Shown here in pieces: positions 1-49,190 of a DNA stretch of 49,190 nt. The DNA comes from a virus. The stretch covers positions 1-49,190 of IMG/VR virus record IMGVR_UViG_3300020442_002423. The stretch is one strand, 5' to 3'. The notes under the pieces were generated by a model. The model was given only the letters and a program-made list of their open reading frames with translations, made no database searches and had not been told where the DNA came from. Position numbers and translations under genes: made by a program. How positions within the stretch are numbered: position 1 is the first letter of the stretch; each line of letters begins with the position of its first letter.

Positions 1-844
1 AGCGCCAACCTCGCTCCATACATGCTTCGGCGACTTCTTTAACATTGAGGTTATATTCTTCCGAACGTCCGCCCAAAGGCATGAGATAGACTGGACATTC
101 AACTCCGGCTTCTTTATATGCTTCAACTGCTCTTGTAACTTCGTCAAAGTCATCATTAGTAGCGACAACAAACTTAAGATAAATGTCACTACCATTAACA
201 CTGCTATACTGACTAGCCACACTAGGCAAAATAGCAGTATCCCAAGGTTCTCCGCTAACTGCAAGTTTTGGGGAACAAGACCATGTGACTGCAAATCTGT
301 TTTGAGTGTTGAGATACTCGATGAAATCTTCTTTAAGATGTTGTGTAGTGTTTGTTTCAAATGTAACATTTTTCAAATCCCTCATGCGTGGATGTTCAAA
401 TAAATCGATGTACAATCGTTGCCACGCTAACAATGGTTCACCTCCGGTCATAATCAAATGTATATCCTGACCGTTGTTCATAGTCCATTTACCTTCTGGA
501 GTAAGTGAAAGTAAATGTTCTACTACATCATCCACTTCTGCAAGTTTATTGAAGTGTTTGAATTCTGGATAGATACTTGCATATGTATCACAGCCTGTGT
601 GAATAATAGGCAAGTCTTCAAATTTTTCTGTAGTCTTATGCACACCAGCGTCAAGTAGTGCTTTTACTTCTGCATTATATCTATTACCTTCTTTGTGTTG
701 TTCCCAACGATCTTTTTTAGTATCAACACCAAAGTTCATACAACGAAAGTTACAACCAAATGTACGTAAAAATACACTAGGTACTCCTACAAACTTTCCT
801 TCGCCTTGCACAGAATAAAATGCTTCTGAATAACGTAATTTCAT
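1..844 (-). CDS. queE: 7-carboxy-7-deazaguanine synthase QueE, 3' end cut by window
   Basis: Radical SAM enzyme that converts carboxytetrahydropterin to 7-carboxy-7-deazaguanine (CDG) in the preQ0 pathway. The reading frame starts at the ATG at 844, behind AGGAGT, and runs off the window edge after about 281 codons. The N-terminus has the QueE-like SVQGEG segment followed by the cluster motif FGCNFRCMNF, giving Cys31 and Cys35. Residue 38, which would be the third ligand of CX3CX2C, is Phe. A conserved-looking GCDTY puts another Cys at 85. MTGGEPLL is the SAM-binding GGE motif. With the QueD-like gene at 5225 and dpdA at 7196 it points to deazaguanine modification of phage DNA. It has its own consensus promoter at 864-892. 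Confidence 0.9.
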   Translation of the reverse strand, partial: MKLRYSEAFYSVQGEGKFVGVPSVFLRTFGCNFRCMNFGVDTKKDRWEQHKEGNRYNAEVKALLDAGVHKTTEKFEDLPIIHTGCDTYASIYPEFKHFNKLAEVDDVVEHLLSLTPEGKWTMNNGQDIHLIMTGGEPLLAWQRLYIDLFEHPRMRDLKNVTFETNTTQHLKEDFIEYLNTQNRFAVTWSCSPKLAVSGEPWDTAILPSVASQYSSVNGSDIYLKFVVATNDDFDEVTRAVEAYKEAGVECPVYLMPLGGRSEEYNLNVKEVAEACMERGWR

Positions 845-863
845 CTTAGTACTCCTATATTGT

Positions 864-892
864 AATATACAATATATTTAGGTTTTTGTCAA
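864..892 (-). promoter_or_regulatory. sigma-70 promoter for queE
   Basis: On the minus strand TTGACA (887-892) and TATATT (864-869) are separated by exactly 17 bp. The expected start site is near 857, giving a short leader that contains AGGAGT before the queE ATG at 844. The upstream part of the promoter overlaps the end of the preceding SGNH-like gene (stop 878-880). Confidence 0.8.
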
Positions 893-1696
893 GTGTTTTA
901 AGTATTTTTCTGCTATTAATTGGTGATATTGGTAGTTATAATGCTCTTGATCACTGGTAAAATACTTGCTATGATCAATTTGCTTGTTTTGAAAGTATGT
1001 TTCTACACTTTCACTAGCAACAACAGTTGTTTTGAGCGGTCCATAAAAATCCCACTTTTCTGGAAAAAATGTTCTTTCTCTCATCTTAAATAGGTACAAT
1101 GAAGCGGCATTATCTGTACAGATTCTATCCATTGCAAATACATCCTTGAAAAAATCTCTTTGTTCTAAATGTGTGTTTAGTTCAAAAAACAATTTAATTT
1201 GCATATAGTTAGATTCTCTAATATTAGGATTTGTAAGTCCATCTTCATAACTAAAACCTAAGCCTGGAAACTTATCATAATCTTCTTGAGTAGGTTTTTG
1301 ATACAATTGAAAGTAACCATTATCACTGATCGTTGCATCTAAATATCTATCAACAAGTTTATGTGTTCCTTCAAAATGTGTAAATTCATTTACAGGAACC
1401 ACATCAAGTTTCATTTGTTCATTAGCGCCAAGTATAAATCTATTTAGACTTGATAGTAGCACAAACACTTCGTCAATATCATCATACTTTTCAAACATTG
1501 ATTTGATCCAGTCAACATAACTTCTATTGTTAGCACCTGGCATAGCATATACTATAGCAGGCTTGTTATGTATTTCGCTGTATATTTCAGCATAGTTGTT
1601 TGCGTTCCATACTGAAAAACTGCCCGGACCTTGTTGTCCCGGAACAGTATCATAACCGCATGTATGACTGTCTCCAATAAAAAGTGTTCTTGCCAT
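878..1696 (-). CDS. SGNH/GDSL-hydrolase-like protein
   Basis: A 272-aa protein with an N-terminal beta strand followed by GDSH (Asp9-Ser10), the block I signature of SGNH hydrolases. A Gly/Asn-containing PGANNRSY segment near residue 54 could serve as the oxyanion block. A C-terminal DQEHYNYQYH segment near residue 250 could supply the catalytic Asp/His pair. Family members are esterases, deacylases or carbohydrate deacetylases; the substrate cannot be told from sequence. The start overlaps the stop of the upstream 63-aa gene as TAATG, so translation is probably coupled. A second, shorter SGNH-like gene lies at 14612-15190. Confidence 0.65.
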   Translation of the reverse strand: MARTLFIGDSHTCGYDTVPGQQGPGSFSVWNANNYAEIYSEIHNKPAIVYAMPGANNRSYVDWIKSMFEKYDDIDEVFVLLSSLNRFILGANEQMKLDVVPVNEFTHFEGTHKLVDRYLDATISDNGYFQLYQKPTQEDYDKFPGLGFSYEDGLTNPNIRESNYMQIKLFFELNTHLEQRDFFKDVFAMDRICTDNAASLYLFKMRERTFFPEKWDFYGPLKTTVVASESVETYFQNKQIDHSKYFTSDQEHYNYQYHQLIAEKYLKHLTKT

Positions 1697-1887
1697 TAAA
1701 AGTCTATTTCTCTACCTTTGCTTTCCCAAGTATCGTAACGTGTTGGTTCTGCACCTTTCGGTCCGCCATGTTCTTTTTGTTTCTCACGTTCCCTATACTC
1801 AGCTAATTTTTGCTTGTATTGTTCTTCAGTAAGTGCATGCCAACCTATGCATTTTCCAGTTGGCGATCTTCCGCATCCGCAGGCCAT
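1696..1887 (-). CDS. small CDGSH-like cysteine protein
   Basis: A 63-aa protein whose first 20 residues carry CGCGRSPTGKCIGWH. This resembles the 3Cys-1His cluster motif of CDGSH iron-sulfur proteins (C-x-C-x2-S-x3-P-x-C-D-G-x-H). It is one residue shorter between Ser and the third Cys, and Asp is replaced by Ile. The remainder is charged and Lys/Glu-rich, probably helical. I do not know a function. A mononuclear zinc or [2Fe-2S] site is possible. It overlaps the HIT gene by 43 nt and is coupled to the SGNH-like gene through TAATG. Confidence 0.7.
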   Translation of the reverse strand: MACGCGRSPTGKCIGWHALTEEQYKQKLAEYREREKQKEHGGPKGAEPTRYDTWESKGREIDF

Positions 1888-2231
1888 AATCTATAATTTC
1901 CTTTCTCTGGTATAACGTGTCGCACTCCCCCTCTTGGATCGTCCATATCTCCTTTTCGACGTGGAATAAGATGAACGTGTGGATAGTCTACAGTTTGTCC
2001 TGCACTTTCTCCACAATTTTGTCCAATGTTAAATGCATCACAGTAACCTGATTGTGTCCAGTCATATCCCCAAGCATAAGCGGCTTTATAACATTTTTCC
2101 AAATGTTGCCAATCTTGTTCTTTTGGCACAAAAAGAATATGTCCTTCTGTAACAGGATATGCATCTTTGAACACTGTGTAATCTCTAGTGTCGATTACTA
2201 TGTCTTTCCAAGGTGTTTGTGAATAATCCAT
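1845..2231 (-). CDS. HIT-family nucleotide hydrolase/transferase
   Basis: A 128-aa histidine-triad protein. VTEGHILFVPK (residues 27-37) and the active-site segment YPHVHLIPRR (83-92) match bacterial HIT proteins, which cleave nucleoside phosphoramidates or dinucleoside polyphosphates. Aligned from IPR backwards, the last two histidines are His85 (catalytic position) and His87, while the first triad position is Tyr83. SD-like AAGGACAG precedes the ATG. Its place between a phosphoribosyltransferase, an oxygenase and queE suggests nucleotide-related work, which is an inference. Confidence 0.85.
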   Translation of the reverse strand: MDYSQTPWKDIVIDTRDYTVFKDAYPVTEGHILFVPKEQDWQHLEKCYKAAYAWGYDWTQSGYCDAFNIGQNCGESAGQTVDYPHVHLIPRRKGDMDDPRGGVRHVIPEKGNYRLWPADAEDRQLENA

Positions 2232-2239
2232 AACTGTCC

Positions 2240-2824
2240 TTACTTTGTTGACAGATTAAAACTAATTGTAATTCTTTCACTGTCTTTGTTTTGTTGTTCT
2301 ACAGTATGTTTTAAGAAAGCAGGAAATAAAAGAAGTCTACCAGTTTTAGGCATAATACTAAATGTAGGAGTATTGTATTCGTTGTTTTCTTTAAATCCTA
2401 ACCAAGGCCAATTAGACTCTTTATTACTATCAAAGAATGTAATAAAAGCATCATCTTCTTGTGCCTGCACATAATAAACGCCACTCCATGTTGCAGGTAA
2501 ATGATTGTGTATTGGATGAAAACTATGCTTTCTATTAATACTGAACCAACTGCCTACAAGCATAACATCATTACTTGCGGCTAAACTTTGTGTTGCTTCT
2601 CTACCTCTATCTAAAATAAATTGCTTTAAATCTGCACATTCATCAAAGTTTAATGCATTTGTATCTGGATGATAATTTGTATATCCTCCATGTGTATAAG
2701 GTGCTGGATTCTTGTCGTTCTTTTCAATTTCTAATAATTTAGGCACTATTGCTTCTCTAAGTTTTTCTGCGCCTTCGTATTCTGTACCAAACAAAGGTAC
2801 AGGAAATAAATTCATTCTATCCAT
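2240..2824 (-). CDS. 2OG-Fe(II) oxygenase-like protein (TIGR02466 type)
   Basis: A 194-aa protein resembling the phage 2-oxoglutarate/Fe(II) oxygenase family. It has an N-terminal FPVPLFGTEY segment, a central HPIHNHLPATWSGVYYV strand supplying metal-binding His, and a C-terminal LLLFPAFLKHTVEQ followed by SERITISFN, giving the distal His and the 2OG-binding Arg. Substrates of phage members are unknown. The ATG at 2824 overlaps the end of the phosphoribosyltransferase by 8 nt; an internal ATG at 2815 is an alternative start. It is one of three 2OG-oxygenase-like genes in the window. Confidence 0.75.
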   Translation of the reverse strand: MDRMNLFPVPLFGTEYEGAEKLREAIVPKLLEIEKNDKNPAPYTHGGYTNYHPDTNALNFDECADLKQFILDRGREATQSLAASNDVMLVGSWFSINRKHSFHPIHNHLPATWSGVYYVQAQEDDAFITFFDSNKESNWPWLGFKENNEYNTPTFSIMPKTGRLLLFPAFLKHTVEQQNKDSERITISFNLSTK

Positions 2825-3347
2825 ATTGTGCTACATTCTCCCAAGGGTAAACCAGCCAAACATCTTCTTCGGCTTTGTTAATTTCGTGTACAGTATAATT
2901 TACCATTTGAAAGTCACTTGCACCGTTATCTGTGAGTGTTGCAAATCTTACATTATTACCCCATACATTATTCCATGCTTCGTTATCAGGTAAACAACCA
3001 CTTTGCCAATCTTTTTTAATCCAATTAAACGTAGCACCAGTGTCATTAATATCATCTACAATTAGAATATTTTTTCCTTGTCCTCCTGTATCTTGTCCAG
3101 GATAACCTAAAGCATCTTCTGCCATCCAAAAATTACTTTCACTGTCTCTATTGTCATCTCTTAAACTAACTTTAAGTGCTTCACAACGAATACCTGTCAT
3201 GTTACTAATAATAGTTGCAGGAACATTACCACCACGTGTAATACCAATAATATAATCAGGACGCCAATTGTCTACATACATTTGATTCATAATACTAACG
3301 CACATTTTCTCAATGTCTTGCCAAGTATAAAAATGTTTCTTAATCAT
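2817..3347 (-). CDS. phosphoribosyltransferase-family protein
   Basis: A 176-aa PRTase type I fold. DYIIGITRGGNVPA near the N-terminus is the usual beta-strand and PPi loop. NILIVDDINDTGAT is the diagnostic PRPP-binding motif, as in xanthine/hypoxanthine PRTases. It may salvage a purine base or act on a modified base; the neighbouring deazaguanine genes make the latter worth considering but unproven. The reading frame extends upstream to 3398. The ATG at 3347 (MIKKHFYTW) is preferred because it gives an 8-nt overlap with the upstream gene, like its neighbours, and begins at the conserved domain. Confidence 0.82.
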   Translation of the reverse strand: MIKKHFYTWQDIEKMCVSIMNQMYVDNWRPDYIIGITRGGNVPATIISNMTGIRCEALKVSLRDDNRDSESNFWMAEDALGYPGQDTGGQGKNILIVDDINDTGATFNWIKKDWQSGCLPDNEAWNNVWGNNVRFATLTDNGASDFQMVNYTVHEINKAEEDVWLVYPWENVAQYG

Positions 3348-3564
3348 TTTTGTATTCCATATCTGTTTTAATTTCATCACCTTGCTTATCTTCGGCAATC
3401 AGTTTTGCCATACTTTGTATATCGTCAAGTATGTTTTGGCATGCTACTTTGTCATATTTTTTATCACTTAGTTCACTGTATTGGTTTCTAAGCCTATGTA
3501 ATTCTAGTGCTTTGTCGTGCATTACATTAATACGTTTAATAAGTTCTTCAATTGAATGTAGCAT
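3340..3564 (-). CDS. small helical hypothetical protein
   Basis: A 74-aa charged protein, rich in Leu, Lys and Glu, consistent with a helical hairpin or coiled coil, with no enzyme motif. A perfect AAGGAGG Shine-Dalgarno sequence lies just upstream of the ATG. It overlaps the phosphoribosyltransferase start by 8 nt. I do not recognise it; similar small proteins are common filler in T4-like marine phage early regions. Confidence 0.65.
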   Translation of the reverse strand: MLHSIEELIKRINVMHDKALELHRLRNQYSELSDKKYDKVACQNILDDIQSMAKLIAEDKQGDEIKTDMEYKND

Positions 3565-3573
3565 ATTTCCTCC

Positions 3574-3960
3574 TTAAAATGGGATGTCGTCGTCCAGCCC
3601 TTCTGCTTTTAATTTACCTTTGTAGTCTTGCTCACACATCTTATACATACTTTTGAATTTGTCATAAACAATACCCAATGCAGGATACTCATTACACATT
3701 TCATCTATTTTATGCACACTTGGCATAGTATCTACAAAGTCTTTATTATAAAAGTCACTACCTAGATCAAATGTTACTGTATCGTCATATGTAGGACTTG
3801 TCAGTGTGATTGTACTATCACTGGTATAAGAAGTATCAAAATCTAAAGAAGTGCTTGTAATACTTATTGGTGTTGTGTCGGTATCTCCTATACTAATAGT
3901 ATACTCAGGAGTAATACTACCTACTGTTGCTCCAGGTGGATAAGGTTTTTTATCAGTCAT
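3574..3960 (-). CDS. conserved marine-phage hypothetical protein
   Basis: A 128-aa protein with two parts. The Ser/Thr/Asp-rich N-terminal half (residues 1-70) looks like beta strands. The C-terminal half is helical, with Cys residues in DEMCNEYP and YKMCEQDYKG. The reading frame opens further upstream, at 4071. The ATG at 3960 is chosen because it forms an 8-nt overlap (ATGACTGA) with the glycosyltransferase stop, the junction type seen repeatedly here. Function unknown. Confidence 0.65.
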   Translation of the reverse strand: MTDKKPYPPGATVGSITPEYTISIGDTDTTPISITSTSLDFDTSYTSDSTITLTSPTYDDTVTFDLGSDFYNKDFVDTMPSVHKIDEMCNEYPALGIVYDKFKSMYKMCEQDYKGKLKAEGLDDDIPF

Positions 3961-4999
3961 TATTAATTGCTCCATATAATGCTGTACCACTAAAAAATTC
4001 TTTATTAAGTTTTGTAACCTGTTTGGAGAGTGACGGTAGATAGTCTGTGTAGTTTTCCATATAGTGTTCAATTTTTTTCATTACCTCTCCGCGATATTTG
4101 GTGTATGCACTGTAGTCTTCTGTCCATGCACTTGGATATTTAAATTCTGTTAATGCCATTTCACTGTAACTAAGTCTATCAGGCACCATAGGAATAGTAT
4201 CTACAAGAGCACCTTCATACCAACTGATACCTAGTGTTTCTTGCAGGTTAGCACTAAACACTAATTTTGCTTCACCTAATAAGTTATGATATTCATTTTT
4301 GCTTAGTGTTTGTTCTTGACATACTACAAATTCATATTGTGGAAGTTGATGTTTAAGATCTCTAAAAATATCAACTTGTTTCTCTGGAGCAACACGATGT
4401 GGAAATAAAATTAGATCACGCTTCTCCATACCTTTGTAACTATCTAAACTAGTACGCAAATACTCCATAGGCCAGCCAACACGATGTGTTTTACTGTCAT
4501 CAATGTCTAAACTTTCTGCAAACAAATCTATATGAAACTCACTTGCAAAAAAGTTATCATCATAACATTCATACATTGATTGTTCTGCATGACGTACCCA
4601 AGGCTTATCACCAATTAGTCTGCCCAAGAAATCTTGTGGGTCATAACTACCAGCATGCCAGAGGCCACCAATGCTAACGTCAACACCCAATAGCTCTGCC
4701 ATGTAACGTAATTGTATAACTGTAGGATTCCAGGCATCAGTATATAAAAAATAATCGCCATTCTTGACTTCACCATTACAGAACATTTCTCCTATTTGTT
4801 CTAACTGTTTACTTTTATAAACATTAGTCCCGCCAAAGTTGAGAAACGCCCCAGGCGTTGTTGCCTGAGGTGTATCTCCTCCACTAATAACTACTACTTC
4901 ATTATTTGTAGCTCTACGCAGTTGACGTGGAAGATGTTCTTTCCACTGCTTGGTATAGCGTGTGTCTACTGCTTCGATGTCTACAATATAGATAGTCAT
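3953..4999 (-). CDS. GT-B-like glycosyltransferase
   Basis: A 348-aa protein. The second half looks like the nucleotide-sugar domain of GT4-type glycosyltransferases: LILFPHRVAPEKQ, then a Rossmann strand, then LGEAKLVFSANLQETLGISWYEGALVD, where the Glu-rich segment normally contacts the donor. The N-terminal half contains GGTNVYKSKQLEQIGEMF and a YFLYTDAWNP strand. It could glycosylate DNA, a virion protein or a host envelope polymer; nothing here decides which. The nucleotide-sugar genes at 9.7-11.6 kb may supply donors. Its start follows a 70-aa gene with SD GGAGGAAC overlapping that gene's stop. Confidence 0.75.
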   Translation of the reverse strand: MTIYIVDIEAVDTRYTKQWKEHLPRQLRRATNNEVVVISGGDTPQATTPGAFLNFGGTNVYKSKQLEQIGEMFCNGEVKNGDYFLYTDAWNPTVIQLRYMAELLGVDVSIGGLWHAGSYDPQDFLGRLIGDKPWVRHAEQSMYECYDDNFFASEFHIDLFAESLDIDDSKTHRVGWPMEYLRTSLDSYKGMEKRDLILFPHRVAPEKQVDIFRDLKHQLPQYEFVVCQEQTLSKNEYHNLLGEAKLVFSANLQETLGISWYEGALVDTIPMVPDRLSYSEMALTEFKYPSAWTEDYSAYTKYRGEVMKKIEHYMENYTDYLPSLSKQVTKLNKEFFSGTALYGAINND

Positions 5000-5212
5000 T
5001 TAGTTCCTCCGATTATTAAACTTCCGTCCTGCATTACGAGACTTTGCTCGCATCCAGCCTTGCCATTTCTGATAAGACTGCCAGTTAGAGTCTTCTTTAT
5101 TATAAAGTGCTTTTTCATTAAACACTTTACCTTCGAAGCGACAATAGTCGCGGTAACGGTCCAAATCGTTGAATACTTTAGTATACGCTTCACGATTGAA
5201 TTCGATAGCCAT
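5000..5212 (-). CDS. small basic hypothetical protein
   Basis: A 70-aa protein rich in Arg, Lys, Asn and aromatic residues (YRDYCRFEGK, WQSYQKWQGWMR), ending in a basic tail. SD-like AAGGAAC precedes the ATG. The last codons form the Shine-Dalgarno sequence of the glycosyltransferase that follows. A second frame across the same bases (4996-5232) is judged a shadow because its composition is unlike phage proteins here. Function unknown. Confidence 0.6.
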   Translation of the reverse strand: MAIEFNREAYTKVFNDLDRYRDYCRFEGKVFNEKALYNKEDSNWQSYQKWQGWMRAKSRNAGRKFNNRRN

Positions 5213-5224
5213 TTGTTTTGTTCC

Positions 5225-5773
5225 TTATACATTAGGGTGGGGGTAAAAAATGTTACAGCCGTTTTCGCCGTCTTCGGCTACTTCTATTTCTACAAATCGG
5301 CCTGGGTATTTTGCAGAAATCTTTTCATACAATTCGTCCGCGATCATTTCGCACGACTTGTAATCTAAAAGAAGCACCTCACCGTCGGTTGAGCCCGACT
5401 CCTTGCTTCCTTCAGTATTTGCTCCTGAATAGAGTCGTTCGAGCCATCTCTTGAATTGGATGAACTCGATATCTCTATCGTTGTGCCACACTTGAATGCG
5501 CACCCTGAAGTGAAAAATATGACGATGAGGATAGCCAAGGAATGACACATCATCCCAATCGCCTGTTTTAAGTTTTGGATCATCTAAAGCCGCCGGATAC
5601 TTGTGGATACCTTCTTTTTTAAAGGTTACCCATATAGATCTATTTACCTTATTTTCCATATAAATTTTTTTATCTTCTTCTCTCATCATACGCAACATAC
5701 CTTCATAATATCTTTCATTTTTATTAATTGTTTCATTCATTATACGCTCATTTAATAACTTTGTCAAGGCCAT
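5225..5773 (-). CDS. divergent QueD/6-PTPS-like T-fold protein
   Basis: A 182-aa protein I align by eye to QueD (6-carboxytetrahydropterin synthase). Zn ligands are His57 in GIHKYP, and His83 and His85 in YPHRHIFHFRVRI (QueD: AHRLP and HGHSFMVRLEI). DIEFIQFK matches the QueD IIDF segment. SCEMIADEL matches TSEVLAKWI, and the C-terminal VEIEVAEDGENGC matches VMVKETCTAGC. The QueD catalytic Cys lies four residues before the first His of HxH and is Leu79 here. A role in deazaguanine synthesis with QueE and DpdA is likely but the chemistry may differ. The ATG at 5773 has SD GGAG. A promoter at 5739-5767 inside the frame suggests that a shorter form starting at 5698, 5689 or 5659 may be the main product. 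Confidence 0.6.
   Translation of the reverse strand: MALTKLLNERIMNETINKNERYYEGMLRMMREEDKKIYMENKVNRSIWVTFKKEGIHKYPAALDDPKLKTGDWDDVSFLGYPHRHIFHFRVRIQVWHNDRDIEFIQFKRWLERLYSGANTEGSKESGSTDGEVLLLDYKSCEMIADELYEKISAKYPGRFVEIEVAEDGENGCNIFYPHPNV
5739..5767 (-). promoter_or_regulatory. perfect sigma-70 promoter inside the QueD-like ORF start
   Basis: Minus-strand TTGACA (5762-5767) and TATAAT (5739-5744) with a 17-bp spacer match consensus at every hexamer base. The start site would be near 5732, inside the N-terminal extension of the QueD-like frame and over the end of the upstream gene. Transcripts from it lack the ATG at 5773, so they would need a downstream ATG. Confidence 0.8.
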
Positions 5774-6266
5774 ACTTACTCCAATCTGTGAACTTTTCTT
5801 TGTCCATCAAATCGTGCAAACTATGACACCAAACACCTGGATTGCTTGCCTTAAAGTCTTTATCGTCAATCTTCAACATAGTGTTGTAGTTCCACTGTTT
5901 CACGTAAGGCAATGGAACGCGGATTTGTGGGATAAAGTTATCAAATTCATTTAGTGGTCCTTCTAAAAGTTCTTCAGCAAGTCCAACTGGTATATCTAAG
6001 GAGCAAAGATATCCTTCATGTAAAAATTCAGAAATCATTGTTTCCCAATTTGACCATTCTGTGTCTGATGTAGGATTAAAACTATGATTTGCACCAAAGA
6101 AAATGTGTTTGCATTTGTTTTCATTGTAGTAATGTAACAAAGTTTTCATGTCCTGGATGCCATCTACAAAAAGTGTTTGCAAACCATATGCAGGAGTTTT
6201 TTCAACTTCTACACCTGTAAATAGAGTAGGTGTATCTAAACTGCCTTGATCATAATCACGTTTCAT
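5748..6266 (-). CDS. conserved hypothetical, deazaguanine-region protein
   Basis: A 172-aa protein with TLFTGVEVEKTPAYGLQTLF near the N-terminus, an IFFGANHSFNP segment, a LCSLDIPVG strand and a FIPQIRVPLPYVKQW segment. Strand-helix alternation suggests an alpha/beta fold, possibly a barrel half. I do not recognise the family. It sits directly upstream of the QueD-like gene, in the queE-dpdA interval, so a role linked to modified-base synthesis is possible. The start overlaps the preceding 58-aa gene as ATGA. Confidence 0.65.
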   Translation of the reverse strand: MKRDYDQGSLDTPTLFTGVEVEKTPAYGLQTLFVDGIQDMKTLLHYYNENKCKHIFFGANHSFNPTSDTEWSNWETMISEFLHEGYLCSLDIPVGLAEELLEGPLNEFDNFIPQIRVPLPYVKQWNYNTMLKIDDKDFKASNPGVWCHSLHDLMDKEKFTDWSKYGLDKVIK

Positions 6267-6439
6267 CTGCCTAAAAACCTCTTCGCGGCATTAATTGGGT
6301 TACGTAAGCCTTCATAAGTATCATCAATAAAATCAATATGTTTACTAAGTTTAGCTTCTAGTTTGTCTAAAGTCAACTGTATTTTGTCAACTTTGTGTTC
6401 TAGTTTTTCCAATTTGTCTTTGATCTCTTTATTCGTCAT
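6263..6439 (-). CDS. 58-aa coiled-coil protein
   Basis: A short frame read directly from the sequence. It starts MTNKEIKDKLEKLEHKVDKI, with hydrophobic heptad spacing over about 40 residues, and ends NAAKRFLGR. It nests between neighbours: 11-nt overlap with the upstream 53-aa gene and an ATGA overlap with the gene at 5748. The coiled-coil pattern and coupled junctions support it as real. Function unknown. Confidence 0.6.
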   Translation of the reverse strand: MTNKEIKDKLEKLEHKVDKIQLTLDKLEAKLSKHIDFIDDTYEGLRNPINAAKRFLGR

Positions 6440-6590
6440 CTTCGTCTCTTTTAATATGCTGATAATCTAAGTATTGTGAACACCATTCATAAAATGCTCT
6501 ATCTGTGTTAGGCCAACACTCTGCAAAAATTTTATCTTTGCGATGTTCTTTGAATTCTTTTCTTACTTCTTTTTCAGTCAGCTTATTCAT
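6429..6590 (-). CDS. 53-aa hypothetical protein
   Basis: A short frame from the ATG at 6590 with basic N-terminal residues (MNKLTEKEVRKEFKEHRK), a Cys/Trp-containing middle (FAECWPNTDRAFYEWC) and an acidic end. It overlaps the PsiE-like gene by 8 nt and the next small gene by 11 nt, the same arrangement as other real junctions. The upstream GAGGAAA can act as SD. Function unknown. Confidence 0.55.
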   Translation of the reverse strand: MNKLTEKEVRKEFKEHRKDKIFAECWPNTDRAFYEWCSQYLDYQHIKRDEDDE

Positions 6591-6999
6591 TTTCCTCCCG
6601 AATTTTTTGTTTTTCTAAACTTAATTTGTCTTTCAAGCTCATTACATATGCCGCGGCCGCTAATACTGCAATAGCACCTGCTTCAGCAATAAGCATCCAT
6701 GGATCTGCTTCTTTTGAATGGAGCACAATTAACCTGCACAGTGCAGTCATAGCAATAATGATAGGCAGTGTAACAGGTATTCTGTTGCTGATGTAAAATG
6801 CTCCTACCATACCTACTATCTCTGCATAGATGAACAGTAAGAACAAGTCACCTAGTTCTACTTTCATATTGATTAACATGTTGTATACATCAACACCAGC
6901 GGCGAACATAGTAAGTGCGCCAATAACACCAAGGAGAAGTTTTTCACTCCAAAATGTAGTCCAATGTAATTTTTTATCTATATTAGTAAGTTTTTTCAT
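6583..6999 (-). CDS. PsiE-like phosphate-starvation membrane protein
   Basis: A 138-aa inner-membrane protein with four predicted hydrophobic segments, starting near LLLGVIGALTMFAAGVDVY, LGDLFLLFIYAEIVGMVGAF, TLPIIIAMTALCRLIVL and MLIAEAGAIAVLAAAAYVM, then a charged cytoplasmic tail. Order, loop lengths and the LFLLFIYAEIVGM signature match PsiE (phosphate-starvation-inducible E), whose biochemical role is unknown. With phoH it is a second phosphate-stress-type gene in the window. Confidence 0.75.
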   Translation of the reverse strand: MKKLTNIDKKLHWTTFWSEKLLLGVIGALTMFAAGVDVYNMLINMKVELGDLFLLFIYAEIVGMVGAFYISNRIPVTLPIIIAMTALCRLIVLHSKEADPWMLIAEAGAIAVLAAAAYVMSLKDKLSLEKQKIREENE

Positions 7000-7199
7000 T
7001 GTAGTGATTTAAGTTCCGTTTCTAATCTATGAATTTCATCTTTAAGCCATAATTTAGCAGTTTTCTTTCTATTAATTTTTTCATCTGTAGCAAAGTTATT
7101 ATATAACTTTTTTACTTCATCGTCAAGTGCTCTATGTTTCCGATATAACTCTTGTAAATGTACTGCAAGTTTTTCATGTCTCTCAGTGAAATCACTCAT
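6996..7199 (-). CDS. DUF465/YdcH-like helical hairpin protein
   Basis: A 67-aa protein with the DUF465 pattern: an N-terminal helix, the KHRALDDEVKKL turn, and a C-terminal KKTAKLWLKDEIHRLETEL helix. Family members are small cytoplasmic helical proteins of unknown role. It overlaps dpdA upstream and the PsiE-like gene downstream by 4 nt each (ATGA type), so it is translated as part of the dpdA operon. Confidence 0.75.
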   Translation of the reverse strand: MSDFTERHEKLAVHLQELYRKHRALDDEVKKLYNNFATDEKINRKKTAKLWLKDEIHRLETELKSLQ

Positions 7200-8650
7200 T
7201 CAAACAACTCCCCAAATTTAGTTTGTGCGTTAACTGTTTTCTTACCAGTGGCACCTCTAGTACCAATGATACTCATCCAAAAGCGACTGTAATCTTCTAC
7301 AAGTGCTTCTGCTTTATCTCTTGAATCTGTAGCAAATATTTCATTCACTACATCTCTAAAGTAAAGTCTGTCAAACTGTTCTTCAACAAGCATTGCAGGA
7401 AGTACACCTGCATCATATTGACGATTTGCTTCTTGCACTGCATTGATGTGCATCCATACATTATGACCCATCATAATTGCATATGAGAAACTATCCCAAC
7501 TTGTCTTGCCTTCTTTACCAATCTTATTTAGGTCTCCTGGACCATATATGCAAATATCTTTTGCTTGTAACTCTGCTGATATAGGACTATCTAAGAAAGA
7601 ACTGTGTTTGCCTTCTCTAACAAATGCTTGCCCGAATGGAGTAGTATCTTTTGCAAGTCCTTTGTCGTCTATGCTAGGCACCATACGGTAAACCCATTTT
7701 GTTCTATCTTTTGTTTCTAGCTCACAGTATATTTGTCCGTTTGCAGTTGCAAGGAATGGAGATGCACAATCAAAAGTAATTACAAAGTTTTCATTGTGAT
7801 ACTTGCGTACTGCACGTTGTATATCTGTAAGTAGTGTAGCCCATTCAAGTTTACTTGTACCAAGGAAGTGCATAACATCATGTATGCCTTTTTCTAGTAA
7901 ACCATCATATCGCAGAGCTACTAAACGTTTTAGTGCTAGATGAACATCACACATATTTTGTCCACCCATTGACCATCCGTTAAAATGATCGTTTGGATAT
8001 TTTTTTGGATCACAGTAATCTTTCATTTGTGCATACCAGTCATCTGCATCAGCATGGTTTTCACCTTGTAGTACGTTTAAGAACTTACAAGCACCTGTTC
8101 TGTTTTTCATCCAATAGTCGTTGTTAATACGTGTTGCCTTAACTGCTTCAGCATATGTACTAATACCAGTTGCTTTTGCGCCTGCTTCTGATCTTGACAC
8201 CCAAGCAGGAATATCAAGTATCATTCCATAGTCCATATATGCGTCCATCCATTTCAAAACGCCATCGCGTTTCTTTTGTGCCTTTGGACAATTTGGATCT
8301 TTCCAGTCACCTTCCCAAACACCTTTACCAATTTGGAAGCCACCTGAATCACCAAGTAGCCAAGTGTTTTGTCTATCTCTATTACGCACCATATCTTCTT
8401 TAGGAGCAAACTTATTAACATCTAAGTCAGCATGTCCAGCACTATACAAACTCCATTTGTATTGGAACTGTCCTTGTTGTGCGTTTAGATAATTCAGACT
8501 TTCAACCCCATGTGTAAGGTTGCTAGGTATTCTGGACTTATCCACATATTCTTCATGCCGTTGCTTGCCTACATAAGTTGCATAAAACCCACTTAGTGCA
8601 GGAAGAAAACGTGCATAATCATTTTGTGTTGCAGTTAAGTCTTTGTTCAT
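7196..8650 (-). CDS. dpdA: DpdA-type TGT-like DNA 7-deazaguanine transglycosylase
   Basis: A 484-aa TIM-barrel protein with tRNA-guanine transglycosylase landmarks: LLGDSGGFQIG (general acid/base Asp101), NVLQGEN (Gln195), WSMGGQN (Gly229-Gly230 substrate loop) and ITFDCASPF (nucleophile Asp294). TGT enzymes swap guanine for a deazaguanine in tRNA. Phage DpdA homologues do this in DNA to resist restriction. The TGT zinc site (CxCx2C...H) is not visible: only one Cys of that region remains, in KDICIYG, with His in MMGHNVWMHINAV. With queE and the QueD-like gene it forms a DNA-modification set. It is coupled by ATGA overlaps at both ends. Confidence 0.87.
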   Translation of the reverse strand: MNKDLTATQNDYARFLPALSGFYATYVGKQRHEEYVDKSRIPSNLTHGVESLNYLNAQQGQFQYKWSLYSAGHADLDVNKFAPKEDMVRNRDRQNTWLLGDSGGFQIGKGVWEGDWKDPNCPKAQKKRDGVLKWMDAYMDYGMILDIPAWVSRSEAGAKATGISTYAEAVKATRINNDYWMKNRTGACKFLNVLQGENHADADDWYAQMKDYCDPKKYPNDHFNGWSMGGQNMCDVHLALKRLVALRYDGLLEKGIHDVMHFLGTSKLEWATLLTDIQRAVRKYHNENFVITFDCASPFLATANGQIYCELETKDRTKWVYRMVPSIDDKGLAKDTTPFGQAFVREGKHSSFLDSPISAELQAKDICIYGPGDLNKIGKEGKTSWDSFSYAIMMGHNVWMHINAVQEANRQYDAGVLPAMLVEEQFDRLYFRDVVNEIFATDSRDKAEALVEDYSRFWMSIIGTRGATGKKTVNAQTKFGELFE

Positions 8651-8874
8651 TTATCTTTCACATTCAAATTACTAGGAGAATATTGTTCTCCATTATATCC
8701 TGACCCTGTAGCACCAGGACCAGTTTCTACGCCGCTGTTGCAAGCAAATACAACAACACATAAAAATAAAGCGGCCCACAAAGTTCCCCGTTTACTCCAA
8801 AGGATAAATCCATCCATTGCTTCTTCGGCTTGCTTTTGTGCTACTTCTTTAGGTGTCATTCTGGCGTAACCCAT
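8647..8874 (-). CDS. single-TM small protein upstream of dpdA
   Basis: A 75-aa protein starting at the ATG at 8874 (MGYARMTPKEVAQKQ). An upstream in-frame TTG is possible but has no better SD. Residues about 27-45 (TLWAALFLCVVVFACNSG) form one hydrophobic segment followed by a Gly/Ser/Asn-rich tail. The VFAC-N end loosely resembles a lipobox but sits too deep for a classical signal peptide. It overlaps the dpdA start by 4 nt. Function unknown. Confidence 0.6.
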   Translation of the reverse strand: MGYARMTPKEVAQKQAEEAMDGFILWSKRGTLWAALFLCVVVFACNSGVETGPGATGSGYNGEQYSPSNLNVKDK

Positions 8875-9014
8875 GGGTAGCAAGGTATAATACTTTGCTT
8901 ACAGTATCTTGCATTATCTACAAGTAAAAACGGAACACCAACTATAAAAAAGGTAATGATAGCAAACGCTTTACCTAAACCTTTAAGTGTGCAATAGTTT
9001 GTGTGTTCACTCAT
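8856..9014 (-). CDS. small membrane hypothetical protein
   Basis: A 52-aa protein starting MSEHTNYCTLKGLGKAF, just after the gp45 stop (TAATATG). One hydrophobic helix (AIITFFIVGVPFLLV) is followed by a short tail with two Cys. It overlaps the next small membrane gene by 19 nt. Function unknown. Confidence 0.55.
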   Translation of the reverse strand: MSEHTNYCTLKGLGKAFAIITFFIVGVPFLLVDNARYCKQSIIPCYPWVTPE

Positions 9015-9015
9015 A

Positions 9016-9744
9016 TTACTTGCTCTGTGCTGGCAGGATATAGTCATACTTGGCCATACCGCTGTCTACTGTAATTTGCATAGCACCTTGATCTGAGATA
9101 CTCATTGTTTTATCACCATCAAGTCCTAAGATTGATTGTACTTGTGCCACTGGCCAACTCCAAGTATGTGCAAGTGTACCTTCAACACCTGCTTCAAATA
9201 CAAATGAACCTGCGTGTGTACTTGCATCACCAAAACTGAATACAAGATCACCATCATCAGAACTTACGTTAAATGTAGGCTCTTCTGAATGTGCTAGTGC
9301 TTGTAACTTCATACGACCAATTGCCGCAACGCTTGGCGAAAATGTAACATTCCAGTTTGCACCTTTAAACTTTACTGTCTTAAGTTTTTCTTCAATGATT
9401 GCTTTGTTCATAAAGCGATAATCATTTTGGAAATCACCTGTTGCATTTTCAAAGTGAATATGTGTTGGAACAACTTCGCCATTGCGATCTGCTTCAACTA
9501 CTTCTACTTTTGCATCTTTTTGATACTCAGGATTTTTTAAATGTAAACTTAGTTTGTCTAAGTTTGGCATACCAAATGTTCCTTTGAACTCATTTACTTT
9601 GCTATGCGTTTCTGCGCTAAGAATAACACTGCGATCTTCAGCCATGCTGTCAATCTGTGTGCCTTCTTCATTAGTCACTTTTACAAGCGACAAGAAGCCC
9701 AACGAATGTGTGTGAGCTACTACGTCTTGCAAGATATCTTTCAT
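9016..9744 (-). CDS. 45: DNA polymerase sliding clamp, gp45-like
   Basis: A 242-aa clamp subunit resembling T4 gp45 of marine T4-like phages. Recognisable stretches are an N-terminal helix then GFLSLVKVTN, AEDRSVILSAET, and the FGMPNLDKLSLHLKNP segment, with alternating strands to a C-terminal YDYILPA. It tethers gp43 to DNA and in T4 also activates late transcription. It lies apart from the clamp loader gp44 (34.5 kb), unlike compact T4 order. It has its own consensus promoter and GGAGAAA SD. Confidence 0.88.
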   Translation of the reverse strand: MKDILQDVVAHTHSLGFLSLVKVTNEEGTQIDSMAEDRSVILSAETHSKVNEFKGTFGMPNLDKLSLHLKNPEYQKDAKVEVVEADRNGEVVPTHIHFENATGDFQNDYRFMNKAIIEEKLKTVKFKGANWNVTFSPSVAAIGRMKLQALAHSEEPTFNVSSDDGDLVFSFGDASTHAGSFVFEAGVEGTLAHTWSWPVAQVQSILGLDGDKTMSISDQGAMQITVDSGMAKYDYILPAQSK

Positions 9745-10490
9745 AATATTTCTCCATTCTTAATATTGATTATATTGCCTAACTTGTTGTTTGTCAACAA
9801 CTTTTCTACAGAGTATTTAGGTTTAAAGCCCAATCTCTTAATTTTTTCCATATTTGCACAGGTCCATTGACGTTCATTTGGTGTTGCAAGCATAACTGGC
9901 AAATCAGGTGCAAAGTCACTTACTTTAAATGGCACACCAGTACCAATGTCAATATCTCCAGTAAATCTGGAATTCATACATATTTCAATTGCATCACAAA
10001 GGTCGTTTATATGTATAAAGTCTCTGTAATGATTTGTTACGTATTCTAGTTCACCATCTATTAGTTTTTGCATAAACATTCCTTTGCGTGGTGTATCTGA
10101 ATACACTGTGTGAAATCTCATACAAAGTGTATCATGATAACATGCCGCGGCTTCTTCTACAATGTATTTGCTTGCCGCATAAGGATTTAGATGTGGTTCG
10201 TATGCACTGCTACTACTAGCAATTAACATACGTGTATTAGGATAGCGTTCAAGTAACCTTTTTGTTACTTCAACATTATTGCGCCAATAACCTGCAGGGT
10301 CGTCCATGCTTTCTCTTACACCACTTTTACCTGCTAAGTGAATAATCATATCATATTCTCCACGCAGTTCTATATCGTATAAGTCATGTCCGTCTACAAG
10401 ATCGAATGCCACAATACTATGATTCTTTTTCAATCTTCTGAGCAAATGACTTCCTATAAAGCCTCTATGTCCAGTTAACATTATATGCAT
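9741..10490 (-). CDS. NAD-dependent epimerase/dehydratase (extended SDR)
   Basis: A 249-aa protein with the Rossmann signature TGHRGFIGSHLL at the N-terminus, an IIHLAGKSG strand, and the catalytic YAASK (Tyr-x3-Lys) motif. This fits nucleotide-sugar epimerases, dehydratases or reductases. It is shorter than the usual 300-330 residues, so the substrate domain is reduced. The ATG at 10490 is chosen because it follows GGGAGAAG and begins at the Rossmann strand. It overlaps the phosphomannomutase gene by 10 nt and is probably part of a sugar-nucleotide operon with the two upstream genes. Confidence 0.82.
   Translation of the reverse strand: MHIMLTGHRGFIGSHLLRRLKKNHSIVAFDLVDGHDLYDIELRGEYDMIIHLAGKSGVRESMDDPAGYWRNNVEVTKRLLERYPNTRMLIASSSSAYEPHLNPYAASKYIVEEAAACYHDTLCMRFHTVYSDTPRKGMFMQKLIDGELEYVTNHYRDFIHINDLCDAIEICMNSRFTGDIDIGTGVPFKVSDFAPDLPVMLATPNERQWTCANMEKIKRLGFKPKYSVEKLLTNNKLGNIINIKNGEIL
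9769..9797 (-). promoter_or_regulatory. perfect sigma-70 promoter for gene 45
   Basis: Minus-strand TTGACA (9792-9797) and TATAAT (9769-9774) with a 17-bp spacer. It lies wholly inside the 3' end of the upstream epimerase gene. The expected start is near 9762, giving a short leader with GGAGAAA ahead of the ATG at 9744. Confidence 0.85.
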
Positions 10491-11197
10491 TTTAACTTCT
10501 CCCAAGTGTCTTGCCAATCGACAACTTGTCCTGAACTGAATGACCATTTATCTGTTAGTAACTTCATTTTCAAAGGATAGTCATTACCACCCATATCCAT
10601 TTTGTCACCAAAGAAATAAATGAAATCATTTTTTATATTAAAGTCTCTTAGTATTTGGCTCTTGTCACAACCTACAGGATAAATGTCTATTCCTGTGTCT
10701 CCGCCTACTACTGCTTCAATATCCGGAAACTTTTGCCTAAATAATTTTGCAATAGTTTCACGTTCCTCCATTTTAGTATCGTGTTCTACATATAGTTTAC
10801 GTTCTCCTAGCGTAGCATTTCTTCCTACAACACTAAAATTACACATGCCATGTCTATCTTCTAAATGTTTACCTGTCCTTAAAGGAAACTTACTAATAGC
10901 AAGTTCTTCTCTCAACCAGCCTTCTGCTTCTTTTGGTATAGTCCAATCACTTCTGTATACATTTGTTTCACCTTCGTATGCATCATTACCTGAACAGTTG
11001 TAAACTCTTTTTGCAAGGCTGTATATTTGTTCGCCCACTTGTTCTAGTGTTTTTTCTTTGTCGCTACCTGTTACAAGATAAACATCTTTTTTTGAACAAA
11101 AGTCTGTAAAGAATACAGCAAATTCTGAATCTATTTCTCGTCTGCTCGGTGTAAGTGTTCCGTCTACATCGAATATAAACTTATCTACTTTTTGCAT
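10481..11197 (-). CDS. eukaryote-type phosphomannomutase-like HAD enzyme
   Basis: A 238-aa HAD-superfamily (IIB cap) protein resembling eukaryotic PMM2/Sec53. FIFDVDGTLTPSRREID has the nucleophile and acid Asp pair. LVTGSDKEKT is the second motif. RHGMCNFSVVGR, GGDTGIDIYPVGCDKS and FFGDKMDMGGNDYPL match the PMM cap and motif III/IV signatures almost in order. PMM interconverts mannose-6-P and mannose-1-P. It overlaps the cytidylyltransferase by 13 nt. Bacterial PMMs are usually of the unrelated alpha-D-phosphohexomutase family, so this type is noteworthy in a phage. Confidence 0.8.
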   Translation of the reverse strand: MQKVDKFIFDVDGTLTPSRREIDSEFAVFFTDFCSKKDVYLVTGSDKEKTLEQVGEQIYSLAKRVYNCSGNDAYEGETNVYRSDWTIPKEAEGWLREELAISKFPLRTGKHLEDRHGMCNFSVVGRNATLGERKLYVEHDTKMEERETIAKLFRQKFPDIEAVVGGDTGIDIYPVGCDKSQILRDFNIKNDFIYFFGDKMDMGGNDYPLKMKLLTDKWSFSSGQVVDWQDTWEKLKCI

Positions 11198-11592
11198 ACT
11201 CTTTCCCTTAAATCTGTAGAACTAAAGCGGTGATCTCTTTTGTTAAAATGTATTTCAATATCACGCTTGCGACAAATATCCTTTCCAGTAAAATCTTTGT
11301 CTCTGTATTCTTCACCTAGTACTCTAATGTTAATAGGATACATAGAAAGTATATCTTCTAGATCTTTTTCTGTACCGTAAGGAACAATTTCATCTACATA
11401 GCCTACTGCTTTTAGTTGTGTATAACGTTCAACTATAGTTTGTACAGGAGCATTCTTTTCAGCTCTGTCTACACTGGGATCAACTTGCAATCCGCATATA
11501 AGATAATCACATTGTTCTTTTGCTTCACGTAACATTATTACATGTCCTGCATGTAACAGATCAAAGGTTGAACAAGTAAATCCTACTTTCAT
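11185..11592 (-). CDS. glycerol-3-phosphate-cytidylyltransferase-like protein
   Basis: A 135-aa nucleotidyltransferase. GFTCSTFDLLHAGHV contains the HxGH nucleotide-binding motif (His-Ala-Gly-His) and RFSSTDLRERV is the ISSTxxR-type motif, as in TagD-like enzymes that make CDP-activated polyols or sugars. The length matches TagD (about 130 residues). Its link to a PMM and an epimerase suggests synthesis of an activated sugar or polyol for the glycosyltransferase or for envelope modification, which is an inference. Confidence 0.82.
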   Translation of the reverse strand: MKVGFTCSTFDLLHAGHVIMLREAKEQCDYLICGLQVDPSVDRAEKNAPVQTIVERYTQLKAVGYVDEIVPYGTEKDLEDILSMYPINIRVLGEEYRDKDFTGKDICRKRDIEIHFNKRDHRFSSTDLRERVCKK

Positions 11593-11840
11593 TTATCTTC
11601 CTCTGGTAATTTAATTACGTTTTCGTTTGCAAGCATATTATCTTTGATATCGTATACTTGCTCTGTTTTGATCATATTAATAATTGTATTTGTAAGACTA
11701 ACTTCGTTCCGCAAATAACCTATTTTACGTTGTAGTTCTTCTAGTTCTTTCAAATAAAATTCTAATTCTTGTTCCTTACGCAACTTTTGTTCAATAAAGT
11801 CGCTTATCAAAATCAGCTTCTGTTCTTCACTCAACTTCAT
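11589..11840 (-). CDS. coiled-coil hypothetical protein
   Basis: An 83-aa protein. Residues about 10-50 are strongly heptad-like and rich in Glu, Lys and Leu (KLRKEQELEFYLKELEELQR). Both ends show ATGA-type 4-nt overlaps, with gp43 upstream and the cytidylyltransferase downstream, so it is co-translated with them. Function unknown. Confidence 0.65.
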   Translation of the reverse strand: MKLSEEQKLILISDFIEQKLRKEQELEFYLKELEELQRKIGYLRNEVSLTNTIINMIKTEQVYDIKDNMLANENVIKLPEEDK

Positions 11841-14533
11841 GTATCTCCAAAATCAAATAGACTGCTAAAAGTATTGTTTTGTTTTGTGCTATCTAAGTCA
11901 TAGTTTAGCACACCAATAAGGTTGTCTAGTTTATTATCAATAATTGTTGCTTCCATTGCGTCATCATCAAATGGCAGTTCTTTGAACCAGTCTGGAATAC
12001 GTAGTTCATCTGTTGGATACGCAACACTGGTATATCCCAGCGGATTCTGTTTTAGTTTGCAAACAATAACCTTCATACCATCTACAATCTCTTGCGAATA
12101 CTTGTCACCATTCATACGCTTTAGTGTGTTCCAGTTGATGCTGGCTCTTACATGTCCTGGCATGTTTGCTTTACCTTGCTTTTCTTCAAGACGCTGATAG
12201 TGTCCAATCTTGTTTGCACGTTTAGGAGCACCTTTCTCAAAGCCCGGCCGCTGTTTAAAGTCCCTACGGAAGTCTGTAATTCTATCAAGGATTTGTTTTT
12301 CCGGAGTTTCTAGTAGTACCATCATTAGCACTTCACTTAGAAATTCTTGCATAAACAAAGGTGTGTCTGATCTACGCAAGTCCAAGCCCATTGCTTTTAC
12401 CTTGCCCGGTTTGCCATCTGTATCACTTCTAAAACCTTCTACATCATACACTAATGCCGCATAGCGTTTCTTTGTAATATACAATCCGCTTTCAGCAACA
12501 ATCTCTCTACCTGCCGCAATAACATCTGAACGGCTCTTTGGACAATGGAATGCATCTGCCATAAAGTCTTGGAATGTGCTATTTGCTTCTTCTGCTACTT
12601 GATCATACAATGTAATTACATTTTCTTTATTCCAAGGAATAGCACCACTGTCAATTTGTTCTTTGAGAACAGGATATGCACTAAAGTACACAGAATCTGT
12701 ATCACCATAAATTACACTTTTACCTACATGATCATATTCACCTGTGATAACTTTGTTTACTTCTGCACTCATGTGTTTAACAATAGTACGACCTGTCAGT
12801 GTAGTAGATTGTCCAATACGTTTATCAAAGAATCTACACCCTGGATTAAGGATAGCACCATACAAACTGTTCAAGTTAATCTTTTTAACAAGTTGTCTTT
12901 TGTCCCAAAAAGCAATCTCAATATCATTGCCTGCGTCTTTGGCCTTTTTAAGTTGTGCTTGTAGTTCTTTACGTTCTGCATACCAACGCTTAAGAATCCC
13001 TGGAATAACACCCTCAAATTCTGTTGTAAAGATTGTACCATTTGAACTTAGCATCCACGGCACATTACTATCAAAAATAAGTTTGTAAATTTCTGCACCA
13101 CTCATAACTTGAGTGTCGCCATTTTCAAAATCAACCGTTAATGCAACATCTTTACGCTGTTCCATAACTGCTTCATATTCTTCTGTAGAGAATCTTCCTT
13201 CCCAACTGCCTGCAAAAGACTTTTTCTTAAGCGACATGTCTTCATGCACACGAGCTTCTGATATGTCAGGACGTATTTGTCCTATAATAGTTTCTGGAGC
13301 CATGTTCAATGCACGAATCACACTAGGATACAGACTGTTCAAGTCCATTGAACCAATCCATTTGTGAACACCTTTTTTAGGAAATGCAACATAAGCACCA
13401 GCCGCCGCTGTGTTTTCATCATCACGCTTTGGGCGATTAGGAACTTGTAGTCCTCTATGATGTGCTTCGTTGATAATTGCTTGTTCTGTAACTGCAACAG
13501 CACCCATTGTGGTCTGTAGCAAAACAGTATTTGCGTGTGCTAGTTCGTTACTAAGATCAATAAATCTTAGTTTTTTGTCCAGCTTGTCCAGTAGTGCAAC
13601 GTCTTGTCTGTTGTATTCGATGAATGTTTCGAAGTCATTGTTATAAAGTTGATCGAGCGTACCTTCATAAACAGTTTTCTTTTCGCCAACTTCAAGTTCT
13701 CCAATAGCGTCAAGCCGATATGTGTGTCTTTCTTCATATGTGTATTTACGATATAATTCCAAACTATCTAAATGCACTCTGCCTATGAAGTCATAGGTTT
13801 CAGCTGTTTTACCATATTTTTCATATTCACGTTTTTTAGGAAGTTGTTTCCACAAACAAAAACGTCTTGTGTCATCTGTACTCAGTACACGTTTAATTCT
13901 ATTAACAGTATAAGGAACATCATAGCCTTCACTGTTCCAGCCACTGTGAATATCTGCATCTTCAATTAAATCAAGAAATGTTTGAAGCATTTGACGTTCA
14001 CCATTGCCATCTTTGTCGTTTGTAAACAAGATAACATCATCGCCCCATCTATCTTTACACATCTTTTGTGCATCTTCAAACCGCATTGTCTTTGGAGGAA
14101 CTGCAAGTGTGATAAGTGCATCTAGCCATTGTAGATGTACAGTGATAGCAGTGATCGGCATAAACGGATCACTTGGATCAGCAAATCCACGCTCAGGATC
14201 AAAGTCAGTTTCAATATCCCAAAACGCAATGTTTAGTTTAGGAGCATCTTGATTAAGATAGTTTTCACTCAAACATTGAAAGATTGGATTTACATCACTT
14301 TCAAATAGTTCTTTGCTTTTGTTAATTGCAAGTTCTTTACGGAAGTCTTTAGTGTTCTTACATACGATACGTGTAAGTGGATCACCATAAACACTTTTGT
14401 ATTTGCCACGTTCGTCTTTATAATAAAATGTATATTTGGCTTGATATTCGTGGAACTGTCTTTTTCCGTCTTTACGTTCTACAACACGAATAATATCAGA
14501 ATCGCGATCAAAGAAAGCGTCTACGTAACTCAT
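11837..14533 (-). CDS. 43: family B DNA polymerase, gp43-like
   Basis: An 898-aa replicative polymerase, the same length class as T4 gp43. The 3'-5' exonuclease motifs are intact: Exo I AFWDIETDF (Asp106, Glu108), Exo II HSGWNSEGYDVPY and Exo III YNRQDVALLD. Polymerase motif A is DLNSLYPS, motif B is the NSLYGA region, and motif C is VIYGDTDSVYF. The C-terminus has a short hydrophobic/acidic tail (FSSLFDFGDT) suited to clamp binding. SD GAGGAG lies at 14539-14544. A consensus promoter at 14606-14634 and a palindromic leader precede it. It probably works with gp45 and gp44 in this window. Confidence 0.96.
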   Translation of the reverse strand: MSYVDAFFDRDSDIIRVVERKDGKRQFHEYQAKYTFYYKDERGKYKSVYGDPLTRIVCKNTKDFRKELAINKSKELFESDVNPIFQCLSENYLNQDAPKLNIAFWDIETDFDPERGFADPSDPFMPITAITVHLQWLDALITLAVPPKTMRFEDAQKMCKDRWGDDVILFTNDKDGNGERQMLQTFLDLIEDADIHSGWNSEGYDVPYTVNRIKRVLSTDDTRRFCLWKQLPKKREYEKYGKTAETYDFIGRVHLDSLELYRKYTYEERHTYRLDAIGELEVGEKKTVYEGTLDQLYNNDFETFIEYNRQDVALLDKLDKKLRFIDLSNELAHANTVLLQTTMGAVAVTEQAIINEAHHRGLQVPNRPKRDDENTAAAGAYVAFPKKGVHKWIGSMDLNSLYPSVIRALNMAPETIIGQIRPDISEARVHEDMSLKKKSFAGSWEGRFSTEEYEAVMEQRKDVALTVDFENGDTQVMSGAEIYKLIFDSNVPWMLSSNGTIFTTEFEGVIPGILKRWYAERKELQAQLKKAKDAGNDIEIAFWDKRQLVKKINLNSLYGAILNPGCRFFDKRIGQSTTLTGRTIVKHMSAEVNKVITGEYDHVGKSVIYGDTDSVYFSAYPVLKEQIDSGAIPWNKENVITLYDQVAEEANSTFQDFMADAFHCPKSRSDVIAAGREIVAESGLYITKKRYAALVYDVEGFRSDTDGKPGKVKAMGLDLRRSDTPLFMQEFLSEVLMMVLLETPEKQILDRITDFRRDFKQRPGFEKGAPKRANKIGHYQRLEEKQGKANMPGHVRASINWNTLKRMNGDKYSQEIVDGMKVIVCKLKQNPLGYTSVAYPTDELRIPDWFKELPFDDDAMEATIIDNKLDNLIGVLNYDLDSTKQNNTFSSLFDFGDT

Positions 14534-14574
14534 TTTTTCTCCTCGTTGCTTATGGCCAACTTAACCTTCTTCAT

Positions 14575-14596
14575 GCCCGCCAATTGGCATTGGGCG
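14575..14596 (-). promoter_or_regulatory. palindromic/hairpin leader upstream of gene 43
   Basis: The gp43 leader contains the 10-bp perfect palindrome GCCAATTGGC (14579-14588) enclosed by GCCC (14575-14578) and GGGC (14592-14595). The RNA can form a hairpin about 30 nt upstream of the GAGGAG Shine-Dalgarno. In T4, gp43 represses its own translation by binding a hairpin operator near its start. A similar role here is inference; a DNA-level operator is the alternative. Confidence 0.45.
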
Positions 14597-14605
14597 ATTG
14601 TATTA

Positions 14606-14634
14606 ACTATACTATATTTTTTGCAAGTTGTCAA
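14606..14634 (-). promoter_or_regulatory. sigma-70 promoter for gene 43
   Basis: Minus-strand TTGACA (14629-14634) and TATAGT (14606-14611) with a 17-bp spacer; a second overlapping TATAGT lies at 14611-14616. The promoter overlaps the 3' end of the SGNH-like gene (stop at 14612). The expected start near 14599 leaves a leader of about 65 nt holding the palindrome. Confidence 0.8.
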
Positions 14635-15190
14635 GTACAATTTGTAAAACTTTTTTGTTGCCTTTTTCAGTATAATGGTTTTCTTTGCCTCTGTGTTTTT
14701 GCCAAAATTCACTAAAGTCTAAATGATTGTCTTCCCAAATAAATGCCTTTGCAATATTATGATGTGACATACTCAAATATTTCTTTTCGTGTAATAAAGT
14801 ATATATTTCTTTTCTTAGTAAACTGTATATCGTTTGGTAGTAATGATCATCATAGTGAAATTCAAAGTAACCTTTTGCCGCTCGCAAACTTGGATTGAAT
14901 AAACTATTTCTATCTTCTAAATCTGTGTATATTAAATCACAGTCTTTGTGTAAACCTTTTTTGTGTAAAGGATGATTTTGTGTATGCACTCTACTTGGAC
15001 TTGTATGACTTACAATAATAGCATCATAGTCTTTAAGTTCAGCATTGTGCAGTTGTTTTAGTATTTTGTATTCACTTACACCTGCTTGTGCAACATTTGT
15101 AACATCATGTTGTTTTGCAAGAAGTTTTGACCAACCGTTTTCTCCTGGCCATTCTGCGGCAAAACTATCTCCTGCCAGCAATAACTTCAT
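14612..15190 (-). CDS. SGNH-hydrolase-like protein (second copy type)
   Basis: A 192-aa protein starting MKLLLAGDSF (Ser nucleophile in GDSF). Next comes QAGVSEYKI, whose Gly may fit block II, then a SHTSPSRVHT loop. A C-terminal GKENHYTEKGNKKV gives the His expected in block V. The ATG at 15190 is chosen because it forms TAATG with the upstream stop; in-frame GTG and TTG codons further up lack support. It resembles the gene at 878 in fold but not closely in sequence. Substrate unknown. Confidence 0.65.
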   Translation of the reverse strand: MKLLLAGDSFAAEWPGENGWSKLLAKQHDVTNVAQAGVSEYKILKQLHNAELKDYDAIIVSHTSPSRVHTQNHPLHKKGLHKDCDLIYTDLEDRNSLFNPSLRAAKGYFEFHYDDHYYQTIYSLLRKEIYTLLHEKKYLSMSHHNIAKAFIWEDNHLDFSEFWQKHRGKENHYTEKGNKKVLQIVLDNLQKI

Positions 15191-15471
15191 TACCACCAAC
15201 CCATTGCAATACCAAATCCTAAGATGTTTGCTATTGTAAAGTAACTAGTCAACAACATAGGCCAGGCAAGTGTACGTCTATAATATCCATACACTGCCGT
15301 AACACTGCCTATAAAAAATCCAGGATAAATTATTCGCATGTCCGGCTGGTCAGCGTTTAATGCAAGCAAAGTGCTTGCGCCAACTGTAAACACAAAACTT
15401 ATAAGCTCACACGCAAACGCAATTTTATCAGATTGGTAACTTTGAATCCAAAACTTCTTAATTCTTTCCAC
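15190..15471 (-). CDS. three-TM membrane protein
   Basis: A 93-aa protein with hydrophobic segments around IAFACELISFVFTVGASTLL, IIYPGFFIGSVTAVYGYY and LAWPMLLTSYFTIANILGF, and a basic N-terminus. It ends in GWW one base into the next start (TAATG). The start overlaps the DsbA-like stop. No family recognised. A holin-like role is possible from topology only, but the lysis block lies elsewhere. Confidence 0.65.
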   Translation of the reverse strand: MERIKKFWIQSYQSDKIAFACELISFVFTVGASTLLALNADQPDMRIIYPGFFIGSVTAVYGYYRRTLAWPMLLTSYFTIANILGFGIAMGWW

Positions 15472-15731
15472 TACTTGTCTTTTCCTAGTGTAACAATTAA
15501 TGTCTCAAGATCTTCAAAGTCGTCTTGATGTTTGTTCCAATCCATATTTTTAGCAATTTTAATTGCTTTGTTAATAAGAGCAGGTTTCATATCAAGTTCT
15601 TCTGCTACTGCTTTTACAGTATCTTTTAAACCTGCTTGTAGGTCTTCAACTTCTGAAAGAACAGTAACACCTTCGTTTACAAGTCTTTCAAGTTTTGCTT
15701 TTTCTTCAGCACCATAGGTACGATCACTCAT
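15471..15731 (-). CDS. dsbA: DsbA-like dsDNA-binding late-transcription protein
   Basis: An 86-aa helical protein with LKDTVKAVAEELDMKPALIN followed by KAIKIAKN. This resembles the T4 DsbA family, whose members bind double-stranded DNA near late promoters. Length is close to T4 DsbA (89 aa). The acidic C-terminus (DFEDLETLIVTLG) also fits. It should act with phage late sigma and clamp at the octamer promoters listed here. It has a perfect sigma-70 promoter and AAGGAG SD. The assignment rests on motif memory; similarity to T4 itself is low. Confidence 0.65.
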   Translation of the reverse strand: MSDRTYGAEEKAKLERLVNEGVTVLSEVEDLQAGLKDTVKAVAEELDMKPALINKAIKIAKNMDWNKHQDDFEDLETLIVTLGKDK

Positions 15732-15755
15732 AGATAAACTCCTTTAGTTTACGCT

Positions 15756-15784
15756 ATTATATAATAATTATTTGTATTTGTCAA
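15756..15784 (-). promoter_or_regulatory. perfect sigma-70 promoter for the dsbA-like gene
   Basis: Minus-strand TTGACA (15779-15784) and TATAAT (15756-15761) with a 17-bp spacer, a full consensus match. The -35 lies inside the end of the upstream 69-aa gene. The leader to the ATG at 15731 is short and contains AAAGGAGT. Confidence 0.88.
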
Positions 15785-15977
15785 GTAGTTTCTGAAAGGC
15801 TTCTTCAAAACCTTCTTCGTAGTCTGCTATAGGAGCACCATTGCTTCCGTCAATCCATAATCTTTTGAAATATCCGTTTTGTGATGAAATAACAGTCTCG
15901 TGAGAAGTATTTAAGTGTCCTTTGACCAACCAAAATAAGCGATAGGCTTCTTTGTTATTTTTTATTTCTTCCTGCAC
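15768..15977 (-). CDS. 69-aa hypothetical protein with GTG start
   Basis: The open frame extends to 16109, but that part overlaps the real gene at 15955. I place the start at the GTG at 15977, behind AAGG, giving a protein that begins QEEIKNNKEAYRLFWLVKG after the initiator, has a NGYFKRLWIDGSNGAP middle, and an acidic helical end. Overlap with the upstream gene is 23 nt. A later TTG start is possible. Function unknown. Confidence 0.5.
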   Translation of the reverse strand: MQEEIKNNKEAYRLFWLVKGHLNTSHETVISSQNGYFKRLWIDGSNGAPIADYEEGFEEAFQKLLDKYK

Positions 15978-16239
15978 AATGGGCCTTCTGACTAAATCCT
16001 TTCGGATTGTTGCAATTAATGGAACGCTTGTACTTACGTGTCCACTTCTCTTCGACTGACTCGCCCTTTTTCTTTTTAGCCATGTTTGTAGCAATAGCAT
16101 AGATCGCACCTTCTGGATCCATACCTTTTTCTTTAGCCCATTTTGCTATACTTTTTTTGGCTTTTGGTTTGTCAAGGATTTTGTCAGCAGTCTTATGTGC
16201 TTTACGGATTGTTCTTTTGTCTAGTTCAGCGAAACGCAT
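15955..16239 (-). CDS. basic protein with C-terminal two-Cys tail
   Basis: A 94-aa very basic protein. N-terminal MRFAELDKRTIRKAHK leads into a helical KKSIAKWAKEKGMDPEGAIYAIATNMAKKKKG segment (given here only by its residues 29-59). The last 20 residues are CNNPKGFSQKAHCAGRNKK, two Cys in a basic loop. The first half resembles small phage helical domains. The C-terminal module recurs in kind in three nearby proteins (16242, 18046 and 22761 genes). It is a likely virion- or DNA-associated protein; function unknown. Confidence 0.65.
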   Translation of the reverse strand: MRFAELDKRTIRKAHKTADKILDKPKAKKSIAKWAKEKGMDPEGAIYAIATNMAKKKKGESVEEKWTRKYKRSINCNNPKGFSQKAHCAGRNKK

Positions 16240-16241
16240 GA

Positions 16242-17069
16242 CTACATCTTTACGCAGTTGTCGACAGTTTTACCATTCTTCTTTTTGGTGCCCATACGCT
16301 TGTAGCCTTTCCAACATACTTTACCATCTACGCCTTTTTGCTTTTCTTCTGGTAGAGTTTTATAACTTGGCTTACCACATTCTGGACATGTTTCTTGTGC
16401 TTCTAGAACTTCATGCACACTTTCAGCTAGACGTCTTGCAAGTTCTGTTTTGTAAGCATCTTCTGCCATACCTGCATGTTTCGCCGCCATGTGCTTTTTA
16501 TATTTCTTTGTGCCTTTTTTGTGTGGACTTTTACCTTCCACGGCAACTAATTTAATTTTATTTCCACAACATTTACAAGTGTCGCCTACTTCACTAAGTT
16601 TATGACCGCCTTTGCAATGATCACATTTATCTTCATCGCAACCGCAAGTTGCTTGCTTTGCTTCTTTTGCTTCGTTTGTTGTTTCGTCAAATTTTGTATC
16701 GTAATCTAGAGCGTGATATACTGATCCAATATAGTCTGCGGCTTTAGTAATTTTAGATTGTTGCCAACCTTCCATACCTTGTGCTTCGGACATACCTTTT
16801 AGCATTTCATGTAGTTTGATAGCGTATTTTGCAATTTTGTATAGTTCAGCACGAGCCATTTGTATTTCATGGTCTTTCTCTGCTACCATAGCTAGATCGC
16901 CTAAACCTTCATTTGTAGATTCTTTTTTTGCAGTCTTAGCCGCATTTTCCCAATCTTGTTTTGTAGGTGCTTTAGGGTGGCCTTTCTTACGACTTGTGCC
17001 AGCCTTCTTACGTTTGTTCACGTTGTAATAAAGCCCTTTTGATTTTTCTGCAATTTGCTCTTGTTTCAT
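16242..17069 (-). CDS. DUF5872-like multi-Cys protein with C-terminal basic tail
   Basis: A 275-aa protein. Residues about 10-40 (KGLYYNVNKRKKAGTSRKKG onward) look like the DUF5872 domain. A central helical segment includes KITKAADYIGSVYHAL. Three Cys clusters follow: CGCDEDKCDHC, CKCCGNK and CPECGK, probable zinc knuckles. The end is CWKGYKRMGTKKKNGKTVDN then CVKM, the two-Cys basic tail type. The N-terminus MKQEQIAEKSKG weakly resembles a capsid-targeting peptide (IAE). A late-type octamer lies at 17091-17098 and SD CCGGAGTAC precedes the ATG. Likely virion-associated. Confidence 0.65.
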   Translation of the reverse strand: MKQEQIAEKSKGLYYNVNKRKKAGTSRKKGHPKAPTKQDWENAAKTAKKESTNEGLGDLAMVAEKDHEIQMARAELYKIAKYAIKLHEMLKGMSEAQGMEGWQQSKITKAADYIGSVYHALDYDTKFDETTNEAKEAKQATCGCDEDKCDHCKGGHKLSEVGDTCKCCGNKIKLVAVEGKSPHKKGTKKYKKHMAAKHAGMAEDAYKTELARRLAESVHEVLEAQETCPECGKPSYKTLPEEKQKGVDGKVCWKGYKRMGTKKKNGKTVDNCVKM

Positions 17070-17090
17070 TGTGTACTCCGGATTACAATG

Positions 17091-17098
17091 TATTTATC
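17091..17098 (-). promoter_or_regulatory. late-promoter octamer GATAAATA
   Basis: Minus-strand GATAAATA followed by CATT, 21 nt upstream of the ATG at 17069, with an SD between. It resembles T4 late TATAAATA and recurs ahead of other structural genes here. Confidence 0.6.
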
Positions 17099-17294
17099 TT
17101 TTTATAGGTTTGCCGCCCATGATGTTGTCTTTAACATCTAGTGCATTTTTAGCAGTTCCGTCTGCATTTTTACGTTGCGGAGCTACTGGCACACCTTTTT
17201 TATCACGTTTTATCTTTTGCTTAGCCGCAGGTGGATTAGCTACTACAGCTACATCTCCTGCTGACATTCCTGTTGCAAATTCATTTAGTCTCAT
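17094..17294 (-). CDS. small basic phage protein
   Basis: A 66-aa protein starting MRLNEFATGMSAGDVAVVAN, then Lys/Ala/Pro-rich to a PIKR end. MRLNEF has the L-x-E pattern of T4 gp21 protease sites near the N-terminus, though followed by Phe rather than Ala or Gly. It overlaps the 60-aa upstream gene by 14 nt. Possibly a small internal head protein; unproven. Confidence 0.6.
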   Translation of the reverse strand: MRLNEFATGMSAGDVAVVANPPAAKQKIKRDKKGVPVAPQRKNADGTAKNALDVKDNIMGGKPIKR

Positions 17295-17463
17295 TTTCTT
17301 TATCCCTTACGAAAATACCTTCGCCTTTTTCGTATTGTATGTATTTAGCGTCTTTTATAATGATTTCTTTGCTTTTAATATGACTGTGAGGACACATTAA
17401 AGTTACCCATAACCCACTATCATATACACATGGTTGTATATATTCACCATTAATTATGGTCAT
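17281..17463 (-). CDS. 60-aa hypothetical protein
   Basis: A short protein with a beta-like N-terminal half, a LMCPHSHIK segment that could bind metal (Cys-x-His-x-His), and a charged end. It overlaps the upstream oxygenase-like gene as ATGA, with AGGAGAA SD in that gene's end. Function unknown. Confidence 0.55.
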   Translation of the reverse strand: MTIINGEYIQPCVYDSGLWVTLMCPHSHIKSKEIIIKDAKYIQYEKGEGIFVRDKENETK

Positions 17464-18026
17464 TTAAGTAATTCTCCTGCTTTATACATACGCTGTAGAT
17501 CTTTAGTTTCTAAATCCATATGAAAACTACAACCAAGAATAAATCTATCCTCTGGTGTTGCATTTGTTACACCATGCGGTACTCTTGTGTCAAAACAAAT
17601 AGGTACTGTGTAACTTATTTGATTTTCAATATCACTATGTGGATAGAACCTGCTTTCAGGAACATAATCAAAATCCTGTGATGGGCTTATTACTGTAACC
17701 GGATCTGTCCATTCGTAATGATCTAAACTGCTATTAGCAAAGTCGCCACAGATAGGAATGTTAATAGTACATCCGCTTTCATAATCTGTGTGTGGTCCTA
17801 TAATATGTTGAGATTTAACTCTGTTAAAATTGACACGGACGATAATGTCGCCTGCGTTTTGAAAAATTCCGTCTAATACATCTAATGTATCATCATCTGG
17901 CAAACCTACATAGAACTTAAAACGTCCTGTGCCAAAGTGACCCCATGTGTCACAGTTTGCTTTTACTTTTTGTGTGAAATGTTCTTTGTCTATTTGTAAG
18001 TCTGGAAGTAAAAAGTGTTCTAGCAT
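17460..18026 (-). CDS. 2OG-Fe(II)-oxygenase-like protein
   Basis: A 188-aa protein. IIGPHTDYESGCTINIPI has a His-x-Asp metal motif in a strand-rich context. VPHGVTNATPEDRFILGCSF supplies the distal His and, about ten residues later, Arg for 2-oxoglutarate. This fits a cupin-fold 2OG oxygenase, such as aspartyl/asparaginyl hydroxylase-like proteins. Target unknown. SD AAAGGAGTACC precedes the ATG. Confidence 0.65.
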   Translation of the reverse strand: MLEHFLLPDLQIDKEHFTQKVKANCDTWGHFGTGRFKFYVGLPDDDTLDVLDGIFQNAGDIIVRVNFNRVKSQHIIGPHTDYESGCTINIPICGDFANSSLDHYEWTDPVTVISPSQDFDYVPESRFYPHSDIENQISYTVPICFDTRVPHGVTNATPEDRFILGCSFHMDLETKDLQRMYKAGELLK

Positions 18027-18042
18027 TGGTACTCCTTTGCTA

Positions 18043-18050
18043 TATTTACG
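18043..18050 (-). promoter_or_regulatory. weak late-octamer variant CGTAAATA
   Basis: Minus-strand CGTAAATA followed by TAGC, about 17 nt upstream of the oxygenase-like ATG at 18026. It differs from GATAAATA at the first two bases and lies over the end of the upstream gene, so it is only a candidate. Confidence 0.3.
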
Positions 18051-19581
18051 ACTTTTTCTTACGGCCAGCCTTCATATTGGCACACCAGTGATACATCTTT
18101 GCACGTTCACCGCTTGCATTCTTGGCTTTTTTACGTAGGCTTGTTACACTTCCATCGCAACTTGCACCTGCACGTTTTACTCTACCTGGACGACTTTTGC
18201 CTTTACGCTTACCGTCAGCAAAGTTTTCGCTCATTACTTCGTCTAAACTTACATCAAGCATATGCACAATAGCATATTCGCTGTCAAATAAACGTAGTGC
18301 ATCATATCTATGATGTCCGTTTACAATATTACCATGTTTGTCTATTGTAATTGGAGCATAGTCATCTTCTGCTACACGGAAAATTTGATTGAATAGTTTT
18401 TTGAATTTACGTTTCTTTTGTACAGGACGTAGTTTACTTAATTTAATCTTACCTAAACGTCCTTCGTTCTTAATTTGTGGCGGTTCAATACCTTCATCTT
18501 GAATATGTGTATCTTGATATCCTTCAATGTCATCAACTTTATATCCTAAACGTGTCAGTTGACGCATAAGATATTTCATTTCTTTTTCGCCTGCATAAGG
18601 TGCAACAACAATATCAGGTTCACCTGGATTGCTATTGTCAGGCATAGATTTAAGGTTAGCCATATTAACACCTAATTTTATGAAATCATATGCTGTGTCA
18701 GCACCAACTGCAAAACTGTTTTTAGGATTAGGAATGTGATTGCCTTCTTCTACTGGTTCTTCCATTGCTTGTTTAATTTGTTTTGCTGTACGTTCAAATT
18801 TGTGATCTTTGTGTTTAAATCCAATACCACCTGCGGCTTCCCACTTATTAATATTACTACCAAAGTCATCAATCAGTATGTTTGGAGTACCGTCTGGTTG
18901 TGTAGCATACTTTCCTTTGTCAGCATCAATAATAACTGCTTCTGGTGGAAAGAATCCTAAGTTCTTTGCTACCCATTCTTTTTTGTGAGGAATTGCTTTT
19001 TTGTCTCCTGCTAATGGAGCACTTAAAATTTTATATTTGCCTTTGACTTGTTTGATCAAACCTAATAAGTTTTTAGCATTTGCAGTCATTGGTAGTTCTA
19101 ACCAAAACTTTTCATCATCTCTAATTGCTTGTAGTGCAGGCTCAATAGCATCACCTTTGATTTCTCTCCAATGTTTGCCTGTAATTTGTTCCCAACGACC
19201 AAAGAAGTCCGCTAGTACACCATCCATATCTACATAGATCTCTGATTTTTTATCTATTTCTCCTAAGGCTTCTAGCATATAGTCGTAGTATACACTATCT
19301 TCGGTAGTTTTGTCAACTGATTCTTTAACCATTCCAAGATTGTAAAGAACGTTTGTACTAGATCCTTTAACTTTTTTGCTAAGTGTTGGCGGACGTCCGT
19401 CTTTGTCTACAGTATTACCGAACTTTTTAGCCTGCTTAGGTATTTCATTTGTATCAACATCAACAGTTGTGTTCACACCTTTTACAATACGTCCTTGTTC
19501 ATCCATACGTCTAAGCATATGTTTGAAACTGCCCTTCTTAGGAACTTTATTTTCAATATCTTTTATGCTATTGAACTTCAT
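18046..19581 (-). CDS. fusion: 5'(3')-deoxyribonucleotidase-like HAD + ParB-like domain + basic tail
   Basis: A 511-aa multidomain protein. After a basic N-terminal region (1-110), a HAD domain has IYVDMDGVLADFFGRW (Asp-x-Asp), YKILSAPL and NILIDDFGSNINKWEAAGG, matching 5'(3')-deoxyribonucleotidases. Residues about 300-370 hold another alpha/beta segment (PDIVVAPYAGEKEM). A ParB/sulfiredoxin-like segment follows, with PITIDKHGNIVNGHHRYDAL. The C-terminus is a basic module with Cys in RAGASCDGSV and MYHWCANMK, ending KKKS. The fusion would combine nucleotide dephosphorylation with a DNA-linked domain. The position among putative virion proteins suggests packaging, an inference. Confidence 0.7.
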   Translation of the reverse strand: MKFNSIKDIENKVPKKGSFKHMLRRMDEQGRIVKGVNTTVDVDTNEIPKQAKKFGNTVDKDGRPPTLSKKVKGSSTNVLYNLGMVKESVDKTTEDSVYYDYMLEALGEIDKKSEIYVDMDGVLADFFGRWEQITGKHWREIKGDAIEPALQAIRDDEKFWLELPMTANAKNLLGLIKQVKGKYKILSAPLAGDKKAIPHKKEWVAKNLGFFPPEAVIIDADKGKYATQPDGTPNILIDDFGSNINKWEAAGGIGFKHKDHKFERTAKQIKQAMEEPVEEGNHIPNPKNSFAVGADTAYDFIKLGVNMANLKSMPDNSNPGEPDIVVAPYAGEKEMKYLMRQLTRLGYKVDDIEGYQDTHIQDEGIEPPQIKNEGRLGKIKLSKLRPVQKKRKFKKLFNQIFRVAEDDYAPITIDKHGNIVNGHHRYDALRLFDSEYAIVHMLDVSLDEVMSENFADGKRKGKSRPGRVKRAGASCDGSVTSLRKKAKNASGERAKMYHWCANMKAGRKKKS

Positions 19582-19793
19582 TTTTTACGTCCTCTAAATT
19601 GTGTAGGGCCTGTCATGTAAGGCATGCTGAACCAAAGTTTAAACCAATCTTTATCTCCTGGTTTAAGTCCTAATTTCTTTTCTTTTTTCTTAAGTGCCGC
19701 GGCTGTTTTGCTTGGATTCTCGTCTACTTTGTACTCAGTATATCCTTGGAATTCATTTATACCTGCAAGTTTCTTGAGTGTTTTTATATCCAT
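19578..19793 (-). CDS. small phage protein with IxE N-terminal motif
   Basis: A 71-aa protein starting MDIKTLKKLAGINEFQGYTE. INE-F resembles a gp21-type cleavage site within the first 15 residues. A KTAAALKKKEKKLGLKPGDK basic stretch and an FKLWFSMPYMTG end follow. It overlaps the nucleotidase fusion by 4 nt. Possibly an internal head protein. Confidence 0.6.
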   Translation of the reverse strand: MDIKTLKKLAGINEFQGYTEYKVDENPSKTAAALKKKEKKLGLKPGDKDWFKLWFSMPYMTGPTQFRGRKK

Positions 19794-19795
19794 TG

Positions 19796-20743
19796 TTAAT
19801 CCGCATTTCTAATTTGGTATTTTACACCAACTCTATCAAATAGTTTGCCAGTAGTAGCAATGTTTGTAAGTGCTTGTTTAATCTGTGACATGTAGTCTGG
19901 ATTTTGTTCTACTTTGTTCATAAACTTTTTTGCTTGATCAGGTTTAATAAAAATAAGTTTGCCACTCCATGCGGCACCTTTTCTGTAAAAACTAAGGAAA
20001 TGTTCTTTACCGTCATTTCTTGATGCAATCCAGTCTAATACTTTTAGTTTGTTTGGGTCTTGTTCTTTGACACTATTGTTATCTGTACCTTTGAACAAAC
20101 TAATTTCATCAACGTCTTGTTCATTCTTTACACCCATAGCATTTCTTATAGCGTCATACATTTCTGTTGCTATTTGTGGATTAGCAACAATGCTTTTAAA
20201 ACCTGGCACCTTTTCACCTTTTTCGTTTTTGTAATCTTCAAACTTTCCTTCGATAGCAAGTTGTCTTGCTTTGCTTGCACTTGCGGCTGAAACTAAGTTT
20301 TTAAAAGTTAACATTTCTGCGCCGTCTGAATCAGCATCACGTTCGCCAGCATTTACCACTTTAATGTTATTAAAATTATAATCTGCACCATTGTATTTGT
20401 TTAACAAATTATCAAAGCTACCTGCTCTATCACTGCCTGCTACGTAAATTATGTCTGTGTAACCTAGTTTTTCTAACTTTTGCATCATATCAATAGGTGT
20501 TCGTACATCAACATTTCCTATTTCAATGCCTTTAAAACTTGCTTTTGCAAATCTTACTTTTTGATCAAAACTTAAAGGATCTTTTTTTGAGTTTTGTGTA
20601 TGACTTAAGAATAATAAATGATCACCTGGCATACTTTTAATTTTATCAACAAGTTTAGCATGACCAATAGTAGGCGGATTCATTCTTCCGAACGCTACAA
20701 CAGCCGTTTTACCAGGTGCTTCAAATATTTCTCTTAGTTTCAT
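19796..20743 (-). CDS. nucleotidylyltransferase with capsid-targeting-like N-terminus
   Basis: A 315-aa protein. VVAFGRMNPPTIGHAKLVDK is the HxGH nucleotidylyltransferase motif (Thr-Ile-Gly-His form), IIYVAGSDRAG is the central strand, and SASKARQLAIEG corresponds to the ISSTxxR motif. This fits NMN or pantetheine-phosphate adenylyltransferase-like or cytidylyltransferase enzymes. The C-terminal 110 residues are an extra domain of unknown fold. The first ten residues, MKLREIFEAP, place an I-x-E/A site where T4 internal proteins have theirs (MKTYQEFIAEA). ATGA overlap with the 675-aa gene. Confidence 0.75.
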   Translation of the reverse strand: MKLREIFEAPGKTAVVAFGRMNPPTIGHAKLVDKIKSMPGDHLLFLSHTQNSKKDPLSFDQKVRFAKASFKGIEIGNVDVRTPIDMMQKLEKLGYTDIIYVAGSDRAGSFDNLLNKYNGADYNFNNIKVVNAGERDADSDGAEMLTFKNLVSAASASKARQLAIEGKFEDYKNEKGEKVPGFKSIVANPQIATEMYDAIRNAMGVKNEQDVDEISLFKGTDNNSVKEQDPNKLKVLDWIASRNDGKEHFLSFYRKGAAWSGKLIFIKPDQAKKFMNKVEQNPDYMSQIKQALTNIATTGKLFDRVGVKYQIRNAD

Positions 20744-22767
20744 TTGTATGCGCCTTTTCTAATTAGAGGCATTTCTTCATCGTAAATCTTTTTTGCAAGT
20801 TCACGTGCTTGCTCAAGAGTCATTAAATCTTCCATTGTATTTGCAAGTTGGTATTCTCTGTTGTATGCGTCACCACATGCTCTTATAGTAGGCATCATAA
20901 GTTTTTTAACACTGATTTTTTCATTTGCTTGTATTGCTTTTTGCATATTACATAGCATTGGAAAATACTGTGATCTATACATGTCTTTGTTGTTACGCAT
21001 ATAAATGTGTAAGTCATCTACAATATCAAATGTAGGTCCAAATTCTACGCTAGGTTTCATAAGTGCTTCCTCCACTTTTGCATTCGGATCATTTGTTGCA
21101 GGCTTTTTAGCAGGAACTACTGTTGCCTTGCCATCTACACCAGCAACCATATCATTGCCTGTCGCACTTTTAACAGTGTCTCCTGCCTTAATGGCTTTTG
21201 CAATTTTAAATTGTTCGTTAGATAGAGCACCTAAAACTTTAGCACCTTTATCAACTTCTACAATATTTCTAATAGTTGTGCCGCCTTGAATATAACTTCT
21301 ATATTGACATAGAACTTTACTTTCGCCTAGGCTGTTTGCAATGCTTTTAACTTCGGCTGGGCAATCGTCACGTGATATTAATTCTTTGTTAGGTTTTACT
21401 AAAATTTGTATGTACATTCCATTATCGCCTGTTGCAGTTTTTACGCCAGTGCTTTCTAAATTAAAGAATGTCATTAAATTATAAAACGGCTGTGCAAATC
21501 TTAATTCTACAAAGTCGTTAGATGCACCAAAGTCAATAATAGCTACCACAACATTTTCATCACCTACAGTAAGTGTAGCGGCTCTGTTCTCTTTGTCAAC
21601 ATTTTTGCCGCTATGATAAAGTAAACCTTTTTGTAAATGTTCTAAAAAGTCAACTTCACCTTCTGTTCTATCGCCACGTAGATGCCCTTCAATTTTTTCT
21701 GCGGCCCAATCGTAAGTTTTTTTAATAGGACCATTTAAAATCATTTTAGTTATTTCGTTAGTAACAGGAACTTTACCTTTTTCGTCAGCAACTTCTTTAT
21801 AAAGTTTATCCCACTCACTCTTGTATGAACTTGGAAGATCATATGCAAAATTTTGTTTCCAAAACAGTCTTAAATTCTCAAATGGCTTACCACTTGCTTG
21901 ACCAATCTGCGAACGACCACTACCTGCTTTCAAACTTAGTAGGCTTAGAACTTCTGTTTCTTTACCTTTTACTTCTAATTTTAAATCAACTTTAGTAAGG
22001 TTCTGGTTTTCTGCTTCTGCTCCATCTGATGTTACTTCAATGGTTTGTTTTACTTCATCTGTGTAATATTCTTGAATTCTTGTAACAGCATTTTTTGGTG
22101 CTTCACCTGTATTAGCGTAATTTGTACACTTTTCGATTAGCTTGTCTAACTTTTTACCAGCATCGTCTGATAAACCTAACATCTTTGCAGTCTTTATACC
22201 ATCGCCGTCGTTTTCAAATAATGTTTTTAATGCTTTTGTGTCACCACTTGGTACAGTGATTTTGAGTTGCAAACTATCTTGTGTACGATCAACAACATCT
22301 AAGCTGATTGTATTGTCACCTTTTGCGATAAACTTTTTGCCTAAATCGATAACTTGTGCAGAATCTAGTTTTGCAGATGTATTACTAAATTTTCCTGCGA
22401 TAGCAAGTCCTAGCACACCTTCTGTAACATTACCAACATTAACTGATACAGAAACTACATCGTCTTTAGTAAATTTTTTCTCAATTTTATCAATTTGAAA
22501 TGTAACATTATCTTCACCATCTTCGCTTCTACCCACAGCAAATGGTGCTTTCCCTTCACCGTCATGACTTTTAATTATGTCAATAGCTTTTTCTTTTGCA
22601 TTGTCAGGAAAAAATACTTTTACCTTATTTTTATCTGAATCTGTAACATATAAAGGACCACCATTTTCGATAGCAGAAATAATATCTGGAATATATTTTC
22701 CTGATTTATAATACTTGTTAGAAACAACTGCTTCGGCAATGTGTTTAAAATCCCTAAATGCTACCAT
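20740..22767 (-). CDS. 675-aa virion-type protein, possible PD-(D/E)xK nuclease
   Basis: A large protein of unknown role. The N-terminus MVAFRDFKHIAEAVV contains IAE/A, identical to the T4 IPIII cleavage context. Near residue 275-300 TKVDLKLEVKGKETEVLSLL precedes SLKAGSGRSQIGQ. Acidic strand, acidic/hydrophobic strand, then Lys-Ala-Gly with a Gln is typical of restriction-endonuclease folds, but assignment is tentative. The C-terminus (about 590-675) is helical (MEDLMTLEQARELAKKIYDE). It overlaps genes on both sides. It may be an injected protein acting on host DNA; alternatively a scaffold or structural protein. Confidence 0.55.
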   Translation of the reverse strand: MVAFRDFKHIAEAVVSNKYYKSGKYIPDIISAIENGGPLYVTDSDKNKVKVFFPDNAKEKAIDIIKSHDGEGKAPFAVGRSEDGEDNVTFQIDKIEKKFTKDDVVSVSVNVGNVTEGVLGLAIAGKFSNTSAKLDSAQVIDLGKKFIAKGDNTISLDVVDRTQDSLQLKITVPSGDTKALKTLFENDGDGIKTAKMLGLSDDAGKKLDKLIEKCTNYANTGEAPKNAVTRIQEYYTDEVKQTIEVTSDGAEAENQNLTKVDLKLEVKGKETEVLSLLSLKAGSGRSQIGQASGKPFENLRLFWKQNFAYDLPSSYKSEWDKLYKEVADEKGKVPVTNEITKMILNGPIKKTYDWAAEKIEGHLRGDRTEGEVDFLEHLQKGLLYHSGKNVDKENRAATLTVGDENVVVAIIDFGASNDFVELRFAQPFYNLMTFFNLESTGVKTATGDNGMYIQILVKPNKELISRDDCPAEVKSIANSLGESKVLCQYRSYIQGGTTIRNIVEVDKGAKVLGALSNEQFKIAKAIKAGDTVKSATGNDMVAGVDGKATVVPAKKPATNDPNAKVEEALMKPSVEFGPTFDIVDDLHIYMRNNKDMYRSQYFPMLCNMQKAIQANEKISVKKLMMPTIRACGDAYNREYQLANTMEDLMTLEQARELAKKIYDEEMPLIRKGAYK

Positions 22768-23330
22768 TTTCTACAACTCCAGTAACGTGCTTTTGTTCTT
22801 GGACCTGGGTTGTCGCAGTTGTGTCTTGCACGGAACGAACGTCTACGTGCTGGGTTTGACTTTTTGATCTTCATGTTAGGGTCACCAAAGTTAACTTTCT
22901 TAATATTTTTAGTCTTTGGATCTCTTACATATACTTTGAACTTCTTAACATCGCCGCGCATAGGTTTGCCAAGTTTAACTTTGCGCCCTTGATATTCTGC
23001 TTCGTCCATTTCGTCATCTTCGTTGAACCACATAACACCATACTCTTCAAAAAAGTCATCACCGTCATATGTTTCTTCGTCTAAATTCTGTTCTTCATCT
23101 GTTGAGATTTCAATATCAAAATCTTCATATCCTTCTGATACCATATATGCAGTAAGTCTGTCTGCATATTCATCAGCTTCTTGTTCGCTAAGTTCTCTCG
23201 CTAGTGGAATATGAAATACTGTAGCACCTTGCTCTGATTCTAGTACATACGATTCAGGAAAAACTGACTCGTCTAAACCTTCTACTAGTTCGTCTTGTTT
23301 TTCCATTACTATTCTTACAAAATGTTCCAT
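22761..23330 (-). CDS. acidic phage protein with C-terminal two-Cys tail
   Basis: A 189-aa protein starting MEHFVRIVMEKQDELVEGLD at the ATG at 23330, behind GAGGTTAAAG; an upstream TTG frame is rejected. Residues about 30-125 are strongly acidic with LARELSEQEADEYADRLTA. The last 60 residues switch to basic (GKPMRGDVKKFKVYVRDPKT) and end FRARHNCDNPGPRTKARYWS then CRKW. The acidic-to-basic layout and two-Cys tail resemble phage core or internal proteins. Function unknown. Confidence 0.6.
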   Translation of the reverse strand: MEHFVRIVMEKQDELVEGLDESVFPESYVLESEQGATVFHIPLARELSEQEADEYADRLTAYMVSEGYEDFDIEISTDEEQNLDEETYDGDDFFEEYGVMWFNEDDEMDEAEYQGRKVKLGKPMRGDVKKFKVYVRDPKTKNIKKVNFGDPNMKIKKSNPARRRSFRARHNCDNPGPRTKARYWSCRKW

Positions 23331-23338
23331 CTTTAACC

Positions 23339-23701
23339 TCAATGATTTAATAATATCTGATTAATTTGTCCTTGTGTGTATGTAACATACACCCTTACCC
23401 AAACAAAGTTTCCTGTAAAGTTAAATGCAGGAGCACTTGTTTCGCCATCATCATAGGATACAGTAACATCGCCATTATCTAGGGTGATATCAAACCAGTC
23501 ATCACTTGTAGGTGTTACTGCAAGTGTTCCTTGCATTTTTAAATCACCTATAAAGTCGTTCAAATCATACTGAACTGTGTGAAAACCGTCACTACGACCG
23601 TAGTATCCGTCACCTTGAAATTTATCTCCAGTTACAGTCTGAACAGTACTGTCTCCTGGATGGGTTGTTTGTGATAAGATTGTTACTGTATTACTTGGCA
23701 T
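23339..23701 (-). CDS. beta-rich structural protein, possibly leaderless
   Basis: A 120-aa beta-rich protein (MPSNTVTILSQTTHPGDSTV start; YDLNDFIGDLKMQGTLAVTP middle; FVWVRVYVTYTQGQINQILL end), typical of small phage virion proteins that carry a display or decoration fold. The ATG at 23701 has no SD and lies 4 nt after the late octamer GATAAATA at 23706-23713, so its message may be leaderless. An in-frame TTG farther upstream also lacks an SD. Confidence 0.6.
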   Translation of the reverse strand: MPSNTVTILSQTTHPGDSTVQTVTGDKFQGDGYYGRSDGFHTVQYDLNDFIGDLKMQGTLAVTPTSDDWFDITLDNGDVTVSYDDGETSAPAFNFTGNFVWVRVYVTYTQGQINQILLNH

Positions 23702-23705
23702 ACAG

Positions 23706-23713
23706 TATTTATC
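23706..23713 (-). promoter_or_regulatory. late-promoter octamer GATAAATA, leaderless arrangement
   Basis: GATAAATA then CTGT then ATG. A start site 5-7 nt after the octamer would fall on or next to the start codon. It overlaps the stop of the upstream gene (23712-23714). Confidence 0.6.
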
Positions 23714-24377
23714 AACTTTGTACGTTGTTGACAAATTTGTCTATACGGGTAATTTCGCCACCTAAGACTATTTTAACTAGATTTAATACCTTTTCATTTT
23801 TTACGTAAAAGTAGAATCCTTTAACATACTGACCTTGTTTGATGCACTCTAAAAATGTACTACCAATTTTAACTTTATCACTATTTTTTTCAAACCAATA
23901 TGCTACATTAGGGTCTACAGTTGCTCCTACAGTAACCTTAAATTCATATTTGCTTGGTTTTAGTATTATATTAGGCTCAAGTAGATTTTTTTGTGATTCT
24001 GTTGGTTTACTAATACTTACAATTCTTTTTTTGAACCTGTAAATTAATTGATCTAGTTGTCCTTCATCATTACTATACCAGTTTAAATTCATTTGTTCTA
24101 CTCTAAGTGAATAACTGTTATAGTCTTGACTTGTCAAATAGTTATATAAATTCAAAGTGTCTTGAAACTCGTCTACAGTTATAGGTCTACTATATCTATA
24201 ACCCTTATTCCAAATAAGTTCTTCAGAACCCTGTTCAAATTGATGTTGTAGATCATCTAAAACATCTCTAGTATGGTTAAATTTTTTCTCTCTAAATATA
24301 GGAGCCATAGTAAAGTACATGCTTGCACGAAGCATGTACTTGTCATAAAATAATTTTTCGGTATTAAGTAGTTTCAA
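23712..24377 (-). CDS. 221-aa hypothetical protein with TTG start
   Basis: I place the start at the TTG at 24377 (KLLNTEKLFYDKYMLRASMY after the initiator) because AGGAG lies 7 nt upstream, whereas the more upstream codons at the edge of the frame have none. Helical N-terminal half, then FKVTVGATVDPNVAYWFEKN and a beta-rich end (YVKGFYFYVKNEKVLNLVKI). It overlaps clpA by 14 nt. I do not recognise the family. Confidence 0.6.
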   Translation of the reverse strand: MKLLNTEKLFYDKYMLRASMYFTMAPIFREKKFNHTRDVLDDLQHQFEQGSEELIWNKGYRYSRPITVDEFQDTLNLYNYLTSQDYNSYSLRVEQMNLNWYSNDEGQLDQLIYRFKKRIVSISKPTESQKNLLEPNIILKPSKYEFKVTVGATVDPNVAYWFEKNSDKVKIGSTFLECIKQGQYVKGFYFYVKNEKVLNLVKIVLGGEITRIDKFVNNVQS

Positions 24378-26604
24378 CCACTTGCTCCTTTTTAGTTTCA
24401 AGAGCAATTTCGTTGTCTTTTACAGTAATGTGTAATTTACCGCCATCTTTAAGGTCACCAAACAACATAAGTCTAGATAAAGGACGTTTAATATCTTTAT
24501 CAATTACACGTTGCAACGGTCTTGCACCCATTTTACGATCAAAGCCTTTGTCTACCAACAGATCGAGTGCTTCGTCGTCAAGTTTGATTGTAATATTTTT
24601 ATCTGCCACCATGTTTTTAAGTTCTACTAGGAACTTACCAACAATTTTCATCATCACTTCTTTGCTTAGTTTACCAAATGTAACAACACCGTCAAGTCTA
24701 TTTCTAAATTCTGGAGCAAAGAAGTTTTTAAATGCACCATCTTCGTATGTTTCTTTTTCTAAACTATCAAAGCCAATGGCGTTTGTATCACTTTCTTTTG
24801 CACCTAAGTTACTTGTAAGGATTAGTACACAATTTTTTGCATCTGCTTCTTTACCATTTGAACTTCTTACCTTACCGTGATCCATTACTTGTAGTAAAAT
24901 TTGTGATACATCAGGGTGTGCTTTTTCTATTTCGTCTAATAGCAACACACAATTAGGATATTCTTGTAATTTTTCTATTAATAATCCACTAGTATCTTCG
25001 TGTCCTACATAACCTGGAGGAGAACCAATCAATTTTGAAACTGTGTGTTTCTCTTGATATTCACTCATATCAAATCTAACAAGTTCAACACCTAAATGTG
25101 CGGCCAGTTGTTTTGCAGTTTCTGTCTTACCTACGCCTGTTGGCCCCATAAACACAAAACTACCGATAGGTTTATTAGCATCTTTAAGTCCTGCTTGTGC
25201 AACAAGTATTTTATCAACAATACCTTCTATTGCTTCATCTTGACCATACACACTTTTCTTAAGATTGTCTTCAAGATTTTTTAAGTTATCATTTTCTTTT
25301 TCTGCAATCTGTTCTTCAGGCATTTTTACAATTTTACTTAATTCAAATTGTATTTGTTCTGCACCAATAGTACGTTCTGTACCTTCTTCTAACAAATTAA
25401 ATCTACTACATGCAACATCAATCAAATCAATTGCTTTGTCAGGCAATTTCTTATCACTTTGGTACTTCACACTAAGTTTAATTGCTTCTGCAATCGCTTC
25501 ATCTGTGATTGTAGCACTATGAAAGTCTTCATAATACTTTTTAATACCTTGTAAAATGTCATTGGTAATTTCTGATGAAGGTTCGTCAACTGTTACACGC
25601 TGGAAACGGCGCATAAGAGCTCTGTCTTTTTCAAAAAACTTGCGAAACTCTTCCCAAGTTGTACTTGCTACAACTTTGATATTGCCTTTTGTAAGTGCAG
25701 GCTTTAGCATATTAGCAAGATCGTTTGCACTATCACGTCCTGCCGCACCTGCACCACTCATCATGTGTGCTTCATCAATAAACATAATAGTTTTGCCTTT
25801 TTTCATAAGTCCACGCAAAACTAATTTAAATCTTTCTTCGAAATCACCTCTATATTTAGAGCCTGCAAGTAACGATCCAATGTCTAGATTGTATACTTCA
25901 TACTCTTGTAAAAATGGAGGTACATTTTTGTTCACAATATTATGTGCAAGTCCTTCTGCAATAGCAGTTTTACCAACACCTGGGTCACCAACTAGTAAGA
26001 CATTGTTTTTATTACGGCGACCTAATGCAAGAGCAATGCTTTCTAGTTCCTCAGCACGACCAATTACAGGATCAACTTTGTTTTTCTTAACTTCTTGGTT
26101 AAGATTAGTTGTAAATTGGTTCAAAGCTCTTTTTGCTTCATTACTTAATTCTTCATTTTCTATATCTTCCATGACTTCTGTCTGAATAAAGTCTTGGAAC
26201 TTTTCTTTTTCTACACCTGCTTTAGCAAGATAGTAGGCACTGATTGCTTTTTTCTCTGCAAGTATACTCAATAACACATCTGGTAGTTCAATATTACTAC
26301 GTCCACTAAAAAGGACCTGTGTAAATGCACGATTCAAAACACGTTCTACTGCACCAGTTTTTTTTGGCTTGTATTTGTCTAATGTAATCACTAATTCATC
26401 ACAGTTTTGCTTAAGGTGATGCTCTAAATTGCTCTTTATATATTCTGGGTCTGCACCATACCCTTGAATAGTTTTGAACATATTTTCTTCACAAAGCATT
26501 GCAAACAAAAGATGTTCAATAGTAACATATTCATGCTTTAACTTTTGTGCATCTTTAATTGCTTTTTCAAAAACTAGTTGTAGCTCTTTGCTCGGCTCTA
26601 CCAT
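24364..26604 (-). CDS. clpA: ClpA-like Hsp100 AAA+ unfoldase
   Basis: A 746-aa protein with full ClpA architecture. The N-domain is residues 1-75 (EYVTIEHLLFAML). The first AAA+ domain has Walker A GDPGVGKT (206-213) and MFIDEAHMM. The second has GPTGVGKT (487-494), LLLDEIEKAHPD and sensor-type TSNLGAK. The C-terminus has GARPLQRVI. An IGF tripeptide at 610-612, just before FFAPEFRNRLD, matches the ClpP-docking loop (IGL/IGF), so it may recruit host ClpP. Length matches ClpA (about 750). Its target could be host or virion proteins. A promoter with extended -10 precedes it. Confidence 0.93.
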   Translation of the reverse strand: MVEPSKELQLVFEKAIKDAQKLKHEYVTIEHLLFAMLCEENMFKTIQGYGADPEYIKSNLEHHLKQNCDELVITLDKYKPKKTGAVERVLNRAFTQVLFSGRSNIELPDVLLSILAEKKAISAYYLAKAGVEKEKFQDFIQTEVMEDIENEELSNEAKRALNQFTTNLNQEVKKNKVDPVIGRAEELESIALALGRRNKNNVLLVGDPGVGKTAIAEGLAHNIVNKNVPPFLQEYEVYNLDIGSLLAGSKYRGDFEERFKLVLRGLMKKGKTIMFIDEAHMMSGAGAAGRDSANDLANMLKPALTKGNIKVVASTTWEEFRKFFEKDRALMRRFQRVTVDEPSSEITNDILQGIKKYYEDFHSATITDEAIAEAIKLSVKYQSDKKLPDKAIDLIDVACSRFNLLEEGTERTIGAEQIQFELSKIVKMPEEQIAEKENDNLKNLEDNLKKSVYGQDEAIEGIVDKILVAQAGLKDANKPIGSFVFMGPTGVGKTETAKQLAAHLGVELVRFDMSEYQEKHTVSKLIGSPPGYVGHEDTSGLLIEKLQEYPNCVLLLDEIEKAHPDVSQILLQVMDHGKVRSSNGKEADAKNCVLILTSNLGAKESDTNAIGFDSLEKETYEDGAFKNFFAPEFRNRLDGVVTFGKLSKEVMMKIVGKFLVELKNMVADKNITIKLDDEALDLLVDKGFDRKMGARPLQRVIDKDIKRPLSRLMLFGDLKDGGKLHITVKDNEIALETKKEQVVETT

Positions 26605-26640
26605 GTGTAAATTTTTCCTCTTTTATAATTTTTATATGTC

Positions 26641-26668
26641 ATTATAACATTTTTTATACAAAATGCAA
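26641..26668 (-). promoter_or_regulatory. extended -10 promoter for clpA
   Basis: Minus-strand TATAAT (26641-26646) preceded by TG-T (extended -10). A poor -35, TTGCAT (26663-26668), is 16 bp upstream. It lies in the 65-nt gap before clpA; leader SD is AGAGGAAA. Confidence 0.6.
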
Positions 26669-26669
26669 G

Positions 26670-27494
26670 TTATTTTTTTGCCAATCTCTTCTTCATTTTT
26701 TGTAGTTGTATTTTAGTGTTATCATCTATGCCTCTTGGTACTATACAATTTATCGTTACAATCATATTTCCCTTTATATTTGTACGAATATCGCTCATTC
26801 CGTAACCAGTTACAGCAAATTTTGTGCCAGGTTGTGTGCCTTGTGGTATGTTTATCTTAATTTTATTTCCTTCTATAGTAGTAACTTCAACACTTCCGCC
26901 AGTTATAAAGTCAAATACATCAGCATCAATGCTTGTATGCAAGTTATGTCCTTGTACACTAAACTTGCTATGCGGTACAACTTGTACTAATACATACAAG
27001 TCTCCTCTTCTATTATGGTCTATATATTCTCCAAGACCTGCATAGCGTATTTTTATACCATCTGTAGCACCAGGAGGTATTTTAATATCTGCTACTTCTT
27101 CTTTACCTGATCTTAACCTATAACTTGCTATTAATCCTTTTCCTGTATAAGCCTCTTCAAGTGTTACTCTTGCCGCAATAGTAACATCAGGGTTCATTCG
27201 TTGTCGTTGAGGTCTACCAAAACCTTGTCCAAAGCCAAACTGTGTAAATAAATCTTCAAAGCCTCCCATATTTCCTGAATTAAATTGCATTTCTTGCCAC
27301 TCAGGTTGAGGGTTATCATACTGCTGTCTTTTGTTTGGATCTTTTAATGTTTGATATGCTTCATTTATCTTTTTAAATTCTTCCTCATTTCCTCCCCTAT
27401 CAGGATGGTGTTCCATGCTTTTCTTTTTAAAAGCCTTTTTTATATCTGTGTCGGAAGCATCTTTAGATATGCCGAGGATAGAATAATAGTCCAT
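26670..27494 (-). CDS. DnaJ/CbpA-like J-domain co-chaperone
   Basis: A 274-aa protein. The J-domain (1-60) has MDYYSILGISKDASDTDIKK and the HPD triad in MEHHPDRGG. A short Gly/Phe-like linker (FTQFGFGQGFGRP) and two C-terminal substrate domains follow (IKIPPGATDGIKIRYAGLGE, INIPQGTQPGTKFAVTGYG). No CxxCxGxG zinc finger, so it is a CbpA-like type. It would stimulate host DnaK. The ATG has no SD; a GATAAGTA octamer ends 5 nt upstream. The gene directly upstream of clpA suggests a phage chaperone/unfoldase pair. Confidence 0.9.
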   Translation of the reverse strand: MDYYSILGISKDASDTDIKKAFKKKSMEHHPDRGGNEEEFKKINEAYQTLKDPNKRQQYDNPQPEWQEMQFNSGNMGGFEDLFTQFGFGQGFGRPQRQRMNPDVTIAARVTLEEAYTGKGLIASYRLRSGKEEVADIKIPPGATDGIKIRYAGLGEYIDHNRRGDLYVLVQVVPHSKFSVQGHNLHTSIDADVFDFITGGSVEVTTIEGNKIKINIPQGTQPGTKFAVTGYGMSDIRTNIKGNMIVTINCIVPRGIDDNTKIQLQKMKKRLAKK

Positions 27495-27499
27495 ACAAC

Positions 27500-27507
27500 T
27501 ACTTATC
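27500..27507 (-). promoter_or_regulatory. late-octamer variant GATAAGTA, leaderless arrangement
   Basis: GATAAGTA then GTTGT then the DnaJ-like ATG at 27494, with no SD between. The same variant lies at 37176-37183. Confidence 0.5.
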
Positions 27508-27537
27508 GTACGGACTATTTAATTAGAATAGGTGTGA

Positions 27538-27885
27538 TTACTTTTTCTTCGCGTCGTTGTATGCGTTACCAGCAATAAATGCCATAACAATCGCCGCTAC
27601 TGAAACAAAGTATGTTGCCGCCATGTCACCAAGAATTTTTCCAGCTTGATCTAATCCAATTAAACTTGCTAAAACTACAGCAAAAGGATACAGTAACATA
27701 CCGAACAATGCAAACCATGCCATTTGCCTCATTGCATCTCTACGTGCATCTGCATCTTCAAACGCCTTACGTTTGAATTCTAATTCCATTTCATATTCTT
27801 CTTTTGAAATATGTCCGTCACCGTTAGTATCTGCTTTCGCAACAACTTCTGGATCCATAGTTACTGTTTTCTTATCTTCAGCCAT
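27538..27885 (-). CDS. EF-hand membrane protein in the lysis block
   Basis: A 115-aa protein with a canonical EF-hand loop near residue 19 (DTNGDGHISKEEY: acidic or polar at positions 1, 3, 5, 7, 9, 12), a charged helix, then two hydrophobic segments (MAWFALFGMLLYPFAVVLAS; AATYFVSVAAIVMAFIAG) and a basic end. A calcium-responsive membrane protein next to lysis genes could be a holin or regulator; this is inference. The start overlaps the upstream stop as TAATG. Confidence 0.7.
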   Translation of the reverse strand: MAEDKKTVTMDPEVVAKADTNGDGHISKEEYEMELEFKRKAFEDADARRDAMRQMAWFALFGMLLYPFAVVLASLIGLDQAGKILGDMAATYFVSVAAIVMAFIAGNAYNDAKKK

Positions 27886-28166
27886 TATTTTTTACCCTCC
27901 AATTTTTTAATACGAGCTTCTAGCTCATCAATCTTAGATGTTATCTTAGGATATTTTACACGCCACGCATTAGGATCATTTTGGAACCATGTCCAGCCCC
28001 AACGTATTGCAAGATATTCTAAAAAGGCATCAAATTTCTTTACTGCCCATGTTGCCATTCTTGTGTCTTTGAACCAAAACAAAAAAGCGGCACCGAACAA
28101 AGAACCTGCTAGTGCTGTGTAAATCCACAGTCTATCAGATGCCATTCTTTCAATCATTTCCCACAT
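27885..28166 (-). CDS. small membrane protein of the lysis block
   Basis: A 93-aa protein with one N-terminal hydrophobic segment (WIYTALAGSLFGAAFLFWF), a Trp-rich middle (YLAIRWGWTWFQNDPNAW) and a C-terminal coiled coil (KIDELEARIKKLEGKK). Preceded by the exact T4-type TATAAATA octamer and SD AAGGAGTT. Holin or antiholin is possible; no family recognised. Confidence 0.6.
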   Translation of the reverse strand: MWEMIERMASDRLWIYTALAGSLFGAAFLFWFKDTRMATWAVKKFDAFLEYLAIRWGWTWFQNDPNAWRVKYPKITSKIDELEARIKKLEGKK

Positions 28167-28184
28167 AAGTAACTCCTTATAGTG

Positions 28185-28192
28185 TATTTATA
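28185..28192 (-). promoter_or_regulatory. late-promoter octamer TATAAATA
   Basis: Exact T4 late consensus TATAAATA followed by CACTAT, then AAGGAGTT and the ATG at 28166. It overlaps the stop of the upstream lipoprotein gene. Confidence 0.7.
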
Positions 28193-28664
28193 TGGAAATG
28201 CGTCTAATTCCTATTGCTCTGCGTGATTCAAAAAGTTCATAACTAACTTTTTTATTTTGATTGCCACCTAATATTATCCATTCACCTGTACTATATCTGC
28301 CAACGTAAAATCCTACATGACCTTGCCAACTTTTTCCGCCTCTTGGAAATATGACTAAGTCACCGTATTGTATATCTTGAGGATTTATAGGACTTCCATA
28401 TTCTAGAAAACTACGTGCTAGTAATGGATTAGGATGTCCTATATCATTTAGACTCGGAACTCCGTCTTCTTCTAGCATAGCATTTACAAAGCCTGCACAC
28501 CATTCTGTGTATACTGGATCAAAGCCCAATATTTCTTTTAATTCTTGTCTATTTATTTGTTCATGGTATCCTAAATATTCTCTTGCTTCACTTACAGGTT
28601 GTGAATCTACTACTGGTGAACAACCAGCCAAGAGAAATAGGGATATTATAATATACTGTTTCAT
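28188..28664 (-). CDS. CHAP/TIGR02594-like amidase lipoprotein
   Basis: A 158-aa protein. The N-terminus MKQYIIISLFLLAGCSPVVD is a lipoprotein signal with lipobox LAGC. The body matches TIGR02594-type CHAP-like peptidoglycan hydrolases: EWCAGFVNAML with the nucleophile Cys, GDLVIFPRG, then WQGHVGFYVG with catalytic His, and ILGGNQNKKV. It would cleave peptide bonds in peptidoglycan from the outer-membrane inner leaflet. No SD; an ATTAAATA octamer ends 5 nt upstream of the ATG. It sits in the lysis block with spanin-like and endolysin genes. Confidence 0.82.
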   Translation of the reverse strand: MKQYIIISLFLLAGCSPVVDSQPVSEAREYLGYHEQINRQELKEILGFDPVYTEWCAGFVNAMLEEDGVPSLNDIGHPNPLLARSFLEYGSPINPQDIQYGDLVIFPRGGKSWQGHVGFYVGRYSTGEWIILGGNQNKKVSYELFESRRAIGIRRISI

Positions 28665-28669
28665 ACAGT

Positions 28670-28677
28670 TATTTAAT
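28670..28677 (-). promoter_or_regulatory. late-octamer-like ATTAAATA, leaderless arrangement
   Basis: ATTAAATA then ACTGT then ATG at 28664. The ACTGT-ATG junction matches the CTGT-ATG at 23701. No SD. Confidence 0.45.
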
Positions 28678-29149
28678 TAAATGGATTTAGTTTTTGCCAT
28701 GTAGATTCTGCAGGTTTGTTATTTTCAGCTTCTACATCTACGTTAACTTGTTCAAGTTCTTCATTAGCATTGTCTAATGCTTTTTCTGATTCTTCGTAAT
28801 AATTTCTATATGCTTTGATTATAGCATTTTGTTGTTGGATATAAGCCATAATATCGCTGTAATTTAGTGCAAGTATTTCGTAACCGTCATCACTCAATCC
28901 AATAAGCATAGGATCTTTTTTATCTTCTTGTAATTTCTTGAAAACTTCTTCAGCATTTTCTTCAGTAATAATGATCCATTCAACTTCTTTTAGTCTAAGT
29001 TCATCTGCAGGCGGAAGTATTAGTTTTGGTTTTTCAATTGGTTTAGCACTTATTTCAATGACTCTTGGTTTTGCAGTACAGCCTGATAGTATAAAAGCCA
29101 CAAGCAATATTACAAGTACTATTGCGCCTCTTCCTACGTCTCTATTCAT
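28673..29149 (-). CDS. lipoprotein, probable outer spanin or lysis-linked
   Basis: A 158-aa protein from the ATG at 29149 (MNRDVGRG), coupled by ATGA to the Rz-like gene; an earlier start at 29167 is less likely. A hydrophobic signal ends in FILSGCTAK (lipobox LSGC). The mature part has a Pro-containing linker (PIEKPKLILPP), an EVEWIIITEENAEEVF segment and a C-terminal helix (ALDNANEELEQVNVDVEAEN). Its order after a TM-coiled-coil protein fits an Rz/Rz1-type spanin pair, though it is longer than classic Rz1. Confidence 0.65.
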   Translation of the reverse strand: MNRDVGRGAIVLVILLVAFILSGCTAKPRVIEISAKPIEKPKLILPPADELRLKEVEWIIITEENAEEVFKKLQEDKKDPMLIGLSDDGYEILALNYSDIMAYIQQQNAIIKAYRNYYEESEKALDNANEELEQVNVDVEAENNKPAESTWQKLNPFN

Positions 29150-29643
29150 AGATTCTTCCTTTTCCATGCATCACTTTGTATGTCTGGATTAAAATTAGGG
29201 TTAGCAGTTCTCCAACATTCTGGATTTATTTCACTTGGCTTAGTAGCGGCAAGTTCTTTTTCAGTAAGTTCAGCACCACTGAAAATTTCCATACAACGTT
29301 GTGCATTTGCTGTACCATTGTTTAATCTTTTTTCTGTTAGTGTTGTTCTTGCTATACCTGCGGCACCAATATCATGTCTTGAAAGTTTGTTTTCTAATGA
29401 TTTATTACGGTCATTAATCTCTTTAAATTGTGTTTGCAGTTTTTCATTCTCTGCTTGCATAGAAAGGAAAGCGGTCTTTTGTGCTTCAAGGGCCGCTTCA
29501 TTAGTTTGTACTGCTGTTTCTAATTTTGCATTATTCTCAGTAAGTATTTTAATGCGTTCTTGTGTATCCTTATAATACCAAGCACCGGCCGTACCTCCGG
29601 CTAACATTATAATAAACATTACTGCGGCTAATTTTAATCCCAT
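29146..29643 (-). CDS. Rz-like inner spanin candidate
   Basis: A 165-aa protein with an N-terminal membrane anchor (MGLKLAAVMFIIMLAGGTAG), a long periplasmic coiled coil (residues about 30-85, ERIKILTENNAKLETAVQTN onward), then a conserved-looking C-terminal part with Cys in NAQRCMEIFSG and NPECWRT. Topology matches i-spanins such as T4 and lambda Rz-type proteins. The lipoprotein gene follows with a 4-nt overlap. Confidence 0.7.
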   Translation of the reverse strand: MGLKLAAVMFIIMLAGGTAGAWYYKDTQERIKILTENNAKLETAVQTNEAALEAQKTAFLSMQAENEKLQTQFKEINDRNKSLENKLSRHDIGAAGIARTTLTEKRLNNGTANAQRCMEIFSGAELTEKELAATKPSEINPECWRTANPNFNPDIQSDAWKRKNL

Positions 29644-29645
29644 AA

Positions 29646-29759
29646 TTATCTACCCTGTTCGCAAACTTTTACACGGATGATTTTGCCATCACCGTCGACC
29701 ATATCTTTCCAGAGAGCACCTTCATGCTTTTCATGTCCACAGTTTTTACAATACTTCAT
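29646..29759 (-). CDS. 37-aa zinc-ribbon-like mini-protein
   Basis: Starts at the ATG at 29759 forming TAATG with the endolysin stop (MKYCKNCGHEKHEGALWKDM). Cys4 and Cys7 with His residues nearby and a third Cys near the end (VKVCEQGR) suggest a small metal knuckle. A longer frame overlapping the endolysin gene is not needed. Function unknown. Confidence 0.5.
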   Translation of the reverse strand: MKYCKNCGHEKHEGALWKDMVDGDGKIIRVKVCEQGR

Positions 29760-30631
29760 TAGTCTAAAAGTTTTTCCAATGTTGCTGGTCCGGCAATTCC
29801 ATCTGCAACAAGTCCATTGCTTGATTGCCATGCTTTCAATGCACGTTCTGTACCAGGTCCAAATACACCGTCAGCACCAATACCTAATGCTTCTTGCATA
29901 ATTTTAACACCATCACCCCTAGCACCTTTACGTAGCACACCAATATCATCAATTAATGCTTCTACATCATCTTCTTCTGCTTCAAGTTGTGATGCCTCAA
30001 TACCTAATACATCCATTGCTTGACCGTAACGTCTCATACGATCTTCTAAACCAATAGTGCCTCCATTGATTTTCTTTGTCATGCGTTTAACGTCATCAGT
30101 GTCAGCAATATCATTAAGATTGTTTGTGTCCCAGAACCAACATGCACTTTCGATAGCACCTGCAGGTGTTGCAACATATTCTGCCGCTTCTTCTGCTGTC
30201 ATTCCTACGCTTTTACCAAAACGTGTGTAGTTGTCACGTCCTGTAAGTTGTTTTAATCCACGTCCACGGAAACGCCAACCGTCTCCTTCTTCAGTGTTAC
30301 CCATCTTGTACTTACGGTATTCATCGTTGTAAACACGGTTTGCAATCATTTCTGGGTTACGTGCATATTCGTCTGCGTTTGCTTTTGGAGCATCCCCAAA
30401 GTAACGTCCAAATACTGCTCTTAATGCTTTTGCTGAATAGTTTAAGTTCTCTTCTAGGCGCTTGAAGCCGCCTGATTCGTGGGCACACTGGCTTAAGAAA
30501 TGTGCAACTCTGCGTTCATTTGTAATACCATATTTTGGTAGTAGTTCACATAGTGCATCATACCAATCATCTGCGTCAGCAGAGATGATTTTAGCAAGGT
30601 GCTCCTTGGTAAAGTCAAATTCAAAACTCAT
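29759..30631 (-). CDS. GH19 chitinase-like endolysin with peptidoglycan-binding domain
   Basis: A 290-aa endolysin. The GH19 domain (about 1-205) has VAHFLSQCAHESGGFKRLEE with catalytic Glu52 and Glu60/61, followed by FRGRGLKQLTGRDNYTRFG, a hallmark of phage GH19 lysozyme-type enzymes. A PG_binding_1 domain (about 225-290) has GDGVKIMQEALGIGADGVFG and a LVADGIAGPATLEKLL repeat. It cleaves the glycan backbone at lysis. No signal peptide, so a holin is needed. The start overlaps no gene but lies 1 nt after the upstream stop. Confidence 0.92.
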   Translation of the reverse strand: MSFEFDFTKEHLAKIISADADDWYDALCELLPKYGITNERRVAHFLSQCAHESGGFKRLEENLNYSAKALRAVFGRYFGDAPKANADEYARNPEMIANRVYNDEYRKYKMGNTEEGDGWRFRGRGLKQLTGRDNYTRFGKSVGMTAEEAAEYVATPAGAIESACWFWDTNNLNDIADTDDVKRMTKKINGGTIGLEDRMRRYGQAMDVLGIEASQLEAEEDDVEALIDDIGVLRKGARGDGVKIMQEALGIGADGVFGPGTERALKAWQSSNGLVADGIAGPATLEKLLD

Positions 30632-30632
30632 A

Positions 30633-31349
30633 TTAGATCCTTTTTAAAACGAGAGCCTTATCTTTATTTTCAAAAACAAGGTTGTCTCCATACTTACTTA
30701 TGTTGTAGTCACCTATGTACTTGGTAAGAAAGAGTATTTCTGGATAACTTTCTAACAAGTCAAATTTACCCTCAATGCCCTCTTTAATAGCGTTTGTTTC
30801 GCCAAAGTTAATAAACTCAAAGCTCAAAGGATCAGCATATGCTTTTTTAATGTGTATTACATCTTCTAGCATATCTACTGAATCTAACCAACTATTTGCA
30901 AAAAAGTTTTTGTAGTTATTCATGTTGCTTTCGTTTACTTTTGCTTCATATGCTTCTGGATCTGTTGGCATATGTGCTTCTAATGTTTCTATATTAAGCG
31001 GTCTGCTTCTAAAGTCTTTGTAGTAACGGAACTTAAATTTTTCTAAGTTTGCTAGTTTGCCTACACCGTCAGCAATTTCCATAATATGATCATAAACATG
31101 CCTATTACGTTCTAGTTCAACAAACACTTTATATGTACCATCGCTTTGTTCACCCGGTGTATTATCAGCATCAAGTACAAATGCATAACCTTTTTCAATA
31201 AAGTTTTTCAAATCTTCTGCGGCAAGTGTATCTCTTACACTAAAACTAAGTGTAACTATATCTTTATCTTCACCCATTTTTGATTTGAAACTGTCAATTT
31301 CAAAAATTTTGTCAACCATGTCATGTAAATCTTGCTTGCCTAATCCCAT
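30633..31349 (-). CDS. conserved marine T4-like phage protein
   Basis: A 238-aa protein with a helical N-terminus (MGLGKQDLHDMVDKIFEIDS), a KYRVFVELERN-like strand region (as KVFVELERNRHVYDHIMEIA), and a helical NYKNFFANSWLDSVDMLEDV middle. No enzyme motif seen. It pairs with the gene upstream (TAATG-type overlap at 31349), both after a late octamer. Probably a virion or assembly protein; function unknown. Confidence 0.65.
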   Translation of the reverse strand: MGLGKQDLHDMVDKIFEIDSFKSKMGEDKDIVTLSFSVRDTLAAEDLKNFIEKGYAFVLDADNTPGEQSDGTYKVFVELERNRHVYDHIMEIADGVGKLANLEKFKFRYYKDFRSRPLNIETLEAHMPTDPEAYEAKVNESNMNNYKNFFANSWLDSVDMLEDVIHIKKAYADPLSFEFINFGETNAIKEGIEGKFDLLESYPEILFLTKYIGDYNISKYGDNLVFENKDKALVLKRI

Positions 31350-31867
31350 TATACTGCTCCTGTTTCTGCTTCAACATCTGCTGGTTGTGCTTCAGGTGCT
31401 TGTGGCTCTGTGCTTGCATCAACTGCTGGTTCTTCTATTTGTGCTAGGCTTTCTCTATAACCTGTATATGTTTCTAGGATTAATTTTTTAGGCATCTGTA
31501 TTTCAACTACCCAAATAGGCATGCGATCTAGTTTGCCTTTTTTAGTACCAGGACGAATATCATCTGATTTACGGATTTTTCTTGGTACAATTAATTCGTC
31601 TTTACCATAACGTACTTTACAGTCGTAATCTAACAAACGTTTACCGCCCATTGGATCTGGCATTTTGTTTTTTGGCCACATAAAAGCACATGTAACCCAA
31701 TGCCTTTGTACGTCTGGACCCATTGCTAATTCGCCTAGATCCCAATTATCATATACGTATAAATCTAAACTATCTAAAACACGTTCATAGTCTTTTAAAA
31801 TAGTAAAAGCAGTGTTGCTTTCATATATGCTTTCTACGTTCTTAATAATATTTGCTATGTCTTGCAT
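31349..31867 (-). CDS. conserved marine T4-like phage protein
   Basis: A 172-aa protein starting MQDIANIIKNVESIYESNTA at the ATG at 31867. The frame extends upstream to 32041, but that portion covers the divergent regulatory region and the antisense of phoH, and is rejected. Conserved-looking LDLYVYDNWDLGELAMGPDV and WVTCAFMWPKNKMPDPMGGK segments precede an Ala/Pro/Glu-rich tail. It resembles a family common in T4-like cyanophages; function unknown. Confidence 0.68.
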   Translation of the reverse strand: MQDIANIIKNVESIYESNTAFTILKDYERVLDSLDLYVYDNWDLGELAMGPDVQRHWVTCAFMWPKNKMPDPMGGKRLLDYDCKVRYGKDELIVPRKIRKSDDIRPGTKKGKLDRMPIWVVEIQMPKKLILETYTGYRESLAQIEEPAVDASTEPQAPEAQPADVEAETGAV

Positions 31868-31892
31868 GATTAATATCCAGTTCTTGTTATAG

Positions 31893-31900
31893 TATTTATC
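31893..31900 (-). promoter_or_regulatory. late-promoter octamer GATAAATA
   Basis: GATAAATA followed by CTATAAC, 25 nt before the ATG at 31867. Drives the 31.3-29 kb block on the left side of the divergent region opposite phoH. Confidence 0.65.
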
Positions 31901-31943
31901 TACGTTTGCAACCAAACAGATGTTTTTATTCTCTGTATTATAT

Positions 31944-31979
31944 GGTAAATACTTGTGTAGGGCATACGCCCTTTCGGGC
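31944..31979 (+). promoter_or_regulatory. phoH leader: late-like motif and two competing hairpins
   Basis: The 149-base region between the divergent ATGs contains a plus-strand GGTAAATA (31944-31951). Downstream of it GGGC (31960-31963), GCCC (31968-31971) and GGGC (31976-31979) allow two mutually exclusive 4-bp hairpins with loops ATAC or TTTC. A weak TATTAT lies at 31936-31941. No convincing -35 was found for phoH. Confidence 0.4.
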
Positions 31980-32016
31980 AATGCTCTGCTATATCCATTC
32001 CATAGAGGAGGACTTA

Positions 32017-32733
32017 ATGGGAGCAAAACGCAAGGCCGCAAGGCAAAGCAGGTTCGACAACGTTGTCAACCTAAATTCATTTCACAAAAAACAACAAATA
32101 GTAACAATCCTACCAAGAAACAAAAATCAAGAACATTATGTACTAAAACTGCTAGACCCGTCGAAAGATATAGTCTTTGGCATCGGGCCGGCTGGAACAG
32201 GTAAAACGCTGTTGGCAGTACAAGTGGCGGTTAAGTTGTTCAAGGAAGGCAAAGTGGATAAGATTATAGTCACTAGACCAGCTGTGTCAGTCGATGAAGA
32301 TCTTGGTTTTTTACCAGGAACATTAGAACAAAAAATGGCACCATGGACAAGACCTATATTTGATGTTTTGCGTGATTACTTCGATGCGAGGCAAATTGAA
32401 GGCATGATAGAAGAAGGCATAATTGAAATTGCACCTTTAGCATATATGCGTGGACGTACATTCAAACGTTCATTTATACTTGCTGATGAAATGCAAAATG
32501 CAACGCCAAATCAAATGAAAATGCTTCTCACAAGACTAGGTGAAGGGTCATGTATGGCTGTAACTGGAGATTTAGCACAGGCTGACAGACTCAAAGATAA
32601 TGGACTGATAGACTTTGTAAGTTTATTAGAAAACAAACAAGGAAGTAAATTGGATATAGTCCGGTTTGAACAAGGAGATATTGAACGTCACGAGGCAGTT
32701 AAAGAGGTCCTTCAAGTATATGGCGACGAATAA
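32017..32733 (+). CDS. phoH: PhoH-like P-loop ATPase
   Basis: A 238-aa protein and the only plus-strand gene. Start chosen at the ATG at 32017 because GAGGAGGA lies 5 nt upstream; an in-frame opening at 31906 is leader. Walker A is GIGPAGTGKT (Lys63), ITVTRPAV-like strand appears as IIVTRPAVSVDEDLGFLPG, Walker B is FILADEMQNATPNQMKM, and VTGDLAQADR follows. These are PhoH signatures; the protein family is ATPase/RNA helicase-like and phosphate-regulated in some bacteria. Its role in phages is unsettled. A strong hairpin follows the stop. Confidence 0.93.
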   Translation: MGAKRKAARQSRFDNVVNLNSFHKKQQIVTILPRNKNQEHYVLKLLDPSKDIVFGIGPAGTGKTLLAVQVAVKLFKEGKVDKIIVTRPAVSVDEDLGFLPGTLEQKMAPWTRPIFDVLRDYFDARQIEGMIEEGIIEIAPLAYMRGRTFKRSFILADEMQNATPNQMKMLLTRLGEGSCMAVTGDLAQADRLKDNGLIDFVSLLENKQGSKLDIVRFEQGDIERHEAVKEVLQVYGDE

Positions 32734-32756
32734 TGAAGGGGCCTAGTGCCCCTTCA
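32734..32756. terminator. bidirectional hairpin terminator between phoH and thyX
   Basis: A perfect 9-bp inverted repeat, TGAAGGGGC (32734-32742) and GCCCCTTCA (32748-32756), loop CTAGT. It begins right after the phoH stop and overlaps the last codons of thyX, which converges on it. No long T run follows on the plus strand; the minus strand reads TTATT. This is the only convergent junction in the window. Confidence 0.75.
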
Positions 32757-33429
32757 ACTCTCCTGCTAATGGAAAAATTTGTGCAATAACTTTTGCACAC
32801 GCATGAGCAATATCCATGTGTTCTTTTTGTGTACCATTAGCACCACGTAATTCTATGTAGTGAATCCAACTGCGTAGAGTACCATTCATATACAGTCTAG
32901 TTTTAGTAAGTCCTTCAGGAAGAACAACACGAGCTTGTTCTTTTGCGATACCGTTAGCAATAGCCCAATCATATGCACGACCTGCTGTGTAAATGACATC
33001 TTGTTGCATTTCTTCCCACTTTACAATCATTTCTGCCATGCCATCTTGGCTCATATCAGGTTCAATACTGTTTTGTCTATTTTTTTCGTCCTGTAAACGT
33101 GCTTCACGTGTAACAAATTGTTCACCCATTTCTTCTGGCTTTGCATAACGTTGTGAAAATTCTTGAAAAGCGAAACTACGATGACGCACAATTTGATGTG
33201 CAATGTCTCTTGTTGTTTCAATTTCTAAACAAGCATTTACCATTTCTAGCGGGCTCCAATGAGCATGTTTAATTAGATACTTGATCAATTTTTCACTTGT
33301 TTGGCTGTTTATTTGATTACTTGGATTGCTAACTCTAGCACAAAACGCAATAAGGTCTTGTATGTCCTTTAAGTATTCTGCTGTTAAATTTTCAACAGGC
33401 TGTGAATAACTAATAAGTTTCACATTCAT
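32743..33429 (-). CDS. thyX: flavin-dependent thymidylate synthase ThyX
   Basis: A 228-aa FAD enzyme making dTMP from dUMP. The ThyX motif RHRx7S is present as RHRSFAFQEFS (Arg82-His83-Arg84, Ser92), followed by QRYA. The substrate helix region LPEGLTKTRLYMNGTLRSWI matches the family. Length is typical. It overlaps the upstream 61-aa gene by 20 nt and ends within the phoH terminator hairpin. Confidence 0.95.
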   Translation of the reverse strand: MNVKLISYSQPVENLTAEYLKDIQDLIAFCARVSNPSNQINSQTSEKLIKYLIKHAHWSPLEMVNACLEIETTRDIAHQIVRHRSFAFQEFSQRYAKPEEMGEQFVTREARLQDEKNRQNSIEPDMSQDGMAEMIVKWEEMQQDVIYTAGRAYDWAIANGIAKEQARVVLPEGLTKTRLYMNGTLRSWIHYIELRGANGTQKEHMDIAHACAKVIAQIFPLAGELKGH

Positions 33430-33595
33430 CTGGCTCTCCTTTTAACTCTCTAATACGTTCTTTAATAAAACTAATTGTAGTATGAATATGACCTGTGTCA
33501 TGAGGTTGAAGTAATGTTTTATAATATTCTAATTCTTCTTCCAAAACACTAATGCGTACAATATCATTTATAAGTTTTTGATTCTTAGTCGCCAT
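33410..33595 (-). CDS. 61-aa helical hypothetical protein
   Basis: Starts at the ATG at 33595 ([20 protein letters not shown]) inside the end of the ferredoxin gene (11-nt overlap). Heptad-like helices with [20 protein letters not shown] between. It overlaps thyX by 20 nt. Function unknown. Confidence 0.55.
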
Positions 33596-33932
33596 TGCCT
33601 GGTTCTTCACTAAAATAGTCTTTATATTTGTCTTTTACGTCTTTAAATTCTTCTGCTTCGGGAAGTGGATCTAATTTTTCTGTTATGTTTGGCCATTTCA
33701 AACTCATGTCTGTATTAACATTCATCCAAAAATTTAGTTCTTCACCTTTTAATGCACTGTCTTGTACAATAGCATCTACAGGACATTCTGGTTCGCATAC
33801 ACCACAATCAATACATTCTTCTGGATTGATTGCTAAAAAGTTTTCACCCTCGTAGAAGCAGTCAACTGGGCAAACTTCAACACAATCTGTGTGCTTACAT
33901 TTGATACAGTTGTCTGTTACTAAGTATGTCAC
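33585..33932 (-). CDS. fdxA: 7Fe ferredoxin (FdxA-like)
   Basis: A 115-aa electron carrier. The first cluster region is [17 protein letters not shown] and the second is [16 protein letters not shown]. The spacing is that of [3Fe-4S][4Fe-4S] ferredoxins such as Azotobacter FdI. A C-terminal extension contains [18 protein letters not shown], which strongly recalls alphaproteobacterial FdxA proteins. Cyanophage ferredoxins are usually plant-type [2Fe-2S], so this type points to a non-cyanobacterial, probably alphaproteobacterial, host. It could feed electrons to the radical SAM QueE or to oxygenases; this is inference. ATGA overlap with the upstream oxygenase gene. Confidence 0.9.
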
Positions 33933-34504
33933 TTAACGACCTCCTCCAACCATGTGGTTAGTATATATTTGTCTCCTTTTAACGGAGTATTACCCCTATG
34001 CGTATATGTCCAATCTGCTGGCCACATAAGCAATCTATTCTTACGAGCGTTTATACGCTTCTTTTGATATAAGAATTCTGTTTCTCCACCATCTGAAAGA
34101 GTATTAAGATATAATTGCACAACAACTTTACGTGAAAGATCGCTACCCATACTTTCATAGTGCCATTGGTGATAGCCACCTCCTTCTTCAATACGTTTCA
34201 TTTTTAATTGTTTTGTTGCATATTCTTTTTCTTGTAATATGCTAAACTTTTCCATATAGGCAGGAATAATTTGTTCTTTTAAAACTTGGAAAAAATATTG
34301 TGAGTAGTGTGTATGTACATCAAATACTCTTACAGGATCTAACAAATATAATTGTTCGTCATCTCGTAAATGTTTAGGCAAGTATTTTCCTTGAAATGCA
34401 CCTAAGTCATTATAAGTATGATAATATTTAATAAGTTCGTCAATCCATTTCTCATCAAAAAAATCTTCAAACTGGCCTATAAAGCCATCAAATTCTACAT
34501 TCAT
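33929..34504 (-). CDS. prolyl-4-hydroxylase-like 2OG-Fe(II) oxygenase
   Basis: A 191-aa protein. [13 protein letters not shown] gives a possible His/acidic metal pair, [20 protein letters not shown] is the core strand set of P4H-type oxygenases, and [20 protein letters not shown] supplies the distal His and the Lys that binds 2-oxoglutarate. Common in T4-like marine phages; target unknown. It overlaps gp44 as ATGA. Confidence 0.83.
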
Positions 34505-35415
34505 AATCTTGCCAATCTAATAAGTGTTGCCGCAAGGTTAATTTCAGGATCTACAACTAGTGTATGATCTACTAGTCCTTGCTTGATAATAAGCACTGCT
34601 TGATCTTGTTTTTCTTCATCACCAAACAGCGTCACGTTGTCATAAAGCCAACGATAAATTTCTTCCATCTCTTCTGGACGTACTGTCCCACACAATAGTT
34701 TACGTGCATCTTGGATCTTGCCTGCTTTGAATAGTTCAACCATGTCAAGTTTCCAATCACTTTCACCTGTGTCACCTTCATGTGGCGCAAGTAAAATACC
34801 ATCTTGACAATTCATTTGCACCATATTGATGCATTTTCTCAAGTCCGGATAAGTTGCCTTAACATATGTGTCAAGTATATCCAAGTCTGGCGTAATTTGT
34901 TCTGTAATGAGAATCTCTGCCACTCGAGCTGTGAACTCAGTCTGGTCAATTTTTGCGATGTGGAAGCCTTGGCAACGACTGTGCAAAGCTGGAATAATAC
35001 GGTTTGGATAGTTACATGTAAGTATAAACCTACTAGTAGTATGATACTCCTCCATAACACCGCGTAGTGCCGCCTGTGCGTTAGGCGATAGATAATCTGC
35101 TTCGTCAAGTAAAACAACTTTGAAATCTCCGAATGGAATCATTTGTACAAAGTTTACAATTTTATCTCGCACATCATCAACACTGTTTGTTCTACTAGCG
35201 TTGATTTCAAGTATATCTAAATCATTGATATCTAGTTCTGCAAAAAGTAATTTAGCAAGAGTAGTTTTACCAATACCAGCGTTACCGCTAAAAAGTAAAT
35301 GTGGAATCGTTTGATCTTTGATCCACTGTGTGACTTGTTTTTTCTGTGCCTCATCTCTAAATACATATCCTTCAACATTTTTAGGACGATATTTCTCTAC
35401 CCATAGTTCTTTCAT
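34501..35415 (-). CDS. 44: clamp-loader ATPase, gp44-like
   Basis: A 304-aa AAA+ protein. LLFSGNAGIGKTTLAKLLFA is Walker A, FKVVLLDEADYLSPNAQAAL is Walker B with DEAD, and NRIIPALHSRCQGF has the SRC arginine finger. It loads gp45 on DNA. The partner gp62 is not seen next to it or elsewhere in the window. It is coupled by ATGA to a 54-aa gene, behind a strong promoter. Confidence 0.93.
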   Translation of the reverse strand: MKELWVEKYRPKNVEGYVFRDEAQKKQVTQWIKDQTIPHLLFSGNAGIGKTTLAKLLFAELDINDLDILEINASRTNSVDDVRDKIVNFVQMIPFGDFKVVLLDEADYLSPNAQAALRGVMEEYHTTSRFILTCNYPNRIIPALHSRCQGFHIAKIDQTEFTARVAEILITEQITPDLDILDTYVKATYPDLRKCINMVQMNCQDGILLAPHEGDTGESDWKLDMVELFKAGKIQDARKLLCGTVRPEEMEEIYRWLYDNVTLFGDEEKQDQAVLIIKQGLVDHTLVVDPEINLAATLIRLARL

Positions 35416-35576
35416 TTTTTATTATTTTCCATACCCATACCAATTAAAATCAAAAATACATACAGCAAAGGCCAAGCCCATCCTGTTAAGTATCCTGTGA
35501 TATGTAATACCATTAATGCAATACCAGCGGCACCTGCTGTACCAATACCAGTATTTTTCTGTGTAGGCAATTTCAT
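35412..35576 (-). CDS. 54-aa membrane mini-protein
   Basis: Read directly from the sequence: MKLPTQKNTGIGTAGAAGIA, then one or two hydrophobic segments (MVLHITGYLTGWAWP, LLYVFLILIGMGM) and a basic-polar end. It overlaps gp44 as ATGA, and has SD AGGAGT and the promoter at 35598-35626. Function unknown. Confidence 0.6.
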   Translation of the reverse strand: MKLPTQKNTGIGTAGAAGIALMVLHITGYLTGWAWPLLYVFLILIGMGMENNKK

Positions 35577-35597
35577 TGTAAACTCCTATTTTGTTTC

Positions 35598-35626
35598 ATT
35601 ATAGTGTATTTTGTTATGAAAGTCAA
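35598..35626 (-). promoter_or_regulatory. sigma-70 promoter for the gp44 operon
   Basis: Minus-strand TTGACT (35621-35626) and TATAAT (35598-35603) with a 17-bp spacer. The -35 overlaps the stop codon of the upstream 49-aa gene, the same design as at queE. It would serve gp44, the oxygenase, fdxA and thyX. Confidence 0.8.
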
Positions 35627-35772
35627 GACTTTTCGTCAAGTTTTTGGAGGATTTGTTGAAGTAGTTTTTTGATTTCTTTTAGTTCTTCTTCCACAGAAGT
35701 TTCTTTTTTAGTATTTGGTTTAAATACTTTTGGTAGTTTTGTGCCTTCTTCTTCTAATTTACTTAATTTCAT
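35623..35772 (-). CDS. 49-aa coiled-coil mini-protein
   Basis: Read directly from the sequence: MKLSKLEEEGTKLPKVFKPN, then a KKETSVEEELKEIKKLLQQI coiled coil and a KLDEKS end. It overlaps the upstream membrane protein by 4 nt. Function unknown. Confidence 0.55.
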   Translation of the reverse strand: MKLSKLEEEGTKLPKVFKPNTKKETSVEEELKEIKKLLQQILQKLDEKS

Positions 35773-35933
35773 TGATTTATTCTCCAGCGTTCATATGTAC
35801 CCCAAAGTTCCCATGCAACAAACAATATTATACCGCCTGCAAAACTTCCAAATAGTAAACCTACTATTCCTACATAGAATAAGTGAGTGAAAACAAATAT
35901 AGCAATCCAATCTAATAGACGGAATTGATTCAC
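35769..35933 (-). CDS. 54-aa two-TM mini-protein with GTG start
   Basis: The frame begins at a GTG immediately after the MazG-like stop (TAAGTG), with GAGGG 10 nt upstream. It reads NQFRLLDWIAIFVFTHLFYV after the initiator, then GIVGLLFGSFAGGIILFVAW and a short tail. Two hydrophobic segments. No earlier ATG exists in frame without crossing the upstream gene. Function unknown. Confidence 0.55.
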   Translation of the reverse strand: MNQFRLLDWIAIFVFTHLFYVGIVGLLFGSFAGGIILFVAWELWGTYERWRINQ

Positions 35934-36344
35934 TTACAAGTCGCCCTCTTTTCTATTTTCGGAATAAAATACATCAAACTCACCGCCTGGATATCTTGCT
36001 TTAAGTTTGTTTACATTTTCAGCTACTACATCGTTAGGATCTAAATCCATCGCTCTACATGCACTAATCCAATACCACATAATATCGCCAAGTTCTCGTT
36101 TAATATGAAATTTTGTGTCATCATCAAGTGGTTTGCCTTGGAAGATACACTTTTTAACAATTTCTGCAAATTCTCCTCCTTCGCTGGATAGTCCGATAGC
36201 ACCTGTCATCAACAATGCTAAGTTAACATTTGACTCACGCTCTAAGTCAATTAATTTATTATTAAGAACCATAGTACTATTTGATTCTTTACTTGTTACT
36301 GCCTGTACAAAATCTTTGTATTTGTTTAAATCTACGTTTTCCAA
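35934..36344 (-). CDS. MazG-like nucleotide pyrophosphohydrolase
   Basis: A 136-aa all-helical protein with the MazG/dUTPase-like metal signature: GLSSEGGEFAEIVKKCIFQG (Glu-x2-Glu type) and IKRELGDIMWYWISACRAMD (Glu-x2-Asp). These enzymes hydrolyse NTPs or (p)ppGpp-like alarmones; phage MazG has been proposed to alter host stress responses. Single MazG domain, length typical of short members. Confidence 0.85.
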   Translation of the reverse strand: MENVDLNKYKDFVQAVTSKESNSTMVLNNKLIDLERESNVNLALLMTGAIGLSSEGGEFAEIVKKCIFQGKPLDDDTKFHIKRELGDIMWYWISACRAMDLDPNDVVAENVNKLKARYPGGEFDVFYSENRKEGDL

Positions 36345-36355
36345 TTTAACCTCTA

Positions 36356-36766
36356 TTATCTAGCACCGAAGTCTTCGGCTGTGTGTTTATCAGGAGCAAA
36401 GTCACCAATACTGTCCTGACCGAATTGTAAACCTGTTTCAGGTTTTTCTTCTGAGTATGCAAGAATACTTTCTGCTTCTACCATTCTCAGTTCAAGGTCT
36501 TCACCATCATTGTCCATAAGAACACTTCTAGTCCAACGACCGTGTTCAATAAGTACCCAATGACCTTCTTCGTATGGGTCTTTATTTTTAGGACCTTTGG
36601 AATATACCTTACCCCAACGTGGATAGATACCTCTAACATCACCATCATCATTGCTAATGATTAATCCTGACTTCGTTTTTTGTTCGCCGAAATACATATC
36701 GCTAACAATAACTCTATTACCAACTGCTTTCAACGTGCCTTCAAATTTAGTTAAATGAACTGCCAT
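36356..36766 (-). CDS. GroES/gp31-like co-chaperonin
   Basis: A 136-aa protein with a GroES-type beta barrel. LKAVGNRVIVSD is the first strand, GEQKTKSGLIISNDDG resembles the mobile loop that contacts GroEL, GKVYSKGPKNKDPYEEG and HWVLIEHGRW follow, and the ESILAYSEE strand ends the barrel. T4 gp31 replaces GroES for folding the capsid protein. The C-terminal 30 residues are an extra acidic tail. Confidence 0.78.
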   Translation of the reverse strand: MAVHLTKFEGTLKAVGNRVIVSDMYFGEQKTKSGLIISNDDGDVRGIYPRWGKVYSKGPKNKDPYEEGHWVLIEHGRWTRSVLMDNDGEDLELRMVEAESILAYSEEKPETGLQFGQDSIGDFAPDKHTAEDFGAR

Positions 36767-36769
36767 TTA

Positions 36770-37153
36770 TTACTCGCCTCTTCTTACAAAGTTTCCATCT
36801 TCATCTTCAACCCATTCATCTTGTGCATCTTGTGCTTCTGCTTGGGCCGCTTTTTTAGTTACTTTTGATTGAGCAACTTTCTTTTGTGCCTTAGTTACAA
36901 CTTCTTCTTGTACTTCTGGTACTTTTGCAACTTCGTCTGGTGCCGCCTGTGGATTGTCTGCGTAGTAATCACGAAGTACATCTTCACGTTTACGCACAAT
37001 TTTGCCACCTGGACCAATTTCATCACCACGTGCATTTACACGGGCGTTTCCAACAGCTGGAGTTAATTCGTTACGTTGACGAAGCAAATCCATATCAATT
37101 GGCTTACCTTGCATAGTGCGGTAAGTTTTTTTACCTGTTTGTCTTAAAGCCAT
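36770..37153 (-). CDS. charged hypothetical protein
   Basis: A 127-aa protein. The basic N-terminus (MALRQTGKKTYRTMQGKPID) leads into a glycine-containing segment (VNARGDEIGPGGKIVRKRED), then Ala/Glu/Lys-rich helix and an acidic end (DEWVEDEDGNFVRRGE). Preceded by GATAAGTA and SD AAGGAGAA. Likely structural or assembly-linked; function unknown. Confidence 0.6.
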   Translation of the reverse strand: MALRQTGKKTYRTMQGKPIDMDLLRQRNELTPAVGNARVNARGDEIGPGGKIVRKREDVLRDYYADNPQAAPDEVAKVPEVQEEVVTKAQKKVAQSKVTKKAAQAEAQDAQDEWVEDEDGNFVRRGE

Positions 37154-37175
37154 GTGCTTCTCCTTGTTATATGCT

Positions 37176-37183
37176 TACTTATC
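37176..37183 (-). promoter_or_regulatory. late-octamer variant GATAAGTA
   Basis: GATAAGTA followed by AGCATAT, 22 nt before the ATG at 37153 with AAGGAGAA between. The same variant precedes the DnaJ-like gene. Confidence 0.5.
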
Positions 37184-37700
37184 TCAAGAACTCATGCCAG
37201 TCCAGGCCATATTGGATTGAGTTTATTTTGTGTACTCCTATCAAATATAGCACATAACTAGCCACACTAGAACCACGCCCTACACCCCATACAATATTGT
37301 TCTCTCTCATAAAATTTACAAGATATATCATATAGCGTAATAGATTAATCATTCCGCGCTGTTCAAATTCAGCTAGTTCTTCTGCCGCTCTGGCTGTTTC
37401 TTCTTGTGTAAGCTCTTTTGTTAAAATATAATTGTGTACGTTTAAATTTTTGTACTCGTCAGGCATAAACCATTCGCCTTGACATACACCGTCGAATGTC
37501 TTTTTATCTACATCTAATGGAATATATTTTTGCAATGGATTCATGCCTTGTTCTTCCATTGCTTTATTAAATTTTTCTACGTCATCTGATTCGTCACATA
37601 ATACAACATGAACTTTATCTGCATTACCAGAATAAATCATATCAATTAAGTCACGGTTAGAAAATCGTGGTATACCTAGTTCATCTGTTTTCATTAGCAT
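37179..37700 (-). CDS. DnaE-like (Pol III alpha) pre-palm fragment
   Basis: A 173-aa protein. Residues about 115-173 (RGMINLLRYMIYLVNFMREN, then VWGVGRGSSVASYVLYLIGV, then YGLDWHEFLR) match the bacterial DnaE region around the GRGSS loop and FERFL. The protein ends just before the palm segment that holds the catalytic Asp residues, so it cannot be a polymerase. The N-terminal half (ADKVHVVLCDESDDVEKFNK) is unlike DnaE. It may have been retained as a DNA- or clamp-related adaptor. No SD precedes the ATG at 37700; the ATG at 37694 is an alternative. Confidence 0.7.
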   Translation of the reverse strand: MLMKTDELGIPRFSNRDLIDMIYSGNADKVHVVLCDESDDVEKFNKAMEEQGMNPLQKYIPLDVDKKTFDGVCQGEWFMPDEYKNLNVHNYILTKELTQEETARAAEELAEFEQRGMINLLRYMIYLVNFMRENNIVWGVGRGSSVASYVLYLIGVHKINSIQYGLDWHEFLR

Positions 37701-37706
37701 TCGTAT

Positions 37707-37735
37707 ATATTAACTGATGTTAATAAGATTGTCAA
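37707..37735 (-). promoter_or_regulatory. probable sigma-70 promoter for the DnaE-like gene
   Basis: Minus-strand TTGACA (37730-37735), 17-bp spacer, TAATAT (37707-37712). The -35 is perfect and the -10 moderate. The start site would fall at or next to the ATG at 37700, so the message might be leaderless. The promoter overlaps the end of the upstream 77-aa gene. Confidence 0.6.
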
Positions 37736-37943
37736 GAGAATTATCGTCGTTATCCTGATTTTTTACTTTTTCTTGCGCTCTGCGTACTTTTAATTCTTCT
37801 CTGTACATATTTAAAACGTTTTGGATCTGCACACGCACATCAGGATTTTGCGTTTGCCAATATTTTTTGCTTAGTTCTATTGCTTTATTTTCAAGTTCTT
37901 GAGCAGAAAGTTCATTTAGGTCATTAACAAACGGATTGAACAT
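37710..37943 (-). CDS. small helical hypothetical protein
   Basis: A 77-aa protein starting MFNPFVNDLNELSAQELENK, then helices with KYWQTQNPDVRVQIQNVLNM and an Asp/Asn-rich tail. Common type of small protein in T4-like cyanophages. It starts 3 nt after the structural gene upstream. Function unknown. Confidence 0.62.
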   Translation of the reverse strand: MFNPFVNDLNELSAQELENKAIELSKKYWQTQNPDVRVQIQNVLNMYREELKVRRAQEKVKNQDNDDNSLDNLINIS

Positions 37944-37945
37944 TG

Positions 37946-38512
37946 TTATAATATAGTGCCAAAGTAGCCTACGTATTCACCGTAAACAACTGTACCGCCA
38001 TCATATGTCCAAAAGTCATAAATGTAAGGATTAATATTATTGTTTACTTGGCTTGCCCAGCCTTCTGTTTTTACTTTGATTGTACCACTATTTTCTGTTG
38101 CCCAGTTTACATCATATGTATTACCGTTTCCAAATAATGCTACACGGATTTTTGCTAATTTGCCACTTGCAGGCCAATCTGTAAGTGTAAGAGTCAAGTT
38201 GTCTGCGTTAATTGTAAATGCTTGATAATGGCCACTTTCAAAACTTATATCAGAATCAGTACTTCTTACACCACCATTATAGAAAGTTTCAGTTCCTCTA
38301 AGGATGTTTGCTTTGGTAATGTTGTTACCTGAAAAGTCGTTTGCTTCATTTAATTTTGCTGTATTGGTTTGTAGTGTGCTAATTTCACTTTGTGCAGTTT
38401 GTAAACCTGTTTTTATAGTTGTAAAATTATCTCTAAAACCTTGCGAATCATTATCCTGTCCTGCAACCGGAAAGTCTCCATCGATTCCTGTGTAACTAAT
38501 TTGACTGGCCAT
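37946..38512 (-). CDS. virion structural protein
   Basis: A 188-aa protein. The N-terminus has FPVAGQDNDSQGFRDNFTTI, related in kind to the GQFANDGTGDDIREAFRKIN segment of the gene at 41028; both look like a shared virion-attachment segment. The rest is beta-rich (YNGGVRSTDSDISFESGHYQ; ISYTGI start; WTYDGGTVVYGEYVGYFGTI end). Late octamer and AGGAGAA SD precede it. A tail or fibre-associated protein is likely. Confidence 0.7.
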   Translation of the reverse strand: MASQISYTGIDGDFPVAGQDNDSQGFRDNFTTIKTGLQTAQSEISTLQTNTAKLNEANDFSGNNITKANILRGTETFYNGGVRSTDSDISFESGHYQAFTINADNLTLTLTDWPASGKLAKIRVALFGNGNTYDVNWATENSGTIKVKTEGWASQVNNNINPYIYDFWTYDGGTVVYGEYVGYFGTIL

Positions 38513-38530
38513 ATTTTGTTCTCCTAATAC

Positions 38531-38538
38531 TATTTATC
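38531..38538 (-). promoter_or_regulatory. late-promoter octamer GATAAATA
   Basis: GATAAATA then GTATTAGGAGAACAAAAT and the ATG at 38512; octamer and SD are in standard spacing. Confidence 0.7.
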
Positions 38539-38541
38539 AGT

Positions 38542-41028
38542 TTATGCATTGTAAGAATGATTTCCGAATAGGATATATTGGTCATTACTATTGCCTGTAG
38601 TGCTATCTATAATATATCTATCTATTGTAATATCAAGTTGTTTGAAGTCATATTTACTATTTTTAACATAGGTCATTACTTCAGCACTTTTTCCTGGTTT
38701 ACAGTAACATAAAGGTATTGCTAATTGAAACCCTGGCTCCTGTTGCCCAGCTTCTTGTGGAGTACGCATCCATAATGGCAAAAAGTCATATTCTGTTGTA
38801 CCTAACGCTTTGATACTGTCTTGCATATTTCTAGTGTTTACAAGCCATTTCTTGCCACCACCTCCACTAGCAAGTATACCTGATGTATCTGCTGTAGGTG
38901 CATTCCTTTCACCTTGTTTAAAAGGTTGACTATCTGTGTTTGCAGTAGCAGTAAGAGTTGTTCCGTTTTCAGTTACTACTGTATCACCTAAATCTAGTTG
39001 TGTATCATCACTTGTAAAATAATATTGTTCATTATTTCTATTTGTAGTGCTTCCGCTTGCAAGTAGAGTAGGCGTTCCTTCTTGTTGATTTACATATCTT
39101 CTATTTGTATCATACTTTTGTGTATCTGCTGTAATTTGTATACCATTTTTTATATTAAATGATTTCGCTGTTTGTCCTGATATTGGCATAGCAGGATCAA
39201 TCAAGTCTACATAAACAACTTCATATACAACATTCTGTGTTCCTGGTGTTTTTGCTACTGCTGATTTTACTTCGCCTATTTTATATCTACGTTTTTTGTG
39301 CCATTTTTGACTAGCACTATAAAATTCATCTAAGCCATGTAATTGAATTCCAGCATATGCAAGTATTTTAATTTCACGTTGTAGTCCAAAGTTTGGATCA
39401 TTTGGTCTATACACAACATTAGGTGGAAAGTTTGCTGGGTTACTTACAAAATTTACAAAACTTTCTCTTTGATCATTTTTCAAGAAAGGTTTCATATAAA
39501 GATTACTGTACTGCATATCATCGTCATCGATTACTTCGATTTCAAATGCTTTTGTTACTGCGCTGTAATTAAATCTATCTCTTGCTTTGACTGTAAATTT
39601 AAAAATTCTATCCACACTAGTTTTATCATTGTCAAATGTCATGTCATCAGAATCAAAAAATGTTAAGCCATCTCTTTCACTATCACCGAATTGTACTACA
39701 CTTCCAGTAATTTCACCATTGTATTCTAAACTTAATCCAGGTGGCAATCTACCACTGTCTAAAGTATAAATCAAAGGAGCATCTGTTACTGTAGTTTCTG
39801 CTTCTACTCTGAAAACACTAATTTGATTTGCAGGTATTGTTCCAAGTTTTGTCGTGCTAGTCCATGTTATTGTACTATCAACTTCACCTAATAATTTAAC
39901 TGTAAATGTTTTGTCTTTAAATGCTTCAACTTTAGCAACATTGTTTGTTACAATAATAAGTTCTGCTCTAACAGTAAATTTATATTCTCTAGTTACTGCC
40001 GGTTGATAACCTACTCTACCTGCAACTTCACCTGTATCGCTATCTAAGGTCATTCCTGGTGGAAGTGTACTTGTTGTACCATCGTCATTTGTTGATTGTA
40101 GTGCATATCTAATAGCACCTATTTGATTTTCATTTTTAAGTGTATCTAGGAATAATGTAATGTAGTTATTTGATCTACGAAATCCTAAATCTCCAGGTGT
40201 TATCCATACTGGTGTTCTGATGTATGTGTTGTCTGCTGTAAATACACCGTTTGCTACCTGTATAATAACATTGTCAGCACGTAAAAAATCTTCACCTACT
40301 ACATAAATTATGAAACTTCTTTTTACAACTTCATAACCATCTGTAGCACTAACTTTAAATTCGTATATTCTATTTAATTTTTTTGGAGCCCTAAAAACAT
40401 AATTTTGTAATAGTTCTCCATTGAAGTAAAAAGCACTTACACTTGAAAAGTCATGCAAGTATGCATCATATTTTGCTGTATCATAATTACCTTCATTACT
40501 ATCTTTGTCTATAGCAAGTAAAGGTTCAACAATACCTGATATTTTTCCTGTTTTACTCAAACTAATACCTTGTGGCAGAACACCGTCGCCATCTTCAATG
40601 AAATATTCAATAGTTTGTCCAGCGGCTAGATCTGGATCTGTTGCCATAAGTTGAAAATCAATTATTTCATTATCTAGGATGAAATATCTATTGTTAGTAG
40701 GATTATTACCAACTGCTAATCTTCCTTGAGGGGTAACCCAAGTTGGTGCATCTGGTCCTTGGACAACAATTTTATATGTTCTATCTTCAATTTCAGTACC
40801 ATCTGTTGCTCTAAGGACAAATGTACTTGTTTTAGTATACCCAACTTCAAAAGGTGTTCCTACGATATTGTTATTTTTTAATCTTAGCCCTTGAGGCAAA
40901 CTTCCACTAATCAACGTTATTGTTGGACTACCTGTACCGATAGGCAAACCTATACTTACTACAGTTTCTTCATTAACTGTTGCAAGTATTTCTCCTGAGG
41001 GTTTTGTCCAAAACGTTGTGTGTGCCAT
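38542..41028 (-). CDS. tail-fibre-like protein with putative Ig (He_PIG-like) repeats
   Basis: An 828-aa protein. From residue about 25 to 520 it has repeats with the sequence signature of putative-Ig/cadherin-like domains: ISGSLPQGLRLKNNNIVGTP, DGVLPQGISLSKTGKISGIV, TLPPGMTLDSDTGEVAGRVG and SGRLPPGLSLEYNGEITGSV, each with an LPxGLxL-x-NGxIxGxV core. After about 540 the protein is different (HKKRRYKIGEVKSAVAKTPG; LGTTEYDFLPLWMRTPQEAG), resembling phage structural C-terminal parts. Host contact or a structural spacer is likely. TAATG overlap with the gene upstream. Confidence 0.78.
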   Translation of the reverse strand: MAHTTFWTKPSGEILATVNEETVVSIGLPIGTGSPTITLISGSLPQGLRLKNNNIVGTPFEVGYTKTSTFVLRATDGTEIEDRTYKIVVQGPDAPTWVTPQGRLAVGNNPTNNRYFILDNEIIDFQLMATDPDLAAGQTIEYFIEDGDGVLPQGISLSKTGKISGIVEPLLAIDKDSNEGNYDTAKYDAYLHDFSSVSAFYFNGELLQNYVFRAPKKLNRIYEFKVSATDGYEVVKRSFIIYVVGEDFLRADNVIIQVANGVFTADNTYIRTPVWITPGDLGFRRSNNYITLFLDTLKNENQIGAIRYALQSTNDDGTTSTLPPGMTLDSDTGEVAGRVGYQPAVTREYKFTVRAELIIVTNNVAKVEAFKDKTFTVKLLGEVDSTITWTSTTKLGTIPANQISVFRVEAETTVTDAPLIYTLDSGRLPPGLSLEYNGEITGSVVQFGDSERDGLTFFDSDDMTFDNDKTSVDRIFKFTVKARDRFNYSAVTKAFEIEVIDDDDMQYSNLYMKPFLKNDQRESFVNFVSNPANFPPNVVYRPNDPNFGLQREIKILAYAGIQLHGLDEFYSASQKWHKKRRYKIGEVKSAVAKTPGTQNVVYEVVYVDLIDPAMPISGQTAKSFNIKNGIQITADTQKYDTNRRYVNQQEGTPTLLASGSTTNRNNEQYYFTSDDTQLDLGDTVVTENGTTLTATANTDSQPFKQGERNAPTADTSGILASGGGGKKWLVNTRNMQDSIKALGTTEYDFLPLWMRTPQEAGQQEPGFQLAIPLCYCKPGKSAEVMTYVKNSKYDFKQLDITIDRYIIDSTTGNSNDQYILFGNHSYNA

Positions 41029-41585
41029 TATGCAATACTTCCTAGATTAGACGTTACACTTTTTGGTGCAGTAATAGTACCATAATCAACATCTGTGTCA
41101 AAACGCAGATAGTCAGCATGACTATTAACAACAAAAACAAATTCGCCAAAATCTAGGTCAGTATCAAAATTAGTAGATGAGCCGCTTCCGCCACCTGATG
41201 CTGTAATTGTAAGTGTACCATTTACTAAAGTAGTTTGAATACCTGGACCGCCGTTGATTCTAAATGTATCACCGTCGTCAAAATTAGTACTACCATTATC
41301 ACATACTACTAAAAGGCCTGATAAACTAGTTGCTATTTGCACCCTGTTGCTAACTTCTGTGATGCTTATTTTATCGCCTGCAGAAAGTGTTTTAAATTGT
41401 AGATCATCTCCTACTTTTGAACTAAAAATACCTGTGCCTGTACCTAAATTGCTTGCTGTTGTACTTTCAGGTTCGCGCAGATCTAGTTCATCAAAATTTT
41501 CATTTATTTTACGAAAGGCTTCTCTAATGTCATCACCTGTGCCATCGTTTGCAAATTGCCCTATGTTGATGTTTTGTATTGTCAT
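41028..41585 (-). CDS. virion structural protein
   Basis: A 185-aa protein with an N-terminal IGQFANDGTGDDIREAFRKI segment typical of marine T4-like phage virion proteins, followed by beta-rich repeats of similar spacing (FDTDLDFGEFVFVVNSHADY and FDTDVDYGTITAPKSV). The two FDTD..DFG/DYG motifs suggest a short internal repeat. Late octamer and AAGAGGA SD precede it. Confidence 0.7.
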   Translation of the reverse strand: MTIQNINIGQFANDGTGDDIREAFRKINENFDELDLREPESTTASNLGTGTGIFSSKVGDDLQFKTLSAGDKISITEVSNRVQIATSLSGLLVVCDNGSTNFDDGDTFRINGGPGIQTTLVNGTLTITASGGGSGSSTNFDTDLDFGEFVFVVNSHADYLRFDTDVDYGTITAPKSVTSNLGSIA

Positions 41586-41603
41586 AATTTTATCCTCTTA
41601 CAA

Positions 41604-41611
41604 TATTTATC
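41604..41611 (-). promoter_or_regulatory. late-promoter octamer GATAAATA
   Basis: GATAAATA then TTGTAAGAGGATAAAATT and the ATG at 41585. It overlaps the stop of the glycine-rich gene. Confidence 0.7.
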
Positions 41612-42539
41612 AGACATTTGTATCTACGTTTGTGTTAGGAAATTGTCTTGTGTCTCCTGGCCAAACTATCCTTACAAATCCTTTACCTCCTGAACCTGCT
41701 GAACCTGTTGAACTGTAGTATGCGTACATAACACCTGCGCCACCATTACCGCCATATGATGCACCAGATTTTGCACTTCCGATACCTCCGGCCTGAGCGT
41801 TTCCTGTGCTGTAATTATATTGTCCTCCAGCACCACCAGTGCCTTCGCCCATCGAACCTACGCTTCCGCCAGCACCTCCATACTGTGAAAAGATTCCAGT
41901 ATTTGCATAGCGATCTGAACAGCCTCCGCCGCCACCACCGCCTTGTCCAGTACCTGCAGAGTTAGGTCCAGCATTTCCTCCATTGCCTGAGTATCCGCCA
42001 GCACCGCCGCCTCCACAACCGTCCCAGCCTGAACTTGAGTTGTAGCCTGTGCCGCCATTGCCGCCACCATCTCCACCATAAGTACCACCTACTGCGTTAC
42101 CGTTTTTGCCACCTTCACCACCATAGCCAGCACACACAGCCGTACTAGAAAAATAACTTAAACCACCAGCACCGCCATTGGCTCTACCAGAACTTTGTGT
42201 ATTTGTTGTGCCACCTGCGCCACCAGCACCTACTTGAAGGTTAATTGTTGCACCTGGTGTTACAGTTACGTTGTTTGCATAACCTAAGCCACCACCAGCT
42301 CCACCACTTCCACCTACTTCTGATCCACCTGATGTGCCGCGGCCACATTGACCGCCGCCGCCGCCTCCAACACAAACTACACTTACACTGGTAACTCCTG
42401 CAGGCACTGTCCATGTATGAGAACCAGCATCTGTAAAAATTTCTTGGCCTGCTGGTGGCGATGCACTTGTGTCAACAATAATGACACTTACATTATTTCC
42501 TGTATTATCAAGTGTTAGTGTAAAAGTTTCATTTGCCAA
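41610..42539 (-). CDS. glycine-rich adhesin-like protein, continuation of the giant gene
   Basis: A 309-aa protein as read from a TTG at 42539 behind GGAGAAG. Residues 1-27 (ANETFTLTLDNTGNNVSVII then VDTS) are the last strands of a Calx-beta repeat whose first part ends the upstream gene. The rest is a polyglycine domain beginning TWTVPAGVTSVSVVCVGGGG and ending GKGFVRIVWPG, paralogous to residues about 945-1413 of the giant protein. Glycine-rich repeats occur in T-even gp38 adhesins. The frame is continuous with the giant gene except for one TAG and three sense codons, so readthrough or a recent split should be considered. Confidence 0.7.
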   Translation of the reverse strand: MANETFTLTLDNTGNNVSVIIVDTSASPPAGQEIFTDAGSHTWTVPAGVTSVSVVCVGGGGGGQCGRGTSGGSEVGGSGGAGGGLGYANNVTVTPGATINLQVGAGGAGGTTNTQSSGRANGGAGGLSYFSSTAVCAGYGGEGGKNGNAVGGTYGGDGGGNGGTGYNSSSGWDGCGGGGAGGYSGNGGNAGPNSAGTGQGGGGGGGCSDRYANTGIFSQYGGAGGSVGSMGEGTGGAGGQYNYSTGNAQAGGIGSAKSGASYGGNGGAGVMYAYYSSTGSAGSGGKGFVRIVWPGDTRQFPNTNVDTNV

Positions 42540-42548
42540 GTTCTTCTC

Positions 42549-45500
42549 CTAATCAGTAAGTTGATCTGCTGTAACATTAATAGTTAAAGATGCACTGTTG
42601 TTTAGTATTGTGAAATTTCCAGTCAAACTTACACCACCAATATCTGCACTGCTTACACCTGTTATTGTGTAAGGTACGTTTGTGCCATCGGGTACATTGG
42701 TTGTGTCTAGTGTAATAGTAAAGCTCTGTCCTTCATTAATTGTAGTTGCACTTGAGGTCAACGAATATGTCGGATCATCTGCCTCTTGACTTTCTGTGTT
42801 ACTGCCCCAGAATAGAGCCATTTTTTGTTGATCCCATCCTGTTAGTGCAGTATTTAATGTTCCTTCTCCTGTGCCGCTTGATGCAGTGATTACACTGTTA
42901 TCAATAACTTCACCTAAAGTTTTATCTGTTTCCCAAATGCTGTTACTTGCTACTAGTGTAACTGTACCTTGTTCTGTATACCTATATTCATCAAATTCAA
43001 TATCTGTATCTGTATATGATACATCATCATCATTAAAAGGTAGACTACCAACCAGCACACCTCTGCGTGTAGTAGACTTACTTGTATTACCAGTTCCTAC
43101 AACAAACATTCTATTTTGTGAACTTAACGTATCATCTAGATCACAATCTAAAAATCTCATCTCATAAGAACCAGTGTGATTAGATCTCCACATTCTATTT
43201 TTAACGTTACTTAAACTTGTATCAAATGATCTTGCAAATGCACTAAAAGCACCTGTTGCTGTACCATGTCTAGCAGTTCCTACAATTACTATTCTATTGT
43301 TATCACTATCATAAGTTATGCCTCTAATATTAGGATCAAATGTTGCTCTATTAGATGCATCAAGTTCAAATTCTTGTGTCACTGCTCCATTAGAACCATT
43401 TAAAATTAAAACATGTGATCTATCACCACCTATTTGTGTAAGAGCAATTATAGGATTGCCTAAATGGTCAAGTGTTATTCCTTGTGCTTTCATATTTGTT
43501 ATAGAACTTGTATCGTGTCCATAATATCTTTCCCATTGAAGTGTTAATGAAGAATTAAATTTCCAAACTACTAGGTAAGCGTAATTGGTAGTTGCACTTT
43601 GTGGAACACCTTGTCCTACTAGATAGACATTATTGCTTGTATCAGTTATTACTCTGTATGCCGCTGAAGCATTACTGCTTGGTGCAATGCGTTTTACATT
43701 TATGACATCGCCATTAGTTGAGTCTAACGTAGCTACAAACATTCCCTGATTACTACTGTCTATATATGTACCTGTTACTACAACATTACCATTTGCACTA
43801 AATGTTATATCTTGTGGCATAGGTATATAACTTGCATTATCAGTTGTATATTTTCTGCCCCAAACTTCTGCACCAGCACTGTCTAATTTTTGTACAAAGA
43901 ATGTGTTTGTATTGTCATCGTGTTGTATAGTAACATACACGTTGTTTTGACTGTCCATTGTTGCTTTTACAAAACCCTGAACATTGCTTGTTGCATATGT
44001 TTTATCCCAAACTGGACTTCCTTTACTTGTATATCTTGTTATATGATTCGTGTAGTCATTGACTGCATTTCTTTTTCTCCACGATATAATACTTGTGCTA
44101 TCATTACCTGCAATTATTTTCATATCGTATGTACCATGTTCAGCGTCGATTGTATCTTCGTGTATTGTCATCCAATGATCATTAACGATATAAATGTTTC
44201 CATTCATATCATTGTGGCTTGAACACTGATAATATTTTAATCCATCAACACCGGGTATGTAACTTATCACACCATTAGTTGCACCTTGTCCTGTAACATT
44301 GGTTGTTGCATTTCCTGTGCCTGTTCCTTGAACATCTTTGATATAAAAAGGATGTCCGCTTGCATTTATAGTCCAACTTATTGTATCTCCTTGGTCTATA
44401 ACTAAATCTGGATTAGCACCACTAATTGTTCCGTTTCTGTCTGTAGCACTTGAAAACAAGTATGCACTTGCTCCGCTATTTGTTATATTTGCTGTGAAGG
44501 TTTGCTGTGTACCATCACTTGTGTCGTTAATAGTAACATTGATATCATCACCGCCGTTGTCTAGAGCAAGATTAAAAGTTTCAGTTCCTTCAAAAGCACT
44601 ATCTGCTGTAACATTAAAAGTTTTATTATTATTAAGAACTGTAAAGTTTTGTGTTAAACTTACACCGCTAATATCTGCACTACTTACACCTGTTATTGTA
44701 AATGGAATTGAATCTCCATTTTCTGTAAGATTGCTTGAACATGTAATTGAAAAACTACTACCCTCATTACAATTTGTTTTACTTCTATTTAATGTGTAAC
44801 TTGGTGCTTTGAATTGATTACTTGCCATAGCACCTGGCCATAGAATAAGTAAGCCGCCTGCTGTTCCTGATTCAGCTCTTGTTCTTTGACCACTTGGTGC
44901 TAATGCGTGTACTCCAACTCCGCCTGCACCTGCGCCTACTGCATAGGAAGACTCACTTGAAATAACATTACCTGCACCACCTGCTCCACCGAAGATTGCT
45001 GTACCTGCTCCACTTATAGTTTGTGATACTGTAGTGCTAGGTGTAGCACCTCTTGTATTACTTAAACCTTTTGACATTGTTGTTGCACCACCAGTACCGC
45101 CTACAACAATACCTGTACCACTAGCCCAGTCTTGTGTATAACCTTGTCCGCCACCTGATCCAGCTGTTTCATTTGGATTAGTGATTGCATCTCCTTGTGG
45201 TAATAAATTGTGTGTGCCAATTAAGAACGTGTTATTATCTGTTGCTCCTGTAGCGGCACCACCTCTTAATTGAACAGTAATGAAAGGACCTCTACTACCT
45301 TGAGCATTTGAACTAAGGTTGCTTCCATTATAATTTACGTTTGAACCAGAATGTGGGTTACTGTTTATCATATCAAATTGGTAATGGGTTTGACTAAGTA
45401 TTCCTGTACCAGTAGTAGGTGCTGATAAGTCAAATTCATTTGCTAAAGGTGTAGGAACATTACTTTGTAAAACACTCACTACATCATCGTCTGCATTTCT

Positions 45501-48500
45501 AAAAACAAAATAGTATGAATCATATGTGCCAAAATCACTTATGCTATTAATCCATTCGTTCCATCTATGTGTATAGTAATATGCCTGTTCATCGTTATTA
45601 GATTGAAAGAAATCGTTAGTTTGTCCACCATATCTAATGTAGTGAGAAATACGACTTTCGCCTGGAACATGTGCTGTTTCTATACTAATTAAAGTATTGT
45701 TTGTGGTTGGTGCACTAGCTGTATAACTGCTTGGTGCTACTGCACCATTGCGTGGATCAATTACGTTTTGTGGATACCCAGACTGTCCTATTCCGCCGGT
45801 TCCCGAACCACCTGCTCCTCCACCTATGTAAAGTTGTCCAGATTGTGATCTATAACTCTTGCCGCCAACACCACCTGATGTGCTACCTGTCCAACTTCCA
45901 GATGCTGTGCCTCCAGCACCACCTGAATACAATTGGTATGGTGATAATCCTGTTATTGCAGTAGGAGCACTTGCAGATCCGCCACCTGCTGTGTATGTTA
46001 CACCCTGCACTGTGACTGTAGTGTCGCCACCATCATTGTTACCTGCACCTCCTGCACCAACAGTGTAATTTATAACTTGTCCTGCTGTTACTGAGATATT
46101 GTTTAACCAGGCTACTGCACCACTGCCGCCACCACCTGATAATTGTCCTGCACCCAAAGCACTATTTGTGCCTGAGCCTGCACCGCCACCAACAGCCATA
46201 ATGCTTATGTTAGAAACTCCTCCTGGAACTGTAAATGTTCCTGTACCAGGATTGGTAATAACTTCACTACCACTAACCACTGTTGTGCTTGTGTCATTAA
46301 TTGTTACTTCTGCAAATACTGTAGGAGTTATAGTGTCTAATTCCATTCTAAAAGTCTCTGAACCTTCAGTAACAAAATCTTCTGATACTGTAAAACTTTT
46401 TGATGTATCTGTGCCGATTGTATATGTACCTGTTAAACTAGCATTACTAATATCAACACTACTTACACCACTAATAGTATAACCTAATTGTGTTCCTGTT
46501 ATTCCTCCCACTGTGCTGATATCTACTGTGAATGTACCACCTTCGTCTACATCAGTTACACTAGGACTTAAACTATAAGTAATTGGAACATTACTTGTGT
46601 CATTAATTAACACATCAATAGATTGACTGCCCCAATTGAAAGTCATTGTTTGTTGACCTTCAGCAATACCATCTGCTGTTAATGTGTATGTTCTTGTTAA
46701 ATCGCTTGGTACAGTTAAATTCCCTGTTAATGGTTCGCCACCTATGTCTTCACTTTCTATACCTGTTATTGTGTAAGGTATTTGTGTACCTGTAAGTACA
46801 TTTTGTGCTGTCGCAGTAAATGTTACTGTAGACCCTTCATCTACGTTTGTTGAACTAGCACTTAAACTGTATATAGGATCTGGTTTACTTGTGTCATTAA
46901 TTGTAACACTAACTTGTACAGTAGGTACATCATTAAGTGTAAGCCTAAAAGTATCTGCACCGTCATCGAATAAATTATCTTCAGACGCTGTATATGTTTT
47001 TTGCATTGTGACGCCTTGGATAAAATTATCAACAAGGTTAGCATCACTAATATCTGCTGAAGTTACACCTGTGATTGTAAACGGAATAATTGTACCACTT
47101 ACAACATTTGTTGTTTGTAGAGTAACTGTAAAACTTTGTCCTTCATCTACAGAACTTGAAGAAACTGTTAGTACATATGTTGGATCTACATCATCTTGTA
47201 CCTGTGAAATAGTTTCTTGTCCAGCAAATGCAACAACATTTTTATCGTTAAATTCTTGGAAAGCAAATAAATTATTGCCTCCTAATAAACTTCTATAATT
47301 TGTGTAATCATTATCTGTATTACCTTGGTCGTCTAAAATATCTTCTTTGGCAGTTTGTTCAGCCCACACTTTCATTTGTGCAGGCGTTGCATTTGGATTA
47401 ATTTCACCATATGTTGCAAGTAAACCTGCTACTTGTGGCGCCGCCATTGATGTGCCACTTATGTTTGTTATTCTATAACTGCTATCACTAGGATATGCAC
47501 CATCTGTAAATTTATTAACAGTACTTGTAGCACTCATTATATTAGTTCCTGGAGCATAAAGGTCTACGCCTGGACCTGTTTCTGAACTTTGAGCTTTGAC
47601 TTCTTCTCCGCTTACTAAATCGCTATCAACATTTCCAACCATTAATGCTTTTGGACTTAATGGACTTGATCCTCTATGATAATATCTTGTTCCGTACAAT
47701 AAACTTGTGTAATAATTGTTATAATCAACACCACCTTCTATATCAACTTTGTGATATTTGTTACCTGCCGCGATAACAACATTTACTCCAGCTTCTATCA
47801 GTTCGTCTGTGTCTACATCTACAGAACTTACTCTAATAGGGTGTTGATATCCAATACCGTCAAATGCACCTGTCATTCCGTAAGCGGCATTTTTACTACT
47901 ACCTGACCATGCTGTACCTCTGTAGTTACCTCCACTGATAAACATATATCTGCTTAGGTATCCCCAACTCATGTTTACAACTGTTTGTCTTTTTTGTTTG
48001 ATACCTGGTACTATAATTGCATCTGGTAATGCACTTTCGAATCTATGTTCTGAAGTATTACTGCTTATTCCAATGTTTACAGTTATTGTAGTACTGCTTA
48101 CTGCTGTAATACTAATCTCTTTATCGTAAAATGGATCTTGTCCTGTTGCATTAGGAACACCATCTCCTCTTGGGTAACTGTGCGTTGTTGCATAATCATC
48201 TTTTGCACAAACAAATGTTATTCCATAAGGAGCAATTTTAATTTTATCTCCAGCTGTAAAACTGTGTAAACCGATAGTAAGTTCCATTACACCTGTGTCT
48301 GGTTGATATGTTGCAGTAGAAGGTGTATAACTAGGAGCCTTTTTACGCTTGTGCCATTCTTTAATTATGTCAAATGCATCTGTGATTGGAATACCATTAT
48401 TTGGATCTGACGTTCCTTCTAGTCCTGCTAGTTTCACTGCATAAATTCTTGCGTTCTTTGCCCAACCATAAGTTTTTCCTGCGGCAATACCTGCACAATG

Positions 48501-49070
48501 CGTACCATGACCATCATAATCCGTGTAGTGTCCTGTAGGCATTGTGCCTGTCAGTCCACTTGCCGCATACCAATCAATTTGTTGCACTCTAGTATTACCA
48601 TTGGCATCTTGAAACTCTGGATGGTCTGCTTGTATACCACTGTCCATTATAACTACATCTACACCTTCGCCTGTAAGTGTGTATGTAAAGTCACCTGTGA
48701 CTGTGTTACTAGTATACGGATTTGTAGGAGATATCATTCTACGCAATCCCCAGTTTATAAAATCTCCTGTATCACTTGTTGTTTTTGAAAAGTCTCCTGT
48801 TTGTGAAGCTCTGTTTCCTATTTCAATATCATTTCTAATTGCAGGATTTAGTTCTACATCAAACACTCTAGGATCTTTAGTAAGTTCTTTTGCTTCATCA
48901 GGTGTTAGCATGTAATGAGTGTTTCTCTTACTTGCTGGCCTATGGTTTGCTACTCTAACATTACGCAATGGAATAAATGGCGTTGCATCTCGCTGAATCA
49001 TATCACGTTTGAATTGTTCGTAATCTACGTTTTCATTCAGTGTTACAATATATTCTTTTTCTTTTTGCAT
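42549..49070 (-). CDS. giant tail protein: subtilase, Calx-beta, glycine-rich, cupredoxin, propeller
   Basis: A 2173-aa protein. Residues 1-75 look like an I9-type propeptide. Residues 130-610 are a subtilisin-like (S8) domain with Asp143 (VVIMDSG), His188 (DGHGTHCAG), Asn437 (VVIAAGN) and Ser541 (SGTSMAAP), and a 110-residue insertion (about 247-360) of the phage TIGLHSFTAGDKIKIAP type. Three Calx-beta-like repeats fill 632-930. A glycine-rich region spans 945-1413, then another Calx-beta repeat (1424-1520). A cupredoxin-like domain (1522-1629) has His1573, Cys1616, His1619 and Met1622. A repetitive propeller-like region follows. A final Calx-beta repeat (2102-2173) is cut by TAG at 42549-42551. 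Likely a long tail fibre with envelope-degrading activity. Confidence 0.85.
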   Translation of the reverse strand: MQKEKEYIVTLNENVDYEQFKRDMIQRDATPFIPLRNVRVANHRPASKRNTHYMLTPDEAKELTKDPRVFDVELNPAIRNDIEIGNRASQTGDFSKTTSDTGDFINWGLRRMISPTNPYTSNTVTGDFTYTLTGEGVDVVIMDSGIQADHPEFQDANGNTRVQQIDWYAASGLTGTMPTGHYTDYDGHGTHCAGIAAGKTYGWAKNARIYAVKLAGLEGTSDPNNGIPITDAFDIIKEWHKRKKAPSYTPSTATYQPDTGVMELTIGLHSFTAGDKIKIAPYGITFVCAKDDYATTHSYPRGDGVPNATGQDPFYDKEISITAVSSTTITVNIGISSNTSEHRFESALPDAIIVPGIKQKRQTVVNMSWGYLSRYMFISGGNYRGTAWSGSSKNAAYGMTGAFDGIGYQHPIRVSSVDVDTDELIEAGVNVVIAAGNKYHKVDIEGGVDYNNYYTSLLYGTRYYHRGSSPLSPKALMVGNVDSDLVSGEEVKAQSSETGPGVDLYAPGTNIMSATSTVNKFTDGAYPSDSSYRITNISGTSMAAPQVAGLLATYGEINPNATPAQMKVWAEQTAKEDILDDQGNTDNDYTNYRSLLGGNNLFAFQEFNDKNVVAFAGQETISQVQDDVDPTYVLTVSSSSVDEGQSFTVTLQTTNVVSGTIIPFTITGVTSADISDANLVDNFIQGVTMQKTYTASEDNLFDDGADTFRLTLNDVPTVQVSVTINDTSKPDPIYSLSASSTNVDEGSTVTFTATAQNVLTGTQIPYTITGIESEDIGGEPLTGNLTVPSDLTRTYTLTADGIAEGQQTMTFNWGSQSIDVLINDTSNVPITYSLSPSVTDVDEGGTFTVDISTVGGITGTQLGYTISGVSSVDISNASLTGTYTIGTDTSKSFTVSEDFVTEGSETFRMELDTITPTVFAEVTINDTSTTVVSGSEVITNPGTGTFTVPGGVSNISIMAVGGGAGSGTNSALGAGQLSGGGGSGAVAWLNNISVTAGQVINYTVGAGGAGNNDGGDTTVTVQGVTYTAGGGSASAPTAITGLSPYQLYSGGAGGTASGSWTGSTSGGVGGKSYRSQSGQLYIGGGAGGSGTGGIGQSGYPQNVIDPRNGAVAPSSYTASAPTTNNTLISIETAHVPGESRISHYIRYGGQTNDFFQSNNDEQAYYYTHRWNEWINSISDFGTYDSYYFVFRNADDDVVSVLQSNVPTPLANEFDLSAPTTGTGILSQTHYQFDMINSNPHSGSNVNYNGSNLSSNAQGSRGPFITVQLRGGAATGATDNNTFLIGTHNLLPQGDAITNPNETAGSGGGQGYTQDWASGTGIVVGGTGGATTMSKGLSNTRGATPSTTVSQTISGAGTAIFGGAGGAGNVISSESSYAVGAGAGGVGVHALAPSGQRTRAESGTAGGLLILWPGAMASNQFKAPSYTLNRSKTNCNEGSSFSITCSSNLTENGDSIPFTITGVSSADISGVSLTQNFTVLNNNKTFNVTADSAFEGTETFNLALDNGGDDINVTINDTSDGTQQTFTANITNSGASAYLFSSATDRNGTISGANPDLVIDQGDTISWTINASGHPFYIKDVQGTGTGNATTNVTGQGATNGVISYIPGVDGLKYYQCSSHNDMNGNIYIVNDHWMTIHEDTIDAEHGTYDMKIIAGNDSTSIISWRKRNAVNDYTNHITRYTSKGSPVWDKTYATSNVQGFVKATMDSQNNVYVTIQHDDNTNTFFVQKLDSAGAEVWGRKYTTDNASYIPMPQDITFSANGNVVVTGTYIDSSNQGMFVATLDSTNGDVINVKRIAPSSNASAAYRVITDTSNNVYLVGQGVPQSATTNYAYLVVWKFNSSLTLQWERYYGHDTSSITNMKAQGITLDHLGNPIIALTQIGGDRSHVLILNGSNGAVTQEFELDASNRATFDPNIRGITYDSDNNRIVIVGTARHGTATGAFSAFARSFDTSLSNVKNRMWRSNHTGSYEMRFLDCDLDDTLSSQNRMFVVGTGNTSKSTTRRGVLVGSLPFNDDDVSYTDTDIEFDEYRYTEQGTVTLVASNSIWETDKTLGEVIDNSVITASSGTGEGTLNTALTGWDQQKMALFWGSNTESQEADDPTYSLTSSATTINEGQSFTITLDTTNVPDGTNVPYTITGVSSADIGGVSLTGNFTILNNSASLTINVTADQLTD

Positions 49071-49073
49071 TTC

Positions 49074-49190
49074 TTATCCTTGTGGTGCTGTGTTCTTGTA
49101 TGGGTGACTTACGGGTAAAAGCGACTCTGCACCCCATTTGTGTGCTACATATCCTTCTGCCTCTTCTATGTAGGTCATATCAGTTCCGCC
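49074..49190 (-). CDS. 3' end of an upstream gene, cut by window
   Basis: The last 38 codons of a minus-strand gene, ending in TAA at 49074-49076, three bases before the giant gene's ATG at 49070. The end reads MTYIEEAEGYVAHKWGAESL then LPVSHPYKNTAPQG. Too short to identify; by position it is probably a structural gene. Confidence 0.55.
   Translation of the reverse strand, partial: GGTDMTYIEEAEGYVAHKWGAESLLPVSHPYKNTAPQG

Follow-up and report, generated by a model that had tools for sequence, protein, structure and literature searches.

Candidate T4-type capsid-targeting leaders on a block of enzyme genes in a marine T4-superfamily phage

We propose that short N-terminal leaders of the T4 capsid-targeting type load the products of one variable gene block into the prohead core of a marine phage, with a predicted cut after a glutamate (probability about 0.8). 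Packaging of the tagged block proteins in the head is well supported by inference. The window, which is the whole stretch of 49,190 nts that we analysed, is a 49-kb part of the genome of a marine T4-superfamily phage. The original prediction of such leaders on enzymes encoded side by side has gained support from family statistics, from an invariant glutamate, from gp21 and gp23 in relatives, and from cyanophage virion proteomes. In Table 1, we report the features of the block.

All five N-termini named in that prediction are in place on the minus strand, and two further leaders belong to the genes at 22761-23342 and 18046-19581. The start of the first of these is likely the ATG at 23330. The I-x-E/A matches (IFE/A and IAE/A) claimed for the nucleotidylyltransferase and the 675-aa protein stand. 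The IAE/K of the 275-aa protein may be a first site only, because a junction found across its family, ESTNE/GLGDLA, lies further in. Two genes within the run (17281-17463 and 17460-18026) have no leader of this type.

Table 1. Features of the candidate cargo block. A slash marks a junction or predicted cut.
Feature	Coordinates	Strand	Basis or match
Cargo-type gene block	15955-23342	leader-bearing genes on minus	
275-aa protein with C-terminal Cys/Lys module	16242-17069	minus	phrog_4359
Leader MKQEQIAE/K of 275-aa protein; second junction ESTNE54/GLGDLA	17046-17069	minus	
T4-type late-promoter-like octamer GATAAATA, upstream of 16242-17069	17091-17098	minus	
66-aa basic protein, putative mimic of gp23 N-terminal arm	17094-17294	minus	likeness in relatives
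Leader MRLNE/F of 66-aa protein	17280-17294	minus	downstream stretch like relatives' gp23 junction
Deoxyribonucleotidase (NT5C) with ParB-like domain and C-terminal Cys/Lys module, probable packaged enzyme	18046-19581	minus	
28-aa leader of nucleotidase-ParB fusion, predicted cut E28/Q29	19498-19581	minus	homologue alignment
71-aa protein, probable core-associated cargo	19578-19793	minus	conserved block family, 52 distinct members
Leader MDIKTLKKLAGINE of 71-aa protein, next residue F; with LAG motif	19752-19793	minus	
Nucleotidylyltransferase (CTP_transf_like; PPAT/NMNAT fold), probable packaged enzyme	19796-20743	minus	PF01467, Foldseek
Leader MKLREIFE, predicted cut E8/A9	20720-20743	minus	homologue N-termini, AlphaFold model
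675-aa protein, no assigned activity	20740-22767	minus	no Pfam/PHROG family
Leader MVAFRDFKHIAE of 675-aa protein, next residue A	22732-22767	minus	sequence
189-aa protein with C-terminal HNCDNPGPRTKARYWSCRKW module, first block gene	22761-23330	minus	phrog_7595
Leader MEHFVRIVME/K, exact T4 IPIII register	23301-23330	minus	sequence

The leader motif is short, and its count within the window alone is at chance level (3/67 genes). A strict pattern, [DE]-hyd-hyd-x-E, was tried on the full gene sets of the window and one relative (G022) and rejected, as it gave no clear excess. Signal separates from noise only by comparing block and flanking genes at the family level, and by the exact T4 register. 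For the enrichment tests we used 75 homologous loci from relatives sharing the block (contigs of up to 357 kb), with each family counted once. In these 75 relatives the slot is filled by many different, unrelated genes whose leaders are short and variable, and the cargo turns over between close relatives. L/I-x-E leaders occur in 32 of the 90 block families versus 24 of the 165 flanking families (p=1.3e-4). A partly post hoc T4-register pattern, widened to allow the shorter form found in the window, is present in 22/90 block and 6/165 flanking families (p=9e-7). In the IPIII register (hydrophobic residues at 4, 7 and 8, and Glu at 10), the only exact case among the window genes is 22761-23330; the five genes named originally carry shorter or longer variants, and T4 IPI misses the register too.

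Three unrelated window families keep an invariant junction glutamate behind leaders of varying sequence, and two of the three vary in leader length as well. For the nucleotidylyltransferase, E8 is kept in 32/32 distinct homologue N-termini. In its AlphaFold model residues 1-10 have low confidence (pLDDT 52) and the fold begins at residue 13. This product belongs to the nucleotidylyltransferase superfamily (CTP_transf_like) by profile (PF01467, 22.5 bits against a cut-off of 21), by motif (NPPTIGH, of the H-x-G-H type) and by fold (Foldseek matches to PPAT/NMNAT structures, E 2e-5). The nucleotidase-ParB fusion (PF06941 above cut-off; phrog_2643 and phrog_620) has its junction placed by the homologue alignment at MKFNSIKDIENKVPKKGSFKHMLRRMDE/QGRIVKG, and a Glu lies at most 3 residues before GRIVKG in all 35 distinct homologues (35/35), whose leaders are otherwise unlike. 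For the 275-aa family, a Glu is at the GL[AG][DE][LM]A junction or at most 2 residues off it in 36/36 distinct homologues.

The 675-aa protein matches no Pfam or PHROG family and none of the PADLOC defence families, and no known fold matched its AlphaFold model, which is of poor quality (pLDDT 55). No homologue turned up in isolated phages, and its own scan of viral contigs returned none; relatives were reached via the neighbouring gene, and a scan with one of those homologues (L013) found the same two contigs again. D261 and S278-x-K280 are invariant among seven homologues; a PD-(D/E)XK-like nuclease was considered as a possible identity of the 675-aa protein. The last ~100 aa form a module that is a standalone gene of ~114 aa in three relatives (L006, L010 and L011). 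Genes in the same slot in relatives start MVAFRDFIQEA, MVAYIDFIKEA and MVAFKEFLFEY, which is the exact T4 register. The 189-aa protein encoded next to it has homologues in viral contigs.

As a control, we applied the exact register to 284 T4 ORFs, and it picks ipII, ipIII, gp24, alt and gp61.1. All of these except 61.1 are gp21 substrates in the T4 literature. In cyanophage S-CREM2, five of the six proteins in the exact T4 IPIII register are non-structural virion proteins detected by mass spectrometry (p=2.4e-4); a SAM hydrolase and a kinase are among these tagged proteins. The T4-like cyanophage proteome papers report as virion-associated a T4-GC190 cytidylyltransferase (S-SM1), an NMNAT (S-SCSM1), and a SAM hydrolase, a kinase and Cas9 (S-CREM2). 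Homologues of the window nucleotidylyltransferase are among the proteins detected by mass spectrometry in virions of S-SM1, S-SCSM1 and S-CREM2. The leaders of these virion-detected cytidylyltransferase/NMNAT proteins are MKKFSAFLNEA (S-SM1), MKNFSSFLTEA (S-CREM2) and MKSFLQFLKEA (S-SCSM1). Relatives of one block enzyme are thus found in virus particles, and therefore the tags probably account for the ready-made enzymes in the capsids of such phages. The correspondence is partial: in the 50 kb of S-SCSM1 examined, two exact-register proteins are missing from the virion, and several hypothetical proteins detected in S-SCSM1 and S-CREM2 have no leader.

The original prediction proposed looking for a gp21 protease gene elsewhere in the genome. 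The 49-kb fragment has none; in six of the nine largest related records, a prohead protease gene of the gp21 type (S77) does lie next to those for gp22 and gp23. PF03420 searches of short contigs were uninformative. The gp23 proteins of relatives have, by alignment and motif, a predicted L-x-E junction at the equivalent place: KYLSE/A, RYLAE/S, KYLAE/T and KYLKE/N.

Two block families share further motifs with head proteins. In G022, the junction LRELIE/TASAGATSAGSVAAV of a 57-aa block protein resembles the gp23 junction RRYLAE/SATAGATSAGNVATL. That block protein is the sole other occurrence of the post-junction gp23 stretch in G022, with a score of 56; the next best score is 35, and the best of 2000 shuffles reaches 38. 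The match of the window's 66-aa protein to the gp23 junction is weak (172/2000 shuffles reach its score); the case for gp23 mimicry rests on its homologues. The LAG motif carried by the 71-aa protein appears in 47/555 block proteins versus 0/787 flanking proteins, and in G022 it occurs only at the C-termini of gp22 (the scaffold) and of one 590-aa protein. Such sharing of structural motifs suits another reading, in which the leaders dock proteins that associate with the scaffold and help in head assembly or maturation, instead of reaching the host as effectors. The late-promoter-like octamer also fits, as it stands ahead of one block gene and of many structural genes. In the window, TATAAATA and CTTAAATA show no enrichment and the count of GATAAATA is insignificant, but 5/5 copies of GATAAATA sit 5-33 nt ahead of a gene start, in the coding orientation. 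In G022, NATAAATA is enriched upstream of genes (33 cases versus 8 for the opposite strand). We consider a purely assembly-related role unlikely: several products are enzymes, cargo turns over between close relatives, and the tagged virion proteins of S-CREM2 include enzymes as well. We know of no assembly role for a nucleotidylyltransferase or an NT5C nucleotidase.

The cyanophage proteome authors themselves, in the accessible parts of their papers, allow that such enzymes are either virion-carried or co-purified contaminants, and name no packaging signal there. The tagged enzymes would then be ordinary intracellular proteins and the leaders chance Lys/Leu/Glu-rich amphipathic N-termini, as could be expected of an L/I-x-E short enough to occur near the N-terminus in ~15% of flanking families. 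This is very improbable given the family-level enrichment, the single invariant Glu amid a changing leader, and a 5/6 virion match that chance would hardly produce. Slightly less probable still is that the leaders address another phage structure, such as the replication complex or the tail baseplate, without prohead protease cleavage; the block does adjoin gp43 and the clamp loader, away from the head genes, but gp23 of these phages has a matching junction, and known gp21 substrates share the T4 register. A point against the capsid-targeting reading comes from Atu_ph07, which has a large virion proteome and a similar gene order and was expected to show the block: the surrounding gene order is kept and the tagged block is missing.

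Under the capsid-targeting reading, the block would be a set of cargo genes for the phage head. Hydrophobic residues at fixed spacing in the leader may dock the cargo to the prohead core, a gp21-type protease would cleave behind the glutamate that ends the leader, the enzyme would be left loose in the head alongside the DNA, and it may enter the host cell upon infection. Leader and cargo would evolve apart, with one kind of leader shared by unrelated enzymes and a given enzyme carrying differing leaders. Some block proteins would bear extra head-derived signals, either a copy of the gp23 prosegment/N-arm junction or the gp22-terminal LAG motif.

The closest known systems are the T4 internal proteins IPI, IPII and IPIII and Alt, whose capsid-targeting sequences gp21 cuts (Mullaney and Black 1996, via PMC9026906). 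The likeness includes a short N-terminal leader with hydrophobics at set positions and a terminal L/I-x-E, differing mature proteins behind one kind of leader, and, in relatives of the window phage, an S77 protease encoded next to gp22 and gp23. Unlike in T4, the leaders here are far more variable in sequence and length, they sit on enzymes of up to several hundred residues within a single variable block, and the gp23 junction or the gp22 C-terminus is copied in some of the block proteins. The T4-like cyanophages provide a homologous nucleotidylyltransferase with a T4-register leader in purified virions; the accessible parts of those papers report no more than the presence of the enzymes. P1 DarB also has its capsid-targeting signal at the N-terminus of an injected protein; unlike the window leaders, the Dar proteins have no shared consensus, and the signal is in residues 6-10 or in the first 30 (PMC9024508).

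Enzymes recur in purified cyanophage particles with their route of entry unexplained and contamination suspected, and an N-terminal tag offers a packaging mechanism. It would let genome sequence predict the protein cargo of phage heads, and the natural leaders may be usable for loading other proteins into them. At somewhat less than even odds, T4-superfamily marine phages in general may use a modular head cargo code, made of leader plus Glu, gp23 junction/N-arm copy and LAG motif, through which interchangeable hotspot enzymes are delivered at infection. The hotspot enzymes under such a reading would be nucleotidylyltransferases, nucleotidases, SAM hydrolase, kinase and even Cas9. The hotspot would be a place to look for new host-takeover or anti-defence proteins.

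The original prediction suggested that this phage carries a run of enzymes with N-termini like the gp21-cut capsid-targeting peptides of T4, and that a set of these proteins is packaged and injected. The five leader N-termini it named lie in the sequence where it placed them, and two further leader genes of the block (minus-strand genes, 15955-23342) had been overlooked, 22761 and 18046, named here like their neighbours by first coordinate (see table). Positions 4, 7 and 8 of the 22761 protein, counted from its probable start, are hydrophobic and position 10 is Glu, an exact match to T4 IPIII that we call the exact register. In the 18046 protein the predicted junction falls at residue 28, as seen from homologues. 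The nucleotidylyltransferase fold is clear, leaving its substrate aside; in the AlphaFold model it begins at residue 13, and residues 1-10 have low confidence. In the 675-aa protein D261 and S278-x-K280 are invariant, and the predicted model is too poor to support calling it a nuclease. Its N-terminal domain is swapped among relatives, and its last ~100 aa occur in several of them as a stand-alone gene of ~114 aa. Short Cys/Lys modules, each different, form the C-termini of four block proteins and possibly bind DNA or the core; that of 22761 is also found in phages of Pelagibacter, Roseobacter, Methylophilales and Flavobacterium.

Leaders are enriched across related loci; within the window alone, the motif count shows no excess over chance. 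We found 22 contigs with the block or its neighbourhood via the nucleotidylyltransferase, and 160 additional loci via gp43 and the first block gene. In 75 usable loci, we compared block families with families outside the block, grouping proteins by residues 15-180 alone to keep the leader itself from generating families. L/I-x-E within residues 6-16, the criterion of the original prediction, is the majority state in 32/90 block families versus 24/165 flanking ones (p=1.3e-4). A partly post hoc T4-register pattern, widened to include the window form MKLREIFE, gives 22/90 versus 6/165 (p=9e-7). Unrelated block proteins begin, among others, with MKIRELLEG, MKVYEIIEN, MRFYEFVTEK, MKASEFITEG, MKNFKEYLSES, MSKTFTDYLKET and MKIHDIISEA. 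Three DUF6267/phrog_455 proteins share a ligase-like KWDG motif: two, from relatives, have leaders, and the S-SM1 one is without a leader and adjoins the virion cytidylyltransferase, a domain that phrog_455 also spans.

In three window families the leader differs in sequence from homologue to homologue, and in two of the three in length too, reaching 109 residues; the start of the mature protein, by contrast, is conserved, and the junction always has a Glu. It is residue 8 in 32/32 nucleotidylyltransferases, at most 3 residues from GRIVKG in 35/35 nucleotidase-ParB homologues, and directly before or at most 2 residues from GL[AG][DE][LM]A in 36/36 homologues of 16242. The leader type is common to two distinct nucleotidylyltransferase classes, AFGRMNPPTIG and MPGGFHPFHP. 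Such a pattern is expected of a cleaved, exchangeable propeptide.

The window, a single 49,190-base IMG/VR record with almost every gene on the minus strand, comes from a T4-superfamily phage. Judged by gp43, its closest isolates are two jumbo phages, Phosso and Atu_ph07 (44-49% identity); contigs sharing more than 80% gp43 identity reach 357 kb, so the window is probably a piece of a large genome. Each of the five GATAAATA octamers in the window (at 17091, 23706, 31893, 38531 and 41604) lies on the coding strand, 5-33 nt 5' of a gene start. In G022, a relative, NATAAATA, resembling T4 late promoters, is over-represented upstream of genes (33 versus 8 on the opposite strand).

The window's own genome being incomplete, gp21 and gp23 were sought in nine large related records. 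An S77 protease is encoded in six of these, and gp23 in exactly those six, with gp22 in between wherever the region was inspected. Directly ahead of the region conserved in mature gp23 stands KYLSE/A, RYLAE/S, KYLAE/T or KYLKE/N, where the slash marks the predicted cut. T4 gp21 cleaves after L/I-x-E (PMC9026906), and the motif and the resemblance to T4 suggest that the relatives' gp23 is cut at an L-x-E-type junction. SAG-x-[VI]-A occurs in only two G022 proteins, gp23 (RRYLAE/SATAGATSAGNVATL) and a 57-aa block protein (LRELIE/TASAGATSAGSVAAV), whose ungapped score against the gp23 junction is 56, versus 35 for the next best G022 protein and at most 38 in 2000 shuffles; its window homologue, 17094, scores more weakly, short of significance. 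[LIM]xxLAG[IVL] is confined in G022 to the C-termini of gp22 and a 590-aa protein, and in the window to 19578; it is present in 47/555 block proteins versus 0/787 flanking proteins. Both the gp23-junction copy and the LAG motif may serve docking to core or shell. Small virion-detected proteins of S-CREM2 and S-SCSM1 start like the mature gp23 N-arm, in parallel to the 17094 family.

The exact register is found in 5/284 called T4 ORFs: ipII, ipIII, alt, gp24 and 61.1. According to the T4 literature, gp21 processes the first four. In cyanophages, leader and virion presence co-occur. Six of 219 S-CREM2 proteins have the exact register, and in the published virion proteome with coordinates (PMC10665884) five of these six fall among 28 non-structural or hypothetical virion proteins (Fisher p=2.4e-4); S-CREM2 gp23 contains LLTE/A. 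Other reports list virion-detected nucleotidylyltransferase homologues with leaders in S-SM1 (MKKFSAFLNE/A; PMC3037559) and S-SCSM1 (MKSFLQFLKE/A; PMC9602691), and a virion kinase of S-CRM01 beginning MISFDQFLSE. Counting against the link, two exact-register proteins in the 50 kb of S-SCSM1 examined are absent from its virion protein list. In the portions available, two cyanophage virion-protein papers raise possible contamination, and no packaging signal is named. Full-text searches, with most subscription journals outside their coverage, returned no paper linking capsid targeting and cyanophages.

Coordinates and N-termini of features (slash, predicted junction)
Feature	Record	Coordinates	Detail
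gp43	window	11837-14533	
15955	window	15955-16239	Cys/Lys module CNNPKGFSQKAHCAGRNKK
16242	window	16242-17069	Cys/Lys module CWKGYKRMGTKKKNGKTVDNCVKM
17094	window	17094-17294	homologue of G022 57-aa protein
18046	window	18046-19581	nucleotidase + ParB-like; Cys/Lys module CDGSV...MYHWCANMKAGRKKK
19578	window	19578-19793	MDIKTLKKLAGINE/F
675-aa protein, last ~100 aa	window	20740-21039	
22761	window	22761-23342	probable ATG 23330, MEHFVRIVME/K; Cys/Lys module HNCDNPGPRTKARYWSCRKW
ClpA-like ATPase	window	24364-26604	
DnaJ-like protein	window	26670-27494	
gp44-like clamp loader	window	34501-35415	by inspection of sequence, without search
DUF6267/phrog_455	L117 (relative)	9911-10996	MRYREFKILTEA
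DUF6267/phrog_455	L104 (relative)	8823-9923	MRFAEFRHVLTEA
DUF6267/phrog_455	L219 (S-SM1)	23216-24190	
gp61.1, hypothetical in record	L227 (T4)	18966-19130	MKTFKEFIKE/D, exact internal-protein leader
Virion Cas9	L221 (S-CREM2)	7704-10313	same T4-like motif at residues 19-25, LRFASFMAE/A, out of register
gp160	L222 (S-CREM2)	28342-29235	GFTGAAAPEGPVAGYDPL
ORF97	L232 (S-SCSM1)	48121-48306	GFTGSSAAEGPTAGYDPL
SAM hydrolase, virion	S-CREM2		MKDFDSFLEE, exact register
gp13, virion	S-CREM2		MKDLHSFLTE, exact register
APH-like kinase, virion	S-CREM2		GTG start, printed VKRFDAFLTE, exact register
gp136, virion	S-CREM2		MQTFSMFFSE, exact register
Cytidylyltransferase, virion	S-CREM2		MKNFSSFLTE, exact register

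By analogy, the block leaders appear to work like the T4 capsid-targeting system, which they resemble in the leaders themselves and, in relatives, in the gp23 junction. Unlike in T4, the presumed cargo is broad and exchangeable within one block, and gp23 and gp22 motifs are reused on block proteins. The leader would dock its cargo to the prohead core, and a cut after the junction Glu would release it within the head; more speculatively, the cargo might be injected along with the DNA and act early in infection.

Follow-up and report, generated by a model that had tools for sequence, protein, structure and literature searches.

Introduction

In chaperone-usher pili, another chain supplies the strand that an incomplete Ig-like domain lacks, an arrangement called donor-strand complementation. 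The engineered SpyTag/SpyCatcher pair is a split CnaB2 domain: its large part serves as the catcher, and its short part is a tag to which any cargo can be attached (PMC6539128). In T2-type phages such as S16 and PP01, the glycine-rich receptor-binding protein gp38 is a separate chain held on the tip of the gp37 fibre through its N terminus; T4 instead binds its receptor directly with the gp37 tip (PMC12892980). The literature that we searched on Calx-beta in phage tails, split tail-fibre domains, and subtilase tail fibres describes no split Calx-beta joint in phages.

Here we describe a tail locus in the window, the whole 49,190-nt stretch of viral DNA analysed, in which one gene ends and the next begins inside a single Calx-beta-like domain. 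By analogy, the putative joint resembles gp38, the pili, and SpyTag/SpyCatcher in plan, and by test it is a member of none of them. At the level of gene order, all split records would fit a gp38-type adhesin, a separate tip protein encoded behind the fibre gene, and the contrast between fused and split forms among the window's relatives resembles that between T4 and T2. Here, however, a subtilase/Calx-beta protein forms the fibre, and contact is proposed to arise by completing one split Ig-like domain; the resemblance to gp37/gp38 is one of plan. In contrast to the pili, the donated element would be an F-G hairpin of two strands; the halves come from a single domain that a gene border divides, and the outcome would be one junction between two different phage proteins and not a polymer. 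The likeness to SpyTag/SpyCatcher is again one of plan and not of kinship: the split joint here is natural, Calx-beta-like, two-stranded, and probably non-covalent. The protein PSSM2_126 (AAX44504) of Prochlorococcus phage P-SSM2 has the same order, Calx-beta-like followed by glycine-rich, with similarity in sequence and fold, but it is an uninterrupted 485-aa chain with another N-terminal domain.

Two tail genes meet within one Calx-beta-like domain

The locus lies on the minus strand and comprises the following features (window positions).

42549..49070, minus: giant tail gene, 2,173 aa, with a subtilase, Calx-beta-like repeats, an internal Gly_rich_2 domain, and a truncated C-terminal Calx-beta-like domain
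47331..48098, minus: Peptidase_S8 (subtilase), best-scoring stretch, residues 325-580 (Pfam PF00082, E 3.2e-25; DSG, GHGTH, and GTSMA motifs visible)
46887..47186, minus: complete Calx-beta-like repeat (both halves matched by profiles; aligned)
46593..46880, minus: complete Calx-beta-like repeat (both halves matched by profiles; aligned)
46287..46580, minus: complete Calx-beta-like repeat (both halves matched by profiles; aligned)
44517..44810, minus: complete Calx-beta-like repeat (both halves matched by profiles; aligned)
42552..42785, minus: "catcher", strands A-E of a Calx-beta-like domain, the giant's last 78 residues (alignment A3; 68-85% identity between lineages)
42549..42551, minus: TAG of the giant gene, an ordinary stop codon judging from the sequence, the relatives' borders, and TAG usage
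42546..42551, minus: Shine-Dalgarno-like TAGGAG, which takes in the stop codon (-7.3 kcal/mol for the duplex with the 16S tail)
42537..42539, minus: TTG start of the cargo gene (ATG at the same place in L022/L023)
42465..42539, minus: "tag", strands F-G of the split domain, the cargo protein's first 25 residues (alignment A2, 13 sequences; model strands 86-92 and 98-104)
41610..42539, minus: cargo gene, 309 aa, tag plus glycine-rich domain (Pfam; phrog_4474)
41661..42434, minus: Gly_rich_2 domain of the cargo, residues 36-293 (Pfam PF21722, E 1.7e-9)

On the minus strand the border reads ...CAA CTT ACT GAT TAG GAG AAG AAC TTG GCA AAT GAA ACT..., with TAG at 42551-42549 and TTG at 42539-42537. 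The giant ORF (49070..42549) ends ...NVTADQLTD-TAG and is followed by a 9-nt spacer, GAGAAGAAC, after which the cargo ORF (42539..41610) starts with LANETFTLTLDNTGNNVSVIIVDTS in the same frame. The minus-strand sequence and both ORFs thus bear out the initial annotation, which had placed a VTADQLTD-TAG end and a TTG start in one frame. The duplex energy of the TAGGAG motif is reached by 3.2% of random sites, and relatives have a similar motif. Homologues of the giant protein were found in L031, L032, L037, L025, L026, L028, and other records. The locus resembles a tail region from an uncultured T4-like phage: the neighbour gene (41031-41585) has a beginning similar to that of a baseplate tail-fibre connector, and the window also encodes a DNA polymerase and a clamp loader.

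The two halves add up to one intact domain

The C terminus of the giant protein corresponds to strands A-E of the repeat and the N terminus of the cargo protein to strands F and G. Specifically, VTADQLTD+ANETFTLTLDN (start codon omitted) aligns without gaps to intact copies such as VTADSAFEGTETFNLALDN and VTADTTTEGAETFTFTLDA, and VTADQLTD+ANETF has the same length as the intact VTADTTTEGAETF of L039 and VTADSAFEGTETF of the window giant, with no residue lost. Catcher and tag together, minus the start codon, have the exact length of one intact repeat. Complementary parts of one domain are therefore encoded on two chains and neither part is complete, which is the arrangement characteristic of intermolecular strand complementation. 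The gapless match to intact repeats upholds the earlier proposal that the downstream N terminus is the missing domain end. This fit exceeds chance: a profile of the N-terminal piece matches the window with E = 6e-16 (the window itself being one of the profile's 13 rows) and the same border occurs in 12 other records.

The domain was modelled as a single read-through chain, with TAG read as Q and intact repeats in the alignment. The model is an Ig-like sandwich with a pLDDT of 87.3, in which tag residues 86-92 and 98-104 form strands F and G; being a single chain, it cannot prove the association of two. Comparison with solved structures gave the CALX CBD1 domain at Z 9.8 and NCX1 CBD1 at 9.4-9.7, and the best seven matches (VIA) are all CALX/NCX1 calcium-binding domains (Z 9.3-9.8, 95-100 residues aligned). 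Further matches include the Calx-beta domain of integrin beta4 (Z 8.8) and other Ig-like folds, for example complement C3 domains (8-9), while Foldseek alone returned weak, mixed Ig-like matches in the PDB. The Calx-beta Pfam profile PF03160 had no match at E <= 10 in the window, and an hmmscan of 18 rows at 0.1 gave no PF03160 match either. The name Calx-beta given to the domain at the outset is thus supported by fold, with CALX and NCX1 as best matches, and not by the Pfam profile. The cargo modelled alone gave a poor model (pLDDT 48.6), from which no polyglycine II sandwich of the gp38 type could be read; its glycine-rich domain is Gly_rich_2 by Pfam. The tag has no strands in this model, a point in favour of a joint as far as so poor a model goes.

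The border recurs at the same residue in relatives

Relatives were gathered by pattern and profile scans of viral contigs. The split falls at the same residue in 12 other viral records (13 including the window), which represent six lineages of the giant protein. Written as stop, spacer in nucleotides, and start, the border is TAG-9-TTG in the window and TAG-15-GTG in L031-L034, both with the two genes in frame. It is TAA-11-ATG in L037/L038, TAG-10-ATG in L023, TAA-11-GTG in L025, and TAA-11-ATG in L026 and L028-L030, all out of frame. The six lineages thus use two stop codons (TAG, TAA) and three start codons (ATG, GTG, TTG) with spacers of 9-15 nt, and a common frame exists in two of them, those of the window and the L031 group. 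A Shine-Dalgarno-like motif of moderate strength overlaps or touches the stop in all split borders. Since stops, starts, spacers, and frames differ between lineages at the same domain residue, the split is a conserved gene border within a domain, the stop apparently being neither an error nor a readthrough signal. A downstream gene starting with unrelated sequence in relatives, which the initial annotation had named as counter-evidence, was not seen; this start is a conserved part.

In a tree built from the giants after removal of the last domain, the split occurs in all three deep groups (window/L023; L037/L025; the L028-L031 group). Four records in which the two proteins are fused fall inside the third group of this midpoint-rooted tree, which leaves the direction of change unproven. 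In two fragmentary records, L024 (10146-10382) and L047 (around 1031-1057), the catcher has no tag gene behind it; the gene after the catcher starts there with MTIQNINIG, like the usual neighbour. No catcher is present in the L004 and L021 fragments, though tags are. An extra scan for catcher ends found one more catcher-only record and unrelated ORFs, and patterns built from a single sequence confirmed no relative. Among isolated phages, 45 records have catcher relatives, mostly in baseplate-hub proteins, and those examined were internal or single-chain; a search of isolated phages for the tag gave no clear one. Bacterial genomes yielded two weak, partial matches only.

Conservation of catcher and tag

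Between lineages, the catcher is 68-85% identical over its 78 residues, compared with about 40-50% for the giants otherwise (about 45-50% over their whole length) and mostly 15-60% for the 400 residues preceding it. Codon identity at shared residues is 44-68% in the catcher and 48-62% elsewhere. Because it is no higher in the catcher, the conservation of this part is attributed, at the sequence level, to selection and not to recent transfer, and recent exchange was ruled out as its cause. The last Calx-beta domain of fused phages also looks well conserved, so the conservation of the catcher need not stem from a joint alone. The 13 aligned tags share eight invariant positions and the motif MAxETFTLTLD...DTS. 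Between L031 and L032, the tag is 81% identical, less than the cargo (92%) and the giant (96%), which counts against a joint.

Tags head different cargos, which are swapped, stacked, or fused

The tag heads not only glycine-rich proteins but also a 201-aa cargo in L025; L021 adds two more types of cargo behind tags, namely 469- and 268-aa frames that are FG-GAP-like and LamG-like by eye only. In L025, one catcher is followed by two consecutive tag genes. Two tag genes also stand in tandem in L004 (8729-10912) and L021 (4416-6542); the second L004 gene combines its tag with a complete Calx-beta-like repeat and with a glycine-rich cargo that matches the window's at 75% identity.

The giants of L028 and of L026/L029/L030 are 98% identical over the last 600 aa, whereas their cargos are 53-54% identical. 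At the DNA level, divergence begins just past the ATG of the tag and the sequences rejoin after the cargo, which marks a cassette swap at the border. Additionally, L035, L036, L039, and L027 encode one chain with an intact last domain. In the split L028 and the fused L039, the cargo DNA is mostly 93-100% identical from immediately behind the domain onward, against 57-80% for their Calx-beta parts. One cargo thus serves fused on the chain in L039 and behind a tag in L028. The rebuilding of the domain by two chains in the split phage would be the simplest account.

A proposed split-domain joint and its alternatives

We consider it likely that these genes encode a conserved split-domain joint, in which the catcher is completed by the tag of the next gene's protein. 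The giant subtilase/Calx-beta tail protein would end in a Calx-beta-like domain without its last two strands, and these two strands would open the next gene, whose separate translation would start from a Shine-Dalgarno-like site of its own. During assembly, the tag may complete the beta-sandwich of the catcher and so fix the cargo at the end of the giant fibre, at the place where other phages would bear the same cargo within one chain. In the window, the cargo is glycine-rich and probably a receptor-binding protein. The sequences establish the split and its conservation, the variety of tagged cargos, the tandem tag genes, the cassette swaps, and the occurrence of one cargo both fused and split; we infer receptor binding, the non-covalent association of the chains, and their place in the tail. 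As nothing but the short tag would have to be preserved, cargos could be exchanged or stacked as gene cassettes. The split domain probably acts as a plug and socket for attaching interchangeable tail-tip proteins. We also lean towards the broader reading that the split Calx-beta is a general docking standard, with one fibre accepting many tip proteins, sometimes two at once; with equal leaning, such a standard would let cargo be exchanged as genetic cassettes with the fibre untouched.

Of the four options listed in the initial annotation, the sequences give most support to the one in which two chains would complete a single domain in the virion. An assembly error or a recent nonsense mutation has a negligible probability and is already refuted: 12 further records with the same border and different spacer sequences exclude the former, and the presence of the split in all deep lineages of the giant protein excludes the latter. 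Amber readthrough that yields a little of a fused 2,486-aa protein, the hypothetical product of giant plus cargo, beside the separate products is feasible in the window phage and in L031-L034, where the genes are in frame, and 312 codons are open after the giant's TAG against 2-46 after other TAG stops. We nevertheless hold it highly improbable even in the window phage. A start codon with a Shine-Dalgarno-like site directly follows the stop, no tRNA gene and hence no suppressor tRNA lies within the 49,190-nt window, and the out-of-frame genes and TAA stops of four of the six lineages permit no fusion there. A readthrough gene is expected to keep its downstream part in frame in all homologues; here two of six lineages do so, the number expected by chance. 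Suppressed-amber readthrough, as first suggested, thus cannot be the general mechanism because stops and frames differ among relatives, which use TAA and carry the second half in another frame. A recoded TAG appears unlikely within the window, since TAG ends 8 of the 48 window genes and short extensions follow the other seven.

It is also conceivable, though unlikely, that a past cut of the gene within a Calx-beta domain left two separate proteins, which kept the stubs without joining through them, and that the cargo, a virion protein, attaches otherwise. The catchers without a tag and the tags without a catcher in fragments would agree with such inherited ends. However, halves of exact complementary length are kept across giants that are 40-50% identical, L039 has the same cargo fused, and the tag is kept on unrelated cargos, where a useless N-terminal stub is not expected on a newly acquired cargo. 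Docking of the tag on other incomplete or strand-swapping Calx-beta-like virion domains, and not on the giant's C terminus, could draw on the tagged L004 and L021 fragments and on the several further repeats in the giant. It seems very doubtful, as these repeats possess their own F and G strands, the catcher is without exactly what the tag supplies, and a tag gene directly follows the catcher in nearly all records covering that region.

If the halves of the proposed joint bind, they would be a natural forerunner of split-domain tag/catcher chemistry, with which viruses change their tail-tip proteins, and also a new protein-joining pair. The joint would explain how tail-tip modules move between phages as whole genes, and its signature, a gene starting with MAxETFTLTLD behind a gene ending in TADxxTD, would find tail-tip proteins of uncultured phages. 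It is further a warning that a stop codon lying in frame within a domain can mark a functional border between genes.

Further modules of the giant protein

The subtilase domain of the tail protein (47331-48689, minus strand), with its DSG, GHGTH, and GTSMA motifs, is conserved among the full-length relatives read. Giant residues ~226-375 (about 47946-48395, minus strand) contain an insertion of ~100 aa within this domain that is absent from L005 and L010; identity to these two is ~20% in the insertion zone and 64-87% in the flanks. The giants also contain a cupredoxin-resembling module (HPFYIK...KYYQCSxHxxMxG), located in the window at about 44130-44420 (minus strand). At the end of the L027 giant, a similar cupredoxin-like module forms the C-terminal part, replacing the glycine-rich domain.
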